DNA from: an uncultured SAR116 cluster alpha proteobacterium
Lineage (GTDB): Bacteria; Pseudomonadota; Alphaproteobacteria; Puniceispirillales; Puniceispirillaceae
NCBI GenBank assembly: GCA_902583715.1
Contig: CACHXC010000014.1
Span: forward strand, 1 to 44,000
Reading direction: 5' to 3'
DNA: 44,000 bases
Made by a program: the position numbers and the translations under genes. How positions within the stretch are numbered: position 1 is the stretch's first letter; each line of letters begins with the position of its first letter. This document shows positions 1-44,000 of the stretch, piece after piece. The notes beneath the pieces are model-generated. The model was not told the origin of the DNA. It saw nothing but the letters and a program-made list of their open reading frames with translations, and did no database searches.

Positions 1-1
1 A

Positions 2-961
2 TGTTTAACCGGTGGGCAATTGAAAATCTACATTCGCGATAAGGATAAGTTTTTGGGTCAGGCGACGAGCTTAGTGAACATTCTATATGAAAAACAGGAT
101 GTTGATAAGAAGAACCGCCAAATCAAAACAATGATGAAAGTTTCGGTAAAGTCCAATATGTTGCAGGCAATGTTTGCCGACAACGCACCCGCCGCTGCGT
201 CGGGTAGCGCTGGTTTTCTGGTGTATGTGTTTGCTGGCCGACAAGCGGTGCAAACTGTCGAGGGAAGCTCAGGTGGCGGGTCAACCAAGGTGTTTGACAC
301 AAAGCGGACTGACATACAGAGTGGTAAATCGGCATCGTCGGCCACTGAAATGTCAGCCCAACAGGGCGATACGATGATGACAGCTCAGCAGACAGAAAGC
401 ATGTCAAAGACTGTTACTGGCGGTAGCAGCGAGAAAAAAAATGATATCGTCGTAGGCGACACTGTTACTATGGGCAGTCGTCAATATGAGATGATAAGTA
501 CCAAGGGCATGGATGCTACATTTAAAGAAATTCTTACTGGCAACGGCTTCCGGCCTGTTCCGTTTAATGCAACCACACGCAAATGTGGGTGTCGCGACCC
601 AGAGATTTTGGAAGCCGAACTGGCTGAGACGGGTGATTTGTCACCTGACTCCTGGGACATGATTGCTCAGTGTTTACAGGAAAAATGCCGGATACCATTT
701 TTCGCTGTTGGCACTTTAGATGCAAACACGCCGATGCGTAGCAAGGTCAAACAAGGCATGTGGCAGGTACAAGCTAAGGTTACAGGAAAGGTGATTGATT
801 TGCGTGACTTTTTGCCCGTTGATATAGCCGCTTTTAGCACGCGTTATGAGGATGGATTCGACAGCGCAGATAATGCTGCGCTCGAAGACGCAATTAAACT
901 TCTTGGTAAAACTACAGCGCAGGAAATTGCCTCGCAGATGAATGCTGCTGGCGTTAGGTAA
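2..961 (+). CDS. 5'-truncated exported/envelope protein of unknown function
   Basis: The reading frame is open at the left edge of the window and ends in TAA, so the real start lies upstream; a TTG at 20 is only an internal candidate. The visible 319 residues have a short folded N-terminal part, a Ser/Thr/Gln/Gly-rich low-complexity linker (about residues 85-145) and a globular C-terminal half with paired cysteines (CGC, then C-x5-C). The last 60 residues, with a predicted beta-strand 'TGKVIDL' followed by an Ala-rich helix, resemble the end of CsgG/LpoB-like periplasmic domains; this is a weak pattern match. It is the first visible gene of a five-gene + strand operon of exported proteins, 7 nt before the next start. 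Function unknown. Confidence 0.75.
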   Translation, partial: CLTGGQLKIYIRDKDKFLGQATSLVNILYEKQDVDKKNRQIKTMMKVSVKSNMLQAMFADNAPAAASGSAGFLVYVFAGRQAVQTVEGSSGGGSTKVFDTKRTDIQSGKSASSATEMSAQQGDTMMTAQQTESMSKTVTGGSSEKKNDIVVGDTVTMGSRQYEMISTKGMDATFKEILTGNGFRPVPFNATTRKCGCRDPEILEAELAETGDLSPDSWDMIAQCLQEKCRIPFFAVGTLDANTPMRSKVKQGMWQVQAKVTGKVIDLRDFLPVDIAAFSTRYEDGFDSADNAALEDAIKLLGKTTAQEIASQMNAAGVR

Positions 962-968
962 CTTCAGA

Positions 969-3347
969 GTGTCACGTAGACTTAACAGCTTTTTTAGGAT
1001 TGGTTTATCCTCGCTAATCGCCATTTTAGCCTTAGGCACCCCTTTGGCTCATGCGGAAGAGGAGTTATTGGATTTTGATGCGCCGCCACGTAATTTGGCG
1101 AAGCCGATCAAGACGATTGAGAATGGTTGTTCGTCATTTATCACCAAGAAGTTGCAGAAGAAGATTGGCCAGAACTTCAAGCCGAATGGTGACGAGTTTT
1201 GGATGCAGACTGGTCAGGCGCAGATTTCTGGTCCGGTTGGTGGAGAGAATTACATCAATGAGCGGATGAACGCCTATGAGGCGGCGGTATTAGATGCCAA
1301 GCGCAAGATTTTAGCAGGGATGAAGGTGGAGGTTGCGCGTGAGGTATCATATCAACTGTTGGGCCCTGAGCAGAAGGAAGCGTTGAAAGCCGCTGCACCT
1401 GAGGTGGACAAGCAGAAAATTGCACAATATGAAGACAAGCGTGATTTTAGTTCAGCGGTTATGAAGAGTCTTGAACTATTGAACCGGGAACTTGATCAGA
1501 AGCTTGAGGAAACCGAGCCTGCCGTATCGGAGCCTGCACCAGTTTCGCTTGACCAGGCCGTTGAGCAGAAGAAGCGCAAGGTTGGTGTGCGTTTTTCGGA
1601 TACGATTAATGCCAGCGCTATGAGCCAGCTTTACGGTATTCGCCGAATTTTTGTGTTGGATAATTCACCAAAGGAGTCTGACATCAAAGGCACGGTATGT
1701 GTTGCGGTAGTGTATTCTGAAACCACACGGCGTATTGCTGATGCGATGCATGCACAGGACCCGTCACTATTGCCGGCCACGAACCAGCCGGGACCACCAT
1801 TGGCGATGCAGATTCCAGACAAGTCAACACCTGAGGGGCTGACTGCGCTGGTAACGACAATGGGTGTTGATAGCCGGGTTGATGAGAATGGCGATTATTG
1901 GTTGATTTCCTATGCAATTGCGGGACCTGAGGTTGAAGGCAACACAGCCGCACAATTGGCGGCGCGTCAGATGGCTTATGAACGCGCGCGCGCTGGACTT
2001 CGCACCTACATGGGCGAGATTGCAACGATGAAAAGCCTGACGGATCTCAAGTCAAAAACTGATGTGTTTGGCAAAGGGGATGAAGCCTATACATTTAATA
2101 ATAATTTTGATTATCAGGTGAAATCGGCATCGGAGTCAGCATCATTATTTGGAGCTGTTGACGGGGAAGAATTTGCGGCCACCCATCCGGAGACGGGCAA
2201 TGAGGTGATTGGCGCTTATGTGTTGTGGAGTTCCAGCACTATGGCCGGCGCCAAAAAAGAGTTCAAAGACATGAACGCACCGCGCCCGCAACCAACGGCC
2301 AGATCGGGCTCCGAAAATAAGGTGACGCCGGCATCATCGGCTGTCGCCGCTGCATCAGGCCTATCATCAGGCGGGACGAAAAAAAGCACGTGTGCCGACG
2401 GTGATTCGTATCGCTTTATTATTCAGACGGTCGAGGCGAGCGGCACTGGTGAAACAATGCATCAAGCAACATTGCAAGCGTTGCAAACAGCGGTCAGCAA
2501 AGTCAATGGATTGGCCATTGCCGCGCAAACACAAACTGATATCCAGTCGGTCAGTAGCGGTAATCAGGACAGCACAAACTATGCGTTTTCCAATGCGTTC
2601 CAGCAATCTATAAGCACCGCAACAAAAGGCGTCATTCGTTGCTGGGATGTGGTCGACTCAAAACAAAGCAGCACCGTTGCCGGGGCACAAGAAATTCGGT
2701 TATTGGTCACTGTAACAAAATATAAATCTGATCCGTCACTGAACTTGCCGCGCGTGGCGGTAACAGATTTTTCATTGTCGCCAGAAGCTCGTAAATCTAC
2801 TAAGGGACGCAATGTTGCGTCGAGCGTGCCGCGTCGAATTATGGATGTCTTAAGTGACTCCCAAAAATTCGCAATGATTGACAGACAATATATGGATCTG
2901 ACACAGGCTGAATTGGACTTGATCACGGGAGACAGCTACAAGCTGGAAGAATTGGCCCGGCTTGGCAACCGGGTGGGCACCGATTACTTGATTGTGGGGA
3001 CTGTGACCAGCGTCAAAGAGTGGGTTGAAACGCGCACGATGAAATCAACTGGCAAAGTGTTTAGGAATGTCAATAGTGATGTTTCTGTATCGATCCGGAT
3101 GATTGATGTGGCGACGTCTCAGGTAGTCTATGCTGGTGAGCCGTCCTACCGGGGGGCGCATAGTTTGAAAACGGCAACCGATTATATTATTTGGTTAGCA
3201 GGCGCCAATATTGTTAACTCCTTATATCCAAATACAGTCGAGTTGCCAAAGCCACCGGTTGCTCAAAAAACATCGATCAAAGATGTAGAGGAATTTGGCA
3301 AAAAAGCTCTCGATGATCTGAAGAAGGAGAGTCAGAATGACTGGTAA
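969..3347 (+). CDS. Exported CsgG/FlgT-like protein, long member of a duplicated pair
   Basis: 792 residues from a GTG at 969, chosen because it gives a compact signal peptide (basic MSRR start, hydrophobic core, cleavage after AHA near residue 28) and has an AGG about 10 nt upstream. An in-frame ATG at 942 overlaps the previous gene and has no ribosome site. Residues about 20-443 are the block shared with the next gene; they contain two Ala-rich helical segments (near NAYEAAVLDAK and QMAYERARAGL) like those of LPP20/FlgT-type periplasmic domains. Residues about 475-590 look like another FlgT-N-like unit. Residues about 592-770, starting at LPRVAVTDFSL, look like a CsgG/LpoB-type domain. The family assignment is inferred from patterns. 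It may serve an outer-membrane or secretion-associated assembly. Its stop overlaps the next start by 11 nt. Confidence 0.85.
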   Translation: MSRRLNSFFRIGLSSLIAILALGTPLAHAEEELLDFDAPPRNLAKPIKTIENGCSSFITKKLQKKIGQNFKPNGDEFWMQTGQAQISGPVGGENYINERMNAYEAAVLDAKRKILAGMKVEVAREVSYQLLGPEQKEALKAAAPEVDKQKIAQYEDKRDFSSAVMKSLELLNRELDQKLEETEPAVSEPAPVSLDQAVEQKKRKVGVRFSDTINASAMSQLYGIRRIFVLDNSPKESDIKGTVCVAVVYSETTRRIADAMHAQDPSLLPATNQPGPPLAMQIPDKSTPEGLTALVTTMGVDSRVDENGDYWLISYAIAGPEVEGNTAAQLAARQMAYERARAGLRTYMGEIATMKSLTDLKSKTDVFGKGDEAYTFNNNFDYQVKSASESASLFGAVDGEEFAATHPETGNEVIGAYVLWSSSTMAGAKKEFKDMNAPRPQPTARSGSENKVTPASSAVAAASGLSSGGTKKSTCADGDSYRFIIQTVEASGTGETMHQATLQALQTAVSKVNGLAIAAQTQTDIQSVSSGNQDSTNYAFSNAFQQSISTATKGVIRCWDVVDSKQSSTVAGAQEIRLLVTVTKYKSDPSLNLPRVAVTDFSLSPEARKSTKGRNVASSVPRRIMDVLSDSQKFAMIDRQYMDLTQAELDLITGDSYKLEELARLGNRVGTDYLIVGTVTSVKEWVETRTMKSTGKVFRNVNSDVSVSIRMIDVATSQVVYAGEPSYRGAHSLKTATDYIIWLAGANIVNSLYPNTVELPKPPVAQKTSIKDVEEFGKKALDDLKKESQNDW
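1026..2296 (+). repeat. Direct repeat copy 1 (1,271 bp) inside the CsgG-like gene
   Basis: This block recurs 2,362 bp downstream at 3388-4658. The translations are identical over 423 residues, and the stretches of nucleotide sequence I compared are also identical, including third codon positions. The borders are abrupt: left at TTAGCCTTAGG within the signal peptide and right at CGCAACCAAC. Both copies are in frame in their genes. No transposase or terminal inverted repeats are present. Confidence 0.95.
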
Positions 3348-4776
3348 ATTTACCAAAAAATCGACTTTGGCAGCGGTATGTGGCTTGTTAGCCTTAGGCA
3401 CCCCTTTGGCTCATGCGGAAGAGGAGTTATTGGATTTTGATGCGCCGCCACGTAATTTGGCGAAGCCGATCAAGACGATTGAGAATGGTTGTTCGTCATT
3501 TATCACCAAGAAGTTGCAGAAGAAGATTGGCCAGAACTTCAAGCCGAATGGTGACGAGTTTTGGATGCAGACTGGTCAGGCGCAGATTTCTGGTCCGGTT
3601 GGTGGAGAGAATTACATCAATGAGCGGATGAACGCCTATGAGGCGGCGGTATTAGATGCCAAGCGCAAGATTTTAGCAGGGATGAAGGTGGAGGTTGCGC
3701 GTGAGGTATCATATCAACTGTTGGGCCCTGAGCAGAAGGAAGCGTTGAAAGCCGCTGCACCTGAGGTGGACAAGCAGAAAATTGCACAATATGAAGACAA
3801 GCGTGATTTTAGTTCAGCGGTTATGAAGAGTCTTGAACTATTGAACCGGGAACTTGATCAGAAGCTTGAGGAAACCGAGCCTGCCGTATCGGAGCCTGCA
3901 CCAGTTTCGCTTGACCAGGCCGTTGAGCAGAAGAAGCGCAAGGTTGGTGTGCGTTTTTCGGATACGATTAATGCCAGCGCTATGAGCCAGCTTTACGGTA
4001 TTCGCCGAATTTTTGTGTTGGATAATTCACCAAAGGAGTCTGACATCAAAGGCACGGTATGTGTTGCGGTAGTGTATTCTGAAACCACACGGCGTATTGC
4101 TGATGCGATGCATGCACAGGACCCGTCACTATTGCCGGCCACGAACCAGCCGGGACCACCATTGGCGATGCAGATTCCAGACAAGTCAACACCTGAGGGG
4201 CTGACTGCGCTGGTAACGACAATGGGTGTTGATAGCCGGGTTGATGAGAATGGCGATTATTGGTTGATTTCCTATGCAATTGCGGGACCTGAGGTTGAAG
4301 GCAACACAGCCGCACAATTGGCGGCGCGTCAGATGGCTTATGAACGCGCGCGCGCTGGACTTCGCACCTACATGGGCGAGATTGCAACGATGAAAAGCCT
4401 GACGGATCTCAAGTCAAAAACTGATGTGTTTGGCAAAGGGGATGAAGCCTATACATTTAATAATAATTTTGATTATCAGGTGAAATCGGCATCGGAGTCA
4501 GCATCATTATTTGGAGCTGTTGACGGGGAAGAATTTGCGGCCACCCATCCGGAGACGGGCAATGAGGTGATTGGCGCTTATGTGTTGTGGAGTTCCAGCA
4601 CTATGGCCGGCGCCAAAAAAGAGTTCAAAGACATGAACGCACCGCGCCCGCAACCAACTGATGATATGACGCCGAATACTGGAGCAGGTGGAAATTCTAC
4701 TCCAGCGCCAGCTAAAAAACCCTTTCAAGGTTTCAAAGGATCGGCAGTTGGTGGCACCTCGGCTAACACCTATTAA
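3337..4776 (+). CDS. Exported protein, short paralogue of the CsgG/FlgT-like gene
   Basis: 479 residues with a signal peptide (MTGKFTKK start, cleavage after AHA near residue 27). AAGGAG lies just before the ATG, and the start overlaps the upstream stop by 11 nt, so translation is probably coupled. Residues 18-440 are identical to the upstream protein. Only the first 17 residues and the last 39 differ; the tail is rich in Gly, Pro, Thr and Asn and looks disordered. It lacks the FlgT-N-like and CsgG-like C-terminal parts of its neighbour. The pair may therefore be two forms of one subunit that share a binding or assembly domain. This is inferred from architecture; no function is known to me. 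Confidence 0.85.
   Translation: MTGKFTKKSTLAAVCGLLALGTPLAHAEEELLDFDAPPRNLAKPIKTIENGCSSFITKKLQKKIGQNFKPNGDEFWMQTGQAQISGPVGGENYINERMNAYEAAVLDAKRKILAGMKVEVAREVSYQLLGPEQKEALKAAAPEVDKQKIAQYEDKRDFSSAVMKSLELLNRELDQKLEETEPAVSEPAPVSLDQAVEQKKRKVGVRFSDTINASAMSQLYGIRRIFVLDNSPKESDIKGTVCVAVVYSETTRRIADAMHAQDPSLLPATNQPGPPLAMQIPDKSTPEGLTALVTTMGVDSRVDENGDYWLISYAIAGPEVEGNTAAQLAARQMAYERARAGLRTYMGEIATMKSLTDLKSKTDVFGKGDEAYTFNNNFDYQVKSASESASLFGAVDGEEFAATHPETGNEVIGAYVLWSSSTMAGAKKEFKDMNAPRPQPTDDMTPNTGAGGNSTPAPAKKPFQGFKGSAVGGTSANTY
3388..4658 (+). repeat. Direct repeat copy 2 (1,271 bp) inside the short paralogue
   Basis: Second copy of 1026-2296, in the same orientation and reading frame. Bases flanking each border differ between the copies (T versus G at the left, G versus T at the right), so the identity stops sharply. 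Recombination between the copies would remove 2,362 bp and fuse the first signal peptide to the short C-terminal tail. Confidence 0.95.
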
Positions 4777-4805
4777 GTGGTGGTGTCAGTCTATCGATTC
4801 TCAGG

Positions 4806-6047
4806 ATGAAGACGGCTGGGGCTTGTATGATGGGTTGGCACTTGTTTTTCTACCTGCAGGAAAAAATTAAGCTACGGCTGTCTTTGGTGCTGGTGTGTTT
4901 AACATTTTTAACAATAAACAACATTGCGCTAGCAGCGACTTCTACCCAGACCATCACAATTCGTAAACCAGACTACCAAACCCCGTTGGCAGCTTTAGAA
5001 CAATATGCCCAATCTATTCTGTTCAAAAATGTGGCCTTGGCCGCAGTCAACTTTGACTGGCGAGCCTTCCCCCGCCTAAGCCCAGAACATCATGCCGTTC
5101 TGACTAGGCATTATCTGCCGACTGGGAATCAGTCGTTCAATATTGCCGGTGTGACGCTGATCGCAAGTAAACATGATACTGACTACTATTATTTTACTTT
5201 TGCCTATGAAGAGCCACCTACAATCACTGTGAATGTTGATCAAGGCCAGATGGCAGTACTTCTTGGCAGGGTCGAATCATCGGGGCAGGTTGATGATATA
5301 GCCGCTTATATTGACATCGGCTTGACTGATCCTGCCTTAGTTAGGGCGAACAATCTTGCTGCGATATGGAAGCGCCACTTCGGCTATTATAGCTATGATG
5401 CTGTTGTTTTGGGGCGCATCAACCATTTTGGCGCTGTAAAATTTTCTGCTAAAAAGATCGCCTCATCTTCCCTGCCACCCGATCTTGAAGGCGCGTGGCA
5501 ACTATTTGACCTTGCACCGTTTAACTTGACGGTTTGCAACCACCTGGTGTCGCGTCTTACACCTGAATTGGCAAAGTTGCGTCACTTGCTGATGGGTCAT
5601 TGCCACGCAATTAGTCAACTGAACGATGAAGACGCCTCTTGGAGGTCCAAAAAGGCACAGCAAAAAAGCACGGCGATTAGGGTTGAACTGGACCAGCTTC
5701 GTGAGTTGTTTGCGTTTGATGTCGCTTCACGACCACTATTCTTTGTGCTCGTTGCATCGAATGGGGTATTTGAACTGACGCCTTCGTTGATTGTGCCCCA
5801 AGTGGCTCAATACACTTACGGAGGCGTGGATATGGAAGCGGGCTTTACCCCGCATCAGCTACCAAAACAATATTTGAGCATAAGCGATATGCGTAAACTT
5901 CTGAAATTTTTGATTAAAAATGAAATGCCAATTTTGGCAGGACTGATTGAGACTGCAATCACAAAATACCAAACAGACCTGAGCAAGAAACAACTTGATG
6001 CTGATGATTTATCATCTCAGTTTGAGAATAGTTTTGGCAAATACTGA
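4806..6047 (+). CDS. Secreted protein of unknown function
   Basis: 413 residues from the ATG at 4806. The hydrophobic segment at residues about 22-42 (core LSLVLVCLTFL) ends in an ALA-A signal-peptidase-like site, so the protein is probably exported. An ATG at 4830 would give a shorter, more normal n-region and has GGGG about 8 nt upstream; the true start is uncertain. The mature part is a mixed alpha/beta protein with several Cys and His residues but no motif I recognise. It sits 29 nt after the short CsgG-like paralogue and 42 nt before the Sel1-like gene, so it is probably co-transcribed and may act in the same envelope assembly. Confidence 0.75.
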   Translation: MKTAGACMMGWHLFFYLQEKIKLRLSLVLVCLTFLTINNIALAATSTQTITIRKPDYQTPLAALEQYAQSILFKNVALAAVNFDWRAFPRLSPEHHAVLTRHYLPTGNQSFNIAGVTLIASKHDTDYYYFTFAYEEPPTITVNVDQGQMAVLLGRVESSGQVDDIAAYIDIGLTDPALVRANNLAAIWKRHFGYYSYDAVVLGRINHFGAVKFSAKKIASSSLPPDLEGAWQLFDLAPFNLTVCNHLVSRLTPELAKLRHLLMGHCHAISQLNDEDASWRSKKAQQKSTAIRVELDQLRELFAFDVASRPLFFVLVASNGVFELTPSLIVPQVAQYTYGGVDMEAGFTPHQLPKQYLSISDMRKLLKFLIKNEMPILAGLIETAITKYQTDLSKKQLDADDLSSQFENSFGKY

Positions 6048-6089
6048 CAAATGCATTATTCTGATGCTCCAATTGCAAAGGAGGGCTAA

Positions 6090-7613
6090 GTGAGCTCTAA
6101 TAAAATTGTTATTTTCTCGGCTGTTTCAGTTGCGACTTTGTTTTTGAGCCAAATTGCCCAAGCTGGGTTATTTGACGACCTAAAAAAACTACAGCAGGAC
6201 CTGGAGCAATTGCAAAGTGGAAATATGCCTGAAATTCCATCGGGTAGCGGCAATACCGGTGGGCTTGGTGGTGGTGCGTTAGGTATGGGAAGCACCGCTT
6301 CAAGCGGGGATGTCAATGCTGATGAGGCAGACCAGGATACTGTTGATGCTGCTTGTCGCGCCGCTATGAAAGAGGGCAAAGTTAATGCAGCAGCCATTTT
6401 CAAAACACTCCCAAAACCTGATATTCAACTTCTAAAAAGTGATTTTTCTATTGCGCCAGAAAAAATAAATACGGAGCTAAACCGTGCTCCGAAAGCCAAT
6501 GAACTAAATGCTGACGTGGTAAGCTTAGAGCTTTATAGAAATGCGTTTGAGACGGGTGTGATTGCGTCTTTGTTCTCTCAATTTCTTGATACCGTTGGAA
6601 ATAAAGCTGATTACATGTCGATTATGAAACAAGTAGCCAATTCAGACAAAGGTTACGATAAGAAGAAAGGTGCGATGAAACGTGACGCGCAGCAAGCGTA
6701 TGGAATTATGCTTTTGTACTATCAATCGCGCGGTGCAAATGCCTCAACTGGTCTTGGCTATTTAAAAGCTTCAGCCAAAGGTGACTCTACAAAAGCTATG
6801 ATTTCCACGTATCAACTTGGTCATCGAGCTTATTATGGCATTGAAGAACCAAGGAACTTATCTAAAGCGGCATCCTGGATGTTGAAATCCTATGAGGCTG
6901 TGGAGCGAAGAAAACGCTCAGCTATGAGGGCGCAAACATCGATCCCACTTTCTGAGTCTTTTATCCAATTGGTAAATAACGAATTTCTTGAATTAGTTGC
7001 TGACCCTGCCTATGCACGGCGTGAGATGTATGCAGATTTGAGCCAAGCGGCGCAATCAATGCGCGAATCAATGACACAATCAATGCAAAATGCAAAAGGT
7101 AGGTCACCAGATATTGAGGCCATCACAAAGGCTTATCTGATCCGTGAGTCGCAGATCAATGCATCAATCATGAGGGCTATAGGGCAAGAAGCGCAGGCAA
7201 CAATTGAAGAACAACGCTTGCAGAAGTTTGCTGATGACCAGTCAAAAGATGACGAAAAATATAACGACTATTCTTATACAACCTCTGAATCCCGAAAATT
7301 TATTGTTTCTGAGCTGAAAAATGTCAAAGCACTTGATGCAAGCCAAAAACAAAAATTTAGCGACGCGATGCGAGAGTTGGCCCTTCTTACTATTGAGATG
7401 AAACGTATTGAACGTCACATGATAGGCCAGATAGCGACGGGGCAAATCGATATGATGCAACTGACTGTGGCAACCCCCGTCCTTACGAGCGTAAAAGTGA
7501 CTTGCAAACTCTATGATGCTTTGAACGACGTCGGTACAAAAATGGGCGCACCAAAGGCGGATGTAGTGTTTAGCTCAGATGCAGAAGATACAGTTATCAA
7601 CATGGCAGAATGA
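6090..7613 (+). CDS. Exported Sel1/TPR-like repeat protein
   Basis: 507 residues from a GTG start with a strong AAAGGAGG 5 nt upstream. The signal peptide ends at AQA near residue 25, followed by a helical stretch and a Gly/Ser-rich linker (about 50-75). Residues about 205-270 show Sel1-like repeat features: a 'GLGYLKASAKGDSTKA' unit followed by 'GHRAYYGI...NLSKAASWMLKS'. Sel1 repeats are helical scaffolds for protein-protein contacts. The rest is helical and Gln/Ala/Met-rich, with no catalytic motif seen. It is the last gene of the + strand operon and converges on the - strand operon across 63 bp. A scaffold role for the neighbouring exported proteins is inference. Confidence 0.8.
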   Translation: MSSNKIVIFSAVSVATLFLSQIAQAGLFDDLKKLQQDLEQLQSGNMPEIPSGSGNTGGLGGGALGMGSTASSGDVNADEADQDTVDAACRAAMKEGKVNAAAIFKTLPKPDIQLLKSDFSIAPEKINTELNRAPKANELNADVVSLELYRNAFETGVIASLFSQFLDTVGNKADYMSIMKQVANSDKGYDKKKGAMKRDAQQAYGIMLLYYQSRGANASTGLGYLKASAKGDSTKAMISTYQLGHRAYYGIEEPRNLSKAASWMLKSYEAVERRKRSAMRAQTSIPLSESFIQLVNNEFLELVADPAYARREMYADLSQAAQSMRESMTQSMQNAKGRSPDIEAITKAYLIRESQINASIMRAIGQEAQATIEEQRLQKFADDQSKDDEKYNDYSYTTSESRKFIVSELKNVKALDASQKQKFSDAMRELALLTIEMKRIERHMIGQIATGQIDMMQLTVATPVLTSVKVTCKLYDALNDVGTKMGAPKADVVFSSDAEDTVINMAE

Positions 7614-7676
7614 GTTTAGTTAAGTCATTGTTATAAAAATTCAGTTGGTTAGGCTAAACTCTGTTTGCTGCAAGAG

Positions 7677-9011
7677 TTATATCTCCATAACGTTTATGCA
7701 TTGCTGTTCAAATTTACTGGCCGTCTGCTTGTGAACCTTTAACTTTATATATGGCTTGATCTCTTGGTTTCTTTCGGTGGTCGTAAAATCCTTCCGGTAT
7801 CCATTTAGCAAAGTTTTTCGTTGGGCTGGGTCGTTTATCGCGGCAAAGGTTTTGTCAAGGAGTTGCTCTATTAGGAGGAAAATAGTTGCAAAATCTGAAC
7901 GACGATATTTTTCTTCTTTGAAAACGCTTTGGACTTCCTCAGCGAATAATAACTGATTGAATCTGGGCTTTTCTTCAGCGCCAAAAGTGACGAACTCAAT
8001 TTTGATCTGTAAGAAGACTATTAACTTCTGTGCAAACTGATTTTTATCTCTCGGGTGATCTTTGTACTCTACCTTCCAGTTATGAACGATTGGGGTAATG
8101 ATAACGTCACCATCGGGAAGCTCTAGTCTAAAGGCTTCTTTGCCGCGGAAATTGATCGCTAAATCGCCGGTGCTAGCACGACTATCCTTGAAAGGCACCA
8201 TACTGACTTTCATTTTTTCACCGAATGACGTGGTTGCAGCGTGACCCACAAAGTCTGTAAATGTATTTTCATTAAGGCCCAGTTGATGCAAGCCCTTACG
8301 CGCGCCATCTGCAAGTTTAACTGTTTGAACACGGTAATTGAGTCCAGTCTTGATCGCGCCAAACGGGTAGTCTTTCAGCTTTTTGCTATACCAGTCGGCA
8401 ATGGTGTCACCGTCGGCGCTTTTGTTGGTGAACATCCTCAAATAATAATCACCAACAGCTGTTTTATCGAGACCGTCCTGTGCGTTGTAAATGCGACCTC
8501 CAACTGGATAGCTGGCGAGCACTTTACGGCCGTTACGCTTATCTATACTAAAAATAAAGTTGTAGGCAATAAGTCGCAAAACGGTAAAACTGTTGATCTC
8601 TGTCCGGCTATCTTGAATTGTAAGCTCGGCGGCTACGGCCATGATCATGCCATAACGCGCGGTACCGCCCTGTCCACCCTGAGCAATGCTTAGCCTGAAG
8701 TCTTTCGACTCCCAAACGGCTGGGTCAACTGACTCAAGCGCTTGTGTCAGTACATTATTTAGGATCGGCACACTGCTGCCCGGGTCTGTCTTGTCGAGAA
8801 GGGGCAAAAAATTTGGTAGTGCTACTGGCCCGTCATTGGGTAGATAGCTTATTCCACCCCAGACCACGGTCTGCCCGTCAAAGCCGGTGAAGGTTTGCTG
8901 GTCGCCTGCAGCGATACCAAGGCCAGGAAATTGAGTGCTGACCATCAGTGCAGTTGTGGCGCCAACGCTCTGTTGCATCATTTGCCGGCGGTCAAGTTTC
9001 ATTTTTCCCAT
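7677..9011 (-). CDS. Tat-like exported protein of unknown function
   Basis: 444 residues, with AGGAG about 6 nt before the ATG. The N-terminus has a twin-arginine-like motif (DRRQMMQ, about residues 7-13), a moderately hydrophobic stretch and a small-residue region near residue 35, which suggests export folded through Tat. The RR motif departs from the S/T-R-R-x-F-L-K consensus, so ordinary Sec export remains possible. The mature protein has alternating hydrophobic strands and Lys/Asp-rich loops, with no enzyme motif I can name. It is the last gene of a six-gene - strand operon, 31 nt after the TPR protein. Unknown function; probably works in the periplasm with that anchor protein. Confidence 0.8.
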   Translation of the reverse strand: MGKMKLDRRQMMQQSVGATTALMVSTQFPGLGIAAGDQQTFTGFDGQTVVWGGISYLPNDGPVALPNFLPLLDKTDPGSSVPILNNVLTQALESVDPAVWESKDFRLSIAQGGQGGTARYGMIMAVAAELTIQDSRTEINSFTVLRLIAYNFIFSIDKRNGRKVLASYPVGGRIYNAQDGLDKTAVGDYYLRMFTNKSADGDTIADWYSKKLKDYPFGAIKTGLNYRVQTVKLADGARKGLHQLGLNENTFTDFVGHAATTSFGEKMKVSMVPFKDSRASTGDLAINFRGKEAFRLELPDGDVIITPIVHNWKVEYKDHPRDKNQFAQKLIVFLQIKIEFVTFGAEEKPRFNQLLFAEEVQSVFKEEKYRRSDFATIFLLIEQLLDKTFAAINDPAQRKTLLNGYRKDFTTTERNQEIKPYIKLKVHKQTASKFEQQCINVMEI

Positions 9012-9042
9012 GTCTTTCTCCTGCTTTATTTAAACATGCCGC

Positions 9043-10716
9043 TTACAGCCGACTTTTCAATTTCTTGATGTCAGGGTCATTTGGTCTTAGACGAACATAT
9101 TGTTCTAGAGCGTTTGCCGCACCACCTTTCTCCCCAAGTTCCAGTAACGCGTTGGTTTCGGCTTTCCACGCTGCGGCATTTGCGGGATTGATCTCGCGCG
9201 CCTTTCGGAGAGCGACAACTGCAAGATCAAACGCTTTTTGTGTGGTTCTGATCTTGCCAATTTTCAGGTAAAAACGGTCTTGCCGGTAGGATGTGTTGTC
9301 GATTGCGGTTTGATAATCGGCGACAGCCTTGTCAGGGGCAGAATTGGCAAGATGTAAAGTAGCGCGATGGGCCAGTGCTTCGGCATAGCCAGTTCGCAAC
9401 TTCAGCGCGTTGTTCACACTGTCCATTGCGGCTTCAGCTTGCCCAAGCTTAGTATAGATGCGTGATAGATACAGCTCGATGCGTTCATTTTTTGGGTCGA
9501 ACCGTTTAGCAAATTGCAGGTCAGCTAGCGCGTCAGTGAATTTTTCGCCCTTTGTCAAGGCGCGTGATCGCCGGATATACAAATCAGCCTGCGCCGGGTC
9601 AATCGAAATAGCCGCTGAAAAATCAACCAGCGCTTCATCTAAATTTCCAAGCTCTTCATTAACAATACCCCGCCATTTCAATGCGGTTAAAAATTGCGCA
9701 TCAAGATCCAGTGCTTTGGTCAAATATTCACGCGCGACCTGATATTCATTTTGGTAACCAAACACCATGCCAAGGCCATAAAAGGCCTGCTTGTAATTCG
9801 GATTCAAGGCAAGGGCTTTGCGGAAGGCTGCCTCGGCTTTGTCATAGGCCTTGGGCTTTTGCCCAAGATAGGTCCAGGCGATGTTGTAGTGGGCCAGATC
9901 AAAGCGCGGATCCACAGCCAAGGCATTGTCGAAATGCGCCATGGCCTGATCGGTTTTGCCAGCATCGCTGGCCATAACACCATTCCATAGATGCGCCCAT
10001 TTTGACCCGGGGTTCAGCGCTAATGCCTTTTCCATATAGCTTGTGGCGCTATCCGTATTGCCCGCATTATATTCGACAACGCCTAATCGCATCAGCGCAA
10101 AATCATTTTTGGGATCAAACCGTACCGCTTTTAATAATACATCCCGGGCCCGGCCATGGTCCTTGAGGGCTGCATAAATTTGTCCCCGCAGGATGTAGGG
10201 TTCGGCACTGTCTGGCTGCTGGTTTTCCAGCAAAACCGATTTGGCAAGTGCTTCATGCGCTGCATTTAATTCGTCAGCATTATAGGGGCGATCCAAATTA
10301 AATAAGTCACGCACCGCGGCCATGCCATCTATATAGGCATCCAGATAAAGGTAATCCGCATCATCTGGCGCCAGTTCAAGGGCTTTGCCTAAAAATTTCC
10401 GAGCTACATCGGCGTTGTTTTCTTCATAATAAAGCTCAACGCCAACCTTGGCATAGCCTTTGGCAAGCTGATCAATTTCCCAACTTTCTTTCAGATAGGC
10501 GCCAAGTTCCCAACTTCCAATCAAGCCAGATACCGCAAGGGCAATCAACGACGCGCCGCGCAAGAACAATTTGACGAGGCGCCGTTGACGTTCTTCCTCT
10601 TCCTCGGCACCAAAGGTTGCATGAAGCTTTTGCAGCAAGTCGTTTTGCTGGGCGATAACGCCGTGCAGGTTGACTGGTTGGTCGTCCTGTTGCTGTGGGT
10701 TTTTGGGGTCTGCCAT
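9043..10716 (-). CDS. Membrane-anchored tetratricopeptide repeat protein
   Basis: 557 residues. The first 48 residues are charged and include a Glu/Arg-rich stretch; one transmembrane helix follows at about 50-72, and then roughly twelve TPR units fill the rest to the C-terminus (typical pattern: AL-x-LNP or ALALNPNYKQAFYGLG). TPRs form a superhelical binding surface; with this topology it probably faces the periplasm. The AGGAGG site (10735-10740, read on the - strand) lies 18 nt before the ATG, unusually far, but the palindrome GCCGGATCCGGC (10724-10735) lies in the gap and could shorten it by folding. It sits between the M48 protease and the Tat-like protein genes and may hold them at the inner membrane (inference). 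Confidence 0.9.
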   Translation of the reverse strand: MADPKNPQQQDDQPVNLHGVIAQQNDLLQKLHATFGAEEEEERQRRLVKLFLRGASLIALAVSGLIGSWELGAYLKESWEIDQLAKGYAKVGVELYYEENNADVARKFLGKALELAPDDADYLYLDAYIDGMAAVRDLFNLDRPYNADELNAAHEALAKSVLLENQQPDSAEPYILRGQIYAALKDHGRARDVLLKAVRFDPKNDFALMRLGVVEYNAGNTDSATSYMEKALALNPGSKWAHLWNGVMASDAGKTDQAMAHFDNALAVDPRFDLAHYNIAWTYLGQKPKAYDKAEAAFRKALALNPNYKQAFYGLGMVFGYQNEYQVAREYLTKALDLDAQFLTALKWRGIVNEELGNLDEALVDFSAAISIDPAQADLYIRRSRALTKGEKFTDALADLQFAKRFDPKNERIELYLSRIYTKLGQAEAAMDSVNNALKLRTGYAEALAHRATLHLANSAPDKAVADYQTAIDNTSYRQDRFYLKIGKIRTTQKAFDLAVVALRKAREINPANAAAWKAETNALLELGEKGGAANALEQYVRLRPNDPDIKKLKSRL

Positions 10717-10754
10717 TTGCTTTGCCGGATCCGGCCTCCTGACGTGATGTTGGG

Positions 10755-11654
10755 CTATTTCTTGATTTCAATTTGGTAGCGGCGCTGTCTTATTTCGACA
10801 AATTCTGCCGAAACAGGCACGCCGCCTGCACCCTCACGCAACCGCTTTTGGCGGTTTGCTGGATAACCGGTGCCGTGTTTACGCGCGGTAACGGTTTCAA
10901 GGCGGCGGATCACTTCAACCCCTTGGGTAAAATCATAGCCAAGCTCTGCAGCAATTTGAGCACCGCGGATATCAGCTTCGCCTTCAAGGCTCTGGCTATA
11001 TCCGTTCTCAGCAAAATTGCGAAATGCGGCGAACGGCTCTTCACCATTTTCATTAGCGGTGGCTTCGGCAAAAATCTTTGCCCCTTCATTTTGCTTGATG
11101 GCGTTCAACCCATGATCAAGCTCGATATGCGCGACTTCATGCGCCAGAACAAATGCCAGCTCATCTTCATTTTTCAAAAATTCAAGCATACCAGTGGTTA
11201 CAAACATAAACCCACCCGGCGCGGCGAAGGCATTGATCACGTCCGGGGCGTCGAGCAAGATAACAACCGGATCGATATAGGTGGCGCTGCGCCGGCTGGC
11301 CTGCATGATAGAAATTGCAACCCGGCGAAGATAGGTCAATCGCGGATCGGCAGGGTCAACCGGCTGATAGGCCCCAAGAACGCGCGCTGCTAGGTTGCGT
11401 CCAAGCACATAGCGGCCCATCGGTCCCAGCTTGGTGTTTTCAGTTGATTGCTGGGCCTTTTTGATAGTGGCAAACATATTGCCCATTTTTTCATCAAAAT
11501 CGCCGTCGAGACTGTCGCTGCTATTGTCACTAAAAAAGCTTTCATTGTTTATGCTTTTGAACGGGTCGGACAGATCTGCTGCATTGGCGCTGCTGGCAAC
11601 AACACAACATGCGATACCAAAGGCTGTCATCCATATTTGTGGTAAATATCTCAT
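10755..11654 (-). CDS. Exported M48-family zinc metalloprotease
   Basis: 299 residues. A signal peptide ends at ANA near residue 25, so the protein is periplasmic. The zinc motif HEVAH (172-176) sits in the wider context AHEVAHIELDHG, and the third ligand is in SLEGEADIRGA (about 222-232), the typical M48 peptidase arrangement. Family members such as BepA and LoiP degrade or help fold outer-membrane proteins. The ATG has AGGAG 6 nt upstream and overlaps the stop of the SH3-like gene by 4 nt (ATGA), which implies translational coupling. The TPR gene follows 38 nt later; BepA itself carries TPRs, so here protease and TPR functions may be split over two genes (inference). Confidence 0.92.
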   Translation of the reverse strand: MRYLPQIWMTAFGIACCVVASSANAADLSDPFKSINNESFFSDNSSDSLDGDFDEKMGNMFATIKKAQQSTENTKLGPMGRYVLGRNLAARVLGAYQPVDPADPRLTYLRRVAISIMQASRRSATYIDPVVILLDAPDVINAFAAPGGFMFVTTGMLEFLKNEDELAFVLAHEVAHIELDHGLNAIKQNEGAKIFAEATANENGEEPFAAFRNFAENGYSQSLEGEADIRGAQIAAELGYDFTQGVEVIRRLETVTARKHGTGYPANRQKRLREGAGGVPVSAEFVEIRQRRYQIEIKK

Positions 11655-12313
11655 TTATATTCTCCTAGATGACCCGCCTGACGAAAGGTTTGTTGGGCGG
11701 CTGGATCAAGGCGGCCTTGCGCATCAGCAATCAATTGGTCAATTGCCGCGAAATTGGCTTTGCCGCCAACCGCTTTACCGGCGGCGCCACGCATGGCGCG
11801 CAGGTCACCATCTTCCTCTTCCGAAAAATTCCGTTTGGCTTTGTTTGTGATCACCGCTGCAACTTTTTTTTCGGCGGTTTCCATAACCTGCTCTTTGAAT
11901 AAGGCCGCCCCAACCAAGCAGGATGCTGGCACATAATGCTTGGTGCCAATTTGGGCCCAGGTTGGCCGGGTATAGTCAGCTTTGGTGATGGTTTGCGGGG
12001 TTTGACCTTGCTTGCGGGCGCGGGCACTTGCCTGCTCTAACTTTTTGCGCGACTGGTAATCTGAATCTGGCAAGGCAAACATACCAGCAAGTTTGCTGAT
12101 CGTCACGACATCGCCAAAACCCTTGTTTCCGATTATCGGGCTGAACGTCGTCGGTGCGCTGTAGACTGGCACGTTTTTGCAGGCGATATAGGCCTGTTGT
12201 CCGCTTGTTAATTTTTCAAACGCCGTTGCCACCGATAGGCTAGCGGCCAAGGTCAAAATTGCGGTGACACCAGTCAGACGGATGGTGCGGCATGTGATTA
12301 TTTGTGCGATCAT
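11651..12313 (-). CDS. Exported SH3-like domain protein
   Basis: 220 residues. The N-terminal hydrophobic stretch (about 12-31) looks like a signal peptide ending near ATA. Residues about 45-135 contain a probable bacterial SH3-like unit: CKNVPVYSAPTTFSPIIG at the front, a GDVVTISK strand, and W-AQIG-KHYVPASCL at the end, as in SH3b domains that bind peptidoglycan or proteins. The C-terminal third is charged and helical, rich in Ala, Lys and Gln. AAAGGA lies about 13 nt before the ATG, which is rather far. It ends in a 4-nt overlap with the M48 protease gene, suggesting an accessory role to the protease. SH3 assignment is by pattern only. Confidence 0.78.
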   Translation of the reverse strand: MIAQIITCRTIRLTGVTAILTLAASLSVATAFEKLTSGQQAYIACKNVPVYSAPTTFSPIIGNKGFGDVVTISKLAGMFALPDSDYQSRKKLEQASARARKQGQTPQTITKADYTRPTWAQIGTKHYVPASCLVGAALFKEQVMETAEKKVAAVITNKAKRNFSEEEDGDLRAMRGAAGKAVGGKANFAAIDQLIADAQGRLDPAAQQTFRQAGHLGEYK

Positions 12314-12334
12314 GGGCAGATACCAATCCTTTGC

Positions 12335-13081
12335 TTATCGGTCGTCAGATTTCAACTCTTCTAGCTTCTTGCTGAAATTTGCCGCGATGATGCCGGCGGG
12401 CAGGGCCACGACACTGATCCCCAAAATGGCTACCATGCTGGCCAGCAATTTTCCTAGTACGGTGATCGGATAGGTGTCGCCATAACCGACTGTGGTTAAT
12501 GTCGCCATTGACCACCACATGGCCCGCGGGATGCTGCCAAACATTTCAGGCTGCGCCTCGGATTCAGCCACATATAATAGGACGGCGCCGACAAACAGCA
12601 TTAGCAGTGTCGCTATCAGGCTGGCGGCCAACTGGCTTCCCGAGGCCCGGCAGGCAATGAAAAATGCCATCAAGGCACGGTTTGACTTGATCAGTTTGGC
12701 AATCCGCATCATGCGGATCAGCCGCACCAGCCGGATCAGCATCAGGTCGGGTAACAAACCCGCAACAAGTCCTGGCAGAATAGCGATAAGATCAACCAGC
12801 GCAAACGGACTGACCATATATTTCAACCGCCCTTTCAGCCCTTGATATTCTGGCCGGACCCCGGCCAGCACCAAGCGCGCGATATATTCGCAGCTGAAAA
12901 TCGTCAAAAAGATTGTTTCGGCCTGATCGAAATATCCCTGGAACGGTTGGCTTAATGTTGGCTCGGTTTCCAGTACCAAGGCAAAGACCGAGAGCAGAAT
13001 AATATAGCTAAGCCCACGTTCCAAAATGGTCGATGTGCCCGTTTCAGATGGGAAAAGGCTGTTTTCTAAATAAGTCTTCAT
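12335..13081 (-). CDS. Voltage-gated potassium channel subunit (6-TM Kv-like)
   Basis: 248 residues from the ATG at 13081, which has GGAG 8 nt upstream; a TTG 57 nt earlier is less likely. The segments read as S1-S6 of a tetrameric cation channel. The S4 voltage sensor shows Arg every third residue (RLVRLIRMMRIAKLIK). The pore has the K+ selectivity filter TVGYGD at about residues 198-203, and the pore helix MWWSMATLT precedes it. S6 ends in PAGIIAANF. It probably sits in the inner membrane and passes K+ in response to voltage. The gene lies 40 nt downstream of a second ion-channel-like gene in the same operon. Confidence 0.93.
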   Translation of the reverse strand: MKTYLENSLFPSETGTSTILERGLSYIILLSVFALVLETEPTLSQPFQGYFDQAETIFLTIFSCEYIARLVLAGVRPEYQGLKGRLKYMVSPFALVDLIAILPGLVAGLLPDLMLIRLVRLIRMMRIAKLIKSNRALMAFFIACRASGSQLAASLIATLLMLFVGAVLLYVAESEAQPEMFGSIPRAMWWSMATLTTVGYGDTYPITVLGKLLASMVAILGISVVALPAGIIAANFSKKLEELKSDDR

Positions 13082-13121
13082 GATAAAAACTCCGGCCAGA
13101 AACGGCGTAAGCTGTCGGCAC

Positions 13122-15011
13122 TTATTGCTGTTCGACAACCATCAGGCTTAATTGTTGATATCCATCAGGCAGCGTGGAATCAGCATCTGGATTGATAATC
13201 GAGGTGCGCGATCCGTCACTAGAATAGCTCCAGCCGATCAAGATTTTCTGTTTTGTCAGCAAGCCCCGTCCGATAGCGCCAAAGCTGCTGGAAAGTGGCG
13301 TTTTGCCCGCCTTGACCGGATAGAGTTTTATATGATGCGTTTGTGAGCAAATCAATTTGTCGACGATATGGCGCAGGACCGGATTCTCGATATATTGGGC
13401 AAACACTTTACTGCCAATCTTCTCGCTAACAACAAAATCAGAGTCAAGTTCATACGCCAAAATATCTCGGTTTTTCCCTTCCAACATTTCGGCGATCAAA
13501 TGTGTGTCCGCTAGATTATCAGCAAGCAAACTCCGCAAAATCTGGATCGATTTTATCGTTTGTACATCGTTGCCGCCGGTCTGTGGCAAGGCGGTGTGCG
13601 AGACAATAATGGCGTCAAAACTATCTGGCTTCAAACGCGCTAGGTCAGTAGGGCTATCGGTTTTGGCCACGATAAATTTGGCCTTGGTCGTTTTTTGCTG
13701 TGCAAGATCCTGCTTCATGGCGGTGCCAATTTCATTGTCTGGAAGGCAGACAGTCAGTTGTTTTACACCTGTTCCAGCATGGATCAGCCGGTCAAAAATA
13801 AAACGGTGATTGGTTGACATGCCGATTAGGAGCACACGCTGTGCTGTGGTGTTCTTGGCATCAATTTGTTTCAAAATCGTTGTGTTGTTTGCGGGTGTGT
13901 CATCAGTGGGGCTGGCGGCTTTAGCCGCAATTGTCGAATCATCCTCGGATATGACAATTAACCGATCATTTGCACCAACAATGGCCTTTGCATCAGGGGC
14001 TATTTCAATCCGATTATCATGGGTCCAAAACCCGATTGGGATGCTGTGGTCAAGCGCGCTCCACGCGGCAACAAAGGGCATTTCGCCAAGTCCAAGCTCT
14101 GTCATGCTATTTGCAATGTATATCTCGTTGCCGTCGAAGCTCAAAATCTCTTCATATATATCGGGCAGGTTCGGCTGAATCACCGTTTCAACGATCAGCC
14201 GTGCGGGAATGTCACTCACATTGACAGTAACCGCTTTGCTGGCCGATGCCATATTGATGATGTCTGTTTCATCTCTACTGTCAACATTGACGATGATTTC
14301 TGGCCACCGTGTCTCAGCAATATTGTTGGTGGCAAGATAGCGGCGAATAGAGAGATAAATTTTCAACCTACTCCCTTCAATCTCTTCAGATGTATCGCCC
14401 AAGATTAATATCTGCCGAGCGGCGCGCAGGTTGGCATTGTCAAAACTGCTTTCAGTGCACAGGTCGCGGCTACGACAATATAATTTCGTGGTTTTCAAAT
14501 CAGCAAAGGAGGTCTCAATTAAACTAGCCAGTTTATCAGCCGGCTTGGCCGACAAAATTAAGATGCGGAGCAACTTGTTGCTCTCATTGGCAATAACCAA
14601 TTCTTCAATAATTGCCGTCAGTCGGGGTGACCAACCCAAAATCACAATATGGTTGTCAAACGGGAACGGTTGCGATCCGTTAGTCACATCTTGAACCCGT
14701 GCATCAATGATTGCCGATAACAGGCTAATCAAGATCGACAACACAAAAATACCGAACAAGGTGATGCCGAGAAGCACAAGAAGATAGGGAAGTGAGCCCA
14801 TACTGGCTTCAATTTCCCACGGGGTGACAGCCCGCATCATCAAGTCCCAGAACAAGCCGCCAAAGCTTTCTTGTGGCCCTAATTCAAATATCCAAACCAA
14901 ACCCGCCGCGGCGATCACCGCCATCAGCGAAATAATACCCAACCATAAAATCAAGCTGTTAGAGCCGCGGCTTAGCATATCATCAATGTAGAATTTTAGT
15001 TTTGATACCAC
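13122..15011 (-). CDS. CASTOR/POLLUX-like putative ion channel with two RCK-type domains
   Basis: 629 residues from a GTG at 15011 with AGG 6 nt upstream; the frame is open to a TTG at 15053 that lacks a ribosome site. Two transmembrane segments (about 20-43 and 74-103) flank a pore-like loop (WDLMMRAVTPWEIEASMG). Two nucleotide-binding-like RCK/TrkA-N regions follow, starting at HIVILGWSPR (about 120) and RVLLIGMSTNHR (about 395). This layout matches the CASTOR/POLLUX/DMI1 family, known from plant nuclear cation channels and from bacterial relatives. The filter sequence is not the canonical TVGYG, which is usual for this family. It is the first gene of the six-gene - strand operon and is divergent from the helicase gene, 99 bp away. 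Confidence 0.85.
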   Translation of the reverse strand: MVSKLKFYIDDMLSRGSNSLILWLGIISLMAVIAAAGLVWIFELGPQESFGGLFWDLMMRAVTPWEIEASMGSLPYLLVLLGITLFGIFVLSILISLLSAIIDARVQDVTNGSQPFPFDNHIVILGWSPRLTAIIEELVIANESNKLLRILILSAKPADKLASLIETSFADLKTTKLYCRSRDLCTESSFDNANLRAARQILILGDTSEEIEGSRLKIYLSIRRYLATNNIAETRWPEIIVNVDSRDETDIINMASASKAVTVNVSDIPARLIVETVIQPNLPDIYEEILSFDGNEIYIANSMTELGLGEMPFVAAWSALDHSIPIGFWTHDNRIEIAPDAKAIVGANDRLIVISEDDSTIAAKAASPTDDTPANNTTILKQIDAKNTTAQRVLLIGMSTNHRFIFDRLIHAGTGVKQLTVCLPDNEIGTAMKQDLAQQKTTKAKFIVAKTDSPTDLARLKPDSFDAIIVSHTALPQTGGNDVQTIKSIQILRSLLADNLADTHLIAEMLEGKNRDILAYELDSDFVVSEKIGSKVFAQYIENPVLRHIVDKLICSQTHHIKLYPVKAGKTPLSSSFGAIGRGLLTKQKILIGWSYSSDGSRTSIINPDADSTLPDGYQQLSLMVVEQQ

Positions 15012-15110
15012 AGCACACCTGCAACGAGGATACAGACTCGAAATGAATTTCAAAAATATATTACATTTAGCGTATGTTCATGTCACCCCTATTCAAAAAA
15101 GGACCTGCTT

Positions 15111-17576
15111 ATGCAGCCGCAGATGCTAGAATTTACCGGTCAATGGCGCCCGTATCAGGCCGCGGTCCTAGGTAAAGTCCAAGACTATCTTGATGACGCC
15201 AAACTTCATCTGATCGCAGCGCCAGGATCGGGTAAAACCGTTCTGGGTATTGAACTTGTCAGCCGACTGGCCAAACCCACAGTGATTGTGGTGCCGCGTC
15301 TCAATATTCAGCGACAGTGGGTTGCGGCAATCGAAACGCTGTTCCGGGGGCCTTCGGCCGATATGGTAACGGTATCGCAAACGGTTGATGCGCCGGCGAT
15401 GATTAGAGTGATAACCTATCAGGCACTTTTGTCGCTACAGCAACAATGGGCGGGTCGCTCGCTGACGGAATTGGGCGCACCCGACGGGTTTGTTCTGGTG
15501 CTTGATGAATGCCATCATATGCTTGGGTCATGGGCTGATACGGCGACTGATCTGATTAGTGCCGGATATGTTGACAAGGTCGTGGCCTTGACGGCGACGC
15601 CACCGTTTGATGCAGCACCGGCGGCATGGGCAAAATATCAGCATGTTTGTGGTGAGGCTGATTTTGAAATTTCTGCTGCCGCTTTGGTGTCACATAAAAG
15701 CTTGTGTCCGCACCAGGATTTTGTCTATCTGAGCCAGCCGCTGACAGCGGAAGATCGTGTGATCCAAGATATTCGAAAACGGCGTGACGCGCTGGAAAAT
15801 CATTTATTGGTGGCGCCTGAAGTTACCACGCTGATTGGTAACAGTCTTGTGTTGTTTGAACGGTTGGGATCTTCATTTCAGATTGAAAATATCGATGCGC
15901 TGAACGCCTTGTGGCATGTGGCGGCCAAGATGAAAACGCTCGCATCTCATAGGCGGGCCCATAGCTGGCTTAACGAGGACATGGTAGGCGGGGGCTATGA
16001 TTTGCAAAAGTTGGAAGCATACCTTGGTTTTGTCTTTTCGCCGCACAGTATCACAGCACATGATTCCGATGCCGCCAATTGCGTGGAATCATGGTGCCGT
16101 GACGCCGGTTTCTGGGAAGATAACAGACCTTGTTTAATCACCCCACATGCCGTGCGCGGATTATTGGATAATAGCAGCAGTAAGGTCGAGTCAATTTGCA
16201 ATATTGCCAAAAGCGAATTTGCCACTTTGGGTGATGCACTGCGGCTTCTCATTTTGGTAGATTTTATTGGGACGATTGATGGTGATCTAGAGAAAATCAA
16301 TCACGACAAAACACCAGCTGCCAGCGTGCAACCTAGGCTAACAGCGATTGGGGTTTTTGCGGCCTTGCTGGCTCGCTTTGATGCGATTGGCGCGCAAGTG
16401 GCGCTTGTCACCGGCGAGGTTTGTATCGTGCCGCATTGGCTTGCTGAGCGCTATGGCATCAGCACCTACAAAGCGGCATCTAGCCCGATTGTTGATAGCC
16501 ATTATATCACCAGCGGTCGTAAAGCTGATATTGACCGCCTCGTAGCCGCCTGCACCGATGAAATGCGTTCGGGTGGGTTAAAAATTTTGGTTGGCACGGC
16601 AAGCTTGCTTGGCGAAGGCTGGGATTGTGATGCGATCAATGCGTTGGTGCTGGCTTCACAAATTGGGTCCTTTGTCACATCAAACCAAATGCGGGGTCGG
16701 GCGATCCGGATCAATCCTAATCAGCCGGACAAGGTGGCTAATATTTGGCATCTTTTGACCATTAGTGGTGATGCGGTACTCGATCAGGCCGATTTTGGTA
16801 AGTTGGCACGGCGCTTTGACGGATTTGTTGCACCACATCACAATGGCCGTGAAATTTGTAGTGGGGTGCAACGGGTTGGTCTTACTGTTGACAAGATGGA
16901 TGATTTGGCGGCCCGCAATGTGACGGTGCTGGCGGCGGCAGCTAACCGGCAGGCCACGGCAATAGCCTGGCAAACAGCATTGGCACAGGCCAAAGCTGGT
17001 GTGCTGGCACAGCAATTCAGTCTGCGCCACCGCACCACCCAAGTCCGGCTGACCACCGCCTTCTTGTTCAAAGCCAAGGGTGTTTTATTTCGTTTTTTGA
17101 ATCCGCTGGTGGCATTTTACTATTCAGGCACCATCGACATAAATACATTGATCACACAGCGTTTGGCAAAGGCGGTGATCATCAGCCTAGGCGAAGCTGG
17201 ATTGTTGCGAGATCCGGCGCGGCTGTTCAAAGTCAAATTCTCAGATGCGACCAGCTTTACGATCAACGGAGGCAATCTAAAAGACCAAGCTATTATTGTT
17301 GAGTCAATCAGCCAGCTATTATCCTGCACTAGCGAGACACGCTATGCACTTGCAGTGACCCTGCCCTTGTGCCGGCCGGTATATCTATTTGTGCCAAAAC
17401 GACTCGGTACAAACAAAGATCTGGTGAGCCTGCTGCAACGCCATGTAGCCGCAGTTGTTGGGCCCACGCAGGCGCATTTTCTTGGCGACAACGGAAAAGC
17501 ACTTCACCTGCGGTTAATGCAGGCCGGCTATGCTGAAAGTGTTAACAAATTGTCAACGCGGCGGTTGTGGTCTTAA
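15111..17576 (+). CDS. Stand-alone superfamily 2 DExH helicase
   Basis: 821 residues, with AAAGGA 7 nt before the ATG. The helicase core is clear: QWRPYQ (11-16, Q-motif-like), Walker A AAPGSGKT (36-43), DECHH Walker B/motif II (132-136), TATPP motif III (161-165), and a second RecA domain ending in NQMRGRAIRINP (about 525-536, motif VI). This is the ResIII/Type-III-restriction-like subgroup that translocates on or unwinds DNA or RNA with ATP. A roughly 150-residue insertion lies between the two RecA lobes, and about 280 C-terminal residues have no motif I recognise and no visible nuclease signature. There is no adjacent methyltransferase. Role unknown; RNA metabolism, repair and phage defence are all possible. 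Confidence 0.88.
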   Translation: MQPQMLEFTGQWRPYQAAVLGKVQDYLDDAKLHLIAAPGSGKTVLGIELVSRLAKPTVIVVPRLNIQRQWVAAIETLFRGPSADMVTVSQTVDAPAMIRVITYQALLSLQQQWAGRSLTELGAPDGFVLVLDECHHMLGSWADTATDLISAGYVDKVVALTATPPFDAAPAAWAKYQHVCGEADFEISAAALVSHKSLCPHQDFVYLSQPLTAEDRVIQDIRKRRDALENHLLVAPEVTTLIGNSLVLFERLGSSFQIENIDALNALWHVAAKMKTLASHRRAHSWLNEDMVGGGYDLQKLEAYLGFVFSPHSITAHDSDAANCVESWCRDAGFWEDNRPCLITPHAVRGLLDNSSSKVESICNIAKSEFATLGDALRLLILVDFIGTIDGDLEKINHDKTPAASVQPRLTAIGVFAALLARFDAIGAQVALVTGEVCIVPHWLAERYGISTYKAASSPIVDSHYITSGRKADIDRLVAACTDEMRSGGLKILVGTASLLGEGWDCDAINALVLASQIGSFVTSNQMRGRAIRINPNQPDKVANIWHLLTISGDAVLDQADFGKLARRFDGFVAPHHNGREICSGVQRVGLTVDKMDDLAARNVTVLAAAANRQATAIAWQTALAQAKAGVLAQQFSLRHRTTQVRLTTAFLFKAKGVLFRFLNPLVAFYYSGTIDINTLITQRLAKAVIISLGEAGLLRDPARLFKVKFSDATSFTINGGNLKDQAIIVESISQLLSCTSETRYALAVTLPLCRPVYLFVPKRLGTNKDLVSLLQRHVAAVVGPTQAHFLGDNGKALHLRLMQAGYAESVNKLSTRRLWS

Positions 17577-18067
17577 AACGTACTAGTTTGACAGGACGTT
17601 TGTTGATTTTCGCCTTTCCAGCTGAAATGAATTTCTTGCTTGAGGTTTCTGCCATCCTGACCCATTGTTATTTCGATTGAGACATTGTTATAGCCCATCT
17701 GCGAGAGCGCATTGATCAGCTTGTCTGTTTTGACTTTCTGTGCTTGTTGGATTTTGTCTTTATCGGTCTCCCCAGCCAAGTTATAAACATCGCACAAACC
17801 AGCCCCGAGGGCTGAAATTCTGTCTTTGTCAGCGTCGGGTAACGTGACTGTTTTTCCGTCTTCACGTATCTCAAAATTTTGAACGGTCAGAGTTGCTGGC
17901 TCCTGGGCTTTCTCTAGCAACTGCTTGCGTGCCAATTCCTTCCTGGCCTCGCTCTGTTTTTTTGGCGAAGGTGTCTCGGGCGCATCATCACATGCCGTCA
18001 TTAACGTGAGCACAAGCATGCCAACCCCTAATTTGAGAATGGACCGGATCGCCAGCGAACTTGTCAT
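17573..18067 (-). CDS. Small lipoprotein of unknown function
   Basis: 164 residues from the ATG at 18067, preceded by GGAGAG at good spacing; an in-frame GTG 15 nt upstream is less likely. The N-terminus is a lipoprotein signal peptide with lipobox LMTAC, so the mature protein is lipidated at that Cys. The following residues (DDAPETPSPKK) form a short charged linker, then a helical Lys/Glu-rich segment and a compact C-terminal domain containing two more Cys. No family recognised. Its stop overlaps the convergent helicase stop by 4 nt. A tiny membrane-protein ORF ends 18 nt upstream on the same strand, so the two may form an operon. Confidence 0.85.
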   Translation of the reverse strand: MTSSLAIRSILKLGVGMLVLTLMTACDDAPETPSPKKQSEARKELARKQLLEKAQEPATLTVQNFEIREDGKTVTLPDADKDRISALGAGLCDVYNLAGETDKDKIQQAQKVKTDKLINALSQMGYNNVSIEITMGQDGRNLKQEIHFSWKGENQQTSCQTSTF

Positions 18068-18085
18068 TGATAACTCTCCCACTGG

Positions 18086-18256
18086 TTACATTATGAATTT
18101 AACAACGACATATGGGATACCAATCGAAAACATTAATCGCAAAATTAAATCCATGATTGGCGAGGTGTGGAAATTGTCAGATATACTGCGGGTTAACGGA
18201 AAGATCAGCCAGCAAATGATAAAACCGACGGCGATCATAATCAGATCAATTATCAT
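18086..18256 (-). CDS. Small membrane protein ORF, 56 residues
   Basis: An open frame from ATG (18254-18256) to TAA (18086-18088) encodes 56 residues with two hydrophobic segments: about 4-21 (core LIMIAVGFIICWLIF) and about 37-56 (core LMFSIGIPYVVV). A short polar loop with Arg, Asp and His lies between them. This would be a helical hairpin in the inner membrane. An AAAGG lies 11 nt before the ATG, somewhat far. The stop is 18 nt before the lipoprotein start on the same strand, which supports a real gene in a two-gene operon. I recognise no family. It could be chance, but two well-formed hydrophobic segments in 56 codons argue against that. Confidence 0.55.
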   Translation of the reverse strand: MIIDLIMIAVGFIICWLIFPLTRSISDNFHTSPIMDLILRLMFSIGIPYVVVKFIM

Positions 18257-18768
18257 AACGAATGAAGCCTTTGTACATAATTGAGACCTAGTTTTCAGTT
18301 TGCATGTTTTTTTGGAGGCTGAAAACTATTATTTCTTTCGGTGTTGGTAAGGAAAGGCTGTGACGATACCGGTCTAGGTATGGACAGTGAATTTGAATAT
18401 GCCCTCGAACGATTGATGAGGTTATGTATTCACCGGATTTGTGGGGTGAAGCACCGTAAACCCGAGGCCAGATACAATTTCTGAATAACCACGAACTTGG
18501 GCATTACCGTTCTGATTTTATCGACTACGATGATTAGGCAAATAAACGCCACTTGTTTAGATTTTGGCAGTGCCCCAAGCTCACCGTAGAGTTCGATCTG
18601 CAATTCCCCATTTTCTAGAACTAACTGTGCATGTTTGGCCAAGTGATGGATAGCAGTGTTTTGCCTGATAAAAATGGTCCAAAACTCAAGGCATCGGCAG
18701 GACTAGTGATATTTTCTTTGTGCGCTTCTGAAAATTGGGGCGAAGTTGAAGTGGTTTGGTGATGCCGT
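18257..18768. other. Intergenic region with an inverted repeat and a possible gene remnant
   Basis: About 510 bp with no convincing intact gene. It contains a perfect 10-bp inverted repeat (TAGTTTTCAG at 18289-18298 and CTGAAAACTA at 18319-18328, loop 20 nt), which could be an operator or hairpin for the lipoprotein operon. On the - strand at 18430-18642, a 70-codon frame begins with QLVLENGELQIELYGELGAL. That resembles the C-terminal 'IEL-GELA' strand of large serine recombinases; the rest of such a gene is missing. A decayed recombinase is therefore possible but weakly supported. The remaining sequence shows nothing I can name. Confidence 0.35.
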
Positions 18769-19533
18769 CTATGACTTTGAATTAGCTTTGCCAGTGTATG
18801 GAATGCCGTTGTCGACAATGTCCCATATCGCTCGGCCAGTTGGTGTCTCTTGTTCCTCCATCACGTGCGCAACTAGCCCAGCAGCGCGTGATATCACAGC
18901 GAAACCGCGCATGATGCGCGCCGGGATGCCAGCTCCCATAAGCACAGCAGCTGTTGCCCCAGTTGCATTGATGGTCAGGTGTTTGCCATAAATTTTATCA
19001 ACAGCCGCTCCAAGTGCTTTGATGGTTTTGATTGGGCGTTGGTCAATATCTTCATGCGCCTTGGCGATCGCGAATAATTTAGGAGAACGTGGATCATCTG
19101 GTCGATGCAGGTGGTGACCAAAGCCCGGCATATATTTTCCAGCATCCTTATGTTGTTGAGCAAGTTGCTGACAGGATGCTTCAACGCCTTCTGGATCACT
19201 GTGTATCTTTGCCAAAAGTGTTGCCGTATTCTCCATTGTTCCAATAAATTGACTGCCGACATTCAACAGCCCAGCGGCTATTGCCGACTGCATTGCTTCT
19301 GGCGCGGACAGATAAGTTAACCTTGTGCTGATTGCACTAGGCGTCAACCCATGCTCCATCAACGTAACAAGCACAGCGTCAAGTACCGCTGTTTGGCCAC
19401 GGGTTGGGGGGGTGCCGACAATGTGATAAAACATTGCATCCGTAAACGACATTTTTCCAATCACGTCATCAACAAGGTTTTTATCACGCAGAAATAGTGC
19501 GTCGAGCCTATGAGTAGACAATTTAGTTTCCAC
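18769..19533 (-). CDS. Short citrate-synthase-like protein (citryl-CoA lyase type)
   Basis: 254 residues from a GTG with a strong GGGAGG 7-8 nt upstream. It matches the C-terminal part of citrate synthases: YMPGFGHHLHRPDDPRSP (about 134-151) corresponds to the GFGHR-Y-x-DPRA motif, and GIPARIMRGFAVISRAAGL-AH (about 208-230) to the segment after the catalytic Asp. Citrate synthases are about 370-430 residues, so the large N-terminal part is absent, as in proteins annotated as citryl-CoA lyases. At the position of the catalytic Asp (NVD motif) this protein reads NAT, so the usual acid/base residue seems to be missing. Whether it cleaves citryl-CoA or an analogous hydroxyacyl-CoA is unknown. The M20 peptidase gene lies 42 nt upstream on the same strand. 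Confidence 0.8.
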   Translation of the reverse strand: METKLSTHRLDALFLRDKNLVDDVIGKMSFTDAMFYHIVGTPPTRGQTAVLDAVLVTLMEHGLTPSAISTRLTYLSAPEAMQSAIAAGLLNVGSQFIGTMENTATLLAKIHSDPEGVEASCQQLAQQHKDAGKYMPGFGHHLHRPDDPRSPKLFAIAKAHEDIDQRPIKTIKALGAAVDKIYGKHLTINATGATAAVLMGAGIPARIMRGFAVISRAAGLVAHVMEEQETPTGRAIWDIVDNGIPYTGKANSKS

Positions 19534-19575
19534 TGAAATGACCTCCCGCTACACGATTAGTGAGTTTGGATGAGA

Positions 19576-20715
19576 TTATAAGCTTGCGTCAATCTGCATT
19601 AGCAAACCAGCCATCATGCGCCCGCGCATGGCGAGGCTGTCAACTTCTATGTGCTCATCAAGTGTATGAAATTTATCACCGGCAACACCAAGGCCGTCCA
19701 GAGTAGGCACGCCCATAGCACCGGTAAAATTGCCGTCACTACCACCACCGGAGCTTTCATGTCGGAATGGCTGACCTAAATTTTTGGCTAACGCCTCCGC
19801 CATGGCCACAAGCTTCATTGTTGCTGGCGACGATTCCCAAACAGGTCTTGTCAAACCTAATGTCACTTTTGTGGACACTTCGGCCGTTGGATCATTCAAC
19901 TCCAGCATTTTTTCAATGCCCGCATCAAGGTCAGCTTGCTTTTTTGCCATTGACAAAACTTCGGCTGTTGCTTCCGATGACACGCAATTTACCCATTGGC
20001 CCGCATGGGTTACCCCAACCGAAAATGTACAGTCGTTCTGGCTCATGGACTCGATTGCAATGATGGTCTCGGCCATTTTTCGAATAGCGGAACGTCCCTC
20101 TGATAAACGGAGCCCGGCGTGGCTCGGTCGTCCACAGGTGCTGACGTGATAGCGCGCGACAGCATAGCGTCCAGAAGTAACACCGTTGCCACGACGTGCA
20201 GGTTCTGGCACCAAAACAGCGATAGCGCGTCCCGCTTCAGCTTCGATCAAATTACGTGTATACGGAGAACCAATTTCTTCGTCTGAGGTAAATAAAACAG
20301 TAATTGGCAAAGGAGTTTGCACGTCAACAGTGGCGAGCTGACGGATGGCTTCAAGAGCCAAATAGTTTCCTCCCTTCATATCAGCAATACCGGGACCATA
20401 GCAGAGGTTCCCATCACGCCAGAATGGTAATTTGGCCAACGTACCAATTGGGTGCACCGTGTCCATGTGGCCTAAAATGAGGAGACCTGGGTCACCGATG
20501 TCTGGATGTGGAAATCGTGCTCGAATGCAGTCACCAGCAAGCGGATGTGGTGTTATACGCTCGACACTCGCCCCCATCAACGCAAGATCGTGTGCCGCGA
20601 TGTCTTGCATACGGTTTACCGCCGTTCGATCAAAACTTGGACTTTCACACAAGACCCATTTTTGCAGACCGTCAAGCATCTTATTGGCATCAAAATTCAA
20701 CTTGGTCAAATCCAT
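19576..20715 (-). CDS. M20-family metallopeptidase (carboxypeptidase G2-like), copy A
   Basis: 379 residues from the ATG at 20715, which has AAGGAG 9 nt upstream; upstream in-frame ATGs lack such a site and would give an atypical 46-residue extension. Motifs of the di-zinc M20 family are complete: GHMDTV (His and Asp ligands), ADMKGG (bridging Asp), SDEEIGSP (catalytic Glu and ligand Glu), VPEPARR (ligand region) and the C-terminal FHTLDEH (last His). Carboxypeptidase G2-like members remove C-terminal Glu or hydrolyse acyl-amino acids. No signal peptide is seen, so it is cytoplasmic. It diverges from the gamma-glutamyltransferase gene and fits intracellular breakdown of imported peptides. Confidence 0.92.
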   Translation of the reverse strand: MDLTKLNFDANKMLDGLQKWVLCESPSFDRTAVNRMQDIAAHDLALMGASVERITPHPLAGDCIRARFPHPDIGDPGLLILGHMDTVHPIGTLAKLPFWRDGNLCYGPGIADMKGGNYLALEAIRQLATVDVQTPLPITVLFTSDEEIGSPYTRNLIEAEAGRAIAVLVPEPARRGNGVTSGRYAVARYHVSTCGRPSHAGLRLSEGRSAIRKMAETIIAIESMSQNDCTFSVGVTHAGQWVNCVSSEATAEVLSMAKKQADLDAGIEKMLELNDPTAEVSTKVTLGLTRPVWESSPATMKLVAMAEALAKNLGQPFRHESSGGGSDGNFTGAMGVPTLDGLGVAGDKFHTLDEHIEVDSLAMRGRMMAGLLMQIDASL

Positions 20716-20922
20716 GAGCGGTCTCTCCTTAAGCATCTCTATAGACGTCGACATGATTGCCTTTGGCAAGTAATCGTTCTGAGGAAACTTAGCGCGTGCG
20801 CCGAAGTCTGGACAAGTTGTATTGTCATTGATTTGATCATTTCGGCTAGCCACATCATTAAAACCCCATGTACGCTGTGATTGTTTCTCTCAGTCACGAG
20901 CCACATTCAGAGGAGTGCAACT

Positions 20923-22533
20923 ATGACAAAATGTATGATCTCGGCACCGCAACCGGAAGCGGTTGAGGCTGGGCTGGAAATTTCCAAAGCAGGTGGGAAT
21001 GTGGTTGATGCAGCAGTTGCCGCAGCGATGGTGCAGACAGTTGTTGATCCACAAATGTGCGGCATAGCTGGATTTGGCGCAATGCAAGTAATGCGTCCGG
21101 CCAATAATATTCATCACTTTATTGATTTTCATGGACGGGCGCCGCTGGCTACAACAGCTGAAATGTGGGCTCATTTAATCGAACGCGAATGTGATGATGG
21201 TTTTGGTTTTGTGCTTAAGGGGCGAGTTAATGAATTTGGCTATCAGTCTATGACGTCCCCAATGACGCTTTGTGCCTTTGATTTTGCCCTATCCAATTAT
21301 GGCACAATGTCGCTCAGTGATGTTATGGCGCCGGCAATCAAATATTGTTTTGAGGGGTTTGCAGTGCGACCGCGGGTACACGCTTTCTGGATGCAACCTG
21401 CGCAATGTGGTCGGATGAGACGGGTTGCTGTAGTTAATAAGTTGCCAGCCGCGCGAAAAATCTATCTTAATGCTGATGGCAACCTATTGGCTGTTGGCGA
21501 TATTCTTAAAAACCCTGATATGGGGCGCACATACGAACGTATTGCCGCCGAGGGAGCAGGTGTGTTCTATCATGGTTCAATCGCTGACGAGATAGAGACT
21601 GATATGATTGCAAATGGTGGGTTGATTACCAAACAGGACCTTGCTGCTTGCACCCCCACAATCAGCCCGCCCTTAGTAGGAAGTTATCGCGGTATTGAGG
21701 TTGCTACCAACCAGCTTCCGGGTGGTGGTCCAATGATTTTACAAATGTTGAATATTCTTGAGTCATTTGATCTTTCATCAATGGGACATAATTCGGTGGC
21801 CTATATCGCTACCGTTGCGGAGGCCATGAAGCTAGCAACCATAGACAAAGACCAGAAATTGGGTGATCCAAATTTTGTGGACGTGCCGCTGGACAATATA
21901 TTGTCAAAAGCCTATGCCCAGTCATTAGCCAAACGGATTCGCGCTGGTGAAAGAGCGATTGTAGAGCGGGTCAATAATGGAACAGCAGAAAGCAAGGATA
22001 CGACTCATTTAGTTGTCGCTGACAGTGATGGCAACATCGTTAATGTGACCCATTCACTTGGCTCGAGCTCTGGCGTGGTCACTGAAGGCCTTGGATTTAT
22101 GTATAACAATTGCATGATGGTATTTGATCCGCGTCCTGGGCAAATTGGTTCGCTGGCGCCAGGCAAGGCGCGCTTTACCGCAATGTGCCCAACAATTTTA
22201 TCAAAGGACGGAGTTGCCATGCTGGCGCTCGGTGCGCCAGGGGGCACCACGATTACCATGGGTGTTTTGCAGACTATTTTAAATGTGATTGATTTTGGCA
22301 TGTCTGCGCATGATGCCGTATCTGCGCCAAGGTTCTGTGCGACATCGAACCAAATTGAACTTACTAACCGTATTTTTCGTTCAGTTGAGTCTGAATTAAA
22401 TGATAATGGTTATGAAACTGTCAGATTTGCCGCCAGTTATGTCACCCCAATTGTGCATGCCATTCGAATGATTGACGGCAAGCTTGATGGTGGCGCAGAT
22501 CCAGCTGGTGACGGCATGTCTGCATCTATTTGA
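20923..22533 (+). CDS. ggt: Gamma-glutamyltransferase family Ntn-hydrolase
   Basis: 536 residues from the ATG at 20923, preceded by GAGGAG at 7 nt. The N-terminal half has the large-subunit signature GGNVVDAAVAAAM; the autoprocessing site is TTHLVVADSDGN with the new N-terminal nucleophile at Thr360, followed by a small subunit of about 177 residues ending with the oxyanion/substrate motif GAPGGTTI. GGTs cleave gamma-glutamyl bonds such as those in glutathione or gamma-glutamyl peptides. Classical GGTs are periplasmic, but no signal peptide is visible here, so this one may act in the cytoplasm on imported substrates. Its stop is 10 bp from the convergent M20 copy B stop. Neighbouring peptidases and the peptide importer support a role in peptide nitrogen use. 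Confidence 0.93.
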   Translation: MTKCMISAPQPEAVEAGLEISKAGGNVVDAAVAAAMVQTVVDPQMCGIAGFGAMQVMRPANNIHHFIDFHGRAPLATTAEMWAHLIERECDDGFGFVLKGRVNEFGYQSMTSPMTLCAFDFALSNYGTMSLSDVMAPAIKYCFEGFAVRPRVHAFWMQPAQCGRMRRVAVVNKLPAARKIYLNADGNLLAVGDILKNPDMGRTYERIAAEGAGVFYHGSIADEIETDMIANGGLITKQDLAACTPTISPPLVGSYRGIEVATNQLPGGGPMILQMLNILESFDLSSMGHNSVAYIATVAEAMKLATIDKDQKLGDPNFVDVPLDNILSKAYAQSLAKRIRAGERAIVERVNNGTAESKDTTHLVVADSDGNIVNVTHSLGSSSGVVTEGLGFMYNNCMMVFDPRPGQIGSLAPGKARFTAMCPTILSKDGVAMLALGAPGGTTITMGVLQTILNVIDFGMSAHDAVSAPRFCATSNQIELTNRIFRSVESELNDNGYETVRFAASYVTPIVHAIRMIDGKLDGGADPAGDGMSASI

Positions 22534-22543
22534 CGTATATTGC

Positions 22544-23710
22544 TTACAGACCGGATATGGTTGGTTTGTGCGCCAATCTAAGAATGGTGTTGGCAATAAA
22601 ACGCGCGCGCTGCGCAAGGCTGTCAATTTGCATCCATTCATCTGGTCGATGATAGTTACCTCCAACTGGACCAACACCACAGATCACCGGTGTGCCAGCA
22701 GCAGCAATAAACCCACTATCGGCACAGCCTCCAGAATGTTCGCCGTTAACTATTACGTTGTCTTGTGCTGCGCTGTCCTGATACAGAGCGAACAATTCTG
22801 ATGATTGTGCTGACGGGTTCAGCGGTTGAAATTCCCCTCGGATGTAAAATTTGGAAGATGTACCTGCAACACTCACCGTCTCGCAAATCGTTCTGACTTG
22901 AGACAGGATGTTGTCACGCTCAGCTGTTTCTTGGTAGCGGATGTCAATGTCACAGCTTGCCTCAGCAGCGACTGTGTTCACTGACTGCCCACCTTGCACC
23001 AGTCCAACATTGATTGTTGTGCCCTTTTTTAGGTTCGTCAGCGCGTGTAGAGACTGAATTTTGTGAGCTAGTTCTTCGATTGCGCTACGCCCATCGGTAA
23101 AAAAACCACCGGAGTGTGCAGCAACGCCCTTGATCTCGCAGTGACAGAAAATGCCGCCTTTCCGTTTAGTAACGATATTGCCGCTTGGCCGACTAGGCTC
23201 GCTATTGAATGCTATTCTTGCCTTTTCAGCTTCGGCAATAATGATGTTCTTTGACGACGGTGACCCAATTTCCTCGTCGCCTGTAAACAGTCCAATTAGA
23301 GGATTTGGATGTCCGCCAAATTTATGAAAAGCTGCCAAAATAAAAGCATTAATCACCAGCCCTGGTTTCATGTCGGCAACGCCTGGCCCAAAGGCCTTTC
23401 CATTATGCGTGGTAAATGGCCGCTTTTCTACTTCACCCGTTGCAAATACCGTGTCCCGGTGACCGCAAAGCAGGATATGCCTGTTCCCGTCACCGCCTGA
23501 TACGACTGCGCGCAAAGCATCACCATGGTCTGGCAGAGGAATAGTTTCATATGGAATAGCGTGATTATCAAAAAATGTACGTAACCGGACCGCGACTCTA
23601 TCAACGCCAGCTTTGTCAAAGCTGTTACTGTCGATATTTACGAGATCAGCCAGAAGGGAGAGCATATTTTCCTGCTGCGCGTTTAACCAGTCGATAATTG
23701 GCTCAGCCAT
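22544..23710 (-). CDS. M20-family metallopeptidase (carboxypeptidase G2-like), copy B
   Basis: 388 residues from the ATG at 23710 (AGGA 7 nt upstream); an ATG 6 nt earlier is too close to the ribosome site. Complete M20 motifs: CGHRDTV, ADMKPG, GDEEIGSP, NSEPSRP and NYHRPDEW. It is of the same subfamily as the peptidase at 19576-20715 but clearly diverged, so the two are paralogues with probably different substrate ranges. Cytoplasmic, no signal peptide. It lies 30 nt downstream of the DMT-transporter gene on the same strand and is probably co-transcribed with it; product export or substrate import by that transporter is possible. Confidence 0.92.
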   Translation of the reverse strand: MAEPIIDWLNAQQENMLSLLADLVNIDSNSFDKAGVDRVAVRLRTFFDNHAIPYETIPLPDHGDALRAVVSGGDGNRHILLCGHRDTVFATGEVEKRPFTTHNGKAFGPGVADMKPGLVINAFILAAFHKFGGHPNPLIGLFTGDEEIGSPSSKNIIIAEAEKARIAFNSEPSRPSGNIVTKRKGGIFCHCEIKGVAAHSGGFFTDGRSAIEELAHKIQSLHALTNLKKGTTINVGLVQGGQSVNTVAAEASCDIDIRYQETAERDNILSQVRTICETVSVAGTSSKFYIRGEFQPLNPSAQSSELFALYQDSAAQDNVIVNGEHSGGCADSGFIAAAGTPVICGVGPVGGNYHRPDEWMQIDSLAQRARFIANTILRLAHKPTISGL

Positions 23711-23740
23711 GGACATGTCCTTTCAAAGCAAGTAAAGTTT

Positions 23741-24661
23741 TTAGAGGTGTGGTTGTTGAGGCTCTCTCATCTCACGCCGAATGACATATAATGATGATAC
23801 AAAAATGATGCTGGCACCCACCCAAGTCCAAATATCTGATAACTCGCCAAACATAATCCAACCTAAAAGAACTGCAAATGGAAGTCGGGCATAATCAATC
23901 CCAGCCACAAAAGAAGCATCTGCCAATTTATATGCTTTGGTCATCGTGATATGCCCGACGACTGCTGCCGGGCCAGTTGCGATAAGAATTGCCCACACCT
24001 CAGATACTGGCCACTCCCAAACATACAACGCTGGCAATAATGCGATTGGCATCATGATCAGGTGTGAAATAAATACAATTATTAATGGGTTATCACGTCT
24101 AGTGAGGTGCTTGAGGATCAACATGGAGCATCCCATCGCCAGTGCTGATGCAATAGCCACAAAGTGGCCTAGCGTAAAATCGATAATGCCGGGACGGATA
24201 ATTATTAAGGCGCCAATGAAGCCAACAGCTATTGCTAACCAGCGCCGTATTCGAACAACCTCGCCAAGAACGAGTGCTGCGCCCATAGTGGTGAAGAGCG
24301 GCGCAAGAAAACTAAGGGCTGTTTGCTCACCAATAGGTATCAGTGTAACTGCATAAAACCAGGTCCACATTGCTGTGATGCCTGAAACTGATCGTAGCAT
24401 GTATGTTTTAAGTTGTGTGGTTGTAACCGTGTTGATGCCGGCATGAAGAACCATGGGCATCATGACCAAAAATGCAAAGAGCAGTCGGCAAAAAACAGTT
24501 TGAAACGGATTAACATCATAATTGCCAAGCAAACGGCCCATTGCGGCAAGAAAGGATAACGCAACACATGATACGATCATCCAAAAAGCCGCCTGAACCG
24601 ACCTGTCTTTTTCATGAAGCATTCGAGTAAAATTTCTCAAAGTTAAGCTTTCTGTACCCAT
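23741..24661 (-). CDS. DMT-superfamily (EamA-type) membrane transporter
   Basis: About 306 residues from the ATG at 24661; an in-frame GTG at 24691 would add ten residues and the start is not firmly settled. The protein has about ten hydrophobic helices in two five-helix halves, the usual EamA/RhaT arrangement; the second half starts around IIRPGIIDFTLGHF. Characterised members export amino acids or other small metabolites. It is divergent from the peptide-binding-protein gene and upstream of M20 copy B, so it may remove amino acids released by intracellular peptide hydrolysis. That substrate assignment is inferred from context only. Confidence 0.88.
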   Translation of the reverse strand: MGTESLTLRNFTRMLHEKDRSVQAAFWMIVSCVALSFLAAMGRLLGNYDVNPFQTVFCRLLFAFLVMMPMVLHAGINTVTTTQLKTYMLRSVSGITAMWTWFYAVTLIPIGEQTALSFLAPLFTTMGAALVLGEVVRIRRWLAIAVGFIGALIIIRPGIIDFTLGHFVAIASALAMGCSMLILKHLTRRDNPLIIVFISHLIMMPIALLPALYVWEWPVSEVWAILIATGPAAVVGHITMTKAYKLADASFVAGIDYARLPFAVLLGWIMFGELSDIWTWVGASIIFVSSLYVIRREMREPQQPHL

Positions 24662-24871
24662 GTTTCCAAAAGCATCAAAATCTCTCTTCACTAATTACAT
24701 AAACGGCGTTCAGGATTCTTAAAAGACCGTTGAGAAATTTTGACCAGACTTTTCGAGACGCTGATAGGCCCAGGTATGAAACAAAATAGTCCTAAAGTCT
24801 TGGCAAGTCCGCAATGATATGCTCAACTTTTTCGGATTAAAATAAAATAAGAAGGCTAGGGAGAAGTTGAA

Positions 24872-26389
24872 ATGAAAAATAGATTTTTATTGCCTGTCGC
24901 CACAGCGGTCCTGTCTGTAGGTCTCGTTGGCACTGCTCAGGCTGGAAAGTCGGATGATACGCTCAGTGTCGCCATCGACAGGGAGCTAGAGTCAATTGAC
25001 AACTATTACAATACCGCCCGTGAGGGTATCGTTATATCGAGAATGGTATGGGATGCGTTACTTTACCGGGATCCAAAAACCAATGAATATCTCCCAAACC
25101 TTGCCACTTCATACAAATGGGTGGACTCTAAAACATTAGAGTTCGATCTGCGGAAGGGTGTAAAGTTTCACAATGGTGAAAAATTTGACGCAGACGATGT
25201 TGTCTACACCATGAATTATATGGGCAACCCAGATAATGGAGCTAAACCAGCACGAAATGTAAATTGGTGGGAAAAGGCCGAGAAACTTGGTGAATATAAA
25301 GTCCGGCTTAACCTAAAAAAGGAGTTCCCTGCTGCGCTTGAATTCCTGTCTGGTCCGCTAGTGATATATCCAAATGAGTATTACGCTAAGGTTGGGCCGG
25401 AGGGTATGGCCCTAAAACCCGTTGGAACCGGCCCATACGCCGTAACTAGTGTGGAGCCAGGTAAACGTTACAAATTCAAAAAATATGATGGTCATCATGA
25501 TGGCAGCCCTAAAGGCAAGGCAAACATTGGCAACATTGTCATTCGCACCATTGCTGAGAGTAATACTCAGTTAGCAGAATTATTCTCTGGAGGCATCGAC
25601 TGGATTTGGAAAGTTAAGCCAGATCAGGCTGAGCGAATTGGCGCTCAAGGCGCATTTACTGTGAAAAACTCATCGACTATGCGAATTGGGTATTTGAATT
25701 TTGATGCCATGGGCCGTCACAGCAAGAACCCGATGAACGATGTCCGCGTGCGCAAGGCCATAGCGCATGCGATCGATCGAGAAGGCATTGTAAAGGCGCT
25801 GGTGAAAGGTGAGTCTATCGTTGTAAATTCTTTGTGTTTCCCATCACAGTTTGGCTGTACCCAGGATGTGCCGACCTATGATTACAACCCGGAAAAAGCC
25901 AAAAAGCTTCTTGCTGAGGCGGGATATGCAGATGGTTTTGAAATACCTTTCCTTGCTTATCGTAACAGAGACTATGCTGAGGCCATGATCAACAATTTGA
26001 ATGCGATTGGAATTAAGACAAAATTTGAGTACCTCAAATATGCGGCCTTCCGTGATAAAGTGCAGGACGGCGGATCACCATTTAACTTTGGTACTTGGGG
26101 TTCATACTCGATAAATGACGTGTCTGCTATCACTAGTCACTTTCAATCCGGCGGAAAGGACGATTACTCAAAAGACGCTGAAGTGATCAAGCAGTTAAAA
26201 ATTGGTGATACCAACGTCGATCCAAAAGTGCGTAAAGATGCTTACAAAGCAGCATTGTCGAGAATTTCAGATCAAGTGTTTATGTTCCCGTTGTGGTCAT
26301 ACAACACATGGTATGCGTTTTCAAAAGATGTTGATTTCAACCCAACACCAGATGAAATCCCGCGCTTTTTCACTGCCAAATGGAAATGA
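24872..26389 (+). CDS. Dpp/Opp-type ABC transporter periplasmic binding protein
   Basis: 505 residues with a signal peptide ending at AQA (residue 24) and GGAG about 8 nt before the ATG. It has the SBP family 5 pattern: PNLATSYKW near residue 85, FDLRKGVKFHNGEKFDADDVVYTM (about 102-125), and GTGPY near 182. Such proteins bind peptides, opines, glutathione or related solutes in the periplasm and deliver them to the permease pair. It is the first gene of a five-gene operon and is followed by a strong hairpin before the permeases. The surrounding peptidases and GGT suggest peptides or gamma-glutamyl compounds as ligand; the sequence alone does not fix it. Confidence 0.94.
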   Translation: MKNRFLLPVATAVLSVGLVGTAQAGKSDDTLSVAIDRELESIDNYYNTAREGIVISRMVWDALLYRDPKTNEYLPNLATSYKWVDSKTLEFDLRKGVKFHNGEKFDADDVVYTMNYMGNPDNGAKPARNVNWWEKAEKLGEYKVRLNLKKEFPAALEFLSGPLVIYPNEYYAKVGPEGMALKPVGTGPYAVTSVEPGKRYKFKKYDGHHDGSPKGKANIGNIVIRTIAESNTQLAELFSGGIDWIWKVKPDQAERIGAQGAFTVKNSSTMRIGYLNFDAMGRHSKNPMNDVRVRKAIAHAIDREGIVKALVKGESIVVNSLCFPSQFGCTQDVPTYDYNPEKAKKLLAEAGYADGFEIPFLAYRNRDYAEAMINNLNAIGIKTKFEYLKYAAFRDKVQDGGSPFNFGTWGSYSINDVSAITSHFQSGGKDDYSKDAEVIKQLKIGDTNVDPKVRKDAYKAALSRISDQVFMFPLWSYNTWYAFSKDVDFNPTPDEIPRFFTAKWK

Positions 26390-26392
26390 TGC

Positions 26393-26435
26393 ATTGCTGC
26401 GCACCCTTGGGTGCGCAGCAATCCCCTCCGTTTTT
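26393..26435 (+). terminator. Strong hairpin with T-tract between binding-protein and permease genes
   Basis: ATTGCTGCGCACCC (26393-26406) pairs perfectly with GGGTGCGCAGCAAT (26409-26422), a 14-bp stem with a minimal loop, followed after 8 nt by TTTTT (26431-26435). It starts 4 nt after the binding-protein stop and ends 18 nt before the permease start. Such elements typically act as partial terminators or block 3' decay so the binding protein is made in excess over the membrane subunits. The gap between stem and T-tract makes full termination less certain. Confidence 0.85.
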
Positions 26436-26452
26436 CTAACGGGTGAAACAGA

Positions 26453-27370
26453 ATGCTTTTCTACTCAATTAAGAGGTTTGGCCTTGCCACTTTAGTTGCA
26501 TTAACGGTGTCTTTTATAAGCTTTGGCTTACTTTATCTTTCCAGTGATCCGGCCATAGCGATGGCTGGTGAAACGGCATCAGATGCTGATATTGAGGCTA
26601 TTCGCAAACTTTATGGTTTTGACCGGCCTATCCTTGTACAATATTTGGACTGGCTACAGCGCGCGATTGCTGGAGACCTTGGCAAAAGTTACTATTTTAG
26701 AACAGATGTGAGCTCGCTGATTGGCGAACGACTCCCAACGACAATGATGCTTGGCGTCAGCGCTATAACATTTGCGATCGTTTTTTCTGTCCCACTTGGC
26801 GTTGCGGCTGCGATTCGCCCTAATAGCATCATTGATCGGATTGCTTTATTTTTATCAGTTATGGGTCAGGCGTTACCAAGTTTCTGGTTTGCCCTAATGC
26901 TAATTATTCTCTTATCGGTAAACCTTAGGTTATTGCCAACGTCTGGATCTGACACCTGGTTACATTTCGTTATGCCAACTGTGGTACTTGGCTACTATGC
27001 AGCGCCAGCCATCATGAGGCTGACGCGCACTGGTATGCTGGAAGTATTGAGCACTGACTACATAAGAACAGCTCGCGCCAAAGGTCTGCGCCCTAGTGTC
27101 GTGTTATTCAAACATGCGCTTCGTAATGCAATCATTCCAGTGGTCAGCCTTGCCGCTGTGCAGTTTGGATTTATGCTGGGTGGCTCGATTGTGGTTGAAA
27201 CAATTTTTGCGCTTCATGGTGCGGGGTTTCTTGCGTGGGAGTCGATCACCCGCAATGATTTACCGACGGTTCAAGGGCTCATTCTGGTTTTTTCGCTGTT
27301 TTATATTGTCCTCACCTTCCTTGCTGATCTGCTCAATGCTTGGCTGGACCCGCGGATAAGGATCAGCTGA
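26453..27370 (+). CDS. Dpp/Opp-type ABC transporter permease (DppB-like)
   Basis: 305 residues, an integral inner-membrane protein with about six helices. It has the typical DppB start (one helix, then FDRPILVQYLDWL in the periplasmic loop) and the EAA-loop cytoplasmic motif around TDYIRTARAKGLRPSVVLFKHALRNA, which docks onto the ATPase subunits. It forms the channel with the next gene's product. The stop TGA and the next ATG share one base, so translation is coupled. It lies downstream of the hairpin after the binding-protein gene. Confidence 0.95.
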   Translation: MLFYSIKRFGLATLVALTVSFISFGLLYLSSDPAIAMAGETASDADIEAIRKLYGFDRPILVQYLDWLQRAIAGDLGKSYYFRTDVSSLIGERLPTTMMLGVSAITFAIVFSVPLGVAAAIRPNSIIDRIALFLSVMGQALPSFWFALMLIILLSVNLRLLPTSGSDTWLHFVMPTVVLGYYAAPAIMRLTRTGMLEVLSTDYIRTARAKGLRPSVVLFKHALRNAIIPVVSLAAVQFGFMLGGSIVVETIFALHGAGFLAWESITRNDLPTVQGLILVFSLFYIVLTFLADLLNAWLDPRIRIS

Positions 27371-28260
27371 TGCCTATTACCGATGAAGTTAAGTTGGATG
27401 ATGGGTCAAAACTGGGCTCTTTGACAAAAAAGATCAGAGGCCATCAGGGGATGATCATTGGTTCGGTAATTGTTTTTGCTGTTATTGCCATCGCCCTTCT
27501 TGCGCCATTGCTTGCGCCGCATGATCCTTATGAGCAAGATTTAATGAAGCGCTTGCTGCCCCCATTCTGGGATAGCCGTGGCAGTTGGGAGCATATTTTT
27601 GGCACTGATCACCTTGGTCGTGATTATCTGTCCCGTTTGATATATGGCGCACGCATATCGCTACTGATTGGTATCGGCGCAGCACTTATATCAGGCTTAA
27701 TTGGCACTATTATGGGCGTTATGGCTGGCTATTTTGGTGGTCGTGTAGACATGGTCGTGACGTTCTTGATCACCGTGCGCTTGTCAATGCCGGTCGTGCT
27801 GGTTGCGCTAGCGGTGGTGGCGATTGTTGGTGGTTCGCTACAGGTAGTGATTACGGTTTTGGGTCTTTTACTATGGGACCGGTTCGCTGTTGTAATGCGA
27901 TCATCAACATTGCAAATCCGGTCAATGGATTATGTTGCCGCAGCGCAAGCTGTTGGATGTTCAGTATCGCGCGTTTTGATGACCGAAGTTATGCCAAATG
28001 TGGTTAATAATCTCATTGTCATCACAACCATTGAAATTGCCCATGCAATTATTCTAGAGGCGGCGTTGTCATTTCTTGGGCTTGGCGTACAGCCCCCATT
28101 ACCATCATGGGGACTTATGGTGTCTGAAGGCAAGGACATGATGCTTTTTGAACCCTGGTTGATCACGATCCCCGGTGTTGCCCTATTTCTGCTCGTTCTG
28201 GCGATAAATCTGATGGGTGACGGTGTGCGTGATATCACTGCGCCAGAAAACAGAAATTAG
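27370..28260 (+). CDS. Dpp/Opp-type ABC transporter permease (DppC-like)
   Basis: 296 residues from the ATG at 27370, which overlaps the previous stop by one base and has AAGGA 7 nt upstream. The N-terminal cytoplasmic tail precedes a helix (about 24-47) and the conserved FGTDHLGRDYLSRLIYGARISL motif of DppC/OppC proteins (about 77-98). The EAA loop is around MDYVAAAQAVGCS-RVLMTEVMPNV. The partner is the DppB-like permease; together they form the transmembrane pore. The first ATPase gene starts 9 nt after the stop. Confidence 0.95.
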   Translation: MPITDEVKLDDGSKLGSLTKKIRGHQGMIIGSVIVFAVIAIALLAPLLAPHDPYEQDLMKRLLPPFWDSRGSWEHIFGTDHLGRDYLSRLIYGARISLLIGIGAALISGLIGTIMGVMAGYFGGRVDMVVTFLITVRLSMPVVLVALAVVAIVGGSLQVVITVLGLLLWDRFAVVMRSSTLQIRSMDYVAAAQAVGCSVSRVLMTEVMPNVVNNLIVITTIEIAHAIILEAALSFLGLGVQPPLPSWGLMVSEGKDMMLFEPWLITIPGVALFLLVLAINLMGDGVRDITAPENRN

Positions 28261-28269
28261 GAGTTGCCA

Positions 28270-29265
28270 ATGTCGGATCGTGTGCTGGATGTGAAAAATC
28301 TCTCGATTGATATTCCGCTTGCCGAGGGGATGTTGCACGCGGTTGATGGCATTGACATTCATGTCGACAAGGGTGAAACGCTTTGCATTGTCGGTGAGTC
28401 GGGCTGTGGAAAATCACTTACCTCGCTCGCCGTCATGGATTTGCTACCCAAAAAAGCTATCCGGCGCCTGGAGCGGCTTGATCTCGCTGGTGCCAGTATT
28501 CTTGATTATTCTGAACAACAAATGTCCGATATTCGCGGCAGCAAGATGGGGATGATCTTTCAGGAACCAATGACAAGTCTAAACCCGGCTTTCACAATCG
28601 GCAACCAGATGGTTGAGACATTGCAGAGGCACCGCAAAATGAACCGGGTTGCAGCGCGGGATCTGGCAAAAAGAATGCTAGAGAAAGTTGGCATCACTGC
28701 CGCCGACCAGCGGCTCAATCAATATCCTCATCAGCTCTCTGGTGGATTACGACAAAGAGTCATGATCGCCATGACCCTCTTATGTGAGCCTGAGTTGATT
28801 ATTGCCGACGAGCCGACAACGGCGTTAGATGTTACTATTCAGGCTCAGATACTTCTACTTTTGCAGGAACTACAGTCTGAGTTTGATATGGGACTCATAT
28901 TGATCACGCATGACCTCGGCGTGGTGGCGCGCATTGCCACCCGTGTTGCTGTCATGTATGCGGGTCAGATTGTTGAGCAAGGCACTGTCAAACAAATATT
29001 TGATAATCCGATGCACCCTTACACGCGTGGTCTTATGCGTTGCATTCCGGTGCCGGGCAAGACTAAGCCTGGTGAGCCGCTTGGCTCAATTCCAGGGATG
29101 GTGCCATCTCTTGTTGGTAAGTTTACTGGCTGTCGTTTCGCTGAACGCTGTGATCATGTCACCGATGCTTGCCGTCAAAGTGATATCGAATTGCGCGCCG
29201 AGAGCGGCAAAACACAGGGTTATCGTTGTATAATCGACGCAAAAGAAATGGCAAAGGTGGCCTAA
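28270..29265 (+). CDS. Dpp/Opp-type ABC transporter ATPase (DppD-like)
   Basis: 331 residues from the ATG at 28270, with AGGAG 6 nt upstream; a TTG six bases earlier overlaps the ribosome-site region. Walker A GESGCGKS (42-49), Q-loop FQEPMTSLNP, signature LSGGLRQR (about 156-163), Walker B ELIIADEPT and the H-loop ITHD are all intact. The C-terminal oligopeptide-transporter domain contains the Cys cluster (GCRFAERC, then C...C), which in this family binds an iron-sulfur cluster or zinc-like site. It energises uptake as a heterodimer with the next ATPase, whose start overlaps its stop by one base. Confidence 0.95.
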   Translation: MSDRVLDVKNLSIDIPLAEGMLHAVDGIDIHVDKGETLCIVGESGCGKSLTSLAVMDLLPKKAIRRLERLDLAGASILDYSEQQMSDIRGSKMGMIFQEPMTSLNPAFTIGNQMVETLQRHRKMNRVAARDLAKRMLEKVGITAADQRLNQYPHQLSGGLRQRVMIAMTLLCEPELIIADEPTTALDVTIQAQILLLLQELQSEFDMGLILITHDLGVVARIATRVAVMYAGQIVEQGTVKQIFDNPMHPYTRGLMRCIPVPGKTKPGEPLGSIPGMVPSLVGKFTGCRFAERCDHVTDACRQSDIELRAESGKTQGYRCIIDAKEMAKVA

Positions 29266-30242
29266 TGTCTGCAGTAATGATTAATGCTAAAAACGTGACG
29301 CGTAACTTTTCCATCTCACGTGGAATGTTTCGTGGCAAACAGATCTTGCGGGCGGTAAGTGGTGTTGATCTGACAGTCAAGAAAGGGGAGGTGTTGGCAC
29401 TGGTTGGTGAGTCCGGATGCGGTAAAACTACACTGGCAAAAATTATACTAGGACTTTTACCACAAACCACAGGCTCTGTTGATTTGTGCGGACAATCAAT
29501 AATGGACTTGCCGCGCCTTGAACTTGCCCGCACGATACAGCCTATTTTCCAAGACCCATATTCTTCTTTGAACCCACGAAAGACGATTGGGTCAATCATC
29601 GGGTTGCCGATGCGTGTCCAAGGTGTTGAGAACAGTGCCACAATTCGGCGGAAGGTCCAAAAAACTATGGATCTTGTTGGACTGGCGGCCCGTCATTACA
29701 ACGCCTATCCAAATCAGCTTTCAGGAGGACAGCGTCAGCGTGTGGCGATTGCAAGGGCTCTGGTGAACCGGCCTCAAATAGTCGTATGTGATGAGCCAAC
29801 CTCGGCGCTTGATGTATCAGTTCAGTCGCAGATATTGAATTTGTTGAGTGATCTGCGCAAGGAACTAAATCTGACCTACATCATCATCAGTCATAATCTG
29901 GCAGTTGTTGAACATATCGCAACCCGCGTCGCGGTAATGTATCTTGGTCGCCTGGTGGAGGAGGCAAAGACGTCTATTCTGTTTAACAACCCGCATCATC
30001 CCTATACTCGCGCATTGCTCGAATCAGTGCTAACACCAGAGCCTGACCTTGGAATACCCAATACCCAGCTTGGTGCTAGTTACCCAAATCCCATTGATCC
30101 ACCATCAGGATGCGCATTTCATCCACGCTGTGCCCAGGTTATGCCGCATTGCGCGATGACGCCGCCTTTAAGTAATAACGTGAACGGTAGATTTGTAGAA
30201 TGCCATATATATAATGATGACAGCGCGGAAAACGCTGACTGA
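29265..30242 (+). CDS. Dpp/Opp-type ABC transporter ATPase (DppF-like)
   Basis: 325 residues from the ATG at 29265, which shares a base with the upstream TAA. Walker A GESGCGKT (48-55), Q-loop FQDPYSSLNPR, signature LSGGQRQR (152-159), Walker B VVCDEPTSALD and H-loop ISHN are intact. The C-terminal domain has the family's Cys residues (SGCAFHPRCAQVMPHC). It completes the five-gene importer operon. Its stop directly abuts the convergent amidase stop (30242/30243) with no spacer, so no independent terminator is visible. Confidence 0.95.
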   Translation: MSAVMINAKNVTRNFSISRGMFRGKQILRAVSGVDLTVKKGEVLALVGESGCGKTTLAKIILGLLPQTTGSVDLCGQSIMDLPRLELARTIQPIFQDPYSSLNPRKTIGSIIGLPMRVQGVENSATIRRKVQKTMDLVGLAARHYNAYPNQLSGGQRQRVAIARALVNRPQIVVCDEPTSALDVSVQSQILNLLSDLRKELNLTYIIISHNLAVVEHIATRVAVMYLGRLVEEAKTSILFNNPHHPYTRALLESVLTPEPDLGIPNTQLGASYPNPIDPPSGCAFHPRCAQVMPHCAMTPPLSNNVNGRFVECHIYNDDSAENAD

Positions 30243-31673
30243 TTATTTTAACTTACTAATGTCAGGGCAGGGACGACTGGTTTCTTGATGCTGTGCCAGA
30301 ACCGTTTCCAGCGCTTTGGCAGTTTCGATAACTAACCGGTCATTGCCTGGTGCGCTTAATATCTGGATACCAAATGGCATGCCAACATTATCGAAACCAC
30401 ACGGAATTACAACACCGCACGCAAGCGCCATCGTAGGTAAATAAGTAATGGCCAGCCAGCGCATGTAGGTCTCCATTTGCACACCATCAATTTCGGTGAT
30501 GGTCCACTGGTCATGGTTAAACGGCGTTGTTGACGTGGCTGGACAAATCACCACATCGATTTCCTTGAACAGATCAAGCCATCGACGCGCTATCTGCGTC
30601 TGTTGGAGATGTGCTTCTGCGACATCAGCGAGGCTATAGGATAAGCCACGATCAACATTATCGACCACATTTGGACTTAATTCATCACGGTGGTCACGCA
30701 CTCTATCTCCATGAGCGGCGACAAAATTCACCCCACGCAGAACCTCGAACGCATTGTCCCCATGCGTAAAATCAGGATCACCTATAAATGCATAAGCAAA
30801 ATGATGCTGAAACATTTTGGTCCGCTCAATAAAAATTTTACGATAATCATTCGACATAGCGGCACTTCCAAGATTGGCAGACAGCATGGCACGAATACTG
30901 CCAAGATCAGCCCCCTTTAATGGAAGGGCCAGCTCATCTGCAAACATTGTGGAGAATGGGTCATGCGGGTTTGGGCCCATTTGTGCTTGCAGTAGTAGAT
31001 TTGCATCGTCGACTGTGCGTCCCATCGGCCCTAGGACTGAAAACGGCAATAATCCAACAGGCCGTGTTTCGGCAGCTACAATGCCAGGGCTTGGTCTAAT
31101 TCCAACTACACCACAAAATCCAGCGGGTGTGCGCAAGCTACCGCCGTAATCAGATCCGCTTGCAAGAGGCACCATGCCAGTCGCCAGAGCAACTGCAGAC
31201 CCACCAGATGAACCACCACAGGTCTTCTCCGGATTGAAAGGGTTGCCCGTAGCGCCAAATACCAAATTTCGTGTATTCGCACCGGCGCCAAACTCTGGCG
31301 TGTTGGTTTTGCCTAGTATGATGCCACCCGCATTTCTTGCATTCGCAACGCTACCCAGATCCGTAGTCGGCACATGGTCAGCGTAGAGCTTTGATCCCAA
31401 CGTTGTGCGCAAATTAGCCGTCGCCTCAAGGTCCTTTATGCCGATAGGAAGGCCGTGAAGCATGCCAAGCATTTCACCGTCTAGAACGCTTTTCTCCGCC
31501 GTTTTTGCCGCCTTGCGTGCGGCTTCATAATTTTTTGTGACAACAGCGTTCAAACTGGAGTCTACCATTTCAATACGATCAATGGAGGCTTCTACAAGTT
31601 CAACGGGTGAGATGTCTTTGCGGCCAATCATGTGCCGCAAATCAGTCGCTGTCATTTCACAAAGGCTGCTCAT
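30243..31673 (-). CDS. Amidase-signature family hydrolase
   Basis: 476 residues; GAGGA about 8 nt before the ATG. The amidase-signature Ser-cisSer-Lys triad is present: Lys80 in GLPIGIKDL, the cis-Ser in GGSSGGSA (155/156) and the nucleophile Ser179 in GSDYGGS. These enzymes hydrolyse carboxamides, aryl or acyl amides, or act in amide side chains of peptides and drugs. It is cytoplasmic. A GatA role is unlikely because there are no gatB/gatC neighbours. It lies 36 nt after the M20 copy C gene on the same strand, so the two are probably one operon that degrades imported amides or peptides. Confidence 0.92.
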   Translation of the reverse strand: MSSLCEMTATDLRHMIGRKDISPVELVEASIDRIEMVDSSLNAVVTKNYEAARKAAKTAEKSVLDGEMLGMLHGLPIGIKDLEATANLRTTLGSKLYADHVPTTDLGSVANARNAGGIILGKTNTPEFGAGANTRNLVFGATGNPFNPEKTCGGSSGGSAVALATGMVPLASGSDYGGSLRTPAGFCGVVGIRPSPGIVAAETRPVGLLPFSVLGPMGRTVDDANLLLQAQMGPNPHDPFSTMFADELALPLKGADLGSIRAMLSANLGSAAMSNDYRKIFIERTKMFQHHFAYAFIGDPDFTHGDNAFEVLRGVNFVAAHGDRVRDHRDELSPNVVDNVDRGLSYSLADVAEAHLQQTQIARRWLDLFKEIDVVICPATSTTPFNHDQWTITEIDGVQMETYMRWLAITYLPTMALACGVVIPCGFDNVGMPFGIQILSAPGNDRLVIETAKALETVLAQHQETSRPCPDISKLK

Positions 31674-31709
31674 TAAATTTGTCCTCGCTATCTTTTATTT
31701 CCCAATGCC

Positions 31710-33107
31710 TTATTTGGCGTTTTTAGGTGTATCGCCCACGCCTAGATCCCACCAAAGGCCAGTCATCAGACGTAGAGCACTTTTGCTTGTTTTCTCAAGA
31801 ATATGCTCATTTGGTGCATGCTGTGAACAGCCTGCATATGAATGGGGCACCCATATTGTCGGCAAACCGAGCACATCAGCAAAAACATCATTTGGTAAAG
31901 ATCCACCCAGATTTGGTATCACAGAAATACTTGCTCCGTTGGTTTTGTTCAGCGAAGCAATAGCCCATTGTGCCCACGGATGTTCTGGGTCGAGCCTTGT
32001 GGCATACATCGGGTCACGCTCGCCAATAATTTCGATATCAGGAAAGCCATGCTGGTCGAGATGCAAACGTAAAAGCGGCATCAATTGGTCAACGTCAGTG
32101 CCTACCACATAACGTAGATGCCCATAAACCACTGCCGATGGGGGAATCGCATTAGCCGGTGATTTTGGATTTCCTGTCTCAAACGCTCGGATTTCGAATG
32201 TATTGCTAGCAAAGACCCTCTCGCCCGGAGTCATTTCAGGTTCACCCCAATTGGGATTAATTTGTGGAGCATTTTCACCCCCACCAACTTCTAATTTAGC
32301 AATTGCCGAGCGGACTGAGTCAGGAATTTCGGTATTACGCCACCCCTCCACCAGAATTTTACCCTTTTTGTCAATCATGCTGGTAATGGCGTGTGACATT
32401 ATCACTCCTGGATTAGTTAACAAACCACCCCAATTGCCGGAGTGGTGACCACCATCATGACTATCAAGGCGCATGATAAAATTGAACACGCCACGCGACC
32501 CCATGAAAATCGTTGGCTTGTCAGGGTGAATGCGCGGACCATCTGAAGCAATGAAGACATCCGCTTGAAATAAATCCTTATGCGCTGTACAAAAATCCTT
32601 TAATCCCGGTGATCCGCGCTCTTCGCCCATCTCAACCAAGAAAATCACGTTGAAACCGAGACTTTCACGTGTTTCCAAAACGGACCTCAGAGCGGCAAGA
32701 TTGATGGTGTGCTGGCCTTTGTTATCTGCTGTGCCGCGGCCATACCACCGGTCGCCTTTTTTTGTTATTTTCCAAGGGTTCATATTATTGTCCCACTGGC
32801 CATCATATCCAGCAACAACATCGCCATGCCCGTATGTCATGACCGTCGGTAAATCATCACATTCGTGTCGTCGTGCGACCAAAAATGGCCCGGCGTCTTG
32901 ACGTGGATTTGGGAAGATCTCGCAGACAAACCCTAGCGCGGTCAAATCAGGAATCATTTCATCTTCGAGATAGCTTGCGAGAGCAGTTTCACTTCCGGCT
33001 AGATTACTCTCTGTCTTGAACGCAATTCGTCTAGCCAATTCAGTCTCAAAATGACCATCGTCGAAATAGCTATCGATCCTTGCAAGTGCCTCATCACGTT
33101 TAGCCAC
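31710..33107 (-). CDS. M20-family dipeptidase/deacylase, copy C
   Basis: 465 residues from a GTG at 33107 with AAAGGA 7 nt upstream. M20 motifs are complete: YGHGDVV, GTADNKGQ, MGEERGSP, SDGP and the C-terminal QHAPNEH. It is longer than the two other M20 enzymes here and belongs to the M20 dipeptidase-like (ArgE/DapE/ACY1) branch with a larger dimerisation domain. It probably removes an N-terminal or acyl group from a small peptide or acyl-amino acid in the cytoplasm. Upstream partner in an operon with the amidase. It does not look like the hydantoinase/carbamoylase branch that contains allantoate amidohydrolase, but I cannot exclude that function. Confidence 0.9.
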   Translation of the reverse strand: MAKRDEALARIDSYFDDGHFETELARRIAFKTESNLAGSETALASYLEDEMIPDLTALGFVCEIFPNPRQDAGPFLVARRHECDDLPTVMTYGHGDVVAGYDGQWDNNMNPWKITKKGDRWYGRGTADNKGQHTINLAALRSVLETRESLGFNVIFLVEMGEERGSPGLKDFCTAHKDLFQADVFIASDGPRIHPDKPTIFMGSRGVFNFIMRLDSHDGGHHSGNWGGLLTNPGVIMSHAITSMIDKKGKILVEGWRNTEIPDSVRSAIAKLEVGGGENAPQINPNWGEPEMTPGERVFASNTFEIRAFETGNPKSPANAIPPSAVVYGHLRYVVGTDVDQLMPLLRLHLDQHGFPDIEIIGERDPMYATRLDPEHPWAQWAIASLNKTNGASISVIPNLGGSLPNDVFADVLGLPTIWVPHSYAGCSQHAPNEHILEKTSKSALRLMTGLWWDLGVGDTPKNAK

Positions 33108-33810
33108 ATCACCATCCTTTTTTCGGTTATAGACATGGTGGGTCGCACCAGAAGAAAAATACTACAATGTTTCAAAATGTAATCAATCAGTCTCGATACC
33201 CAAGGGCTAAACATAGCACCTGCAGAAATCGATGAAGTTTAACGACAGAAAATTATTCAGGCTGGCAAACATTTGAGCTCTAAGTACCAATGTAGCTATT
33301 TTGATCAATTGAAGATTGATTCAAAAATTATTTGGTTGCGATTAGTTAAGGGCATATTAAACAATGGCAAAATCAAGGTGCAGGTAACGGCGGCTGCGTG
33401 CCCCCGCAACCAAAAAATACACGCAATTTCAGTAAATTAGAGACTTCAATTTTGAGGCAGCTTTTTGCGTTCTGAATTATTGCCGCGTTCATTGGCACGT
33501 TTAAATTGCCCATGAACCCAGTTCTATGGACTGTGAAACCCTGACCGGGTTACTGGAGCCGTGTCTGCCGCAGATTAGGCTACATGTCAGTTGGTAGGGC
33601 GCATAAAAGGGGCAAACCACAAAATTTGGTTTTTATCAATTTTTGAACAAAGAGACGTCTTTTGCGTTATTGGTTTTCGTTTGACAAAAAAACACGTTTC
33701 AAGAACTGTACGTTGGAGATGTGAGACAAGTAGCAATTAGGAATTGACTACGGCCGAATTGCCGCATCGTTGTATTCTAGTTTATCTGTCAGCGCCGGGG
33801 AGCCGATTGA
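33108..33810. other. Divergent intergenic region with a 10-bp inverted repeat
   Basis: About 700 bp between the divergently transcribed M20 copy C and puuE genes, with no convincing ORF. TTTGGTTGCG (33331-33340) and CGCAACCAAA (33405-33414) form a perfect 10-bp closing stem around 64 nt that itself contains GC-rich short repeats, so a structured RNA is possible. A small AACCC/GGGTT hairpin follows near 33537-33551, and a TTGACA at about 33681 could be a -35 box without a clear -10. The rest shows nothing I can name. Confidence 0.35.
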
Positions 33811-34758
33811 ATGTCGAGAAACAGTAACAAATTTCGCAAATATCCGCGGGATTTGGTTGGATACAACGGCTCGTACCCTGACCCCCATTGGCCAGGGAAA
33901 GCAAAGGTCGCCATCCAATTCGTCTTAAATTATGAGGAAGGTGCCGAAAACTGCATCCTACACGGCGACCAGCAATCAGAGACCTTTTTGTCTGAAATCA
34001 TTGGCGCTTCAGCTTTTGAAAATGCCCGCCATATGTCCATGGAGTCAATTTATGAATATGGTTCTCGAGCGGGTGTATGGCGTGTTCTTGCTCTTTTCCG
34101 GGAGCGCCAGGTGCCGATCACAATTTTCGGAGTTGCAATGGCCATGCAACGCCATCCAAGTCCAATTGAGCAAGCCTTGAAGGATGGACACGAGATTTGC
34201 TCTCACGGCTTACGATGGATAAACTATCATGGCGTCGATATAAATATTGAGCGTGAACACCTTCAGCAGGCAATTGCGATACACCAGCAAATTTGTGGCA
34301 GTAGGCCACTGGGGTGGTATACTGGTCGAACCAGTGAAAACACAAGAACATTACTAGTTGAGGAGGGCGGGTTTATTTACGATGCAGATGATTATTCTGA
34401 CGATCTTCCATTTTGGTCCCGCCTCTCTGATGAACCACACCTAATCGTCCCATACACCCTTGATTGTAATGATATGCGATTTGCCACTGCACAAGGTTTT
34501 CACACTGGCGATCAGTTCTTTCGTTACCTTAAAGATGCGTTTGACACACTTTATAGTGAGGGGGAAATAGCGCCAAAAATGATGTCGGTTGGTCTTCATT
34601 GCCGTTTGGTTGGTCGACCTGGGCGTTTTATAGGCCTGCAAAGATTTTTGGATTATGTTCTCTCACACGATAGTGTTTGGGTCGCTCGCCGTATAGACAT
34701 CGCTAACCACTGGATTGCGACACACCCTTCCCAACTGCATTCCAGTATGGAGGTTTGA
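33811..34758 (+). CDS. puuE: PuuE-type allantoinase (polysaccharide-deacetylase fold)
   Basis: 315 residues, GGGGAG about 8 nt before the ATG. The sequence is characteristic of PuuE: RDLVGYNGSYPDPHWP at the start (about 13-28), LNYEEGAEN (39-47), and GHEICSHGLRWINYH (126-140), then GWYTGRTSENTR. PuuE is the metal-independent allantoinase that opens (S)-allantoin to allantoate; it shares the NodB/polysaccharide deacetylase fold but not its sugar substrates. The gene starts a two-gene + strand unit with allA one nucleotide later. The neighbouring racemase, AllE-like enzyme and urease make an allantoin role nearly certain. Confidence 0.93.
   Translation: MSRNSNKFRKYPRDLVGYNGSYPDPHWPGKAKVAIQFVLNYEEGAENCILHGDQQSETFLSEIIGASAFENARHMSMESIYEYGSRAGVWRVLALFRERQVPITIFGVAMAMQRHPSPIEQALKDGHEICSHGLRWINYHGVDINIEREHLQQAIAIHQQICGSRPLGWYTGRTSENTRTLLVEEGGFIYDADDYSDDLPFWSRLSDEPHLIVPYTLDCNDMRFATAQGFHTGDQFFRYLKDAFDTLYSEGEIAPKMMSVGLHCRLVGRPGRFIGLQRFLDYVLSHDSVWVARRIDIANHWIATHPSQLHSSMEV
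34749..34753 (+). promoter_or_regulatory. Ribosome binding site fixing a TTG start for allA
   Basis: GGAGG within the end of puuE lies 6 nt before a TTG at 34760. It decides the allA start, because the in-frame ATG at 34715 lies well inside puuE and has no comparable site. Confidence 0.75.
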
Positions 34759-34759
34759 T

Positions 34760-35281
34760 TTGGTCTTAAAGTTAATTCCAGTTCCACTCAGTCCAACCTC
34801 ATTCATGGAATTTGGTTCTGTGTTAGACAGAAACCTAACAAAAAAAATTGTCATCAATCAGTCGACAACAACCCGCTTTCATAAAATGGCTTCAGTGAAT
34901 GCCTTTCCATCAGATGCAGAGATAATTTTATCAATATTTAGTGGAACAAATCGAGGTTATCCCTTTGAAATCAACATGATGGAGAGACACCCACTTGGTA
35001 CGCAAGCTTTTTTTCCATTAAGTGAAGAACCTTGGTTGGTTGTAGTTGCGCCAGACGCTGGAGACAAACCAGATGAAAAAAGGTTACAGTGTTTCCTGGC
35101 TGCTGGGGATCAAGGTGTCCAATACAACTGTAATGTTTGGCATCACCCACTATTAATACTGGCGAATAAGCAAGATTTTTTTATCGTCGACTGCGACACC
35201 GACAGTAACAATTTAAATGAATATTTTTTTGATAAACCGATTGCCCGAATAGATGTTGACCCAAATTATTTGGCTAATTGA
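34760..35281 (+). CDS. allA: Ureidoglycolate lyase
   Basis: 173 residues from a TTG at 34760 with GGAGG 6 nt upstream and one nucleotide after the puuE stop; this length suits the AllA family (about 160-170). Family hallmarks: PLSPTSFMEFGSV near the start, INMMERHPLGTQAFFPL (the ERHP...Q-F conserved core, with the His that supports the active site), PWLVVVAP and NVWHHPLL. AllA splits (S)-ureidoglycolate to glyoxylate and urea. Translational coupling to puuE suggests joint regulation. The 3' end overlaps the convergent allE-like gene by 16 bp. Urea released here can feed the urease encoded 7 kb downstream. Confidence 0.92.
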   Translation: MVLKLIPVPLSPTSFMEFGSVLDRNLTKKIVINQSTTTRFHKMASVNAFPSDAEIILSIFSGTNRGYPFEINMMERHPLGTQAFFPLSEEPWLVVVAPDAGDKPDEKRLQCFLAAGDQGVQYNCNVWHHPLLILANKQDFFIVDCDTDSNNLNEYFFDKPIARIDVDPNYLAN

Positions 35282-36093
35282 AGGTTCATGTGACGATTTA
35301 CGTCCTTGTATAAAAGATATCTGAATAGTCCATCACCAGTAGCCGTACAGCATTGAGGGCAGAAAGCGCGAAGCCACGCGTAGTCGCCTGCTTCAATATT
35401 GATCACATCTGAGTTGAACCGATAACTAGCTGTGCCACAAAGTACGTAAAGACCATGCTCCATAACATGTGTTTCGGCAAATGGAATTGTACCTCCTGGA
35501 CGGAATGTAACGATGTTAACGTGCATGTCATGAGCAATATCGTCTGCGCCAACAAATCGCGAGGTAAGCCAATTACCGTCAGAGCCAGGCATTTCTATCG
35601 GTTCAACGACGCTGTCTGATGTGACTAAAATAGGGGGTGCGTTGACGCCCCTCACCTTCTGATACCGCTTCCTAAACCAATGAAAAATGAGTCGGTTGCT
35701 AGAATCATTGATCACTGACCAATCTGTTTTTGGTGGCAAATAAATATAGCTACCCGGGTTGAGTTTGTGGGTGTCACCATTGACCTTTATCTTCCCTGCA
35801 CCGCTTGTGACAAATATTATATGTTCAGCGAACTCGTCATCATCAGGTAGGTCGCTTCCACCACCAGGAGATATATCCATTAAATAATGCGAAAAAGTTT
35901 CGGCAAAGCCCGTCATAGGGCGAGCCAGAACCCAAAGCCTTGTTTTTTTCCAGTTGGGAAGAAAAGAAGTGACTATATCCGTCAAAACCCGTTTTGGGAT
36001 ATAAACATATGCATTGGTAAAGATTGCACTGTCTTGAAATGCCTCCTTTTGGCTGGGCAATCCGCCTGCAGGTGAATAATAATCATGTGTCAT
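35266..36093 (-). CDS. allE: (S)-ureidoglycine aminohydrolase (bicupin)
   Basis: 275 residues from the ATG at 36093; an upstream in-frame TTG at 36120 has no better site. Two cupin domains are seen: the first around GGGSDLPDDDEFAEHIIFVTSG (split around residues 76-98), the second with the metal-binding set ETHVMEHG (about 210-217) and the end YKDVNRHMN, matching E. coli AllE/YlbA. The enzyme converts (S)-ureidoglycine to (S)-ureidoglycolate, releasing ammonia, with Mn2+. It is the last gene of the - strand operon that begins with the Pot-like permeases. Its presence implies allantoate is degraded via the amidohydrolase route rather than allantoicase. Confidence 0.92.
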   Translation of the reverse strand: MTHDYYSPAGGLPSQKEAFQDSAIFTNAYVYIPKRVLTDIVTSFLPNWKKTRLWVLARPMTGFAETFSHYLMDISPGGGSDLPDDDEFAEHIIFVTSGAGKIKVNGDTHKLNPGSYIYLPPKTDWSVINDSSNRLIFHWFRKRYQKVRGVNAPPILVTSDSVVEPIEMPGSDGNWLTSRFVGADDIAHDMHVNIVTFRPGGTIPFAETHVMEHGLYVLCGTASYRFNSDVINIEAGDYAWLRAFCPQCCTATGDGLFRYLLYKDVNRHMNLQLAK

Positions 36094-36122
36094 GGTGAAA
36101 ACTTCAAATTTTCCAATCAAAA

Positions 36123-36770
36123 TTACAAAATTGCGTTGACCATTCGGGCAGAGCTTACAATGGGGTCAAGGAGGTGTAAATTATGCTGAGCCTGTAATCG
36201 TTCGCAGACATTCGTCATGCCGGCGCATCCCAGTACTACAGCAATCTTGGGGTCCTGAACTTCAATGATTTTAATGCACTCTGAAAGAGTGTTAATCGCG
36301 CTACCGGGATTATTCTCTAATTCCAATACTGGTATTCCGCTCGCAATGACATCTTTACAAAGATAACCAAAGCCTTGAGCCATAATATTTTGTTTTATGA
36401 CAGGAACCGATACCTCTAGAGTAGTCAAAACACAAAATCGTCCATGACGCAAAGCTGCCATATGAAAAGCAGATTGACCAATCCCAATTATTGGTTTTCT
36501 TGTGATCGATCTTGCCTCGATTAGGCCAGTATCATCAAAACAACCAATTATAAAACCATCACAATCAGAATTTTTTTCAATTTCTGCAAGCAAGCCTGGT
36601 ATGGCTGCAATGCCATCTTTCTCACCCTGGATTGCCGCAGGACCACTGTAATTAGTAATCCCTCTAACCTGACAAAATTCTGGTAATTCTGACCTCAGAG
36701 TTTCAACGCAACTATCGGTCATCGCGTCAGTCGAATTTGGGTTAATGAAAGCTACTGTCTTCATAGTCAT
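36123..36770 (-). CDS. Asp/Glu/hydantoin racemase family, probable allantoin racemase
   Basis: 215 residues from the ATG at 36770; the ATG at 36764 is an alternative, and no clear ribosome site is seen. The N-terminal INPNSTDAMT is typical of hydantoin/allantoin racemases. Two catalytic cysteines sit in IIGCFDDTG (Cys77) and VLGCAGM (Cys182), as expected for the cofactor-independent two-base mechanism. Family members include hydantoin racemase and HpxA-type allantoin racemase. Between a transporter and ureidoglycine aminohydrolase, and near PuuE, the allantoin role (converting the R isomer to S) is most likely; this is inferred from context. Confidence 0.88.
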   Translation of the reverse strand: MTMKTVAFINPNSTDAMTDSCVETLRSELPEFCQVRGITNYSGPAAIQGEKDGIAAIPGLLAEIEKNSDCDGFIIGCFDDTGLIEARSITRKPIIGIGQSAFHMAALRHGRFCVLTTLEVSVPVIKQNIMAQGFGYLCKDVIASGIPVLELENNPGSAINTLSECIKIIEVQDPKIAVVLGCAGMTNVCERLQAQHNLHLLDPIVSSARMVNAIL

Positions 36771-36780
36771 CAAAAATGGG

Positions 36781-37656
36781 TTAGATTTTCTTGCCTGATG
36801 CTCGACGGCGCATCGTAAAGTAAAATGCGAGCGCCAAACCGATAACAGTAAAACTGATACCTGTGGTGAGAGTGCCTAGCGCATAAATGGTTGGGTCAGT
36901 AACGGTGGTCGTTAAGCCGCGCAATTCTAGAGGGAGAGTGTTCTGTCCACCGATCGCCTGCGATGATCTGGCTAGCTCATCATAACTTAAAGTAAAACCG
37001 AACAAAGCAACACCAATCAATGATGGTGCAATAATTGGTAAAACCGCTTCGGTGAAAGTTTTCCACGCCCCTGCACCAAGGTCGCGCGCGGCCTCTTCGT
37101 ATGATGGATCAAAGCGATTAAAAACAGCAAACATGATAAGAAGACCAAATGGCAAGGTCCAAGTCAGCTGTGCGCCAAGACCCGAGCTAAACAACCCCAT
37201 TGTTGTCCTAAAATCTTCTAAAATCCATGTTATTTGGTGCTTCTCACCAAGTGTCTTAACGGCGTCATCTAGAATTCGAAACTCTAATGCAACACCAAGG
37301 CTAATCACGATGGAGGGCACAATCAGGCTAGATACTGTAGCGTAGAAAAGTACGCTAGACAGCATGAACTTTTTTCGAAATGCTAGCCCTGCCATAAGGC
37401 TAAAAATTACAGTTAGCACCATAACAACAAGGCCAAGCCGTAAAGAGCGACCGAACGCGCTCCAAATATCTATCACCCCAACACCATCAAACAATGACTC
37501 AAACCAAAATAGAGACAAACCACGCATCGGAAATGTTAGGCCCCCGTTTGGTCCCTGGAAAGAGAGGACTAATATACAGAACATTGGTCCGTACAAAAAA
37601 ACGATAAAGAAACAAAAGAAACTTATCATCATGAACTTGAAACGAGCGTTGAACAT
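36781..37656 (-). CDS. PotC-like ABC transporter permease
   Basis: 291 residues, about six transmembrane helices. The EAA loop DPSYEEAARDLGAGAWKTFTEAVLPII (about 199-225, interrupted here by design of the motif) identifies the ABC permease family that includes PotC/PotI. AAAGGAG lies 6 nt before the ATG, and the ATG follows directly after the upstream permease stop. It pairs with that permease to form the inner-membrane pore. The racemase gene starts about 10 nt after its stop. Operon membership with ureide enzymes suggests the substrate is a ureide rather than a polyamine. Confidence 0.92.
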   Translation of the reverse strand: MFNARFKFMMISFFCFFIVFLYGPMFCILVLSFQGPNGGLTFPMRGLSLFWFESLFDGVGVIDIWSAFGRSLRLGLVVMVLTVIFSLMAGLAFRKKFMLSSVLFYATVSSLIVPSIVISLGVALEFRILDDAVKTLGEKHQITWILEDFRTTMGLFSSGLGAQLTWTLPFGLLIMFAVFNRFDPSYEEAARDLGAGAWKTFTEAVLPIIAPSLIGVALFGFTLSYDELARSSQAIGGQNTLPLELRGLTTTVTDPTIYALGTLTTGISFTVIGLALAFYFTMRRRASGKKI

Positions 37657-38538
37657 TTAAAGCTCCTTTCGGACATCTATAATACGCGTCATTCCGAAAA
37701 TGATCAAAAGAGTCGTGAAGATTAGGATGACTGCGTTGGCAGCAGCCGCTGGAAATTGCAAATATTGCATCTCAACGTTAATTATTTTACCAACAGAGGC
37801 AATTTGCTGCCCTCCCATCACGCCTATTGTAAGGAAATCACCCATCACAATAGTCACCACAAAAATTGATCCAATTATGATCCCGGGCCGGCTCAATGGA
37901 ATAATCACATTTGTAAGCATCTGCCAAGTAGAAGCACCAGTGTCGTAAGCTGCCTCGAGGAGCGATTTATCTATTCGCAACATGGAATTAAAAATAGGCA
38001 CCACCATGAACAAAGTATAGAGGTGGACAAATGCCACGATGACCGCAAATTCCGAGTACAAAAGCCATTCTATGGGGACCTCGACTATTCCCAATTTGAC
38101 TAGGCCATCATTAACAAGGCCGTTTCTACCCAGTAACGGTATCCATGAAATCATTCTAATAACATTTGATGTCCAAAAAGGAATTGTGCAGAGTAAAAAT
38201 AATGCAATCTGCAAGGCGATTGATCGAACACAAAACGCCAGAAAAAGCGCAATTAAAAATCCAACAATGAGCGTAATAAACCAAGTAATGATCACGAATT
38301 TGATTGTAGACAAATAAGTTGAGAATGCGGTGCATAATTCGGGAAGATTATCGATGCACCCGTAAAAAATGTCTTCGTAATTTGTAAAAATGAAGTCAGG
38401 GACAATGCTATACGAGGTATAATCCCAAAAGCTCACCACGACTACCAACAAAAGCGGTAATATGAAAAAAAGCCCAATCGTGACCATGAACGGAAGCGCA
38501 AGCAGAGACGCGCCATATTTCTCAATTTGTTTCAGCAT
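37657..38538 (-). CDS. PotB-like ABC transporter permease
   Basis: 293 residues with about six helices. The periplasmic loop after the first helix carries FWDYTSYSIVPDFIFTNYEDIF (residues about 37-58), a layout typical of PotB/PotH permeases. The EAA loop LLEAAYDTGASTWQML-VIIPLS (about 190-212) is the ATPase docking site. First gene of the four-gene - strand operon (permease, permease, racemase, allE-like). It has only a weak GGGG before the ATG. It is divergent from the ATPase gene across 570 bp. Confidence 0.92.
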   Translation of the reverse strand: MLKQIEKYGASLLALPFMVTIGLFFILPLLLVVVVSFWDYTSYSIVPDFIFTNYEDIFYGCIDNLPELCTAFSTYLSTIKFVIITWFITLIVGFLIALFLAFCVRSIALQIALFLLCTIPFWTSNVIRMISWIPLLGRNGLVNDGLVKLGIVEVPIEWLLYSEFAVIVAFVHLYTLFMVVPIFNSMLRIDKSLLEAAYDTGASTWQMLTNVIIPLSRPGIIIGSIFVVTIVMGDFLTIGVMGGQQIASVGKIINVEMQYLQFPAAAANAVILIFTTLLIIFGMTRIIDVRKEL

Positions 38539-39112
38539 TTAGACCCCGACATGCGCTTAAACCTACTAACCCCAACTCTGGCTTGTGCAGATTCTCAAAC
38601 TGGTTCCCGTTGAACCAATTATGAAGTCAGCCAAAGGATTGATCATAGGCAATAGCGCAGAACAGTCTCTTTGTTGACCACACCATTATTGACAAAATCT
38701 GGAAAACTCTAAATCGCGCGAGCCCATATTAAAAGTAGTTTGTTTTGTATATTTAGCTTGGGATACAAATTCACATTAAACCAACAGTAATTTTCGGCAT
38801 TTGCTACAGCGGTAAAAACGAATCGTGCTGGGTGACCGTGGTGAATGCAAAGAGTGGGTGACATAAGAGAAAACCAAAAACCCACTCAAAAATTACGATT
38901 AGAAGTAAAGTGGGTTTAATAAAAATTTAAAATTAAAAGAAAAATCAGATTGTTATAAGGTTCATATTAAAATTTTTGCCGGCGTAATTAAATTTCAGCA
39001 AAACCTAGAACCATACATTTCGCGCTCATTTTAAGTGATGATAGTTGTTTCTATTTGTCCTAGTCTGGTAGCGTGCCGATATAATTAACGAACTACGCTG
39101 AGAGTGGAGCCA
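38539..39112. promoter_or_regulatory. Divergent control region between the two transporter half-operons
   Basis: About 570 bp without a convincing ORF, separating the permease/racemase/allE operon (-) from the ATPase/binding-protein genes (+). It holds an imperfect palindrome TGGTTC-CCGTT-GAACCA (38601-38617, extended by partial matches on both sides), a good operator candidate. It also holds three segments that can pair in alternative ways (38852-38859, 38880-38887, 38909-38917). Near the + strand start, TATAAT (39080-39085) with TTGTCC at 39055-39060 could be a promoter, though the 19-nt spacer is long. Regulator unknown. Confidence 0.45.
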
Positions 39113-40075
39113 ATGTCTGAACTTGAACTGCAAAAGCTTCAAAAAAAATATGGTGACACTATAGCAGTACGTCAGGTCGACCTTGTTTTAAATGAACCAC
39201 AATATTGCTGCCTTTTGGGCCCATCAGGCTGCGGCAAAACTTCACTTTTGCGAATGATTGCTGGTCATGAGGTGATCTCGTCTGGTTCAGTTATAATCGA
39301 CGGCCAAGATATTTCAGAAAAACCGCCGTCACTGCGACCTACATCAATGATGTTTCAGAATTATGCACTTTTTCCTCATTTGAAAGTGATTGACAATGTT
39401 GCATTCGCTCTCAAAATATCCGGAATAGACAAGCTCACAAGACATGAACGCGCCATGGAAATGCTGCGCGGAGTTCAACTTGAGAAACTAGCAGATCGAT
39501 TTCCAAACCAGCTATCTGGTGGGCAGCAGCAACGGGTTGCACTTGCTCGTGCGTTGATCACTGAACCACGCGTCTTACTACTTGACGAACCACTCTCCGC
39601 GTTGGATCCCTTTTTAAGGATCGAGATGCGGGCTGAGTTAAAAGCACTTCAGAGAAAATTGGGGATCTCTTTTATCCACGTGACGCATAGCCAAGATGAA
39701 GCGATGGCGCTTGCTGATCTAATTCTGGTCATGAATGACGGTATTGTGGAGCAATACGGCACGCCGATGGAAATTTTCAACAAACCGAGAAATGCATTTG
39801 TTGCAAATTTTATAGGCGGCCACAATGTGCTGGCAATCGGGTCAAAATTATTCGCGATAAGAGAGGATCGTATAAATCTGACACCAAATGGAAACAGCCA
39901 GGTAAACACCATTGAGTTTCTGGGCGCTAATGTCAAAATCAACGTAGCTTATGGAAAAAGTGGAAAACTAAATGTGAGCCAGCCTGACGTTCTGTTTGCC
40001 AAGTCGAAAGTTGAAGTTGGAGATCATGTGAAAGTCAGCTGGAACAAAAAAGATCAATTAGAGCTTGTAGAGTAG
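39113..40075 (+). CDS. PotA-like ABC transporter ATPase
   Basis: 320 residues from the ATG at 39113; an in-frame GTG at 39104 is a possible alternative. Walker A GPSGCGKT (36-43), Q-loop MMFQNYALFPHL, signature LSGGQQQR (134-141), Walker B LLLDEPLSALD and H-loop HVTHSQDEA are intact. The C-terminal part (from about 235) is a small TOBE-like regulatory domain, somewhat shorter than in PotA (378 residues). It powers the importer whose permeases lie on the opposite strand. The binding-protein gene follows after 325 bp. Confidence 0.93.
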   Translation: MSELELQKLQKKYGDTIAVRQVDLVLNEPQYCCLLGPSGCGKTSLLRMIAGHEVISSGSVIIDGQDISEKPPSLRPTSMMFQNYALFPHLKVIDNVAFALKISGIDKLTRHERAMEMLRGVQLEKLADRFPNQLSGGQQQRVALARALITEPRVLLLDEPLSALDPFLRIEMRAELKALQRKLGISFIHVTHSQDEAMALADLILVMNDGIVEQYGTPMEIFNKPRNAFVANFIGGHNVLAIGSKLFAIREDRINLTPNGNSQVNTIEFLGANVKINVAYGKSGKLNVSQPDVLFAKSKVEVGDHVKVSWNKKDQLELVE

Positions 40076-40400
40076 GGCATTAACAAAACAACCGAACCCA
40101 CCGCATCCATCCGCACTTCACTGCACAAGAGCTTCTTCACAACTGACGCAATTACTCAAGGAATGGGTTGCGAACTTTTGATCTCTAGGATGATGCAAAA
40201 AAAGCACTGGAGATACTACAAATGCAATATATCCTGCGGCACGTAATGCTGAGGGTGAAGTAGCAGTTGCAGAGTATTCAAAGGTGAAAGTAACGTCAGT
40301 CTTACATTTCAGTTAACAAACTAAACGCATTGTGACTGAGTAAGCGCTGACAGGGCGAAGACAGAAATAACCCAACAAAACTCAAAAGGAGGATAGTTAA
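40076..40400. other. Spacer before the Pot-like binding-protein gene
   Basis: 325 bp with no ORF I can support. It ends in a very strong AAAGGAGG about 9 nt before the binding-protein ATG. The length suggests a separate promoter or an RNA leader for the binding protein, but I see no convincing -35/-10 pair or terminator in it. Confidence 0.4.
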
Positions 40401-41663
40401 ATGCAAAAAAACACGACACGTCGTAAGGTTCTCAAAGGAGCAGGCGCTGTTGCAGCATATGCTGGTTTGGGTCTCGGTATGCCAAACGTAGTGCGCGCTA
40501 ACGACAAAGTGGTTCGTTATCTTGGCACAGCAACTACAATGGGCACTGAAATCGACAAAAAACTCTTCGAGGATACGGGTATCAAAGTCCAGTACATCCC
40601 AGTCACAACAGATGAAGTGACAAAACGTGTGTTAACTCAGCCTAACAGTTTTGACATCGTTGACACTGAATATTTTAGCCTTCCAAAACTGGTCCCATCG
40701 GGAAATATCCTGGGTATGGATTCAAAGCGTATCAAAAATTTTGATAACATCAGCAGTACTCACACTCTTGGCGAGATCGGCGGAAAAAAGATTGGTGACC
40801 AAGGCACTGCACCGAAAAAAGTCTTTTACTTGAAGGATGAGTTTTCCAAGGAGTTCTCCTCGGAGCCAACTCGATGGGCAACGCTAATCCCGACGGTTTT
40901 CAATGCTGATACTTTGGGCATCAGGCCAGATCTGATTGGAAGACCAATTAGCACATGGGCTGAGCTTTTGAATCCAGAGTTTAAGGGGAAAGCGTCAATC
41001 TTGAACATTCCATCAATCGGAATTATGGATGCCGCAATGGTTGTTGAATCAATGGGTGAATATAAATACCCAGACAAAGGCAACATGACGCGTAAGGAGA
41101 TTGATATGACAATCGGCATATTAATTGAGGCAAAGAAACAGGGACAATTCCGCGCTCTCTGGTCTGATTTCAACGAAAGCGTCAATTTGATGGCATCTGG
41201 TGAAGTTGTAATACAGTCAATGTGGTCGCCAGCAATTACCGCTGTTCGTACACAGGGCATACCATGCATATATCAACCTTTGAAAGAGGGATATCGTGCT
41301 TGGGCTGTGGGCTTTGCGTTGTCCGCCGCCACTAAAGGCTACCAAGCAGACGTGTGCTATGAATTCATCAATTGGTACCTCTCTGGTTTTGTCGGTGGAT
41401 ATCTAAATCGTCAGGGTTATTATTCAGCAGTTCCATCAACTGCGAAAGAATACATGGCCGCCTACGAGTGGGATTACTGGATGCTTGGGAAGCCCGCGAC
41501 ACAGGACATTATGGCCCCCGACGGCAAGAAGCTGGCCGGTGCGGGTGAAGTCAGAGATGGTGGCTCTTTCGAAGAACGGATGGGCGGCGTTGCATGTTGG
41601 AACGCCACAATGGATGAGAACCGTTATATGGTGCGTAAGTGGAATGAATTTGTTGCCGCGTAA
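40401..41663 (+). CDS. PotD-like ABC transporter binding protein with Tat-like signal
   Basis: 420 residues. The N-terminus has a twin-arginine signal (TTRRKVLKG, residues 5-13), a hydrophobic stretch and a cleavage region around VRA near residue 32, so it is probably exported folded. The mature domain has the bilobal binding-protein pattern of the PotD/extracellular family 1 type (FDIVDTEYFSLPKL near 82; WAELLNPEFKGK near 191). At 420 residues it is longer than PotD (about 348). Cognate ATPase upstream; permeases divergent. Ligand is probably a ureide such as allantoin by context; polyamines remain an alternative. A terminator follows 22 nt after the stop. Confidence 0.92.
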   Translation: MQKNTTRRKVLKGAGAVAAYAGLGLGMPNVVRANDKVVRYLGTATTMGTEIDKKLFEDTGIKVQYIPVTTDEVTKRVLTQPNSFDIVDTEYFSLPKLVPSGNILGMDSKRIKNFDNISSTHTLGEIGGKKIGDQGTAPKKVFYLKDEFSKEFSSEPTRWATLIPTVFNADTLGIRPDLIGRPISTWAELLNPEFKGKASILNIPSIGIMDAAMVVESMGEYKYPDKGNMTRKEIDMTIGILIEAKKQGQFRALWSDFNESVNLMASGEVVIQSMWSPAITAVRTQGIPCIYQPLKEGYRAWAVGFALSAATKGYQADVCYEFINWYLSGFVGGYLNRQGYYSAVPSTAKEYMAAYEWDYWMLGKPATQDIMAPDGKKLAGAGEVRDGGSFEERMGGVACWNATMDENRYMVRKWNEFVAA

Positions 41664-41685
41664 ATGTGCCCAATTAAAAAATATT

Positions 41686-41712
41686 CGGCACCCTTTTGGG
41701 TGCCGTTTTTTT
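41686..41712 (+). terminator. Rho-independent terminator between the binding-protein gene and ureD
   Basis: CGGCACCC (41686-41693), loop TTTT, GGGTGCCG (41698-41705), then seven T (41706-41712). This is a textbook intrinsic terminator on the + strand. ureD starts only 19 nt after the T-tract, so it may be partly read through. Its CACCC/GGGTG core resembles that of the hairpin at 26393-26422. Confidence 0.92.
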
Positions 41713-41731
41713 CTGAATTGGAAATCCAGAT

Positions 41732-42541
41732 ATGGACGGATCTGAATGTGTAAAAATGCAACGCGCCAGAGGGCACCTAAGTTTTCGCGTTAGCCAAAAA
41801 CGTGTTTTGCGCATGTTTCAGTCAGGCTCGGCGAAGCTCATGCTGCCAAAAACTTATTCTGATATGATGGAAGCAGTTATTCTCAATACCTCAGGCGGCA
41901 TGACTGATGGCGATATTTTAGATATTGATGTTGAGGCTGAGGGTTGCGCGCTTGTAATGACAACTCAAACTGCCGAACGTGTCTATCGTAGCGTTGGAGC
42001 AAAGCCTGCAAAGACACAGATCAACATTTCAGTCTCTGGTAAGGCAGATCTACATTGGCTACCTCAAGAAACGATCGTATTCAATGACTCCAAATTTGAA
42101 CGAACATTAAAAATTAATTTGTCTTCCTGCAGCAACTGTTTAGTTGCCGAGACAATTGTTTTGGGCCGTCAAGCTATGGGTGAGAATATTTATGATTGTC
42201 ATTTAATTGATAATTGGCGCGTGTTCCGTGATGGTAATTTATTCCATGCGGAGTCGTTAAGGCTTTCAGATGAGGTTCGCAAAATCATCGCAGCGCCTGC
42301 TGGTGGCAATGGTGCTAGGCTGCTGTCAACAATTCTCTTCATTGGAAACAATTTGGAGCAAATCGTTGACAGTGTGTCCGACGTGATAAAACAAAGCCCA
42401 TCGAATTGCGCCGTGTCGTGTTGGAACGATCGTCTCATCATTCGCCTCATGAGTTCACACCCAGCGTCTGCACGTAAGGATATTGAAAAACTTATACTCG
42501 CCATTCGAAAACAGCCAATGCCGCGTGTCTGGCAGACCTAA
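41732..42541 (+). CDS. ureD: Urease accessory protein UreD
   Basis: 269 residues, typical for UreD. Recognisable features: [29 protein letters not shown] (start region, shown by its key residues R, G, K, P), [11 protein letters not shown] (about 51-61), [11 protein letters not shown] (about 74-84), [16 protein letters not shown] (about 107-122) and LGRQAMGE. UreD binds apo-urease and scaffolds UreF/UreG for nickel insertion. The ribosome site is weak. It opens the ureDABC cluster, 17 nt before ureA. The gene starts just after the intrinsic terminator, which leaves little room for a promoter of its own. Confidence 0.93.
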
Positions 42542-42558
42542 CAAGCAAGGAGTTAAAC

Positions 42559-42861
42559 ATGAAACTTAACCCCAGGGAAAAAGACAAGTTACTGGTATCT
42601 ATGGCTGCTATTGTCGCCAAGAAACGAAAAGAGAGAGGTGTCAAGTTAAACTACCCTGAGGCTGTCGCTCTTATCACAGACTTCGTCATTGAAGGAGCGC
42701 GCGATGGTCGGTCGGTCGCAGACCTAATGGAGGCTGGGGCACATGTGGTTAAAATTGAAGATTGTATGGAGGGCATTGCTGAGATGGTTGCAGATGTTCA
42801 AGTTGAAGCCACCTTTCCTGACGGCACTAAACTGGTAACAGTTCATCAACCAATTCGTTAA
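42559..42861 (+). CDS. ureA: Urease gamma subunit
   Basis: 100 residues, the exact family length; AAGGAG about 6 nt before the ATG. Conserved segments: [13 protein letters not shown] at the start, [14 protein letters not shown] (about 29-42) and the C-terminal half with [18 protein letters not shown]. UreA forms the small gamma subunit of the (alpha-beta-gamma)3 nickel urease that hydrolyses urea to ammonia and carbon dioxide. Part of the ureDABC operon, 18 nt before ureB. Confidence 0.97.
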
Positions 42862-42879
42862 CTTTAGGAGATTAGCATT

Positions 42880-43185
42880 ATGGTACCGGGTGAGATACTG
42901 ACAAAAGACGAAGATATTCTCTTAAATGCTGGCGTTACGACAGTCAGCCTGTCTGTTGCCAATACTGGTGACAGACCAATTCAAGTAGGTAGCCATTACC
43001 ATTTTTATGAGACTAACGAAGCACTGAAGTTTGATAGGGCGAGTGCGAAGGGAATGCGTCTTGACATTGCAGCGGGCACGGCTGTGCGTTTTGAACCTGG
43101 TCAGGAACGAGAAATTTGCCTTATACCGTTCAAAGGCCGACGGGTCGTACATGGTTTTAACCAAAAAATCATGGGAGAGTTGTGA
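42880..43185 (+). CDS. ureB: Urease beta subunit
   Basis: 101 residues; TTAGGAG precedes the ATG. Conserved PGEIL near the start, [21 protein letters not shown] ([12 protein letters not shown] core, about 28-45) and the C-terminal [13 protein letters not shown]. UreB is the beta subunit that packs between alpha subunits. The stop TGA shares its last A with the ureC ATG, so translation is coupled. Confidence 0.97.
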
Positions 43186-44000
43186 TGCCAATTTACATGC
43201 CTAGAAAAATTTATGCAGATATGTATGGGCCAACTACTGGCGACAAAGTTCGTTTGGCTGACACTGAATTATTTATCGAAGTTGAGACCGATCTTACATC
43301 TTACGGCGACGAGGTAAAATTTGGAGGTGGTAAAGTCATAAGAGATGGTATGGGTCAGTCACAGGTATCACGTGATAGTGGCGCAGTGGATACAGTAATC
43401 ACCAACGCGTTAATTATCGACGTTAGTGGCATTTACAAAGCTGATTTAGGCTTAAAAGACGGGCTTATTCAAGCAATTGGCAAAGCAGGCAATCCAGATA
43501 CGCAGGAAAATGTAAACATAATTATTGGCCCTTCCACTGAAGTAATTGCTGGCGAAGGGCTTATTCTGACAGCGGGCGGTTTTGACAGCCACATCCACTT
43601 TATTTGCCCGCAACAGATTGATGATGCATTGCATTCCGGTATTACAACAATGCTTGGTGGCGGTACTGGCCCAGCACATGGCACGTTAGCCACAACATGC
43701 ACGCCTGGCCCATGGCATATCGGACGAATGCTTCAAGCAGCCGACAGTTTTCCAATGAATTTGGCCTTTGCGGGCAAAGGCAATGCATCACTGCCGGAGG
43801 GTTTGGTCGAACAAATAAATGCTGGAGCCTGCGCGCTCAAGCTTCATGAGGACTGGGGTACTACGCCAGCAGCAATCGATAACTGTTTGAATGTAGCTGA
43901 CGATATGGATATCCAGGTGATGATCCATACAGACACGCTCAATGAGAGTGGGTTCGTAGAGAATACTGTTGCAGCGATCAAAAACAGAACAATACATGCA
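43185..44000 (+). CDS. ureC: Urease alpha subunit, 3'-truncated by the window edge
   Basis: The frame opens with the ATG at 43185 (overlapping the ureB stop by one base) and stays open to the window end: 272 complete codons of an expected 570 or so. Active-site residues so far are intact: the nickel ligands His136 and His138 (HIH), the carbamylated bridging lysine at Lys219 in [10 protein letters not shown], His221, and His248 in MIHTDTLNE. These lie two positions after the Klebsiella numbering (134, 136, 217, 219, 246). The N-terminal [18 protein letters not shown] is typical. UreC carries the di-nickel centre that hydrolyses urea. The rest of the gene, and probably ureE/F/G, lies to the right. 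Confidence 0.97.

Follow-up and report, generated by a model that had tools for sequence, protein, structure and literature searches.

How can two adjacent genes carry a long stretch of identical DNA when the sequences on either side of it are unlike? The question is raised by a tandem pair near the start of the 44,000-nucleotide stretch analysed here (the window), which comes from an incomplete draft genome (59.8% complete, 51 contigs). The long gene (942..3347, + strand, with a GTG at 969 as a plausible alternative start) encodes an 801-aa protein consisting of a signal peptide, a domain that we call R, a linker and a FlgT/CsgG-like domain. The short gene (3337..4776, + strand) encodes 479 aa: a signal peptide, the R domain and a tail of low model confidence. 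The start of the short gene and the stop of the long gene overlap by 11 nt (3337..3347, + strand). Comparison of the two copies of the block, 1026..2296 and 3388..4658 (both + strand), gave 0 differences in 1271 positions. The ends of the block are exact, the adjoining base on either side being unlike, and 50-base in-register segments lying wholly outside it showed 16–34% identity between the copies. Both copies are in frame and correspond to residues 29–451 of the long and 18–440 of the short protein; they start inside the signal peptide and end in the low-complexity linker or tail. The identical 1,271-bp block and the 423-residue segment that it encodes in both genes, which a preliminary description of this DNA had pointed out, are therefore real. 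The pair was the sole direct repeat family reported in the window (seed 16, minimum length 40), and its two sites were the only matches at E ≤ 0.001 in a search of the incomplete genome.

The window genome belongs to the same genus as SAR116 bacterium AG-447-A06 (G013), itself a draft listed at 80% complete in 70 contigs. The same tandem gene pair occurs in G013, with the same 11-nt overlap and an identical block of its own, 1333 bp long with 0/1333 differences, both copies of which were found in the named record L047. Since the two blocks of the window are identical throughout, all of their third codon positions agree (423/423), as against 37.6% third-position identity between the short genes of the two species over 465 aligned codons (41.5% aa identity and, along the same gene, 52% nucleotide identity). 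The divergence of R between the two species resembles that of its neighbours and is near silent-site saturation: the CsgG part showed 45.3% aa and 36.2% third-position identity, and the probably exported product of the downstream gene G5 (6090..7613, + strand) 40.7% and 33.3%, respectively. In both species the block starts in the signal peptide and ends in the linker, with junctions in frame. The parts specific to each gene, in the window the linker with the FlgT/CsgG-like part (2297..3344, + strand, 45% aa identity to its G013 counterpart) and the short-gene tail (4659..4773, + strand, its last residues matching the C-terminal end of the short protein in G013), are also shared. When the comparison was kept strictly outside both tracts, none of 2000 shuffles reached the score of the long-gene linkers, and 2/2000 reached that of the short-gene tails. 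Neither long gene has the C-terminal extension of the aligned CsgG-like relatives.

The conservation of these gene-specific ends suggests that the duplication is older than the species split and that R was homogenised in each lineage; synteny, the matching ends, the shared truncation and the 11-nt overlap likewise support an older duplication. We consider domain-restricted concerted evolution by gene conversion the probable explanation of the twin blocks, at a probability of roughly 0.7. The ancestor of both species would have had a tandem pair composed of a long R–FlgT/CsgG-like fusion gene and a stand-alone R gene. Non-crossover homologous recombination (gene conversion) would afterwards have replaced the sequence of one R copy by that of the other, leaving two identical R copies per genome and R sequences near silent-site saturation between species. 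This reading draws directly on the identity observed within each of two genomes, the near-saturation between them, the conserved gene-specific ends and the trees. We infer that the mechanism was conversion, not unequal exchange or re-duplication happening repeatedly, and, by parsimony, that R was already fused to the CsgG-like part in the ancestor, of which the kinship of the CsgG parts alone is no proof. Ongoing gene conversion had been among the options of the preliminary description, which looked for homogenisation within and divergence between strains; the pattern was found here between species, in two lineages.

In the R tree, whose rows include the differing ends, in which AMB73 forms a long branch and for which long-branch and composition warnings were raised, the long and short R copies were joined within each genome (100/100). 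A constraint uniting the two long R copies was rejected (p-AU 1.9e-53). The CsgG tree and that of the upstream gene G1 (2..961, + strand, its 5' end cut by the contig start) joined the window genome and G013 (100/100).

The strongest competing explanation is that each species placed a new copy of its short-gene R ahead of the CsgG-like part, the identity of the copies then reflecting their youth. Zero differences in both genomes would fit such independent recent duplications. R and CsgG also lie in one frame in a distant alphaproteobacterium (G468), and the CsgG tree was neutral on whether the fusions in this order share one origin (p-AU 0.289), so the fusion may have arisen more than once. 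Moreover, the window linker matched the C-terminal 9 residues of the short protein of G013 (1/2000 shuffles) and, weakly, the window tail (p 0.0385). These cross-matches weaken the contrast between gene-specific ends, and they may be a leftover of old paralogy. However, recent duplication would require the same in-frame fusion twice, both times very recently, and it has to accommodate an architecture, block limits, linkers, tails, a CsgG truncation and an 11-nt overlap that are all common to both species. With the gene-specific ends conserved in both, the very recent duplication entertained in the preliminary description is disfavoured, and we regard it as unlikely. The end of the G013 tract matched the window short tail (2/2000 shuffles) and not the window linker (750/2000), which suggests copying from the short to the long gene at that point.

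Domain-restricted concerted evolution is not an automatic consequence of this gene arrangement. The same architecture occurs in a second family of the order, where the copies were diverged in 9/9 pairs compared, drawn from 13 genomes with weak R matches; G103, G045, G110 and G128 were left out because their genes lie on broken or short contigs. Homogenisation is thus not automatic, nor is a need for identity general, and the second family provides a natural contrast against which to ask why two copies stay alike. Conversion patches were also sought in this family, and in seven of the nine pairs the longest identical run did not exceed what chance would give. The close relatives G039 and G116 shared the position of a 23-nt identical run (p 0.007 and 0.005, uncorrected).

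The same family bears on whether the cell might have one R copy, or two unlike ones, and the twin blocks be an artefact of assembly or amplification. Short reads resolve an exact 1.3-kb repeat poorly, and both genomes are incomplete drafts, in which the assembler may have removed rare differences between the copies; collapse of a few real differences is possible. An artefact of the whole arrangement is very improbable, since two genomes with such different letters (52% nucleotide identity, as above) have the same structure with in-frame junctions, and since the copies of the second family, with the same architecture, are distinguishable. The assembly error named in the preliminary description as the main alternative is to that extent unlikely. 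As for a recombination switch, in which exchange between the blocks deletes 2,362 bp, removes the CsgG-fused form and leaves a single R protein, direct repeats of this size recombine readily and the product of the deletion would keep an open frame (490 aa by computed length), in frame because the copies are homologous. We found no positive evidence for this suggestion of the preliminary description and consider it highly improbable, as reversing the deletion would take a second copy, the window yielded no inverted repeat of at least 40 bp, and the deleted form was not seen among the 16 genomes of the genus (14 without an R match, 2 with both copies).

Concerted evolution of this kind has precedents. 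The mtrA-1/mtrA-2 pair of Methanococcales and Methanomicrobiales is a very close one: as described in the available part of PMC4632066, a tandem duplicate lies in an operon, one copy is fused to the downstream partner gene, and gene conversion homogenises the shared domain only; its authors take synteny and shared gene structure to argue against repeated duplication. That case differs in concerning an archaeal methyltransferase complex in many species (PMC4632066, same part), whereas the window locus encodes bacterial exported proteins and is known from two species with 0 differences over the tract. According to the portion of a review available to us (PMC7821625), ligA and ligB of Leptospira are tandem exported-protein genes with a nearly identical long segment and unlike remainders, explained by gene conversion; there the identical stretch extends beyond the start codons into upstream sequence and codes for Ig-like domains, whereas the window block opens within the signal peptide, the two genes having unlike starts. 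Long-lasting concerted evolution in prokaryotes is reported for tuf, amoCAB, fla and others, where, as in the window, paralogues are closer within than between species at silent sites; as far as the accessible text of that survey goes, conversion is ongoing over the full gene length, in contrast to the one domain affected here (PMC6053082). Homogenisation of one domain in two unlike proteins was found in few cases in the literature, as seen in the available parts of PMC7821625 and PMC4632066. Judged by titles, nothing in the literature searched treats such a case of gene conversion in SAR116.

Profile and fold comparisons both relate the R domain to PDB 4QVR (FTT_1539c), an entry whose title states no function (profile match E 4.4e-11; fold match E 3.7e-8, the only fold match of R with E < 0.001, from a model of mean pLDDT 60). 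With 18 bits against the 27-bit cut-off, the R of the window is not a member of Pfam DUF6844, a term with no occurrence in the literature searched. All 6 members of A1 matched DUF6844 at E up to 1 (best 1.1e-4), and in a phylum sample it matched in 5/398 genomes, the window's own below the cut-off and the other 4 above. The single short protein as query found no relative among the genome contigs searched; an alignment query found 6 loci among genome contigs and no relative among viral contigs. Matches of the R profile to Y-family polymerases (E 0.014–0.029) were taken as chance, a weak GatB match in NCBIfam was judged unrelated, and a single-sequence PDB search gave only a match of the same kind.

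The FlgT/CsgG-like assignment of the long gene made in the preliminary description held up. Its non-R half matched Pfam CsgG (PF03783) at E 1.2e-8 (about 2748–3140, + strand; 35 bits, above the 20.8 cut-off), and the model of the long protein (mean pLDDT 68) matched FlgT (3w1e, Foldseek E 2e-10), 4QVR, CsgG and PelC. We claim no curli role for this protein because its best fold match is FlgT, not CsgG. A CsgG hit adjoined or was fused to R in 15/16 loci surveyed, of which 10 had helped build the profiles; among the other 6 this held in 5. In G416, R was present without a CsgG hit. These adjacent or fused genes make a partnership of R with the CsgG-like protein probable, linking the little-studied R to a FlgT/CsgG-like and perhaps ring-forming protein. 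In the literature searched, nothing was found that joins FlgT, CsgG and LpoB with two further terms.

If the two are partners, the long protein may form rings in the outer membrane or periplasm and act there as a scaffold displaying R. Free R would assemble on the displayed R, and identical copies would keep the co-assembling surfaces matched. With much less confidence than for the conversion itself, we infer that the pair may supply one subunit of an envelope assembly in two forms, a free copy and a ring-anchored one. A more specific version, held only tentatively and doubtful on present evidence, is that R is a fast-changing, self-matching assembly module in which conversion would change the ring-anchored and the free copy together at a single step, giving each lineage a private matched pair. 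Were this true, it would amount to a co-diversification mechanism for a cell-envelope structure and not simple dosage.

The surroundings of the pair are shared with G013 to varying degrees. The downstream gene G4 (4806..6047, + strand), probably exported, is fast-evolving, with 24% aa identity to its G013 counterpart, compared with 41% for G5. A convergent conserved neighbour (7677..9011, − strand) is without an NCBIfam match. G1 showed 70% aa identity to G013, and its homologue was present in 11/16 loci surveyed.

Direct comparison of positions 1026-2296 and 3388-4658 showed that 1271 of 1271 positions were the same, with sharp ends. The reading frame was kept through the block in both the long gene (942-3347, forward strand), which encodes the shared domain R followed by a linker and a FlgT/CsgG-like part, and the short gene (3337-4776, forward strand), which encodes R as a stand-alone domain with a tail. 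The preliminary description of identical, sharply bounded and in-frame blocks was borne out wherever it could be checked. The pair was the sole direct repeat family reported across the window at a minimum length of 40, and a search of the 1.49-Mb draft genome (51 contigs, 59.8% complete; the window is contig 14) found the block twice and in no further place. With the ATG at 942 the long ORF overlaps the upstream gene G1 (2-961); within 942-1026, an alternative GTG start at 969 would give a signal-peptide-like N-terminus without this overlap.

The gene order G1, long, short, G4 (4806-6047), G5 (6090-7613) was common to the window and the congener SAR116 bacterium AG-447-A06 (G013), whose long and short genes shared 1333 identical bases, present too in the named record L047. 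Between window and G013, the short proteins showed 41.5% identity (465 aligned residues), with 52% for DNA and 37.6% at third codon positions. Protein and third-position identities were 45.3% and 36.2% for the unduplicated CsgG part and 69.6% and 41.1% for G1. Since third-position identities were low between the species and the copies identical within them, silent sites are near saturation between species and unchanged within each. Pooling both genomes, 0 differences in 2604 positions limit the divergence between copies to about 0.0011 per site (95% upper bound). This evidence for homogenisation comes from two lineages, both draft genome assemblies; a few inter-copy differences could be hidden by an assembler, but one is unlikely to have produced this arrangement in two genomes whose sequences differ so much.

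To date the duplication we used the parts strictly outside the identical stretches (tracts) of both genomes. The long-gene linkers of window and G013 matched with a score reached by 0 of 2000 shuffles, and the short-gene tails with one reached by 2 of 2000. The window tail did not match the G013 linker (1780/2000); the window linker matched the G013 tail (1/2000) and, weakly, its own tail (p 0.0385). These last two matches may be read as remnants of an old common end of R, and such cross matches also weaken the contrast between gene-specific ends. A C-terminal extension seen in the aligned CsgG-like relatives (except that of L050, where unknown residues fill this place) is missing from both long genes, and the long/short overlap is 11 nt in both genomes. 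The CsgG and G1 trees joined window and G013 (100/100), the R tree clustered copies by genome (100/100), and a topology forcing the long R copies together was rejected. One old fused-plus-free pair, later homogenised, is the simplest account.

The G013 tract reaches further into the linker than that of the window, and this extra stretch matched the window short tail (2/2000 shuffles) and not the window linker (750/2000), which suggests the short gene as donor in G013. The R-CsgG fusion would already have been present in the common ancestor, conversion would proceed through homologous recombination between direct repeats, and in G013 copying would have run from short to long.

A profile of R searched against solved structures placed 4QVR, the PDB entry of FTT_1539c, far ahead of others (E 4.4e-11; 1.8e-14 with the set A4). 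For the predicted fold 4QVR was the only match at E <0.001, and because the TM values were 0.32 and 0.46 and the mean pLDDT 60, the model may be trusted for overall kinship only. All six members of the set A1 matched the Pfam family DUF6844 at E up to 1, and the window R scored below the family cut-off. Immunising mice with Francisella outer-membrane vesicles yielded sera that recognise a number of proteins, and FTT_1539c is on the published list (PMC10963506).

In a profile survey a CsgG hit adjoined or was fused to R at 15 of 16 loci, 10 of which had contributed to building the profiles. Among the six others, R lay directly upstream of a CsgG-like gene in four genomes (G852, G770, G520, G587) and downstream in G239, and in G416 the survey found no CsgG hit. 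In G468 a single frame, 703 aa or longer, encodes both R and a CsgG-like domain. The best fold matches of the long-protein model were FlgT, an LPHT ring entry, 4QVR, CT253 and CsgG, with PelC lower down; FlgT, CsgG and PelC are established ring formers, as entry titles partly state.

SAR116 is a marine group. R relatives were found in 20 of 136 genomes of the order, the window's counted: 5 in its own family and 15 in a second one, f4. Six named records held relatives of the block: SAR116 AG-447-A06, AH-287-L13 and AG-893-M18 (AG-numbered records being presumably single-cell genomes) and alphaproteobacteria AAA015-N04, UBA685 and A_MB73. The unfused order CsgG then R occurred in G020 (which we take to be Puniceispirillum marinum IMCC1322), G027, G035 and A_MB73. 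The locus is patchy within the window's genus, as 2 of 16 genomes hold it and G1 was found in none of the eight at least 90% complete. In A_MB73 a 232-bp direct repeat (L052:4639-4870 and 5393-5624, 95.7% identity) lies between G1 and the CsgG-like gene, one copy inside a 229-aa ORF (4517-5206).

In f4, two of 15 genomes (G057, G089) had a single R gene downstream of an unfused CsgG-like gene; of the remaining 13, 11 had a long frame with R', the f4 counterpart of R, and a CsgG-like part, some cut by contig ends, and two had, of the pair, only the short gene on the contig. Long and short copies showed 29-52% protein identity and 41-54% at third positions (nine pairs, one partial), and in the tree, which included seven of these genomes, no long copy paired with its own short copy. 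Putative selection for matched copies within one assembly is the weakest step of the proposed mechanism, since this family manages without identical copies; R dosage is a fair alternative reason for two like copies.

In several f4 genomes the long and short R' genes are separated by a further gene (L055:6680-7918, L057:6486-7697, L058:6490-7704, L053:6541-6948), which encodes 403-412 aa, or 135 aa in the G106 group, and to which the window G4 had no match at E 1e-3. In G045, short R' parts overlap at a contig end (L068:8898-9504) and a contig start (L067:2-1300); at only 83% identity over 300 bp they are not one gene, and represent another copy or mixed strains. Downstream of the G057 locus are adjoining ORFs (L012:2517-3318, 271 aa; 3369-4170, 272 aa) with 75% identical DNA.

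In methanogens, mtrA-1/mtrA-2 are nearly the same case, a tandem pair with one gene fused to its downstream partner and conversion confined to the shared domain (PMC4632066); ligA/ligB are a bacterial parallel (PMC7821625). A prokaryote survey lists 26 genes in which long-lasting conversion spans the full length, and postpones partial-conversion cases to a later study (PMC6053082). The pair in the window and G013 is a new example of this already known phenomenon, and the diverged pairs of f4 provide a useful natural control.

Elsewhere in the window, two overlapping ORFs at 12335-15053 encode an Ion_trans channel and a Castor/Pollux mid domain protein. A locus for the uptake of peptides or amino compounds may lie at 19576-33107, where the scanned ORFs include a permease, a family-5 solute-binding protein, a gamma-glutamyltranspeptidase and three M20 peptidases.
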